From: a virus
DNA: 24,428 nucleotides
Strand: one strand, 5' to 3'
Virus record (IMG/VR): IMGVR_UViG_3300033155_000086
Span: 1-24,428 of that record
The notes below the pieces were generated by a model. That model ran no database searches, was not told the origin of the DNA, and saw only the letters and a list, made by a program, of their open reading frames with translations. The translations under genes and the position numbers were made by a program. The number at the start of each line of letters is the position of its first letter. Positions within the stretch are counted from its first letter, which is position 1. Shown piece after piece: positions 1 through 24,428 of this stretch.

Positions 1-51
1 TCAACCGATTGTGTAATCAATAATTTAAGAATAGATGAAGGCAATAGGTAG
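1..51 (+). CDS. possible 3' end of an upstream gene (partial)
   Basis: The first 48 bases are open in frame 1 and end at a TAG stop at 49-51, giving a short tail (STDCVINNLRIDEGNR) that would overlap the next gene by 17 bases. The other two forward frames close at 14-16 and 21-23, and any of the three could be the end of the neighbouring gene because genes here overlap or abut. There is too little sequence to assign a function. Confidence 0.25.
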   Translation, partial: STDCVINNLRIDEGNR

Positions 52-295
52 AAATTTAATCATAGAAAAAATAAAAGAAGGAACCACCAAAACTAAAGGT
101 GGTTTACTTCTTGCTGAATCACATAGAGATGACATTAGATATGTAGAGGCAAATGTTAAATCAATAGGTGAAGAAATAGAAGGAATAAACGAAGGTTCAA
201 GAATATTTTTTGATAGACACGCTGGTCATAAAATAGTAATTAATAAACAAACTTATCACGTTATAAAAATACAAGATGTAGTTGTTGTTTTATGA
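35..295 (+). CDS. GroES-like co-chaperonin
   Basis: This is an 86-residue protein with the layout of the GroES/Cpn10 family (about 95 residues). The N-terminal strand (GRNLIIEKI) is followed by a mobile-loop segment with GGLLL at residues 22-26, the position where GroES carries GGIVL and contacts GroEL. Next come a strand ending in SIGEE and a glycine turn (NEGSRIFF), and the C-terminal strand HVIKIQDVVVVL matches the family ending (ESDILAIV-like). The inferred role is to cap the host GroEL ring and adapt it to folding phage capsid protein, like T4 gp31. The ATG of the next gene overlaps its TGA stop, so the two are translationally coupled. The family call is fairly sure; the capsid-folding role is inferred. 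Confidence 0.8.
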   Translation: MKAIGRNLIIEKIKEGTTKTKGGLLLAESHRDDIRYVEANVKSIGEEIEGINEGSRIFFDRHAGHKIVINKQTYHVIKIQDVVVVL

Positions 296-735
296 AATTA
301 GTAGCTAGTGACATTAAAGAGTTAAACTTACTTAAGCATTATAGAATTATTAGAAAGTGGGCATGCAAAAATAACAACTTAACTGATGCTGATTTAGAAG
401 TTTTAATTTATTTAGACTGTATGGATCTTTTTAGTAAGTATGATTTTGAACAAGGTGTTTATTCTTACAGTTGGGATAACAGAAGATGGAGTAGGTTATT
501 AAAAGATGGTTGGATAACTGTGTGGAGACATAGAAACAGAACTACACAAAAATATAATATATATAAAGTATCATTTAAATGTAAACAACTTATAATGAGA
601 ATTTATAGAATCATGCTAGGCGAAGATGATATACCAACAAGTGCTAGAAGAAACAAATTAATAGCTGGAGATACATATACAGACAAAGTAATGACAAAAG
701 CTATATATAACGTAAACAAAGACAAACAAAGATGA
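292..735 (+). CDS. hypothetical protein, possible MarR-like winged helix
   Basis: The 147-residue basic protein has a helical N-terminal half (residues 8-50, with LTDADLEVLIYLDCM at about 30-44). A segment like the recognition helix and wing of a winged-helix domain follows: RLLKDGWITVWRHRN, then a Tyr-rich strand and a final helix (KCKQLIMRIYRIMLG). The order of helix, LLKDGWI turn, arginine-rich wing and C-terminal helix resembles MarR-type DNA-binding proteins, but no residue proves it. The tail after residue 115 is polar and basic. It overlaps the co-chaperonin and the next gene by ATGA, so it belongs to one polycistronic unit. It could be a late regulator or a nucleoid or virion DNA-binding protein. 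Confidence 0.6.
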   Translation: MKLVASDIKELNLLKHYRIIRKWACKNNNLTDADLEVLIYLDCMDLFSKYDFEQGVYSYSWDNRRWSRLLKDGWITVWRHRNRTTQKYNIYKVSFKCKQLIMRIYRIMLGEDDIPTSARRNKLIAGDTYTDKVMTKAIYNVNKDKQR

Positions 736-1169
736 GCAACAGTCCATTAAAACTTTTCGGAAGCAGAAGAAGAAGAAAAAGAAGAAAAGAAAAGCTAGCT
801 GCAATGAATCCAGCTGAAAGAGCCGCGTACCAAGCAAGAAAACAAAGCTTAATGAACTCTCTTGGTGGTGGAATAGGAAATATAGCAGCTAATAGTTTAA
901 CTAATTTTGGAGGAACTAATAACCAAGGAGATGTTCAGTCACAAATTTCTGAAATAAATTCTAAACTTGATACACTTACTGGTGGTGGTAATACTGTTGG
1001 TAACAATACAATACAAACACCTGGTGGTGATTTATCAAATCCATCAGTTATAGATCCAATGCAAGCTGAAGAAACAATGATGGGCGGAGACGATGGAGTT
1101 GTAGACGGAAGTGCTTTAGCTAAAATTAGAAAATATAAAGGAAGTTGTAAAATGAAAAGAAATAATTAA
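732..1169 (+). CDS. small basic/glycine-rich putative virion protein with SPL motif
   Basis: I do not recognise a family for this 145-residue protein. It opens with MSNSPLKLFGS followed by a dense Arg/Lys run (residues 12-22) and an Ala/Lys helix (KLAAMNPAERAAYQARKQ). A Gly/Asn-rich linker comes next, then a short predicted coil (SQISEINSKLDTL) and a low-complexity Gly/Asn/Thr stretch. An acidic segment (residues 113-126) and a basic end (KIRKYKGSCKMKRNN) close it. The arginine-rich head could bind nucleic acid. It is the first of a run of tiny proteins sharing Ser-Pro-Leu/Phe near the N-terminus. Its ATG overlaps the preceding TGA. Confidence 0.65.
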   Translation: MSNSPLKLFGSRRRRKRRKEKLAAMNPAERAAYQARKQSLMNSLGGGIGNIAANSLTNFGGTNNQGDVQSQISEINSKLDTLTGGGNTVGNNTIQTPGGDLSNPSVIDPMQAEETMMGGDDGVVDGSALAKIRKYKGSCKMKRNN

Positions 1170-1185
1170 TTAATAAATAAATATT

Positions 1186-1404
1186 ATGCATCACGGAAAA
1201 TATGATCCTTCAATGGAAAAATTAAAACCTGGAACTAAAGTAGGTATAGTAGGTGAATCTCACGTATGGGACGGACCTTTAAATCAGGTAGGTAGAGCAC
1301 ATGGGATGGGTTCAAGTTCAGGTATAACTGGCATGGAAGTATTAAAAGCACCTGCAAAAGGTGGTGGTATGAATCCAGTGTTAAAAGCACAAAGTAAAAT
1401 ATAA
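1186..1404 (+). CDS. hypothetical 72-residue Gly/Lys-rich protein
   Basis: This short protein begins MHHGKYDPSMEKLKPGTKVG and contains several glycine turns, a WDGPLNQVGRAHGMG segment and a basic C-terminus (PVLKAQSKI). No family is recognised, and no membrane segment or cysteine is present. The start is preceded by an A/T-only leader with no Shine-Dalgarno box. The last base of its TAA stop is the first base of the next ATG, indicating termination-reinitiation coupling. It sits in the mini-protein cluster and is probably a minor virion or assembly-associated protein, by context only. Confidence 0.6.
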   Translation: MHHGKYDPSMEKLKPGTKVGIVGESHVWDGPLNQVGRAHGMGSSSGITGMEVLKAPAKGGGMNPVLKAQSKI

Positions 1405-1604
1405 TGAGATCTCCATTTTATAAAGAAGGATTTCCTGAAATTAAACCAGAGAACAAAGGTAAATTTACAGCATGGGCTAAAAAGAACGGTTTTAAAGACG
1501 CTTGTTCTGCTGCATCATCTGTAATGTCAAGTAAAGATAAATATAGCGAAGAAGTTGTTAAAATGGCTAACTACGCTAATAACTTTGGTTGTAAAAATAA
1601 ATAA
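1404..1604 (+). CDS. small SPF-motif protein with helical domain and paired Cys
   Basis: The 66-residue protein starts MRSPFYKEGFPEIKP and continues into a compact, probably helical domain (KGKFTAWAKKNGFKDACSAA, then SSKDKYSEEVVKMANYANNFGC). The two cysteines, C34 and C63, flank the last helices and could be close in space. The pattern of a basic first helix, then DKYS, then a helix ending KMANYANNFG is one I associate with small proteins found repeatedly in marine and Bacteroidetes phage genomes. Their function is unknown to me. It is coupled to the preceding gene (TAATG). A structural or packaged role is inferred from location and basic charge. Confidence 0.65.
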   Translation: MRSPFYKEGFPEIKPENKGKFTAWAKKNGFKDACSAASSVMSSKDKYSEEVVKMANYANNFGCKNK

Positions 1605-1608
1605 TAAT

Positions 1609-2004
1609 ATGGCATTTAAAATAAAAAACTTTTACGGATCACCTTTGTATAGCTCTAGTCCTGATAGACCTTTCACAACTGGAGACACGGAAAGAAAAGA
1701 AAAAAAATTAGACAAAACTATAAAGCAATTATCAGAACCAATGTCTGATAAGAAAAAAGCTAGAAAAGAAAAGAAGTTACTTAAAACAGCTGATCAATTA
1801 GAAAGAAATGCTAGTGGAGATAAAACAACTCCTTTTTTAAATATAAGATCTTGTAAAGATATTCAAGATGAAATAAATAAAAAACAAGCTGAGATAAAAA
1901 AAATGAGAGATTTAACTAAAAAAGATAAAAAAGTTCGTAACTGGGATAATTTATCTGATCAAGTTGATGGTCTTAGAGAAGAATTAAAAAACTGTAAAAA
2001 ATAA
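1609..2004 (+). CDS. MAFK/SPL-header coiled-coil protein
   Basis: The 131-residue reading starts at the ATG at 1609, which follows the previous stop by four bases. The same frame is open to an ATG at 1555, but that would overlap the previous gene, and the 1609 start gives the MAFKIKNFYGSPLYSSS header shared with the gene at 2359. After the header, residues 28-68 are almost pure Lys/Glu helix. A Pro-containing linker leads to a second helical hairpin (residues 82-129) bracketed by C82 and C129, which could form a disulfide. The protein is strongly charged and has no membrane segment. It is a probable virion-associated or assembly protein of unknown function. Confidence 0.65.
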   Translation: MAFKIKNFYGSPLYSSSPDRPFTTGDTERKEKKLDKTIKQLSEPMSDKKKARKEKKLLKTADQLERNASGDKTTPFLNIRSCKDIQDEINKKQAEIKKMRDLTKKDKKVRNWDNLSDQVDGLREELKNCKK

Positions 2005-2008
2005 AAAT

Positions 2009-2356
2009 ATGAGTTCACCATTTTCAAAAAAATTCCACGCGTACGGTAAAGATCCTGTAAAAATGTTAGGAGATTTAAATAAAGACGGTAAAATGTCAGG
2101 TTGGGAGCAAGCAAGACAAGATAAAATAGAAGCTAACTCACCTAATAAAATGCTTTCACCATTTAATAAAAAAGAACCAGCAATGGATCCATGCTCAGCA
2201 GAGTTTGACTACGAAGTAGCAACAGACGCTGGTATGACAGCTAAGCAAATAAGAGAAGCTAGAAAAAAATGTGCTGGAAAAACAAAACCAAAACAAAACG
2301 TTAAACAAGTTCGCGAAGATGAAGATCAAGTTAAAGCGGCTGCAGCAAGAGCATAA
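2009..2356 (+). CDS. SPF-motif small protein with EF-hand-like loop
   Basis: The 115-residue protein opens MSSPFSKKFHAYG and repeats the motif internally (NKMLSPFNKKEP, residues 47-57). Residues 22-33 read DLNKDGKMSGWE, which fits an EF-hand/dockerin calcium loop: D at position 1, N at 3, D at 5, G at 6, a hydrophobic residue at 8 and E at 12. A helix (EQARQDKIEA) follows, as in an EF-hand. C62 and C88 flank a further helical segment (SAEFDYEVATDAGMTAKQIR), and the tail is charged and Ala-rich. Calcium binding is predicted from the motif and not proven. It lies four bases after the previous gene. Confidence 0.65.
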   Translation: MSSPFSKKFHAYGKDPVKMLGDLNKDGKMSGWEQARQDKIEANSPNKMLSPFNKKEPAMDPCSAEFDYEVATDAGMTAKQIREARKKCAGKTKPKQNVKQVREDEDQVKAAAARA

Positions 2357-2358
2357 TT

Positions 2359-2607
2359 ATGGCATTTAAAATACCTAATTTTTATTCAAAATCTCCATTA
2401 CATGGAAGTTACTATAACCCAAAAGGTGAAACTTATATATCTGAAGTTGGTATGATACAAGATGCGGCTAATGCAACTATAGATGCTAAAAATAAACAAC
2501 AAAAAGATTTTAAAAACATTGGGAAAATGATAGACGGACAATTATACACGCAAGAGATGTATGATTCACAATATAATCCACCAAAAGAAGAAAAAGAAGA
2601 AAAATAA
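2359..2607 (+). CDS. MAFK/SPL-header small protein
   Basis: The 82-residue protein begins MAFKIPNFYSKSPLHGSYYN, closely matching the header of the protein at 1609 (MAFKI-x-NFY, then SPL), while the rest is unrelated. The body is a helical stretch (SEVGMIQDAANATIDAKNKQ), then a short GKMIDGQLYTQEMYDSQYN segment and a Glu/Lys tail. The middle resembles short adaptor or cargo proteins, but I do not recognise a family. The start lies two bases after the preceding stop. The reuse of one header on different bodies argues that the header is a functional tag, possibly for capsid incorporation. Confidence 0.65.
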   Translation: MAFKIPNFYSKSPLHGSYYNPKGETYISEVGMIQDAANATIDAKNKQQKDFKNIGKMIDGQLYTQEMYDSQYNPPKEEKEEK

Positions 2608-2608
2608 A

Positions 2609-2863
2609 ATGGGACACAAAGGACATTACGGAGAATACACAGGTAACGCTAAATGGTCAAAAAACCATGCGGATACTAAAGTAACAAAATCTAATTACAA
2701 AGCAACTAAAAAAGACGATGAAGCTCATATGACGTATCTTAAAGAAGATATTAAATATGATAACAAACATGGTCATAGTGATAAAAACATGACAGCTGAT
2801 GAAAAACATATTTCAAGATTAGCTGGAGACTTAAAATACGATAATAAAAAATTTAAAAAATAA
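2609..2863 (+). CDS. small His/Lys-rich protein with internal repeat
   Basis: The 84-residue reading starts at ATG 2609 (MGHKGHYGEYTGNAKW). An upstream ATG at 2561 in the same frame would add a poly-Lys extension that is only the out-of-frame end of the previous gene, so it is rejected. The C-terminal half holds two copies of a roughly 15-residue unit (HMTYLKEDIKYDNK and HISRLAGDLKYDNK), about 30 residues apart, both ending in DxKYDNK. It is rich in Lys, His, Asp and Asn, with no hydrophobic core segment long enough for a membrane. Function is unknown; it may be nucleic-acid or metal binding. Confidence 0.6.
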   Translation: MGHKGHYGEYTGNAKWSKNHADTKVTKSNYKATKKDDEAHMTYLKEDIKYDNKHGHSDKNMTADEKHISRLAGDLKYDNKKFKK

Positions 2864-2867
2864 AACT

Positions 2868-3191
2868 ATGTACGATAAAGGAGCACCAACTAAAAACCTA
2901 AACAAAGGTTACAAAAGCGAATCAGTTAAAACTGAAAGATCAAATTTAATGAATGACAATCCTGTAGCTAAAGATGCTAGCGGAGGAAGATCATGGATGT
3001 CAAAACATTCACAATCAAAAATGGGTGGATCACCTCTAACACACAAAGGAGATCCTACACATGGTTTTAATCAAGGCTCAACTGGAGATGGTAAAGATAA
3101 AGAAAGAAGAAAAGCTCATCTAAAAAAAGTAAAACACGGAAGAAATGGTGAACACTCACGATTTGTAGGAGAAAACAACCGTAAATCATAA
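2868..3191 (+). CDS. small basic low-complexity protein with SPL motif
   Basis: This 107-residue protein looks disordered and very rich in Lys, Ser, Gly, His and Asn. It contains GGSPLTHKGDPTHGFNQG at about residues 53-70, an internal version of the Ser-Pro-Leu motif of neighbouring proteins, and ends in a strongly basic stretch (KERRKAHLKKVKHGRNG). No domain is recognised. It is the last gene before a short gap carrying a promoter-like element and an A/C-only leader. A DNA-associated or packaged virion role is possible, inferred from charge and position. Confidence 0.6.
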   Translation: MYDKGAPTKNLNKGYKSESVKTERSNLMNDNPVAKDASGGRSWMSKHSQSKMGGSPLTHKGDPTHGFNQGSTGDGKDKERRKAHLKKVKHGRNGEHSRFVGENNRKS

Positions 3192-3252
3192 CAGTAGAGA
3201 ACTGTATAAAACTCGCAAAACATAAACACAAACAAAACAAAACACAAACAAA
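3191..3252 (+). promoter_or_regulatory. promoter-like element and A/C-only leader before decoration-type gene
   Basis: The gap contains ACAGT-AGAGA-ACTGT (3191-3205), a 5-bp inverted repeat, running into GTATAAA at 3204-3210. The TATA block is 48 bases before the ATG, the same spacing as a similar block before 14769. From 3224 to 3252 the sequence contains only A and C, which predicts an unstructured mRNA leader suited to strong translation without a Shine-Dalgarno box. Promoter activity is inferred. Confidence 0.4.
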
Positions 3253-3639
3253 ATGGCAAAATTTATTAAATTCAGCGTAAGAAACTCAGCCGCTGTACAA
3301 CCATTAGGACCAACAGAAAACATCTTAGTAAATGTAGAAGACATTGCAAGAGTTCAAGCAACTGGAGCAACAGGAGCTAACGCTAAAACAGCTATAATTG
3401 GTTTAACTGGTAGAGCTGCTCAAGCTGCAGGTTACCAAAAGCTAACTTTAACAGTATCTACTAGTCTTTCAGCTGCTGTAAATCCAACAATTGTAAATGG
3501 ACAAAACAACCCTATTGTTGCTGCTATCCGTTCTGCAATGACTGCTAATCCAGGTGGAGTTGTAGCTTCAGCTCAATTAGGACTTGATCAAGCTGCTACA
3601 CCAGTTCAAATGTACTGGAGAACTGCTGCATTCGCATAA
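3253..3639 (+). CDS. probable head decoration or minor structural protein
   Basis: The 128-residue protein is Ala/Thr/Val-rich with little Lys: MAKFIKFSVRNSAAVQPLG, then ENILVNVEDIARVQATGATG and alternating beta-type segments, ending QMYWRTAAFA. The pattern of an N-terminal strand, a VNVEDI segment and then beta and Ala-rich helices resembles small abundant structural proteins in related marine phages. Its codon use is biased towards GCT/GCA, GTA and GGA and looks like the capsid gene, unlike the lysine-rich neighbours, suggesting high expression. The dedicated upstream A/C leader supports this. Decoration of the capsid is the best guess; another minor virion protein is possible. Confidence 0.6.
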   Translation: MAKFIKFSVRNSAAVQPLGPTENILVNVEDIARVQATGATGANAKTAIIGLTGRAAQAAGYQKLTLTVSTSLSAAVNPTIVNGQNNPIVAAIRSAMTANPGGVVASAQLGLDQAATPVQMYWRTAAFA

Positions 3640-3647
3640 TAATCAGC

Positions 3648-3803
3648 ATGAGATCTAGAGGATTAGGAGATGACATAGAGAAGTTTACTAAAGCTTCTGG
3701 TATCAAAAAACTGGTTGATAATGTATCAAAAGGTTTAAACATTCCCTGCGGCTGTCAAAGTCGTAGGGATGCTTTAAACAAATTACTACCTTATAAAAAA
3801 TAA
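3648..3803 (+). CDS. 51-residue CxC mini-protein
   Basis: An ATG at 3648 opens a 51-residue frame ending in TAA at 3801-3803, exactly filling the space between neighbours. The product begins MRSRGLGDDIEKFTKASGIKK, continues with an amphipathic helix (LVDNVSKGLN), then a PCGCQSRRDALNKLLPYKK tail. The CGC pair beside an arginine pair suggests a metal-binding or disulfide element. Small proteins with the same GLGD-x-IEKFTKA and CGC-xxRRD-xLN layout recur, from memory, in marine phage genomes, which supports it being a real gene. Function is unknown. Confidence 0.65.
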   Translation: MRSRGLGDDIEKFTKASGIKKLVDNVSKGLNIPCGCQSRRDALNKLLPYKK

Positions 3804-3804
3804 T

Positions 3805-4113
3805 ATGGCTTTTAAATTAAACAACCCTCCATATAATACAAATAGCACACCTATTTACAATGTACCAATGGAAGATGGAGTTATGGGTAAAGCTAACAAT
3901 AATGGAACTATTATATTAAATAATAAATTAGATCCTTCAGAATGTGAAAAAGTTATAAATCACGAAATGATACACATAGACCAAATGAAAAGAGGTGATT
4001 TAGATTATGATGATGAAAACGTTTATTGGAAAGGTAAAACATATTCAAGAGCTGATATGGCGGAAGGTGCTAAAAACTTACCATGGGAGGCTGAAGCATA
4101 TAAAAAAGCATGA
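3805..4113 (+). CDS. putative HEXXH zinc metallopeptidase (mini, MAFK header)
   Basis: The 102-residue protein starts MAFKLNNPPYNTNSTPIYN, a variant of the header at 1609 and 2359. It contains a helix with HEMIH at residues 53-57, the HEXXH zinc-protease signature: H53 and H57 as ligands and E54 as the base. A glutamate that could be the third ligand is in NLPWEAEAY (E95 or E97). At about 100 residues it has only a catalytic core, with no signal peptide. The ATG of the holin-like gene overlaps its TGA, so the two are coupled. It could be a lysis endopeptidase, a virion maturation protease or an inactive structural relative. Confidence 0.7.
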   Translation: MAFKLNNPPYNTNSTPIYNVPMEDGVMGKANNNGTIILNNKLDPSECEKVINHEMIHIDQMKRGDLDYDDENVYWKGKTYSRADMAEGAKNLPWEAEAYKKA

Positions 4114-4562
4114 AAAAAAAATTTAATCAAACTAAAGTAGGACAGTTTTTAAGTAAAGCTGCTCCTGGAATATTAGACCTAGCTGGTGATGTATTACCTG
4201 ATGCTGGGGTTTTTGGTTTAGTAAAAAACCTTATACATAAAGATCCTGTGCTACCTGCAGAGGACAAAGAAAAAGCTCTTAAACTTTTAGAGCAAGATAT
4301 GGTAGAGATGCAAGAAATCTCAAAACGCTGGGCTAGCGATATGAAATCAGATTCGTGGCTTAGTAAAAATACTCGTCCAATGTCTTTAATATTTCTAACT
4401 GTAATGACTGTAGCTTTTATATGGGTTGATAGTCATGAATCATTATCTTTTACAGTAGAACAAGAATGGATAAGTTTATTAAAAACATTAACCGCGACAG
4501 TTTATGTAGCCTATTTTGGTTCACGTGGTGTAGAAAAATTTAAAACAATAAGTAAACAATAA
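4110..4562 (+). CDS. holin-like protein, GTA 3TM holin family type
   Basis: This 150-residue protein has a helical N-terminal part (residues 10-45), a charged central helix (EDKEKALKLLEQDMVEMQEI) and the motif RWASDMKSDSWLSKNTRP. Two hydrophobic segments (about 90-106 and 121-138) follow, ending AYFGSRGVEKF. The SDSWLSKNTRP element before paired membrane helices and the YFGSRG-x-EK ending are typical of the holin family first described in gene transfer agents. It would sit in the inner membrane and release or activate the lysis enzyme. Only two segments are strongly hydrophobic; the third could be residues 28-42. The adjacent metallopeptidase may be its partner. Confidence 0.75.
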   Translation: MKKKFNQTKVGQFLSKAAPGILDLAGDVLPDAGVFGLVKNLIHKDPVLPAEDKEKALKLLEQDMVEMQEISKRWASDMKSDSWLSKNTRPMSLIFLTVMTVAFIWVDSHESLSFTVEQEWISLLKTLTATVYVAYFGSRGVEKFKTISKQ

Positions 4563-4572
4563 AAATAAAAAA

Positions 4573-5145
4573 ATGGGTAAATTTCCAATAAGTGATGGTA
4601 TAGCTGGTAAAGCAATGCGTTCAACAGGTTTAGTAGGAACTCCAAATGGTAAACCAGCTTGGATTTTTGAAAACCAAACAGGTGTTTTAGGTAATAATTT
4701 AAACAGCTCTGTATTATACATGGGCGCTACGGGTAACATAAATGTTATTGTAGCAGGAACAAGTTTAGCTTCTGTTAGTACATTAAATTTGACATCAGGA
4801 GGTGCTGCTTATAGTACTGTAACTGCAGCAACAACATGTTCTAATAATATGGCTCAAGGTTTAACTGTAGCTATAACACAAACAAGTGGAGTTATACAAT
4901 CTTTAGCTATCGTAGCTGCTGGATCTGGTTATAATCCTGGTGATATTATTACTGTAGTAGAAGCAGGTGGTGGTGCTGGAGGCGCAACAGCTGTTATAAC
5001 CGCTGTAAATGATGGAGTACCAGTTGCAGCACAAGCAATAACATTTGAAAATGTACAAGCTGGATCATTTTTACCAGTAGCTGTAGACTTTATAACATCA
5101 TTAGGTACAGGTGTAACTGAGGCTGATGTTATTATATGTAAATAA
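4573..5145 (+). CDS. Gly/Ala-rich beta structural protein
   Basis: The 190-residue protein begins MGKFPISDGIAGKAMRS and contains an NGKPAWIFENQTG segment. A beta-rich module (residues about 68-145) has the recognisable sequence GSGYNPGDIITV and a weaker partner half (LTSGGAAYSTVT). The GSGY-x-x-GD-x-IT motif occurs in beta modules of many marine phage virion proteins. Low Lys content and abundant Gly, Ala, Thr and Val suit an exposed virion protein. It is followed by a hairpin and promoter-like element. Candidate roles are capsid decoration, a head fibre or a tail accessory protein; the sequence does not discriminate between them. Confidence 0.6.
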   Translation: MGKFPISDGIAGKAMRSTGLVGTPNGKPAWIFENQTGVLGNNLNSSVLYMGATGNINVIVAGTSLASVSTLNLTSGGAAYSTVTAATTCSNNMAQGLTVAITQTSGVIQSLAIVAAGSGYNPGDIITVVEAGGGAGGATAVITAVNDGVPVAAQAITFENVQAGSFLPVAVDFITSLGTGVTEADVIICK

Positions 5146-5149
5146 GTAA

Positions 5150-5167
5150 TATATAGGTGACTATATA
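5150..5167 (+). promoter_or_regulatory. perfect 7-bp inverted repeat with GTGA loop; SP6-like promoter candidate
   Basis: TATATAG-GTGA-CTATATA is a perfect inverted repeat whose RNA would form a 7-bp stem closed by GUGA, a GNRA-type tetraloop. On DNA the same bases read ATATAGGTGACTATATAA (5151-5168), matching the SP6 RNA polymerase promoter ATTTAGGTGACACTATAG at 14 of 18 positions without gaps. Its TATA block is 41 bases before the next ATG, which is preceded by an AAATT-repeat leader. Promoter and hairpin readings are alternatives. Confidence 0.4.
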
Positions 5168-5204
5168 AATAAGTGAATATTAATAAATTAAATTAAATTA
5201 AATT

Positions 5205-5456
5205 ATGGAAGAAGCAAAAAAAATGATCAGTAAAAAACAGTTAGAAACTGTTAACAAGCAGCAAGTAGAACTAAGCGAAATGCTTAGATCACTAGGTGTT
5301 TTAGATGTACAAAAAGTAAATATACATCAAAAAATAAATGATCTTTCTAAAGTTATTGAAGAAACGAAAAAAGAATTAGAAGAAGAATATGGCCAAGTAA
5401 ATATTGATCTTAAAGACGGTACTTACACAGACATTGAAAAAGAAGATGCAAAATAA
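5205..5456 (+). CDS. small coiled-coil protein
   Basis: The 83-residue protein is nearly all charged helix: residues 5-65 form one or two heptad-like helices (KQLETVNKQQVELSEMLRSL and VNIHQKINDLSKVIEETKKE) joined by a glycine turn. An EEEYGQVNIDLKDGTYT tail follows. Short coiled-coil proteins with the tail YG-x-x-NIDL-x-x-G-x-(Y/F)-T recur, from memory, just upstream of terminase in related phages; their role is unknown to me. The leader is four repeats of an AAATT unit with no Shine-Dalgarno sequence. The ATG of the next gene lies inside its last codons, indicating coupling. Confidence 0.6.
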   Translation: MEEAKKMISKKQLETVNKQQVELSEMLRSLGVLDVQKVNIHQKINDLSKVIEETKKELEEEYGQVNIDLKDGTYTDIEKEDAK

Positions 5457-5673
5457 TATAAGAAAGATTAGTATTGGATCTGATTATAAAAATGATGCAA
5501 TGCATTACTCTGTAGGTCAAGAGGTTTATGGAGGTCATGAAATTTCTCATATTTTATTTGAAGACTCTGATAACTCTTATAACATACATATAAAGAAAAA
5601 CAACGAGGTATTGCCATGGAAAAAGTTTAACTCTAACATGGCTATATCTGTTGAGTATGATCTTAACTATTAA
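5446..5673 (+). CDS. small conserved beta protein of unknown function
   Basis: The 75-residue reading starts at ATG 5446 (MQNNIRKISIGSDYKNDAMH) and overlaps the preceding stop by 11 bases. The same frame is open up to 5404, but that would extend inside the upstream gene by another 42 bases and lose the natural N-terminus. The protein alternates strands and turns (KISIGSDYKN, YSVGQEVYGGHEISHILFE, YNIHIKKNNEVLPWKKFN) and ends with a strand (MAISVEYDLNY). The IRKISIG-DYKNDAMHYSVGQ core is highly conserved, from memory, among related marine phages. Function is unknown. The last base of its TAA stop is the A of the next ATG. Confidence 0.6.
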   Translation: MQNNIRKISIGSDYKNDAMHYSVGQEVYGGHEISHILFEDSDNSYNIHIKKNNEVLPWKKFNSNMAISVEYDLNY

Positions 5674-6278
5674 TGAAAAGCATATACGATTTTATTATAC
5701 AACCATTAGGTTACAAGTATAGTAACACAGTTAAAATATCTGGAGTAGACGTTGTTATTAATACAAAAATAGAAAACTGGAAGTTTGTAAATAGACTTGC
5801 TACGGTAATAGAAACTCCTTTAGCTTTTAATAGTAAAATTAAAAAAGGAGATATAGTTGTTATACATCAAAACGTTTTTAGAACTTTTTACGACATGAAA
5901 GGTAAAAAGAAAAAAAGTAGGTCTTATTTTAAAGATGATCTTTATTTTTGTGCTATTGACCAAGTGTATTTATATAAAAATAAAAAAGGTTGGCACAGTT
6001 TTGGTGATAGGTGTTTTATAAAACCTATAAAAGACAATGATAGTTTAACGCTAGATAAAGAGCAAAAGCTTATTGGTATATTAAAATATGGCAATAGTTC
6101 ATTAGAAGCGCTAGAAATTAACCAGGGAGACTTAGTAGGTTATACACCTAATGGTGAATGGGAGTTTTTAGTTGAAAATGAGCGTTTATATTGTATGAAA
6201 TCAAATGATATTGTTATAAAATATGAATACGAAGGAAACGAAGTTGAATATAATCCAAGCTGGGCAAATAGCAGTTGA
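5673..6278 (+). CDS. possible GroES-fold protein
   Basis: The 201-residue protein is all-beta in appearance. Residues 44-66 (VIETPLAFNSKIKKGDIVVIH) and 150-183 (NQGDLVGYTPNGEWEFLV, then LYCMKSNDIVIKY) both resemble the GroES core, where GD-x-V precedes a strand, a loop and a final S-(D)-I strand. A basic loop (KGKKKKSRSYF, 76-86) may occupy the place of the mobile loop. The resemblance is by eye and weaker than for the gene at 35. If real, the phage has two GroES-type proteins flanking the small-protein block. It could instead be an unrelated beta-barrel virion protein. Its 3' end overlaps the following gene by 56 bases. Confidence 0.55.
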   Translation: MKSIYDFIIQPLGYKYSNTVKISGVDVVINTKIENWKFVNRLATVIETPLAFNSKIKKGDIVVIHQNVFRTFYDMKGKKKKSRSYFKDDLYFCAIDQVYLYKNKKGWHSFGDRCFIKPIKDNDSLTLDKEQKLIGILKYGNSSLEALEINQGDLVGYTPNGEWEFLVENERLYCMKSNDIVIKYEYEGNEVEYNPSWANSS

Positions 6279-6498
6279 GGAATTAATTAAGGTTGCGAAA
6301 GAACCTATAGTAGATTCAGACGATGACATATCAGCTGATAGACTTAAAAACGCAGCAGCTACAAAAAAGCTAGCTATATTTGATTGTTTTGAAATACTTA
6401 ACCGTATTGAAGAAGAAAAAAATATGTTAGAAGAAAAACCTAAAGAAGTTAAAAAAGAAACTACGTTTCGTGGTTTTGCTGAAGGGAGATCTAAATAA
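6223..6498 (+). CDS. small helical protein, candidate small terminase subunit by position
   Basis: The 91-residue acidic/helical protein (MNTKETKLNIIQAGQIAVEE) has helices at about 8-26, 38-65 and 65-76 and ends in a basic FRGFAEGRSK tail. It immediately precedes the large terminase gene and shares the last base of its stop with that ATG, which is where the small terminase subunit often sits. No helix-turn-helix is evident, so the assignment rests on position only. The start overlaps the upstream gene by 56 bases, but no later start would keep the conserved N-terminal helix. Alternatively it is a terminase or portal accessory protein. Confidence 0.6.
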   Translation: MNTKETKLNIIQAGQIAVEELIKVAKEPIVDSDDDISADRLKNAAATKKLAIFDCFEILNRIEEEKNMLEEKPKEVKKETTFRGFAEGRSK

Positions 6499-8708
6499 TG
6501 TATAAGCAAACTTTATATAAAATAATAAAAGACCATGTAAAACCTAAAGTTCTTAAAAGAATGAATAGGTATAGTAAATGGGAATATGGATATAACGAAG
6601 AGCATGATATGGTTGTTATATCTAAGACTGGGCAAATTGGAGATATATACGAAATACAAAATCTTAAAATAGCTTTACCTAAACAAAACAATGTTCATAA
6701 GTTTGAAAAAAACAAATGGACTAGATTTGAATATCCTAAGATATTAAGCAGAATAAAAACAGTATTTGACTGGAGAGAATACCCTGAGGATTTTAAAGAG
6801 ACATGGTACGATTATATTGATACTGAATTTAAAAGACGCGAAGAAGGTTTTTGGTATATAAATAAAGATATACCTACATATTTAACAGGTACTCATTACA
6901 TGTACTTACAATGGTCAAAAATTGATGTTGGACAACCAGACTTTAGAGAATCAAATAGATTATTTTTTATATTTTGGGAAGCATGTAGAGCTGATCAAAG
7001 AAGTTATGGCATGTGTTATCTTAAAAATAGACGATCTGGTTTTTCTTTTATGGCTTCTGGCGAAACTGTTAATATGGCTACCATATCTAGTGATGCTCGT
7101 TTTGGTATACTATCTAAATCAGGTGCTGATGCTAAAAAAATGTTCACAGATAAAGTTGTACCAATATCAGTTAACTATCCTTTCTTTTTTAAACCAATAC
7201 AAGATGGTATGGATAGACCTAAAACAGAGTTAGCATATCGTGTGCCAGCATCTAAATTTACAAGAAGGTCTATAGTTTCTACAGATAAACAAGAAGATCT
7301 TACAGGGCTTGATACAACTATTGACTGGAAAAATACTGGAGACAATGCTTATGATGGTGAGAAATTAAAATTATTAGTACATGATGAAAGTGGTAAATGG
7401 GAAAGACCTAATAATATAGAAAACAACTGGCGTGTTACTAAAACAACATTAAGATTAGGTTCTAGAATTATAGGTAAATGTATGATGGGATCAACATCGA
7501 ATGCTTTAGATAAAGGTGGTAGAAATTTTAAAAAATTATACGATGACTCAGATGTTACAAAAAGAAATGCAAATGGACAAACTCGTTCAGGACTATATTC
7601 TTTGTTCATTCCTATGGAATGGAATTACGAGGGATACATTGATTCTTATGGCATGCCTGTCTTCGAAACACCACAAAAACCAGTGTTTGGACCTCATGGA
7701 ACGCCAATCAAACTTGGGGTTATTGAATACTGGGATAACGAGGTAGAAGGTCTTAAAGATGATCAAGATGGTTTAAATGAATTTTATAGACAGTTTCCTC
7801 GTACAACTAAACACGCTTTTAGAGATGAGTCTAAAATGTCTTTATTTAATTTAACTAAGATATATCAACAAATAGATTTTAATGAAGATTTAAAAAACTC
7901 AGTATCTATTACTCAAGGTAATTTTCAATGGGAAAATAGTGAAAAAGATACAAGAGTTATATTTGCACCTAGCAAACAAGGTAGATTTTATATAACCTGG
8001 GTTCCTCCAGCTCATCTACAAAATAAAAGGTTTATTAAAAACGGTGTTAATTACCCAGGTAATGAACATTGTGGTGCTTTTGGATGTGATCCTTATGATA
8101 TATCAGGTACGGTAGATAAAAGAGGATCAAACGGTTCTTTACATGGTTTAACTAAGTTTAGCATGGAAGAAGTTCCGCCAAATCATTTTTTCTTAGAATA
8201 TATCGCTCGTCCACAAACAGCTGAAATATTTTTTGAAGACGTACTTATGGCTTGCGTATTTTATGGTATGCCAATATTAGCAGAAAACAATAAACCAAGA
8301 TTACTTTATTACTTTAAACGTAGAGGTTATAGAGGTTTTGCAATGAACAGGCCAGATAAAAAAAGAAATAAATTATCAGTAACAGAAAGAGAAATAGGTG
8401 GTATACCTAATTCAAGTGAAGATATAAAACAAGCTCACGCGTCTGCCATAGAAACATATGTAGAAACATTTGTTGGTTTAAAAGAAACAGGATATGGAGA
8501 TATGTATTTTCAAAGAACTCTAGAAGATTGGTCTAGGTTTAATATAAATAATAGAACATCACATGATGCCTCTATTAGTTCTGGATTAGCGTTAATGGCT
8601 TGTAACAAGCATAGATATGCTCCAAACAATAAAATTAAATTAAAACCAGTTGATCTAGGTATAAAAAGATACAACAACAAAGGAACTTTATCAAAAATTA
8701 TAAATTAA
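6498..8708 (+). CDS. terL: terminase large subunit
   Basis: The 736-residue protein is the ATPase-nuclease that drives DNA into the prohead. A degenerate Walker A is at residues 176-183 (KNRRSGFS), Walker B with the catalytic pair D296-E297 is in LLVHDE, and a coupling motif is at about 328-335 (CMMGSTSN). The RNase-H-like nuclease domain begins at GAFGCDPYD (D531). A second acidic site is likely at E596 (PILAEN) and a third at D690 in HDASISSGLALMA. The N-terminal 120 residues are extra to the core. A purine-rich GAAGGGAG lies 10-17 bases before the ATG, one of the few SD-like boxes here. It abuts the portal gene (TAATG), giving the classic order terminase-portal. Confidence 0.92.
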   Translation: MYKQTLYKIIKDHVKPKVLKRMNRYSKWEYGYNEEHDMVVISKTGQIGDIYEIQNLKIALPKQNNVHKFEKNKWTRFEYPKILSRIKTVFDWREYPEDFKETWYDYIDTEFKRREEGFWYINKDIPTYLTGTHYMYLQWSKIDVGQPDFRESNRLFFIFWEACRADQRSYGMCYLKNRRSGFSFMASGETVNMATISSDARFGILSKSGADAKKMFTDKVVPISVNYPFFFKPIQDGMDRPKTELAYRVPASKFTRRSIVSTDKQEDLTGLDTTIDWKNTGDNAYDGEKLKLLVHDESGKWERPNNIENNWRVTKTTLRLGSRIIGKCMMGSTSNALDKGGRNFKKLYDDSDVTKRNANGQTRSGLYSLFIPMEWNYEGYIDSYGMPVFETPQKPVFGPHGTPIKLGVIEYWDNEVEGLKDDQDGLNEFYRQFPRTTKHAFRDESKMSLFNLTKIYQQIDFNEDLKNSVSITQGNFQWENSEKDTRVIFAPSKQGRFYITWVPPAHLQNKRFIKNGVNYPGNEHCGAFGCDPYDISGTVDKRGSNGSLHGLTKFSMEEVPPNHFFLEYIARPQTAEIFFEDVLMACVFYGMPILAENNKPRLLYYFKRRGYRGFAMNRPDKKRNKLSVTEREIGGIPNSSEDIKQAHASAIETYVETFVGLKETGYGDMYFQRTLEDWSRFNINNRTSHDASISSGLALMACNKHRYAPNNKIKLKPVDLGIKRYNNKGTLSKIIN

Positions 8709-11092
8709 TGAATATATATACTAATACCAATAGTGCTTTCCCTAGTCAAGTAGTGAGTGATGCTGAAAAAGCAAGCATTGAATATGGAAGTCAGGTTGCA
8801 ATGGCTATTGAATATGAGTGGTTTCGTTCAGGAAGAACTACAGGTAATAGATATTTAACTAATTGGAATCAATTTCACCAATTAAGGTTATATGCTCGTG
8901 GCGAACAAAGTGTACAGAAATATAAAGATGAATTATCTATTAATGGTGATTTGTCTTATCTTAATTTAGACTGGCAACCAGTTCCTATATTATCTAAATT
9001 TGTTGATATTGTTGTTAACGGTATATCTTCTAAAACATACGATATTAAAGCTTACGCTCAGGATCCAGAATCAGTAAAGGCTAGAACTAAATATGCTTCT
9101 AAAATACAAGAAGATATGATAGCTAAAGATTACTTAAAAGGATTAGAAGATACTTTAGGTATAAACTTATATCAAAGTACTAACCCTAGTAATCTACCTG
9201 AAACACCTGAAGAGTTAGAACTGCACATGCAGCTTAGCTACAAGCAGTCAATTGAAATAGCAGAAGAAGAAGCTATATCATCTGTGTTTGCTCAAAATAA
9301 ATTTGACTTAACAAGACGTAGATTAAACATGGACTTAACGGTTTGTGGTATTGCTGCTGCTAAGACTAATTTCAACACAGCAGAAGGAATTACAGTTGAC
9401 TATGTTGATCCTGCTTATATGGTTTATTCATACACAGAAGATCCAAACTTTGAAGATATATACTATGTAGGTGAACTTAAGTCTATTACAATAGCTGAAC
9501 TTAAAAAAGAGTTTCCAGGTATTAGTAAAGAAGAACTTGAGCGTATACAAAAAATGCCAGGTAATAGACAGTATTTAACTGGTTGGGGTGATTATGATGA
9601 AAACACCGTACAGATATTATACTTTGATTACAAGACTTATACTAATCAAGTATTTAAAATAAAACAAACAGATCAAGGCTTAATGAAAGCTTTAGAAAAA
9701 CCTGATACATTTAACCCACCTGAAAGTGATAACTTTGAAAGAGTATCAAGATCTATAGAAGTTTTATATAGTGGTGCTAAAGTTTTAGGTACTGATACAA
9801 TGCTAAAATGGGAACTTGCTGAAAACATGTCTAGACCACTAGCTGACACAACTAAAGTTGAAATGAATTATTCTATATGTTCACCTCGTATGTACAAAGG
9901 TAGAATAGAATCTTTAGTTAGCAAGTGTATAGGTTTTGCTGATATGATTCAGCTAACACATTTAAAGCTACAACAAGTAATGTCTAAAATGGTGCCAGAC
10001 GGTGTTTATTTAGACATGGATGGTTTAGCAGAGGTTGATTTAGGTAACGGTACAAACTATAATCCAGCAGAAGCACTTAACATGTATTTCCAAACTGGTA
10101 GTATTGTTGGTAGATCACTCACACAAGACGGTGATATGAATCCAGGTAAAATACCTATCCAAGAATTAAGTTCTAGTTCTGGTCAAGGTAAGATACAAAG
10201 TTTAATACAAACTTATCAGTATTATTTACAAATGATACGTGATGTAACTGGACTTAATGAAGCTCGTGATGGTAGTACGCCAGATAAACAAACATTAGTT
10301 GGCTTACAAAAATTAGCTGCTAACGCTTCTAACGTTGCTACAAGACATATTAAACAAGCTAGTTTATACATAACGTTAAGAACAGCAGAAAATATAGCTT
10401 TAAAAATAGCCGATGCTTTACAATTTCCACTTACAGCAGAATCACTAGTAAATGGTATATCAAATTATAACGTAAACACTTTAACAGAAATAAGTAATTT
10501 AAACTTACATGACTTTGGTATATTTTTAGAACTAGAGCCTGATGAAGAAGAACAAGCTCAGTTGGAACAAAACATACAAGTTGCTTTACAACAAGGTGGT
10601 ATTGATTTAGAAGATGCTATAGATTTAAGACAAATTAAAAACCTTAAGTTAGCTAATCAAATGCTTAAAATAAAACGTAAAGCTAAAGGTAAACAAGATC
10701 AAGAAAATGCTCTTGAACAAGCAGAAGCACAAGCTCAAGCTCAAGCTGATGCTGCTGAAAAAATAGCAATGTCTGAAGTACAAAAACAAGAAGCTATATC
10801 AGGTTCTAAAGTACAATTTGAACAAGCTACTAATCAAATGGAGATACAGCGTATGGAGTTAGCTGCTCAATTAGAGCAACAAAAAATGGAAGCTCAGTTT
10901 CAATTTGACATGCAGTTAAAACAAATGGATATGCAGGCCGCTAGTCAAAAAGAAAAAGAAATAGAAAATAGAAAAGACAAGCGTATTAAAATGGAAGGTA
11001 CGCAACAAAGTAAAATGATCGCTCAAAGAAAAAACGATAGCGATCCTATAAATTTTGAATTAGAAGGCGCTAATTCAATGCCCGTACAATAA
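8708..11092 (+). CDS. portal protein
   Basis: The 794-residue protein directly follows the terminase and has portal features. The N-terminal region has tryptophan-rich helices (FRSGRTTGNRYLTNWNQF, LDWQPVPILSKFVDIVVNGI). The central stem/wing region contains ENMSRPLADTTKVEMNYSIC and LTHLKLQQVMSKMVPDGVY. Then come a long helical segment with a TGLNEARDGSTPDKQTLVG motif and a Gln/Ala/Glu-rich coiled coil at roughly 665-770. The dodecamer forms the DNA channel at one capsid vertex and docks the terminase and the connector. The length fits podovirus portals with a C-terminal barrel helix. The short C-terminal tail (DPINFELEGANSMPVQ) is non-helical. The start overlaps the terminase stop by one base. 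Confidence 0.88.
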   Translation: MNIYTNTNSAFPSQVVSDAEKASIEYGSQVAMAIEYEWFRSGRTTGNRYLTNWNQFHQLRLYARGEQSVQKYKDELSINGDLSYLNLDWQPVPILSKFVDIVVNGISSKTYDIKAYAQDPESVKARTKYASKIQEDMIAKDYLKGLEDTLGINLYQSTNPSNLPETPEELELHMQLSYKQSIEIAEEEAISSVFAQNKFDLTRRRLNMDLTVCGIAAAKTNFNTAEGITVDYVDPAYMVYSYTEDPNFEDIYYVGELKSITIAELKKEFPGISKEELERIQKMPGNRQYLTGWGDYDENTVQILYFDYKTYTNQVFKIKQTDQGLMKALEKPDTFNPPESDNFERVSRSIEVLYSGAKVLGTDTMLKWELAENMSRPLADTTKVEMNYSICSPRMYKGRIESLVSKCIGFADMIQLTHLKLQQVMSKMVPDGVYLDMDGLAEVDLGNGTNYNPAEALNMYFQTGSIVGRSLTQDGDMNPGKIPIQELSSSSGQGKIQSLIQTYQYYLQMIRDVTGLNEARDGSTPDKQTLVGLQKLAANASNVATRHIKQASLYITLRTAENIALKIADALQFPLTAESLVNGISNYNVNTLTEISNLNLHDFGIFLELEPDEEEQAQLEQNIQVALQQGGIDLEDAIDLRQIKNLKLANQMLKIKRKAKGKQDQENALEQAEAQAQAQADAAEKIAMSEVQKQEAISGSKVQFEQATNQMEIQRMELAAQLEQQKMEAQFQFDMQLKQMDMQAASQKEKEIENRKDKRIKMEGTQQSKMIAQRKNDSDPINFELEGANSMPVQ

Positions 11093-11131
11093 GATTTATA
11101 GAGTTATTTAATTATTTAATTATATTATATT
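11093..11131 (+). promoter_or_regulatory. AT-only leader shared with the gene at 13895
   Basis: The 39-base gap is almost all A/T and ends in TAATTATATTATATT directly before the ATG. The same block precedes the gene at 13895, and in both cases a TTTATA element lies 30-35 bases upstream of the start. This is a candidate transcription or translation initiation element that replaces Shine-Dalgarno pairing. Function is inferred from repetition and location. Confidence 0.35.
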
Positions 11132-12346
11132 ATGTCAGAAATCAAAACAAATGAACCTGTAAAGCAGGAAGGTGACTTTAAAATAAAGTCTAAAAAACCT
11201 AAGCAACTAGGTAACAAAGAACAAGAAATTGTAAAAGTAAGTTTAAAAGAACCTTTGGTAGAAATACCAGATGATGTTGTTAAAGTTACAGTACCTAAAG
11301 AAGCTTTAAAACAAAAAGAAGATGCCATTCAAATCGGAGAAACAAAGGAGGTATCTGTGGAAAAACCATCCGGAGATAGCGCAGAGGTGGGAGAACCTGT
11401 ACAAGAGTCCAACGAGACTGCTGAAGGGTTTTCTCCAATCAAAGAAGTAACTGAAGAAGAAGTTAAGAAAGTAGAAGCAGAAGTAAAAGAAACTATAAGA
11501 GATGAAAAAGTTTTAGGTAAACAACTACCAGAAAACATTGAAAAACTAGTTTCATTCATGGAAGACACTGGTGGAACTATAGAAGATTATACTAGATTAA
11601 ATGCCGATTACACTAATGTTGATGAAGATACTTTATTAAAAGAATATTACAAAAAATCAAAACCTCATTTAAATTCAGAGGAAATAGATTTTATAATGGA
11701 AGATAGCTTCCAATATGATACAGATCTTGACGAAGAGCGTGACGTCAAAAAGAAAAAACTCGCTAAAAAAGAAGAGATTGCAAAAGCAAAAAACTTTTTA
11801 GAGGAAACGAAGAATAAATATTACGACGAAATCAAGTTGAGACCCGGCGTAACTCAGGACCAACAAAAAGCTATGGACTTTTTTAATCGCTACAACAAAC
11901 AGCAAGAACAAGCTGAGCAACAACACGATGTATTTCAAAAAAATACTAAAGAATTATTTAATAACGAATTCGAAGGTTTCGATATCAATGTTGGAGATAA
12001 AAGATTTAAGTATAATATTAAAGATGTAGATAAAGTTGCAGAAAACCAATCAAACATTAACAACCTAGTCGGGAAGTTCCTGGACGCAGAGGGCAATGTT
12101 ACTGATACAAAAGGTTATCATAAAGCTATATACGCTGCTGATAATGTCGATAGAATCGCAACTCATTTTTATGAGCAAGGAAAAGCCGACGCAGTTAAAG
12201 ACGTGGTGAACAAGTCTAAAAACTTATCACCGATAAAAGCTAGAACCCAACAAGGTGAAGTTTTTGTAAACGGCTATAAGGTTAAAGCTATTTCTGGTGC
12301 TGATTCTTCAAAATTGAAAATCAAAACAAGAAAATTTAACAATTAA
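11132..12346 (+). CDS. scaffold-like acidic assembly protein
   Basis: The 404-residue, highly charged protein lies between portal and capsid genes, where scaffolding proteins are encoded. The N-terminal third is an acidic, Pro/Val/Lys/Glu-rich disordered region (LKEPLVEIPDDVVKVTVPKE). The middle is helical coiled coil (residues about 195-270, with KKKKLAKKEEIAKAKNFLEE). A folded acidic segment with HKAIYAADNVDRIATHFYE and a basic end (NGYKVKAISGADSSKLKIKT) follow; a basic C-terminus would bind the capsid lining. Scaffold identity comes from position and composition, not a recognised signature. Several stretches use C- or G-ending codons (TCC, GTG, ATC, GAC) far more than neighbouring genes. 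It shares its AT leader with the gene at 13895. Confidence 0.65.
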   Translation: MSEIKTNEPVKQEGDFKIKSKKPKQLGNKEQEIVKVSLKEPLVEIPDDVVKVTVPKEALKQKEDAIQIGETKEVSVEKPSGDSAEVGEPVQESNETAEGFSPIKEVTEEEVKKVEAEVKETIRDEKVLGKQLPENIEKLVSFMEDTGGTIEDYTRLNADYTNVDEDTLLKEYYKKSKPHLNSEEIDFIMEDSFQYDTDLDEERDVKKKKLAKKEEIAKAKNFLEETKNKYYDEIKLRPGVTQDQQKAMDFFNRYNKQQEQAEQQHDVFQKNTKELFNNEFEGFDINVGDKRFKYNIKDVDKVAENQSNINNLVGKFLDAEGNVTDTKGYHKAIYAADNVDRIATHFYEQGKADAVKDVVNKSKNLSPIKARTQQGEVFVNGYKVKAISGADSSKLKIKTRKFNN

Positions 12347-12359
12347 AAATTAAACAATT

Positions 12360-13451
12360 ATGAGTTTAAATCCACAATTTGGTGCTATTGTTCCAAGTCC
12401 TATCCAAACTCCAAGTCCTTCAAACTACTTAGTATTTGATGGCGCGGCTGGCGGAAACTTCGCGCAACAATATTTACCAGAAATTTATGAACAAGAAGTA
12501 GAGCGTTATGGAAACAGAACGTTATCTGGCTTTTTAAGAATGGTTGGCGCTGAAATGCCAATGACATCTGATCAAGTAATTTGGTCTGAACAAAACAGAT
12601 TACATATATCTTACGATAATTGTAGTGTTGGAGCTGCTGCTGGTGGTAACAATCAGTCAGTTGTAACAATTGGTGGCGGTACTACTGCTATCAACGTTAT
12701 ATCTATCAATGATACTGTTGTACTTTTAGATCCTGCAACAGGAGCTGAAGCAAAAGGTATCGTTTTAGCAAGAGTTGCTGGTGCTGGTGGTGTTGGAACT
12801 GTTACAGTTCAACCGTTTGCTAACACATCACTTGCTGCGCAAGGGATAACTGCTGGTTCTGCAACAATTAAAATGTTTGTATATGGTTCTGATTACACAA
12901 AAGGAACAACTATTGGAGCAGGAGTAGGAAACTCTGCTGCTAGAATATCTGTTGATCCTTCTTTCACACAATTTTCTAACTCACCAATTATCATAAGAGA
13001 TCAGTACGTTGTTACTGGATCTGATATGGCACAAATCGGTTGGGTTGAAGTTGCTACTGAAGATGGAGCTTCTGGATTCTTATGGTATCTAAAAGCTGAG
13101 TCTGAAACTAGACTACGTTTCGAAGATTACTTAGAAATGGCAATGGTTGAAGGTGAACTAAACGCAAATGCTGGTGGTGCTGCAGGATCTTATGACGCTG
13201 CTAACTTACCAGGTACACAAGGTTTATTTGCTGCTATTAGAGCAAGAGGAAACGTAGAAGTAGGATTTACTGCTGCTGCTGGACTTGATGACTTTGATGC
13301 AATACTTAAAAACCTAGATACTCAAGGAGCTATTGAAGAAAACATGTTATTCTTACAGAGACAAACATCTCTTGATTTTGACGATATGTTAGCTTCTATC
13401 TCTGGTTACTGCTTTCGGTTTATTCGAAAATTCAGAAGAAATGGCACTTAA
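12360..13451 (+). CDS. major capsid protein, N-terminal part (frame interrupted)
   Basis: This 363-residue reading is the bulk of the major capsid protein. The N-terminal MSLNPQFGAIVPSPIQTP and the segment QQYLPEIYEQEVERYGNRTL form the N-arm and first helix. A long beta/Gly-rich domain follows, then LKAESETRLRFEDYLEMAMV as the spine helix. The last 14 residues (YCFRFIRKFRRNGT) are basic and do not look natural. In the +1 frame the sequence continues GLFENSEEMALNLGFSGFRR into the rest of the capsid fold at 13441. The frames must join between 13393 and 13451. Joining at TTT|C (13413-13416) gives a single protein of about 483 residues. Codon bias towards GCT, GGT and ACT fits very high expression. 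It may be mutant, mis-sequenced or programmed to shift. Confidence 0.8.
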   Translation: MSLNPQFGAIVPSPIQTPSPSNYLVFDGAAGGNFAQQYLPEIYEQEVERYGNRTLSGFLRMVGAEMPMTSDQVIWSEQNRLHISYDNCSVGAAAGGNNQSVVTIGGGTTAINVISINDTVVLLDPATGAEAKGIVLARVAGAGGVGTVTVQPFANTSLAAQGITAGSATIKMFVYGSDYTKGTTIGAGVGNSAARISVDPSFTQFSNSPIIIRDQYVVTGSDMAQIGWVEVATEDGASGFLWYLKAESETRLRFEDYLEMAMVEGELNANAGGAAGSYDAANLPGTQGLFAAIRARGNVEVGFTAAAGLDDFDAILKNLDTQGAIEENMLFLQRQTSLDFDDMLASISGYCFRFIRKFRRNGT

Positions 13452-13812
13452 CTTAGGTTTCTCTGGTTTCAGAAGAGGTTCTTATGACTTCTACAAAACT
13501 GACTGGAAATACTTAAACGACGCTTCTACAAGAGGTGCTATCGTTGGTGTTAATTCGATCGAAGGTGTATTAGTTCCTGCTGGAACTTCTACAGTATATG
13601 ATCAAATCTTAGGTACTAACATTAGAAGACCTTTCTTACACGTAAGATATAGAGCTTCTCAAGGTGACGACAGAAGAATGAAATCATGGTTAACTGGTTC
13701 TGCAGGTGGAGCATTTACTTCAACTCTTGATGCTATGGAAGTAAACTTCCTATCTGAAAGATGTTTAGTAACTCAAGCTGCTAACAACTTCGTTTTATTC
13801 CAAGGATTATAA
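13441..13812 (+). CDS. major capsid protein, C-terminal part in the +1 frame
   Basis: This reading (123 residues from the internal ATG) is the C-terminal continuation of the capsid gene at 12360, not an independent gene. The frame is open upstream to 13393, and those codons encode TAFGLFENSEEM, which runs smoothly into MALNLGFSGFRRGSYDFYKT. Later segments (LNDASTRGAIVGVNSIEGVL, NIRRPFLHVRYRASQGDDRR, FLSERCLVTQAANNFVLFQG) carry the beta strands expected of a capsid P/A domain end, with the same codon bias as the N-terminal part. If translated separately from 13441 it would be a non-functional fragment. A hairpin terminator follows 20 bases downstream. Confidence 0.78.
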   Translation: MALNLGFSGFRRGSYDFYKTDWKYLNDASTRGAIVGVNSIEGVLVPAGTSTVYDQILGTNIRRPFLHVRYRASQGDDRRMKSWLTGSAGGAFTSTLDAMEVNFLSERCLVTQAANNFVLFQGL

Positions 13813-13831
13813 TATCCATTTAATGTAATTT

Positions 13832-13858
13832 TTACCCTCGTTATATCAACGGGGGTAA
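13832..13858 (+). terminator. hairpin terminator after the capsid gene
   Basis: TTACCCTCGTT (13832-13842) pairs with AACGGGGGTAA (13848-13858), forming an 11-bp stem with one G-U pair and a 5-base loop (ATATC), followed by the T-rich TTATTACTTTT. This is the strongest hairpin I noticed in the window. It sits 20 bases after the capsid stop, as expected for the terminator that follows an abundant capsid transcript. Confidence 0.75.
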
Positions 13859-13861
13859 TTA

Positions 13862-13894
13862 TTACTTTTATAAACTATTTAATTATATTATATT
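13862..13894 (+). promoter_or_regulatory. AT-only leader repeated from upstream of the scaffold-like gene
   Basis: Downstream of the capsid terminator, CTTTTATAAACTATTTAATT is followed by ATATTATATT directly before the ATG at 13895. The last 21 bases before the ATG are identical to those before 11132, and both copies have TTTATA 30-35 bases upstream. This suggests a shared promoter or ribosome-loading element that restarts expression after the terminator. It is inferred, with no experimental consensus to compare. Confidence 0.4.
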
Positions 13895-14707
13895 ATGGCT
13901 AAACAAGCTAAAGCAGAAACTATTGAGGTTGCACCTCAGCCGGTAGCTACAAAAGTAGCACCACCAGCTAAACCTAGTTGGGAAATAAGAGATAGAATTT
14001 ATTATTTAAAAGGAAACAAATCACCTTTAACATTAACTATTCCAGGTAAGCATACAAGAAAACATGCTCTTTTATATTTTGATGAAAAAACAGGAAAACA
14101 AAGAGAGATAAAATATGCTACAAATCAAGATTCACCTTTAGTAGATGAACAAAAAGGAGAATGTACTATGGGGCATATTATTTTTAGAGATGGTTTTTTA
14201 AAAGTTCCTAAAAATATGCAAAACCTGCAAAAGTTACTTTCACTATATCACCCTTTAAAAGATAGAATATACGAAGAGTATAGCGCTGTTGAAGAAGCTA
14301 AAGATGATTTAGAAGAACTTGACTTACAAATTGACGCTTTAAATGCTGCTAGATCAATTGATATTGATCATGCTGAAGCAATTTTAAGAGTTGAAAGAGG
14401 TTCTGAAGTAAATAATATGAGTTCTAAAGAAATTAAAAGAGATTTATTATTGTTTGCAAAAAATAATGCTTCAATGTTTATTAGCTTAGCTAATGATGAC
14501 AATGTTCAGCTTAGGAATTTTGCAATAAAAGCTAGAGAAGCTGGCATAATAAATTTATCTAGTGATCAAAGAACTTTCACATGGGGCACTAATAACAGAA
14601 AGTTAATGAACGTTCCGTTTGATGAAAACCCTTATTCAGCATTTGCTGCGTTCTTAAAAACAGACGAAGGTGTTGAAATTTACAAATCTATAGATAAAAA
14701 GCTATAA
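13895..14707 (+). CDS. hypothetical virion-region protein
   Basis: The 270-residue protein has an Ala/Pro/Val-rich N-terminus (APQPVATKVAPPAKPSWEIR). A compact domain follows with a GRKHALLYFD-like stretch, the acidic QDSPLVDEQKGECTMGHIIF and a KVPKNMQNLQKLLSLYHPLK segment. A long acidic helix (YSAVEEAKDDLEELDLQIDA) and a C-terminal domain (NAARSIDIDHAEAILRVERG, then NNASMFISLANDDNVQLRNF) complete it. No enzymatic motif is seen. It lies between capsid and connector genes and has its own leader after the capsid terminator, so it is a late gene. A head-completion or assembly role is plausible. I recognise the general protein from related marine phages but not its function. Confidence 0.6.
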   Translation: MAKQAKAETIEVAPQPVATKVAPPAKPSWEIRDRIYYLKGNKSPLTLTIPGKHTRKHALLYFDEKTGKQREIKYATNQDSPLVDEQKGECTMGHIIFRDGFLKVPKNMQNLQKLLSLYHPLKDRIYEEYSAVEEAKDDLEELDLQIDALNAARSIDIDHAEAILRVERGSEVNNMSSKEIKRDLLLFAKNNASMFISLANDDNVQLRNFAIKAREAGIINLSSDQRTFTWGTNNRKLMNVPFDENPYSAFAAFLKTDEGVEIYKSIDKKL

Positions 14708-14725
14708 AAACAAGTGATACTATAT
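14708..14725 (+). promoter_or_regulatory. SP6-like promoter candidate
   Basis: AAACAAGTGATACTATAT matches the SP6 RNA polymerase promoter ATTTAGGTGACACTATAG at 12 of 18 positions without gaps, including GTGA and ACTATA. Its TATA is 48 bases before the ATG at 14769. It begins directly after the preceding stop. It resembles the element at 5151-5168. Part of it also lies in the bulged hairpin at 14718-14753. Confidence 0.35.
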
Positions 14726-14753
14726 ATAGGCGGTTTCGGCCGCCTTATTAGTA
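14718..14753 (+). terminator. bulged GC-core hairpin, possible terminator or RNA-processing site
   Basis: The GC core AGGCGG-TTTCGG-CCGCCT (14728-14745) is flanked by further pairing TACTA with TAGTA plus three A/T pairs, with two bulged T residues. The whole gap therefore folds as one hairpin. The 3' side continues in A-rich sequence (TATAAAAATAAAA) instead of a T tract, so it is a poor intrinsic terminator. It may be a processing or mRNA-stability element. Confidence 0.45.
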
Positions 14754-14768
14754 TAAAAATAAAAATAA

Positions 14769-15515
14769 ATGGTAAATATAAATACAGTATACACAACAGT
14801 CTTGTACATATTAAACAAAGAACAAAGAGGTTATGTAACTCCTGCAGAGTTTAATAGTCTTGCTGTTCAGGTACAAGAAGAAATATTTAATTCATATTTT
14901 CCTGATGGTAATCAATTAAACAGATACAATCAAAATAATCAACAAAATGATACTGAGTTTTTTAACATGTTTAAAGACTCTGCTTATAAATTATATCCTT
15001 TTGAAAAAACAGCGCCATTTACTTACAATGCTGGTGCTGCAGTTTTAGGATGGGAATATACTGGAGCAGGAACAATATATAAATTAGGTGAAATAATATC
15101 TACATATAACACAACTAATCCTCAGTATGATTCGATAACACAATTAGCTAGTCAAAGTGATTTTTCTAAAATCACAAGATCTTCATTGACAGCTCCTACG
15201 GTACAGTATCCCTTATGTACAACAGGCACAGGACCAAATAACTCTGTACTTATAAAAGTTAGTCCTCAGCCTAATGCTCTAAACATTAACGCTATATTTA
15301 AACCTACTTCTCCAGTATGGGCTTTTACTACTGGTAGTGTTGGCCAATATATATATAACGCTGGTAATTCTACTAACTTTGAATTAGACACTTCAGAGCA
15401 AACAAACATAATAATAAACATATTAAAATACTGTGGTATCATAATAAATGATCCAACAATAATACAAACTGCTACTGCTGAAGCTCAAGAAGTAGAGGCT
15501 AACGAAAAATCTTAA
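14769..15515 (+). CDS. probable head-tail connector or structural protein
   Basis: The 248-residue protein begins with helices (INTVYTTVLYILNKEQRGYV, TPAEFNSLAVQVQEEIFNSY) followed by FPDGNQLNRYNQNNQQNDTE. A beta domain comes next (YKLGEIISTYNTTNPQYDSI) and a C-terminal helix-rich end (NIIINILKYCGIIINDPTII). The N-terminal pattern LN-x-x-x-x-G-x-(I/V)-TP-x-EFN-x-L-A-x-x-Q-x-E-(I/L)-F recurs, from memory, in related marine phages, always in the connector region. It may be a ring or adaptor protein between portal and nozzle. No catalytic motif is visible. The preceding gap carries an SP6-like element and a hairpin. The next gene begins six bases after its stop. Confidence 0.6.
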   Translation: MVNINTVYTTVLYILNKEQRGYVTPAEFNSLAVQVQEEIFNSYFPDGNQLNRYNQNNQQNDTEFFNMFKDSAYKLYPFEKTAPFTYNAGAAVLGWEYTGAGTIYKLGEIISTYNTTNPQYDSITQLASQSDFSKITRSSLTAPTVQYPLCTTGTGPNNSVLIKVSPQPNALNINAIFKPTSPVWAFTTGSVGQYIYNAGNSTNFELDTSEQTNIIINILKYCGIIINDPTIIQTATAEAQEVEANEKS

Positions 15516-15521
15516 TAAGAA

Positions 15522-15800
15522 ATGGCATTAATAACTGAAACAAATCAACAATATTATCAAGGCGCACAAGGCTTTAGAGGTACTGGTAATGCTCTTACTA
15601 TTACAACAACTTTTGATACTGATTTAGTATTTGGTAGTTACAATCCAGCGGTTGCTGAATATGCTTTAAATAACTTTAAAATATATACTAGCACTACAGG
15701 TTTTCCAGGAAGCTGGAGTGAATATCTCTTAGCTTACACTGTTGTCAACAACGCTATTACATTCACAATTAAAAACATTAGACGGTGGTCAATATGCTAG
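15522..15800 (+). CDS. connector protein, N-terminal part (frame interrupted)
   Basis: The 92-residue reading MALITETNQQYYQGAQGFRG, then VFGSYNPAVAEYALNNFKIY and a beta-rich stretch, ends in an unnatural basic tail (KNIRRWSIC). In the +1 frame the text continues KTLDGGQYASTIAEEAIGDA and runs on into the protein at 15742. The frames must join between 15733 and 15800. A run of five A residues at 15771-15775 is the simplest site, because reading it as four gives ITFTIKTLDGGQYAST without a break. The joined protein would be about 396 residues, a believable connector or ring protein. It may reflect sequencing error, mutation or real +1 frameshifting. Confidence 0.7.
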   Translation: MALITETNQQYYQGAQGFRGTGNALTITTTFDTDLVFGSYNPAVAEYALNNFKIYTSTTGFPGSWSEYLLAYTVVNNAITFTIKNIRRWSIC

Positions 15801-16713
15801 CACTATAGCAGAAGAAGCAATAGGCGATGCTGTTGAAGAAAATTATGGTACATATCAATATGTTAAGTTAAAAGACATTATAGACAACTATATGGTTGGT
15901 TACGTAGGTGATGGTAAAATAATACAAAATGCTAAAAAATCTGATGTATTGTTTTTTGCAAAAAGATCTTTACAAGAATTTAGTTACGATACTTTAAAAA
16001 GTATTAAATCACAAGAGCTTACAATACCAGAAAGTTTATCATTAATAATGCCGCAAGATTATGTTAATTACGTAGCCTTATCTTGGATAGATTCATATGG
16101 TGTTAAAAGACCATTGTACCCAAACAACAACTTAACTATAAATCCTTACGGAAAGTTATTACAAGATGATAGAGGTGTACCAACTCAAGATAATTTTGGT
16201 GAAGACTTAGAAGGAACATCGTTAACAGTAGAGAGATGGAGGGAAACAAACGCTAATAGACTATTAAACAATCAAGCTTTAAATGAACTTGATAATCTTG
16301 CTTACGATGTTTATAACAATGATTTTGGATCAGGACCTTGGAACTGGGGAAGACTATACGGGTTAGATCCTCAATACTCTAATGTGAACGGTTGGTTTGG
16401 TATAAACGAAAGAGATGGTAAGTTTACTTTTTCTAGTAATTTAGTTAACAAGTTAATTGTATTAGAATACATATCTGATGGACTAGCTTATGACTTAGAT
16501 ACTAGAGTACCTAAAATGGCGGAAGAGGCTATGTACATGAGTATATCATATAATCTATTAGCTAACAGATCTGGCACGCCAGAAGGTATGGTTGCTAGAT
16601 TTAAAAAAGATAGAAGAGCAGCACTTAGAAATGCTAAAATAAGATTATCTAATATTAAACTTGATGAAATAGTTCAAGTGATGAGAGGTCAATCTAAATG
16701 GATTAAACACTAG
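15742..16713 (+). CDS. connector/ring protein, C-terminal part in the +1 frame
   Basis: This 323-residue reading has no natural start. Its first codon is a TTG that opens out-of-frame text, and the real continuation begins near KTLDGGQYAS from the gene at 15522. The body contains a helical ring-type segment (TYQYVKLKDIIDNYMVGYVG, VLFFAKRSLQEFSYDTLKSI), a conserved LIMPQDYVNYVALSWID motif and a C-terminal helix bundle (RVPKMAEEAMYMSISYNLLA). The order and location suggest a head-to-tail adaptor or ring, probably an analogue of crAss-like ring proteins, though that is inference. It ends with TAG, the only clear TAG terminator in the window apart from fragments, six bases before the nozzle gene. 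Confidence 0.72.
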   Translation: MSTTLLHSQLKTLDGGQYASTIAEEAIGDAVEENYGTYQYVKLKDIIDNYMVGYVGDGKIIQNAKKSDVLFFAKRSLQEFSYDTLKSIKSQELTIPESLSLIMPQDYVNYVALSWIDSYGVKRPLYPNNNLTINPYGKLLQDDRGVPTQDNFGEDLEGTSLTVERWRETNANRLLNNQALNELDNLAYDVYNNDFGSGPWNWGRLYGLDPQYSNVNGWFGINERDGKFTFSSNLVNKLIVLEYISDGLAYDLDTRVPKMAEEAMYMSISYNLLANRSGTPEGMVARFKKDRRAALRNAKIRLSNIKLDEIVQVMRGQSKWIKH

Positions 16714-16719
16714 AATTTA

Positions 16720-19700
16720 ATGGCAAAAGTAAATAACAATTTCATTAAAGGAAAAATGAATAAAGATCTTGATGATCGATTAATTCCTGTTGGTGAATAT
16801 AGAAATGCAATAAATGCTCAGGTTAGTAGATCTGAAGGTCCTAATGTAGGTGCTTTAGAAAACGTTTTAGGAAACACTCGTGTTAGTGATCTTAGAACAA
16901 TATCTAGCATAAGTGATGGTTTTACTATAGGTTATTGTACTGATGAGATAAATAACAGGGTTTTTGTTTTTATTACTAATAACACTGTTTCTAAATATGA
17001 TCCAGCAAAAAAACACGCTATACTTGTTTATAGCGGAATAACTAATGCGACAACGTTACTAGTACAAGGTGCATTTTTAAATTTTTCTACATTAAACCCT
17101 ATAACAGGAGTTAATATTTTAGAAAATTTATTATACTTTACAGACAACAGAAATCAACCTAGGGTTATAAATGTTGATGACGCAAACCCAACAAGTTCTA
17201 CAACTCCTAGTTATTATACAACTGAAGATCAAATATCAGTAGCTAAATATAACCCCTACAAAGCTATAGAACTATATAGAATTTCAAGTGATATAAATCC
17301 TACTGGTAGTTTTCCAGACGGAAGTTCTTTAAATTATGAAACAACAATGTTTGATGTTGTTAGTAAATATTATCCTGATGGTGGTTTAGGTACTTTGAAC
17401 GCAAATATAACTTCAGGAGATACTACTATGCAGATTTTAAAAGCTAATTATCAAGGTGATTTAATACCTGGAGCAACTATAGCTTTTATAGATACTACAT
17501 CACCAGGTACTTTTACACCTGGATTATCTGTCAACGGAACGCCTCTCACTATTAGTGCTGTAGGAAATACTACAAACTACTGGACTGTGACTGCTGGTTT
17601 TGGAGATGGTGGTATACCAGCTTATACAGCGGCTAACACTGAGGTGGTTTTTAACTATAATAATTATTACGATATAACTTACAATGGTGATACGGATTTT
17701 TTAAATGATAAGTTTATTAGATTTGCTTATAGATTTAAATATATAGATGGAGAGTATTCTATAATTTCTCCTTTTACTCAAGAGTGTTTTATACCAAAGC
17801 AAGACGGGTATTTTATGTATAAAAGAAATCCTATACCAAATGGAACACCACCTGATTTTGGCAACCTCGTAAATACTAGTCCTGAGTTAAATATTCAAGA
17901 CGAAGAAGACACTTTCAGAACTACAACTGTAGACTTTATGGAAAATAAAGTTAATAAAATAATTCTTAGAATACCTTTACCTACTACTTCTAACGTGCTT
18001 GCTAGAGACTTAAAAGTAACAGAAATAGATATATTATTTAAAGAGTCTACATCTAATAATATAAGAGTTGTAGAAAACGTGGAGGTTTCTCAATTACTAA
18101 ATCAAGAAGCTAGAGCAACTACAAACGGCGCGGTTAGCAATAGTGAAACAATAACTGTTGATGCTGTTTCTGCACCTATTAAACAAGGTATGTTAGTTAC
18201 TGGAGCGGGTATAGTTAATAACCCTAGAGTTGTTAGTTTTAATGGAACTACTCAGGTTGTTTTAACTAGCAAACAAACAATAGCTAATAATGTTGATTTA
18301 ACTTTTGGTCAGTTAACTCATTTTGAATATGAATATCAATCAACAAAACCATACAAGGTTTTACCATTAAGTGAAACAACAAGAACGTACGATAAAGTGC
18401 CTGTAAAAGCTCTATCTCAAGAGATCATAAGCAACAGAGTTGTTTATGGTAATTTTTTAGACAAACACACACCACCTTCTTCATTAGATTATAATGTTGC
18501 TGTTAGTCAAAAGCTTGATTTTAATTTAGGCACAGGAACAGCTACAACAAACGGTGTAGCTAATAGTGGCGTTACCACAATAAATACAAATACAGTTTCT
18601 GGATCTATTGAAAATGGATATGTAGTTACCGCTAATGTTTCAGGTATTCCTAACGATACTGTTGTTGTTAGTTTTACAGCAACGTCTGTAACAATAAGCG
18701 CCGCTACTACACAAAGTATAGCTAATGCTTCTGTTTTAACTTTTACAGCTCCTAGTAGCGTAAGATGGAATACTAGTACAGTAGAATACCCTAACTCTTC
18801 TTTAAAACAAAATAGAAACTATCAAGTAGGCATAGTGTTGTCAGATAAATTTGGTAGATCTTCTAGCGTTATTTTATCTGATGAAAACAATTCTGTTACT
18901 TTTGGAAATCAAAAATACTTAGGTTCTACTGTTTTTTCTGATTATTTAAAAGGAGATGTAGAAGCTCTTGAGTTTCCAGGTAATTCTTTAAAAATATTAT
19001 TTAACAATACTATTCCAGGAGGGGCAACAGGCATATATAATGGAGATTCTACAAGCGCTGATTATAATCCACTTGGTTGGTATTCTTATAAGGTTGTTGT
19101 AAAACAAACAGAACAAGAATATTACAATGTTTATTTGCCAGGTATAATGGCTGCTTATCCTAATGAACCACTTAAAGAACTTGGTAAAACTTCTCACGCT
19201 GTTTTATTTAATGACAATATAAATAAAGTACCTAGAGATTTAGTAGAAGTTGGTCCTGAACAAAAACAATTTAGAAGTAGTGTAACTCTTAATGGTAGAG
19301 TTCAAAATACAAACACTCAAGATGTTTGGCAAAATAACATACAATATTATCCTGGAGCATTTCCTAGTTTAGTTAGTGTTATAGCTACTGATGATGATTT
19401 ATTTAACGGTATTTCTGAAATAGGATATGTTGGTAGTCCAGATTTTTATAATGTAAATTCAAACCCTTTAATAGCTAGAATAAATACACCTTCTAAACAA
19501 TTAGGAGTCACAGCTACACCAACAACAGCAACTGTAGATGCAAACACAACAGGTCTTTCATCAGACCAAGTTAATATAACTATAAGTACAATAAGTCCTA
19601 TATTTACACTTGGTGGTAATCCAGCCCCAGGTAATAGTTTATTTGCAGGTCAAACTGTTACAGGTAATGGTGTTCCAGATAATACCACTATTATTACTAG

Positions 19701-20928
19701 TATAGGTAATGGTAGTGTGTGGAAATTAACTTTTAGTAACAATTTAGAAGGCACTAGCTCTGGAGACGTGTTAACTTTTACTCCTACTAATGATAATATT
19801 AATTTTGATTGGGTTACTATACCTAACAATTTATCTATAATGGAAACTGATCCTGTAGAATCTGATTTAGATATATTCTGGGAAACAACAACAGAAGGCT
19901 TAATAACAGAATTAAATCAAGCTGTATTAGGCGGTACAGCAGATGCTGTTTCAATTAGCGGTTTTAATACAGATTTATTTAAAGAATCTTTAGCTCCTAA
20001 TGGAAACATGTTTACTACTCCGTTTAGTTTATTAGATCAGTTTAGTAACACTATAGTTTATGCAAACACAACACCACCTCAATTACAATTAAATAGCGTT
20101 TATGATTTTAATGGTAATTTAGTAGACGATCAAAATCCTTCTGAATTATTTGAACTAGAGCATGTTAGTAGTACAAACACGTATCAAATAAAAACTAAAG
20201 TTCCTTTTTATTATAGTAATCAAGCGGCAACAAATCAAACATATAGATTTGATTTTGAAGTAAATTATAACGGAACGCAAAACTTTATTACTCAACAACC
20301 AGTATCTTTAATAAACGTTGCTCCAGATATAACATCAGGATGTACTAACTCAACTTATATTCCTGGAACTAGTGGAGGAGGAAACGGTACTATAACTAAT
20401 CTACAAGGATTAAACGGCGCGAGTACTTTAAACGTAGGTTTTGATGAAATAGCTTGGAAAGATTTAAGTTGGAGTATAGTTGTTACTGGTACAGGAAGCA
20501 CTACTTATAATCCACCAACAGGAGTTATATTATTAGATCAATCAAAAGTTAATAAGTTTTGGAACGGAAGAGTGTATTTTGCAGGAGGTGATCCTCCTAG
20601 TACAATGCCTGATGGAACATACACTGTATCTGTTACGTTACAAGATGCTGGAGCTTTAACAGACACATGTAGTTTTGTTTTAACTTTAGATAGAACACCT
20701 TGTTTTACTTACAAGTTTACATACACTGGAAGTGGTAATACTATTGGAGCTACTTACACTGGTTGTAGTGGTGAAAGTGAAGTTGTGAGTTTTGTTGACC
20801 CACCAAGTAATACTTTTCCAGGTTATACAACAGCTTGCGCTCCAGATAACACAACAGCTTTAACTAATGCTGGTTTTGTAAAATTAGCTTTAGACAGCAC
20901 AGATCCAGCAAATGTGTGTAACACTTAA
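16720..20928 (+). CDS. large tail nozzle/muzzle-like protein with repeated beta modules
   Basis: This 1402-residue protein is the largest in the window. Residues 8-52 (FIKGKMNKDLDDRLIPVGEY, then NVGALENVLGN) resemble the start of podovirus nozzle proteins that form a beta-propeller-like tail tube. Embedded in it are four similar beta modules (about residues 226-315, 468-531, 609-677, 929-1024). They have the theme V-x-G-x-G-I/V-P-x-x-T-x-V-x-S followed by a T-rich strand, which looks like insertion of a mobile decoration module. The C-terminus (about 1320-1402) has four or five cysteines (PCFTYKFTYTG, YTGCSGE, TTACAPD, ANVCNT) and may be a separate domain. It precedes a second nozzle-type gene. 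Receptor binding and tail closure are inferred. Confidence 0.68.
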   Translation: MAKVNNNFIKGKMNKDLDDRLIPVGEYRNAINAQVSRSEGPNVGALENVLGNTRVSDLRTISSISDGFTIGYCTDEINNRVFVFITNNTVSKYDPAKKHAILVYSGITNATTLLVQGAFLNFSTLNPITGVNILENLLYFTDNRNQPRVINVDDANPTSSTTPSYYTTEDQISVAKYNPYKAIELYRISSDINPTGSFPDGSSLNYETTMFDVVSKYYPDGGLGTLNANITSGDTTMQILKANYQGDLIPGATIAFIDTTSPGTFTPGLSVNGTPLTISAVGNTTNYWTVTAGFGDGGIPAYTAANTEVVFNYNNYYDITYNGDTDFLNDKFIRFAYRFKYIDGEYSIISPFTQECFIPKQDGYFMYKRNPIPNGTPPDFGNLVNTSPELNIQDEEDTFRTTTVDFMENKVNKIILRIPLPTTSNVLARDLKVTEIDILFKESTSNNIRVVENVEVSQLLNQEARATTNGAVSNSETITVDAVSAPIKQGMLVTGAGIVNNPRVVSFNGTTQVVLTSKQTIANNVDLTFGQLTHFEYEYQSTKPYKVLPLSETTRTYDKVPVKALSQEIISNRVVYGNFLDKHTPPSSLDYNVAVSQKLDFNLGTGTATTNGVANSGVTTINTNTVSGSIENGYVVTANVSGIPNDTVVVSFTATSVTISAATTQSIANASVLTFTAPSSVRWNTSTVEYPNSSLKQNRNYQVGIVLSDKFGRSSSVILSDENNSVTFGNQKYLGSTVFSDYLKGDVEALEFPGNSLKILFNNTIPGGATGIYNGDSTSADYNPLGWYSYKVVVKQTEQEYYNVYLPGIMAAYPNEPLKELGKTSHAVLFNDNINKVPRDLVEVGPEQKQFRSSVTLNGRVQNTNTQDVWQNNIQYYPGAFPSLVSVIATDDDLFNGISEIGYVGSPDFYNVNSNPLIARINTPSKQLGVTATPTTATVDANTTGLSSDQVNITISTISPIFTLGGNPAPGNSLFAGQTVTGNGVPDNTTIITSIGNGSVWKLTFSNNLEGTSSGDVLTFTPTNDNINFDWVTIPNNLSIMETDPVESDLDIFWETTTEGLITELNQAVLGGTADAVSISGFNTDLFKESLAPNGNMFTTPFSLLDQFSNTIVYANTTPPQLQLNSVYDFNGNLVDDQNPSELFELEHVSSTNTYQIKTKVPFYYSNQAATNQTYRFDFEVNYNGTQNFITQQPVSLINVAPDITSGCTNSTYIPGTSGGGNGTITNLQGLNGASTLNVGFDEIAWKDLSWSIVVTGTGSTTYNPPTGVILLDQSKVNKFWNGRVYFAGGDPPSTMPDGTYTVSVTLQDAGALTDTCSFVLTLDRTPCFTYKFTYTGSGNTIGATYTGCSGESEVVSFVDPPSNTFPGYTTACAPDNTTALTNAGFVKLALDSTDPANVCNT

Positions 20929-20959
20929 AAACCTAAAAAAATAAGTAATAATAATAATT

Positions 20960-22447
20960 ATGGCTGCAATAATAGAAGTTAAATATTTCAATACATTCCT
21001 TCTTAAGAAAGTAAACAAGTCTGTTACCAACTTTGGTAACATACCTGTATGGAATGGTTCGACTGGAATACCAACTTCAAAAGGCGGTTATCCAAATACT
21101 ACAGCAGACGTGCCAAACAATTGGGTTGTAGAAGAATCTAGAATAAATGGCGGTTATAATAATACATCTGTATCTTTTGGAGCTAAAGCTTATTTAGTAG
21201 AAGAAGAGCCTAATGGAACTGTAAGAGGTAATTCGTTAATATACTCTGGTATATTTAATTCTAGAACAGGAATAAATAGAACAAATGTATTTTCTGTAGC
21301 TGATGATATAGTTAAATCTGTAGACCCAGCTAATGGTTCAATACAAAAACTATATGCAGAAGATACTAATCTAAATATATTTCAAGAACTAAAAATAAGT
21401 AGAGCGCTAATAGATAAAGACGCTATATATTCTGCTGAAGGTGGAGGAACTGTAACTAGTTCTAATTTAGTTATTGGAGCAATACAACCTTATGTAGGTA
21501 AGTTTGGTATAAGTACTGATCCTACTAGCTTTGCTATATATGGTAACAATAAATATTTTACTGATAAAAACAATGGTGTAGTATTAAGAATGTCTGGCGG
21601 AAGTTTAAGTGAAATATCTAACGCTGGTATGATTGATTATTTTAGAGACAGATTAAGTTCTGGTATTAATGTAGGTGGTGTAGATGGAAAAATAATAGGT
21701 GGATATGATATTCATAATAAACAGTATGTAGTTTCTACTCAATTATCTGGAACACAAGAATTTACTTTTGATGGTGGTTACGAAACTCTTTGCTTTGATG
21801 ACTTAGTTCAAGGTTGGACTAGCTTTTTTAGTTATAAGCCAGATCAAATGTTTAGTTTAAGTAATAAGTTTTATAGTTTAAAGTTTGGGTCTCTTTATGA
21901 GCACTATTCTCAAGGCGGAACTAGAAATTTCTTTTATTCTAACAACGCGCCTGGTGGGACAGTAGCAACACCAACATCTATTACATTTGTTTTTAATCCT
22001 AACGTATCACAGTCAAAAACATTTAAAACTGTTAACTACGAAGGTAGTAGCGGTTGGCAGATAAGTAATTTTGATTCAGACAACACTGGTAGAGATTTAA
22101 CTTCAGGAACTACTAACTGGCTTAACTACGATGATAATTCTGCTATCGTATATAGTTATGTTCAAGGAAGATATGATTCTACTTTACCAAACCCATTAAC
22201 TGGAACAGCGGCTGTTTTAAGACCTTTTTATCAAGCAGGTTTTGACAGAAAAGAAAACAAATATGTTGCAAATCTAATAAACTCTAGTACTTCTGCACCA
22301 GGTGAAATTCATTTTGGGTCTGCAATATCAGGTATTAAAGCTTTCTACGCAACAGTAACAATATCAACAGACACTGTTACAAACCCGGGAGGTGAAAAAG
22401 AATTATTCTCTGTTGGTAGTGATTATATAGCTAACAATGGATATTAA
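20960..22447 (+). CDS. second tail nozzle/stabilisation-type protein
   Basis: The 495-residue protein is all-beta and Gly/Asn/Ser-rich. Conserved-looking blocks are NWVVEESRINGGYNNTSVSF, SLIYSGIFNSRTGINRTN, KSVDPANGSIQKLYAEDTN (residues 119-137), IDKDAIYSAEGGGTVTSSNL, YGNNKYFTDKNNGVVLRMSG and LVQGWTSFFSYKPDQM. The spacing of repeated Y/F-x-D/K-x-N-G blades suggests a beta-propeller. From memory, proteins with these exact blocks are widespread in marine Bacteroidetes-type phages, sometimes fused to the domain found in the gene at 16720. It probably forms the distal nozzle or seal of the short tail. The start has an AT-only leader, 31 bases after the preceding stop. Confidence 0.7.
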   Translation: MAAIIEVKYFNTFLLKKVNKSVTNFGNIPVWNGSTGIPTSKGGYPNTTADVPNNWVVEESRINGGYNNTSVSFGAKAYLVEEEPNGTVRGNSLIYSGIFNSRTGINRTNVFSVADDIVKSVDPANGSIQKLYAEDTNLNIFQELKISRALIDKDAIYSAEGGGTVTSSNLVIGAIQPYVGKFGISTDPTSFAIYGNNKYFTDKNNGVVLRMSGGSLSEISNAGMIDYFRDRLSSGINVGGVDGKIIGGYDIHNKQYVVSTQLSGTQEFTFDGGYETLCFDDLVQGWTSFFSYKPDQMFSLSNKFYSLKFGSLYEHYSQGGTRNFFYSNNAPGGTVATPTSITFVFNPNVSQSKTFKTVNYEGSSGWQISNFDSDNTGRDLTSGTTNWLNYDDNSAIVYSYVQGRYDSTLPNPLTGTAAVLRPFYQAGFDRKENKYVANLINSSTSAPGEIHFGSAISGIKAFYATVTISTDTVTNPGGEKELFSVGSDYIANNGY

Positions 22448-22471
22448 AAAATTAATTAAAAAAACAAATAA

Positions 22472-23143
22472 ATGGCAATAGGCGCAATAATAGGTGGCGT
22501 AGCTCAAATCGCTGGAGGAATAATTGGTGGTGGTAAAGCTAGAAGAGCCGCTAGAAGAGCTAGAAAAAAGCTTAAACAAATGAACGCTAAGATGGCTCAA
22601 CTAGAAGCTAATAGGCAGGAAATTATAAATCCTTATGAAGGAGCTGAAAACTTAAGTGACATGATGAGTAACCCTATGGCTAACTTAGGTGTTGCTACAC
22701 AAGCTACTGAAATGCAAATAGAACAAACAGATCAAGCTTTAGCAAATACTTTAGATACGTTAAGACAAACTGGTGGTGGCGCAGGTAGCGCTACTGCATT
22801 AGCTCAAGCTGCTTTACAGTCTAAGCAAAACGTTGCAGCTGGAATAGAACAACAAGAAAAAGCTAACGAAGACAAAAGAGCTGCTGGCGAGCAAAGACTA
22901 CAAGATGCTAAGATAGCTGAAGAAAAAAGAATGCAAAACTTAGATGCTGCTGGAAAACAATTTGTATTTGGTCAAAGAGAACAAAGAGAAATGGGTCAGT
23001 TAAATAGATTACAGGGCCAAATAGATAACATGCAAGGTGTACAAGCTCAAGCTAGTGCTGATCAAACAAGGGCTTTAACAGGAGCAATAAGTGGTATAGC
23101 TTCTGTAGCCGGATCTGCTTTTGGTGGTAACAGTGGTTCATAA
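22472..23143 (+). CDS. probable internal virion (ejection) protein
   Basis: The 223-residue protein has a glycine-zipper N-terminus (MAIGAIIGGVAQIAGGIIGG) followed by a strongly basic helix (KARRAARRARKKLKQM). A long Gln/Ala/Glu coiled coil (residues about 70-195) and a second Gly/Ala-rich hydrophobic end (ALTGAISGIASVAGSAFGG) follow. Two membrane-active glycine-rich ends around a helical rod, encoded right after the nozzle genes, are typical of podovirus proteins packed in the capsid and ejected to form a conduit across the host envelope (T7 gp14-16 or P22 gp7/16/20 style). No signal peptide is needed for that route. The family is not identified. The start has an A-rich leader. Confidence 0.7.
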   Translation: MAIGAIIGGVAQIAGGIIGGGKARRAARRARKKLKQMNAKMAQLEANRQEIINPYEGAENLSDMMSNPMANLGVATQATEMQIEQTDQALANTLDTLRQTGGGAGSATALAQAALQSKQNVAAGIEQQEKANEDKRAAGEQRLQDAKIAEEKRMQNLDAAGKQFVFGQREQREMGQLNRLQGQIDNMQGVQAQASADQTRALTGAISGIASVAGSAFGGNSGS

Positions 23144-23155
23144 TAGATAAATAAC

Positions 23156-24247
23156 ATGGAAAACAAAAATATTCAAATAAATCTTCTAATACAACAAGTA
23201 TTACAAAGCGATAGCATGGCTTATATTCCAGGTTACATATCTTCTGACGTTGATATTGAGTTTAGAATATTAGATAGAGCTTATCAAGATACTGGAAAAT
23301 ATTACGCTAGACTAAAAACAGCTATACAACAAAACAAATGTGGTGATTGTATTGATGTAAACGAGCAAATAAACATACTTGAAAGAGCTCCTGAAGTTTC
23401 TTTAGAGTTTCTTAAAAATGTAATGAGTGAGTTAAGTGTTACTGAAACTGGAAATTATGATCCTAATAATTACTATGGGTTTATGATTGCTAATGCTATT
23501 ATGACTGAAAAACCTGGATTTTCTAGAACTGATGGCTACATGGTATCATTAGATTTATTACAAAACGGTAATCAAGAATTAATGTTTGATGGTCCTTTAT
23601 TTGAAAAACCTTTAATTATAAACAGTTCTGCTTTATCTACATTGCTAGATTCTGATACGTCTATGGTTGTAGAAACGCCAGATATAGACGCTAGTATGTC
23701 TGAATTGTTAGTTCAATCACAATTGTTTTCTCCTGATATGGTAGGTGAAAACGGTAAGTTGTCAGCTGGCGCTAAAATATCAGAAGAGTTTGCTGTAAAA
23801 TTTAATGGTGAACTTGATTATGAAATAATAGATATTGGTGGTGGTAAAGGTAGAAACGTATTAAGATATGATATGGATAAAATTGAAAAAAAATTAAATC
23901 CATTTATAAATGCTGAAGTTGCAGGTATGTTATCAGCTGAGCAAGAAGCTATTGCTGCTTGGAACGTTTACTTATCTAAAGGAACTAGCGTAGAAGAAGA
24001 TGCTCAGATGGTGCAAAACGCTAACGCTGCTGAAAGTTCATGGATATATGAAACTGATTTACCATTGTATCAAGATAAAAAAGAAAGATTTGCTTATAAA
24101 TATAAAGAGTATTTTATCAACAATTATTTAAAACAATTTTTAACAAACAAACTACCTAGTGTAGAAGAAGACGCGGCGGTTTTTGATTTAGAAGAAGCAA
24201 GAAAAGCTAAAGCGGATAAGTTTATGGAAGCTAACCAACAAAATTAA
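23156..24247 (+). CDS. hypothetical virion protein
   Basis: The 363-residue protein starts MENKNIQINLLIQQVLQSDS, with a helical N-terminal half that includes a CGDC pair (residues about 62-65) and LEFLKNVMSELSVTETGNYD. A middle region with repeated Leu-rich segments (LIINSSALSTLLDSD, MSELLVQSQLFSPDMVGENG) follows. A more globular part (EFAVKFNGELDYEIIDIGGG, RNVLRYDMDKIEKKLNPFIN) leads to an acidic/Lys helical end. I recognise no enzymatic motif. It sits between the probable ejection protein and the last, truncated gene, so it is probably part of the internal virion or tail-tip set. Assignment rests on context only. Confidence 0.55.
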   Translation: MENKNIQINLLIQQVLQSDSMAYIPGYISSDVDIEFRILDRAYQDTGKYYARLKTAIQQNKCGDCIDVNEQINILERAPEVSLEFLKNVMSELSVTETGNYDPNNYYGFMIANAIMTEKPGFSRTDGYMVSLDLLQNGNQELMFDGPLFEKPLIINSSALSTLLDSDTSMVVETPDIDASMSELLVQSQLFSPDMVGENGKLSAGAKISEEFAVKFNGELDYEIIDIGGGKGRNVLRYDMDKIEKKLNPFINAEVAGMLSAEQEAIAAWNVYLSKGTSVEEDAQMVQNANAAESSWIYETDLPLYQDKKERFAYKYKEYFINNYLKQFLTNKLPSVEEDAAVFDLEEARKAKADKFMEANQQN

Positions 24248-24252
24248 ATTAA

Positions 24253-24428
24253 ATGACAAAAGAAGAATATATAAGAAGTCTAGTTGATCAAAACATTCCT
24301 GGTGATAAAATGTTTGAACTAGTTAGACAATGGGAAATAGATAATCCTCAGACTGAAGAAGTTGTTGAAGAAGTTGTAGAAGAGGGAAAGCAAAACGATT
24401 CACAACCAGAAGGTGCGGATGTGGATCA
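24253..24428 (+). CDS. start of a further gene, probably a large virion protein (3' truncated by window end)
   Basis: The window ends inside this gene after 58 residues. The visible N-terminus (MTKEEYIRSLVDQNIPGDKM, then FELVRQWEIDNPQTEEVVEE) is a short helical header followed by an acidic, Glu/Val-rich linker. In related marine phages, from memory, such headers introduce very long internal or tail-associated proteins, so a large ejection or tail enzyme may follow, but none of that body is visible. The leader is a short AAATT-type sequence with no Shine-Dalgarno box. Confidence 0.6.
   Translation, partial: MTKEEYIRSLVDQNIPGDKMFELVRQWEIDNPQTEEVVEEVVEEGKQNDSQPEGADVD

Follow-up and report, generated by a model that had tools for sequence, protein, structure and literature searches.

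Between positions 732 and 4113 of the window, which comprises the whole 24.4-kb viral record analyzed here, lies a cluster of small genes on the late strand. It is flanked on one side by a GroES-like gene and the gene 292–735 and on the other side by a holin gene. The terminase and the portal encoded in the window match PHROGs of tailed phages. According to the terminase the nearest annotated relative is an unclassified spring-water podovirus with 62% identity, followed by the Flavobacterium phage Elemovirus (44%) and the Cellulophaga phages phi13:2 and phi38:1 (37–39%). From the kinship with Elemovirus and the Cellulophaga phages, marine Flavobacteriia are the probable hosts of the tagged phages. 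The genes and features relevant for the following are:

35–295, GroES-like gene
292–735, plus strand, gene preceding the cluster, orthologue of phi38:1 gp78
732–1169, plus strand, small basic protein with the tag MSNSPLKLF (SPL at residue 4, 741–749)
1186–1404, plus strand, member of the VGIVGESHVWDGPLNQ family, in the cluster, without tag
1404–1604, plus strand, p3, 66 aa, with the tag MRSPFYK on a three-helix body (SPF at residue 3, 1410–1418)
1609–2004, plus strand, tag MAFKIKNFYGSPLYS on a Lys/Glu-rich, probably coiled body (SPL at residue 11, 1639–1647)
2009–2356, plus strand, protein with the tag MSSPFSKKF (SPF at residue 3, 2015–2023)
2359–2607, plus strand, tag MAFKIPNFYSKSPLHGSYY, which opens a recurrent SPLxGxYxS module (SPL at residue 12, 2392–2400)
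2609–2863, plus strand, His/Lys-rich cluster member without tag (MGHKGHYGEYTGNAKWS), with a relative in the related record G004
2868–3191, plus strand, protein with an internal SPL only (residue 55, 3030–3038)
3805–4113, plus strand, small HExxH metallopeptidase-like protein with the N-terminus MAFKLNNPPYNTNSTPIYN
11132–12346, plus strand, scaffold-like protein following the portal, with GFSPIKEV
22472–23143, plus strand, likely ejection protein with homology to phi38:1 gp99, which is annotated as a structural protein of the virion

The motifs listed in the original prediction were all found at the named genes, and not all genes of the cluster carry the tag, i.e., Ser-Pro-Leu or Ser-Pro-Phe (SP[LF]) near the N-terminus. 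A tagged relative of the protein at 732 is encoded at 2028 of locus L007 and starts with MSKSPLKFF. In the family of the untagged protein at 1186 the tag is optional, because the homologue at locus L032 starts with MKKSPLK. The protein at 2009 contains a second copy, MLSPFNKK, with SPF at residue 50 (2156–2164). We discounted the SPL of the protein at 2868 as an N-terminal tag; it is internal and stands in another context, this family being characterized by KSPxKM repeats in the relatives and by a SWMSKHS box. Pfam and PHROGs searches with the small proteins and ten larger tagged proteins returned DUF6321, a weak match to DUF5872, PHROGs of unknown function, metallopeptidases and little else, and three further cluster or tagged families had no match among 50,697 phage records.

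That the motif clusters in this region, as had been noted, was borne out by shuffling. Five of the 11 small proteins of 732–4113 have SP[LF] in residues 2–28; whole-protein shuffling lets one expect 0.07, and none of 20,000 shuffles attained five tagged proteins. A scan of IMG/VR yielded at least 600 related stretches, 80 loci were retained, and ORFs were tiled over 18 related records of 38–77 kb. For the small proteins of these 18 relatives we used the broader tag definition [ST]P[LFMI]. Of the 539 small proteins encoded on the late strand 87 carry the tag (shuffled mean 16, maximum 27); for the early strand the count is 5 among 431 (8 after shuffling). When only one protein per body family is counted, which gives approximate numbers because clustering is imperfect for low-complexity proteins, the tagged share is 33.7 of 189 for the late strand (8.0 shuffled, maximum 16), compared with 3.4 of 162 for the early strand (4.6 shuffled). 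In a motif-free ranking of all tripeptides in the late N-termini SPL comes first (26.6 vs. 2.4) and SPF second (20.3 vs. 1.8); in the early N-termini both are unremarkable. Two of the 18 relatives, G009 and G015, have no SP[LF]-tagged small proteins. A second group of tagged genes directly follows the gene of the giant structural protein. The enrichment is confirmed and far stronger than first noted, and the gene set noted earlier is one cluster within a clade-wide pattern.

The tag is found most often at residues 3–4 and has roughly the consensus M-x-S-K-F-S-S-P-F-x-x-K-S-P-L. It is frequently tandem, a second [STN]P[LFIMV] being present at most 12 residues away in 18 of 53 families (1.1 after shuffling). 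Long tags such as MSSKFSSPFMAKSPL reappear on differing bodies, and with one tagged protein as query some of the loci found match nothing beyond its first 33 residues. The claim that the bodies are unrelated holds in so far as there are many different ones, but across genomes some are related, as is seen with the recurrent SPLxGxYxS module of the protein at 2359. A DUF6321 body, which also occurs in pelagiphages and cyanophages, is tagged within the clade (e.g., MAYVQHRSPFTKLRKTTKG) and starts with MPRKxEK or similar elsewhere. Its tag tends to be present where further genes in the vicinity are tagged too (Fisher p 0.02; the contigs are related and the test is a modest one). In 14 reference regions, including those of Elemovirus, phi38:1, phi13:2, six Crassvirales and three pelagiphages, SP[LF] is sporadic with at most one protein each. 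From these comparisons, the tag is a property of one uncultured phage lineage, placed on bodies which are also found in other phages.

Among the homologues of p3 (1404–1604) the tag is kept in 50 of 53, though the residues flanking it vary. In the AlphaFold model residues 1–9, which include the tag, are placed with low confidence, almost all of them scoring below 50, and three helices follow; the tag is accordingly predicted to be a flexible or disordered segment on a small body. A PDB fold search with this model gave no matches. In tblastn a single sequence of the 1404 family matched Crassvirales ORFs of cr127_1 (2e-6) and cr50_1 (1e-4), and an HMM of p3 built from the clade only found five Crassvirales proteins with 9e-13 (cr127_1), 5e-11, 6e-10, 2e-9 (jaberico) and 3e-8. 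With gp45 of phiCrAss001 this HMM gave a weak match of 0.004 (best domain 0.026), and a p3 profile with four Crassvirales members added matched residues 374–424 of gp45 in the PDB entry 7qog (E 0.0047). Several of the matched Crassvirales ORFs are located between the muzzle and RNA polymerase genes. Four of the five matches are large proteins in the region equivalent to phiCrAss001 gp45/gp46, and their genes are located upstream of large ORFs which in two cases are annotated as RNA polymerase. The fifth, from cr50_1, is a stand-alone protein of 72 aa; its gene, downstream of the portal, has a peptidase gene on one side and an acidic ORF on the other. The phiCrAss001 proteins gp45 and gp46 are cargo proteins detected in virions by mass spectrometry, and in cryo-EM residues 425–552 of gp45 are bound to the portal (PMC10172136). 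The segment of gp45 matched by p3 adjoins this portal-bound part. The matches other than gp45 are strong at the sequence level, and the proteins concerned are putative cargo by gene position only. These matches make the body of p3 a homologue of one segment found in Crassvirales cargo proteins. Bacteroidota are the hosts with which both groups of phages are linked. In the Crassvirales the segment of cargo protein 1 is mostly found inside a large untagged protein near tail and RNA polymerase genes, whereas p3 is stand-alone, tagged, only 66 aa long and encoded upstream of the terminase.

Among the cultured relatives, phi38:1 encodes with gp78 the orthologue of the window gene 292–735 (9e-17) and two genes further gp80, which is small, Lys-rich and annotated in the record as 'structural protein'. 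The same label is given to gp69; the labels reportedly go back to a 2013 publication on virion proteomics. The phi38:1 record itself gives another phage, phi18:1, as the annotation source. Like the tagged proteins, gp69, gp80 and Elemovirus gp46 are small and Lys-rich, and gp80 and gp46 are neighbours of the 292–735 orthologue, but all three are devoid of an SP[LF] tag. Since gp69, gp80 and the Crassvirales cargo proteins are untagged, tag and packaging have never been observed together.

We propose that SP[LF], often in tandem, could be an N-terminal short linear docking motif. The tag would recruit small, fast-evolving, Lys-rich late proteins to a single common partner during head assembly; the recruited proteins would be packed as internal cargo of the podovirus particle and be delivered together with the DNA into the host. 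We put this proposal forward tentatively and see its chance as close to even, though short of it. Capsid packaging is the best-supported reading, chiefly through the cargo homology of the 1404 protein and the restriction to late genes. Packaging into the virion, docking to a partner and delivery to the host are steps that we infer, and candidates for the partner would be the scaffold-like protein (11132–12346), the portal or the ejection protein (22472–23143). No homology between the 22472–23143 protein and gp45 was detected, and SP[LF] is absent from the starts of the large ejection-type proteins (2,200–3,300 aa). We also considered the SPI motif of the scaffolds (SPIQEV) as a common docking or cleavage site and rejected it, as it is present in about half of 51 scaffolds and stands in an acidic helix-start context.

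Phage T4 packs and injects its small basic internal proteins in this manner by means of capsid-targeting sequences (CTS), and the bodies of these proteins are quick to diverge (PMC9026906). As with the CTS of IPI–III and Alt, the tag is a short N-terminal peptide common to small proteins with unrelated bodies, and in both cases the proteins are basic and the bodies divergent with a fast turnover. Unlike the CTS, the tag is another motif, is often tandem, comes without [LI]xE enrichment and without an S78/S49 protease detected in the 12 records searched, and its packaging is inferred here. The tag may work like a CTS by analogy, but we do not class it as one. It had also been stated that no described system matches. 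In the open-licence literature, which includes few subscription papers, we found nothing on DUF6321 in connection with phages nor on such a motif; the statement holds to this extent, but the T4 capsid-targeting sequence is analogous.

The main rival to loading into the virion is a destination outside the particle, because the small annotated structural proteins of the cultured relatives are untagged. The factor to which the tag draws the late proteins would then be one of the infected cell, of host or phage origin: the phage GroEL/GroES, a complex for lysis, a site at the membrane or the adaptor of a host protease. We consider this unlikely: the location of the cluster between the phage GroEL/GroES genes and the holin and the many tagged bodies without known relatives would fit, but the cargo homology of p3 and the second tagged cluster directly after the giant structural protein point to the particle. 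Alternatively, the tag could be a proteolytic processing site, with the small proteins being trimmed nearby by the HExxH protein or by an unseen prohead protease. The HExxH gene belongs to the same cluster, the histidines and the glutamate are invariant, and in T4 the internal proteins undergo trimming in addition to targeting (PMC9026906). The predicted fold of the HExxH protein resembles minigluzincins and selecase, in that its nearest PDB matches are minigluzincin zymogens and selecase, with a non-significant Foldseek E of 0.09 at best; with abylysin, jannalysin and selecase it shares the size of about 100 residues and the HExxH motif. The protein is, however, present in 18 of 18 relatives including G009 and G015, which are without SP[LF]-tagged small proteins, and being universal its co-occurrence with the tag is uninformative on a role in processing. 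Searches with working controls detected neither an S78 nor an S49 protease in 12 records, part of which are fragments, and [LI]xE is not enriched after the tag (9/53 vs. 7.4 shuffled). Moreover, the tag often begins only 3–4 residues from the start, and with a tag at residue 3 trimming would take off almost nothing. The cleavage by the HExxH protein suggested in the original prediction is thus unsupported, and processing at the tag appears improbable altogether.

The Lys content of the tagged proteins (13.7% K vs. 7.6% in early proteins) and the KSPxKM repeats of the 2868 family would be compatible with nucleoid-like proteins which condense DNA, the tag being a DNA-binding motif of the SPKK/SPXK type. 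But the residue after [ST]P is L in 33 and F in 24 cases and K, the basic residue of SPKK, in just 4, and the hydrophobic third residue together with the fixed N-terminal position does not agree with SPKK. We regard such a role as quite improbable. The tag could also have a mechanical origin, with 5′ ends of genes (ribosome site and first codons) copied among neighbours and a peptide devoid of function. This would explain the repeated starts MAFK, MAYxQ and MSSPFQ as well as the loci matching a query over the first 33 residues only. Yet the copies differ in their codons: the tag codons match background usage, 50 tags are encoded by 26 different 9-mers, and in the 1404 family the serine of the tag is encoded by TCN as well as AGT codons. 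Such variety reflects selection on the peptide rather than gene starts copied recently. With the p3 tag strongly kept across diverged phages, the tandem copies and the tag missing from early genes, a mechanical origin is very improbable and largely refuted. We conclude that the tag is very likely a selected targeting motif. Late enrichment, codon variety and retention in p3 strongly support that part of the original interpretation which assumed one tag common to unrelated bodies, and show that this tag is selected.

The tag is real and clade-wide, restricted to the late strand, selected at the amino acid level and present on many bodies. If the docking motif indeed loads virion cargo, it may amount to a modular, non-T4 and apparently unprocessed SP[LF] capsid-loading code for interchangeable injected proteins, including a stand-alone Crassvirales segment, in a large marine phage clade; in this full form the proposal is more tentative and we would give it somewhat less than an even chance. 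If true, the tag could possibly be used as a packaging tag to place chosen proteins into phage particles. A cargo-loading tag would provide a sequence handle on the injected proteins of marine phages that are abundant and uncultured, and whose small late genes cannot be annotated by other means. Peptide-addressed cargo loading would then extend beyond T4-like phages, and small orphan genes would be tied to the Crassvirales cargo system.

Small proteins carrying the N-terminal Ser-Pro-Leu/Phe tag form a second cluster in the related phage records G001 and G004, where it is found after a giant structural protein of 2,851-3,300 aa:

G001, 728-1557 and 65878-66186: second tagged small-protein cluster, after the giant structural protein
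G004, 20176-24103: second tagged small-protein cluster, after the giant structural protein

In the scaffold-like protein (window 11132-12346) an SP[IL]QE[VI] motif lies within the variable linker; about half of the relatives have this motif. The small protein encoded at window 3648-3803, which carries CGCxSRRDALNKLLPYKK, is kept in the relatives and in MW202828 (52% identity to the latter) and is a Cys-containing stand-alone family.

This one phage encodes two GroES-like proteins, and its relatives also have a GroEL gene, located upstream of the tagged small-protein cluster:

window 35-295: GroES-like protein
window 5673-6278: second GroES-like protein (PHROG 13932), a form of 201 aa close to the terminase

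The probable major capsid protein (window 12360-13812) is read as two overlapping ORFs of 363 and 123 aa, whereas relatives such as G001 have a single ORF of about 500 aa; the two-ORF reading is likely a frameshift in the contig. A second apparent split is seen at window 15522-16713 (ORFs of 92 and 323 aa), the counterpart in the relatives being a single ORF of about 410 aa.

In the related IMG/VR locus L056 two SP[IL]-tagged modules are followed by the metallopeptidase-like HExxH protein in one fusion (4721-5188). Since the HExxH protein sits there behind both modules, we conclude that tag-bearing modules concatenate.

Follow-up and report, generated by a model that had tools for sequence, protein, structure and literature searches.

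In this work we find that the frame break in the capsid gene of this uncultured phage, whose whole 24,428-base record forms the window analysed here, is most probably an artefact of contig assembly or sequencing: the gene is one uninterrupted gene in its relatives, from which the window differs by a deletion of 14 nt. The break is present in the sequence and, as judged by comparison with related genes, the T run that lies close to it is not its cause. We judge a contig artefact to be the most likely origin, a real inactivating double lesion to come second, and programmed frameshifting to be very unlikely.

The initial annotation had described a capsid reading frame that ends in an off-frame tail and a +1 frame that carries the missing C-terminal part of the protein, and both observations are confirmed (Table 1). 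The upstream ORF ends in ...GYCFRFIRKFRRNGT, and the +1 frame, open from 13393, continues as FGLFENSEEMALNLGFSGFRR up to a stop at 13812. In a PHROG profile search the two halves match consecutive parts of a single family, phrog_13704, at positions 19-309 and 329-446 of 452 (E-values of 5.5e-45 and 1.7e-28, respectively). The codon CGG, called rare in the same annotation, is absent from all 6469 codons tallied in 18 chosen ORFs or in-frame parts of the window. Separately, the 3' part of the capsid gene (13300-13812) has 93-100% DNA identity to one relative, L149, with flanking bins mostly at 57-86%, which points either to strain exchange or to strong conservation.

Table 1. Coordinates of the window features referred to in the text.
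Feature	Position	Strand	Remark
Terminase	6498-8708		
Portal	8708-11092		
Capsid (virion structural) gene, N-terminal part	12360..13451	+	ORF of 363 aa; out-of-frame tail past ~13406; phrog_13704 positions 19-309
Capsid junction (break 1)	13406..13407	+	14 nt of the relatives absent, part of the Gly-rich loop gone
Capsid gene, C-terminal part	13408..13812	+	+1 frame; ATG 13441 is a conserved internal Met
TTT CGG, supposed slip site	13413..13418	+	Same bases in close relatives, there in-frame within GCT-TTC-GGT
Second broken gene, N-terminal part	15522..15800	+	Positional counterpart of Elemovirus gp23 (annotation there: virion structural protein)
Second broken gene, C-terminal part	15742..16713	+	Another frame; TTG start is a mechanical ORF start only
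Second junction (break 2)	15764..15766	+	Net loss of 35 nt against relatives such as L163 and L164; position uncertain by a few bases

Loci of relatives were collected by two scans of viral contigs with the capsid halves and one with the second broken gene, keeping the best 80 per scan, which gave 227 loci among the matches listed and 161 after near-identical ones were collapsed. Both capsid halves are held by 222 of the 227 (143 + 79, some contigs being counted more than once), and among the matches listed 221 of these 222 read through the position of the window's junction in one frame, the exception being L194. All 143 loci of the first set are in one frame throughout, as are 77 of the 79 in the later set; the remaining two are L194 and L211, the latter being in-frame at the window's junction and carrying a one-base shift further on (~1287-1322), near the site YDQILGTN. 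When the 152 loci obtained before the second-gene scan were sorted by their capsid gene, 135 encoded complete proteins, 9 ran off the locus without a stop codon, 4 contained just one of the halves and 4 lay on the other strand. The gene of the relatives runs uninterrupted for ~484 codons, and their 104 distinct complete proteins are single chains of 470-506 aa, homologues of the kind that the initial annotation had named as counting against its own reading. Beyond the viral contigs, a single frame is likewise seen in all 23 loci that come from assemblies of bacteria or archaea and in L156, an isolate locus. For four of the 77 isolate records found (MT497071, MT497078, MW202828 and PP540027), the coordinates place the capsid halves a multiple of three apart. 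Some capsid relatives are found in MAGs labelled as Aenigmatarchaeota (L256, CP070801.1), Woesearchaeota (L246 and L254) or Pelagibacter (L242), labels for which mis-binning of Bacteroidetes phage contigs seems likely.

The closest relatives are also intact at break 1. They include L002, with 93.7% amino acid identity to the window in the N-terminal part and 89.7-99% nucleotide identity in 600-base bins over 9001-13200, and L157 and L158, with 94% and 100% amino acid identity in the two capsid halves. Compared with such relatives the window has a net deletion of 14 nt in a conserved Gly-rich loop just upstream of the T run, and it is because these bases are absent that the downstream part stands in the +1 frame. 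The stretch CTTTCGGTTTAT is identical in the window and in L002, L003, L004, L157 and L158 (83-94% identity to the window in the N-terminal part), and the relatives read it as TTC-GGT-TTA in the capsid frame; more distant relatives have TTT, TTC, TAT or TAC at the position of TTC in the junctions listed. The frame change had been ascribed to the T run, and comparison of run length with homologous capsid genes gives no difference in close relatives, which have the same number of Ts in TTTCGG and a single open frame; an extra or missing T is thus rejected. The alternative that an indel is present was right in kind, although what is missing is 14 nt upstream of the run and not one base within it. 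The rarity of CGG is a by-product, because "TTT CGG" is the ordinary GCT-TTC-GGT read out of frame, made of a conserved Gly codon and the base that precedes it.

The glycines of the loop, G349-G350, are invariant in 55 of 55 aligned relatives; a crude Gly-Gly loop pattern matched 98 of the 104 complete proteins, with 2 of these scored as without it, and the alignment of 55 is preferred. A sequence search of the PDB for a solved relative of the capsid protein found nothing up to E 1, and the AlphaFold model of an intact relative (L004) has a mean pLDDT of 53.8, too poor to bear on an HK97-type fold or to place the loop on a capsid fold. As to how the bases were lost, a long overlap is seen at neither junction, and a simple direct-repeat deletion does not fit break 1, where collapse of the GGTGGT repeat of the close relatives would remove 12 nt in-frame, not 14. 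Homopolymer sequencing error is an unlikely cause, the losses being of 14 and 35 nt.

The larger of these losses affects a second virion gene of the same contig. At break 2, near 15765, the window has 58 nt where L163 and L164 have 93 nt and the nearby L157 and L159-L162 have 99 nt. This gene is in one frame in all 172 loci that hold both of its parts (92/92 and 80/80, some contigs being counted more than once), and L157, L158, L163 and L164 are intact at break 2. When the window was scanned for frame changes with 582 ORFs taken from 15 loci of relatives, no further sense gene proved to be broken in the stretches covered, the small genes of ~601-3600 and 4201-5400, where no DNA match exists among the relatives, being less well tested; the remaining multi-frame matches are antisense ORFs of 50-79 aa. 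With the window itself, incomplete copies and multiple loci of the same contig all counted in, breaks occur in 3 of 228 sequences for the capsid gene (the window, L194 and L211), 1 of 177 for the second gene (the window), 0 of 147 for the portal and 0 of 107 for the terminase.

The window thus shows, in comparison with the relatives, two out-of-frame deletions: 14 nt are missing in the Gly-rich loop at 13406/13407, which moves the downstream capsid part into the +1 frame, and 35 nt are missing in another virion gene of the contig. We suggest that both arose when a mixed virus population was sequenced or assembled, and not in a living phage. Stretches common to co-existing viruses are described in two reports as giving fragmented or chimeric contigs (PMC11443906; PMC5610896), and the first of these also records errors of mismatch and indel type that probably stem from chimeras between strains (PMC11443906). 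In our data exact 25-mers near break 1 are common to up to 30 of the 161 collapsed loci (89th percentile), and those near break 2 are shared by few (11th percentile). As a cause of both breaks, shared k-mers fit break 1 and not break 2: a tangle of strains does not explain the latter, where few 25-mers are shared. Just past break 1, at ~13437-13447, the ends of four relatives' contigs (L002, L011, L014 and L027) fall within an 11-nt span. This cluster is a post-hoc observation; contig ends also bunch at ~13742-13819, where the window is unbroken, and binning the ends by 200 nt shows no excess near break 1 (5 ends at 13400-13600 versus 7 and 6 in the next two bins). Exact searches for junctions 1 and 2 found neither in other viral contigs, a collection from which the window's own record may be omitted.

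That the deletions are real, and that the record represents a defective phage genome, either a dead molecule that forms a minority or an integrated copy undergoing decay, is the reading that survives next best, and we consider it improbable. Small deletions without long terminal repeats can arise in nature, and two frame-breaking deletions in one contig are compatible with such a genome. However, no other sense gene is broken in the stretches of the window that the frame scan covered, no integrated copy was seen in an isolate genome (all 23 loci from genome contigs are titled MAG), and a dead molecule would presumably need to dominate its population in order to be assembled.

A diverged relative, L194 (IMGVR_UViG_3300033144_000281), has a 14-nt deletion of its own at ~1183, in the same Gly-rich loop and different from that of the window. 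The equal length may or may not be a coincidence. Its capsid gene also contains an exact 41-nt tandem duplication at 805-886, which looks as if two contig ends had been joined with their overlap kept twice, as in a bad assembly. The two 14-nt deletions, which start about nine bases apart in diverged strains, could be taken to mean that the loop is a true deletion hot spot, with the affected phages surviving by some recoding or through complementation by intact co-infecting relatives, an explanation to which we give very little credence. Scanning for further alleles with a deletion in this loop yielded five contigs, of which only L238, from the same contig as L194, represents the capsid gene; the four others look like chance matches.

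The other option of the initial annotation, that two capsid forms are made by a +1 slip at UUU CGG, fares worse still, and we hold such programmed frameshifting, for which Listeria phage PSA or, with -1, T7 gp10A/10B would be comparable cases, to be very improbable. On paper UUU-C next to a codon that the counted ORFs otherwise do not use makes a plausible slip site, yet the same TTTCGG lies in-frame in close relatives, the site is not conserved together with a shifted downstream part, and the viral-contig loci with both halves, with the one exception given above, have them in a single frame at this junction. A slip at UUU would moreover not restore the protein of the relatives, because the missing loop residues stay missing: the product would be without about five of them, including the invariant G349-G350. 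It would also leave break 2 unexplained. No stimulatory RNA structure beyond chance was found downstream (z 0.15; folding equalled or bettered by 105 of 200 shuffles), a feature that programmed +1 frameshifting does not always need. It is scarcely credible that the capsid is naturally two separately translated proteins, 12360-13451 and 13441-13812. The overlap of these ORFs and the ATG at 13441 speak for it, but a separate start there is rejected, this codon being the invariant internal Met362 of the aligned relatives in a single-ORF family, and among the 222 loci the halves are in different frames at the junction only in L194, which is itself damaged.

The capsid frame change is therefore not evidence for ribosome slipping at the T run, and the contig is unreliable in two virion genes. 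More generally, these results are a caution that an apparent recoding site, a shifty codon followed by a rare one, can be made by an upstream deletion, which comparison with homologues reveals at once.

Among known systems, a parallel for a contig artefact is offered by the indels and chimeras of short-read assembly in mixed viral populations. The breaks of the window resemble these in being contig-specific, in numbering more than one and in that break 1 lies near the contig ends of some relatives; they differ in that break 2 is without shared k-mers and in that the artefact is one we infer here. In Listeria phage PSA the capsid gene contains a programmed +1 frameshift, and its capsid C-terminus lies in the +1 frame, as it does here; by comparison, the relatives of the window are single-frame, with no slip site used in two frames and no downstream structure beyond chance. 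T7 gp10A/10B, in which a -1 frameshift yields two capsid forms from one gene, as had been proposed for the window, differs in the direction of the shift and in that the shift adds an optional tail, whereas the other-frame part in the window is conserved and makes up about the final quarter of the protein.

Profile matches and gene order place the window close to the Flavobacterium phages of the Elemovirus group and to the related phages of Cellulophaga and Maribacter. At its start (35-295) it encodes a GroES-like co-chaperonin (Cpn10, E 2.9e-10); in Elemovirus the co-chaperonin gene directly precedes the terminase, whereas in the window many small genes lie between the two. Several small genes in 1404-4113 have similar motifs at their start or further inside, for example MAFKIxNFYxxSPL or SPF/SPL, and possibly form a paralogous family of small proteins. 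From the terminase on the order is the same as in Elemovirus NC_055853 (terminase, portal, structural, capsid, one gene, two structural, one large), the window having terminase, portal, structural and capsid genes followed by further virion genes. Elemovirus gp26 (NC_055853, CDS 37924-39297; phrog_13704, virion structural protein) is homologous over both halves of the window's capsid gene, and it is one uninterrupted CDS of 457 codons, whereas the gene of the window is cut by the 14-nt deletion.
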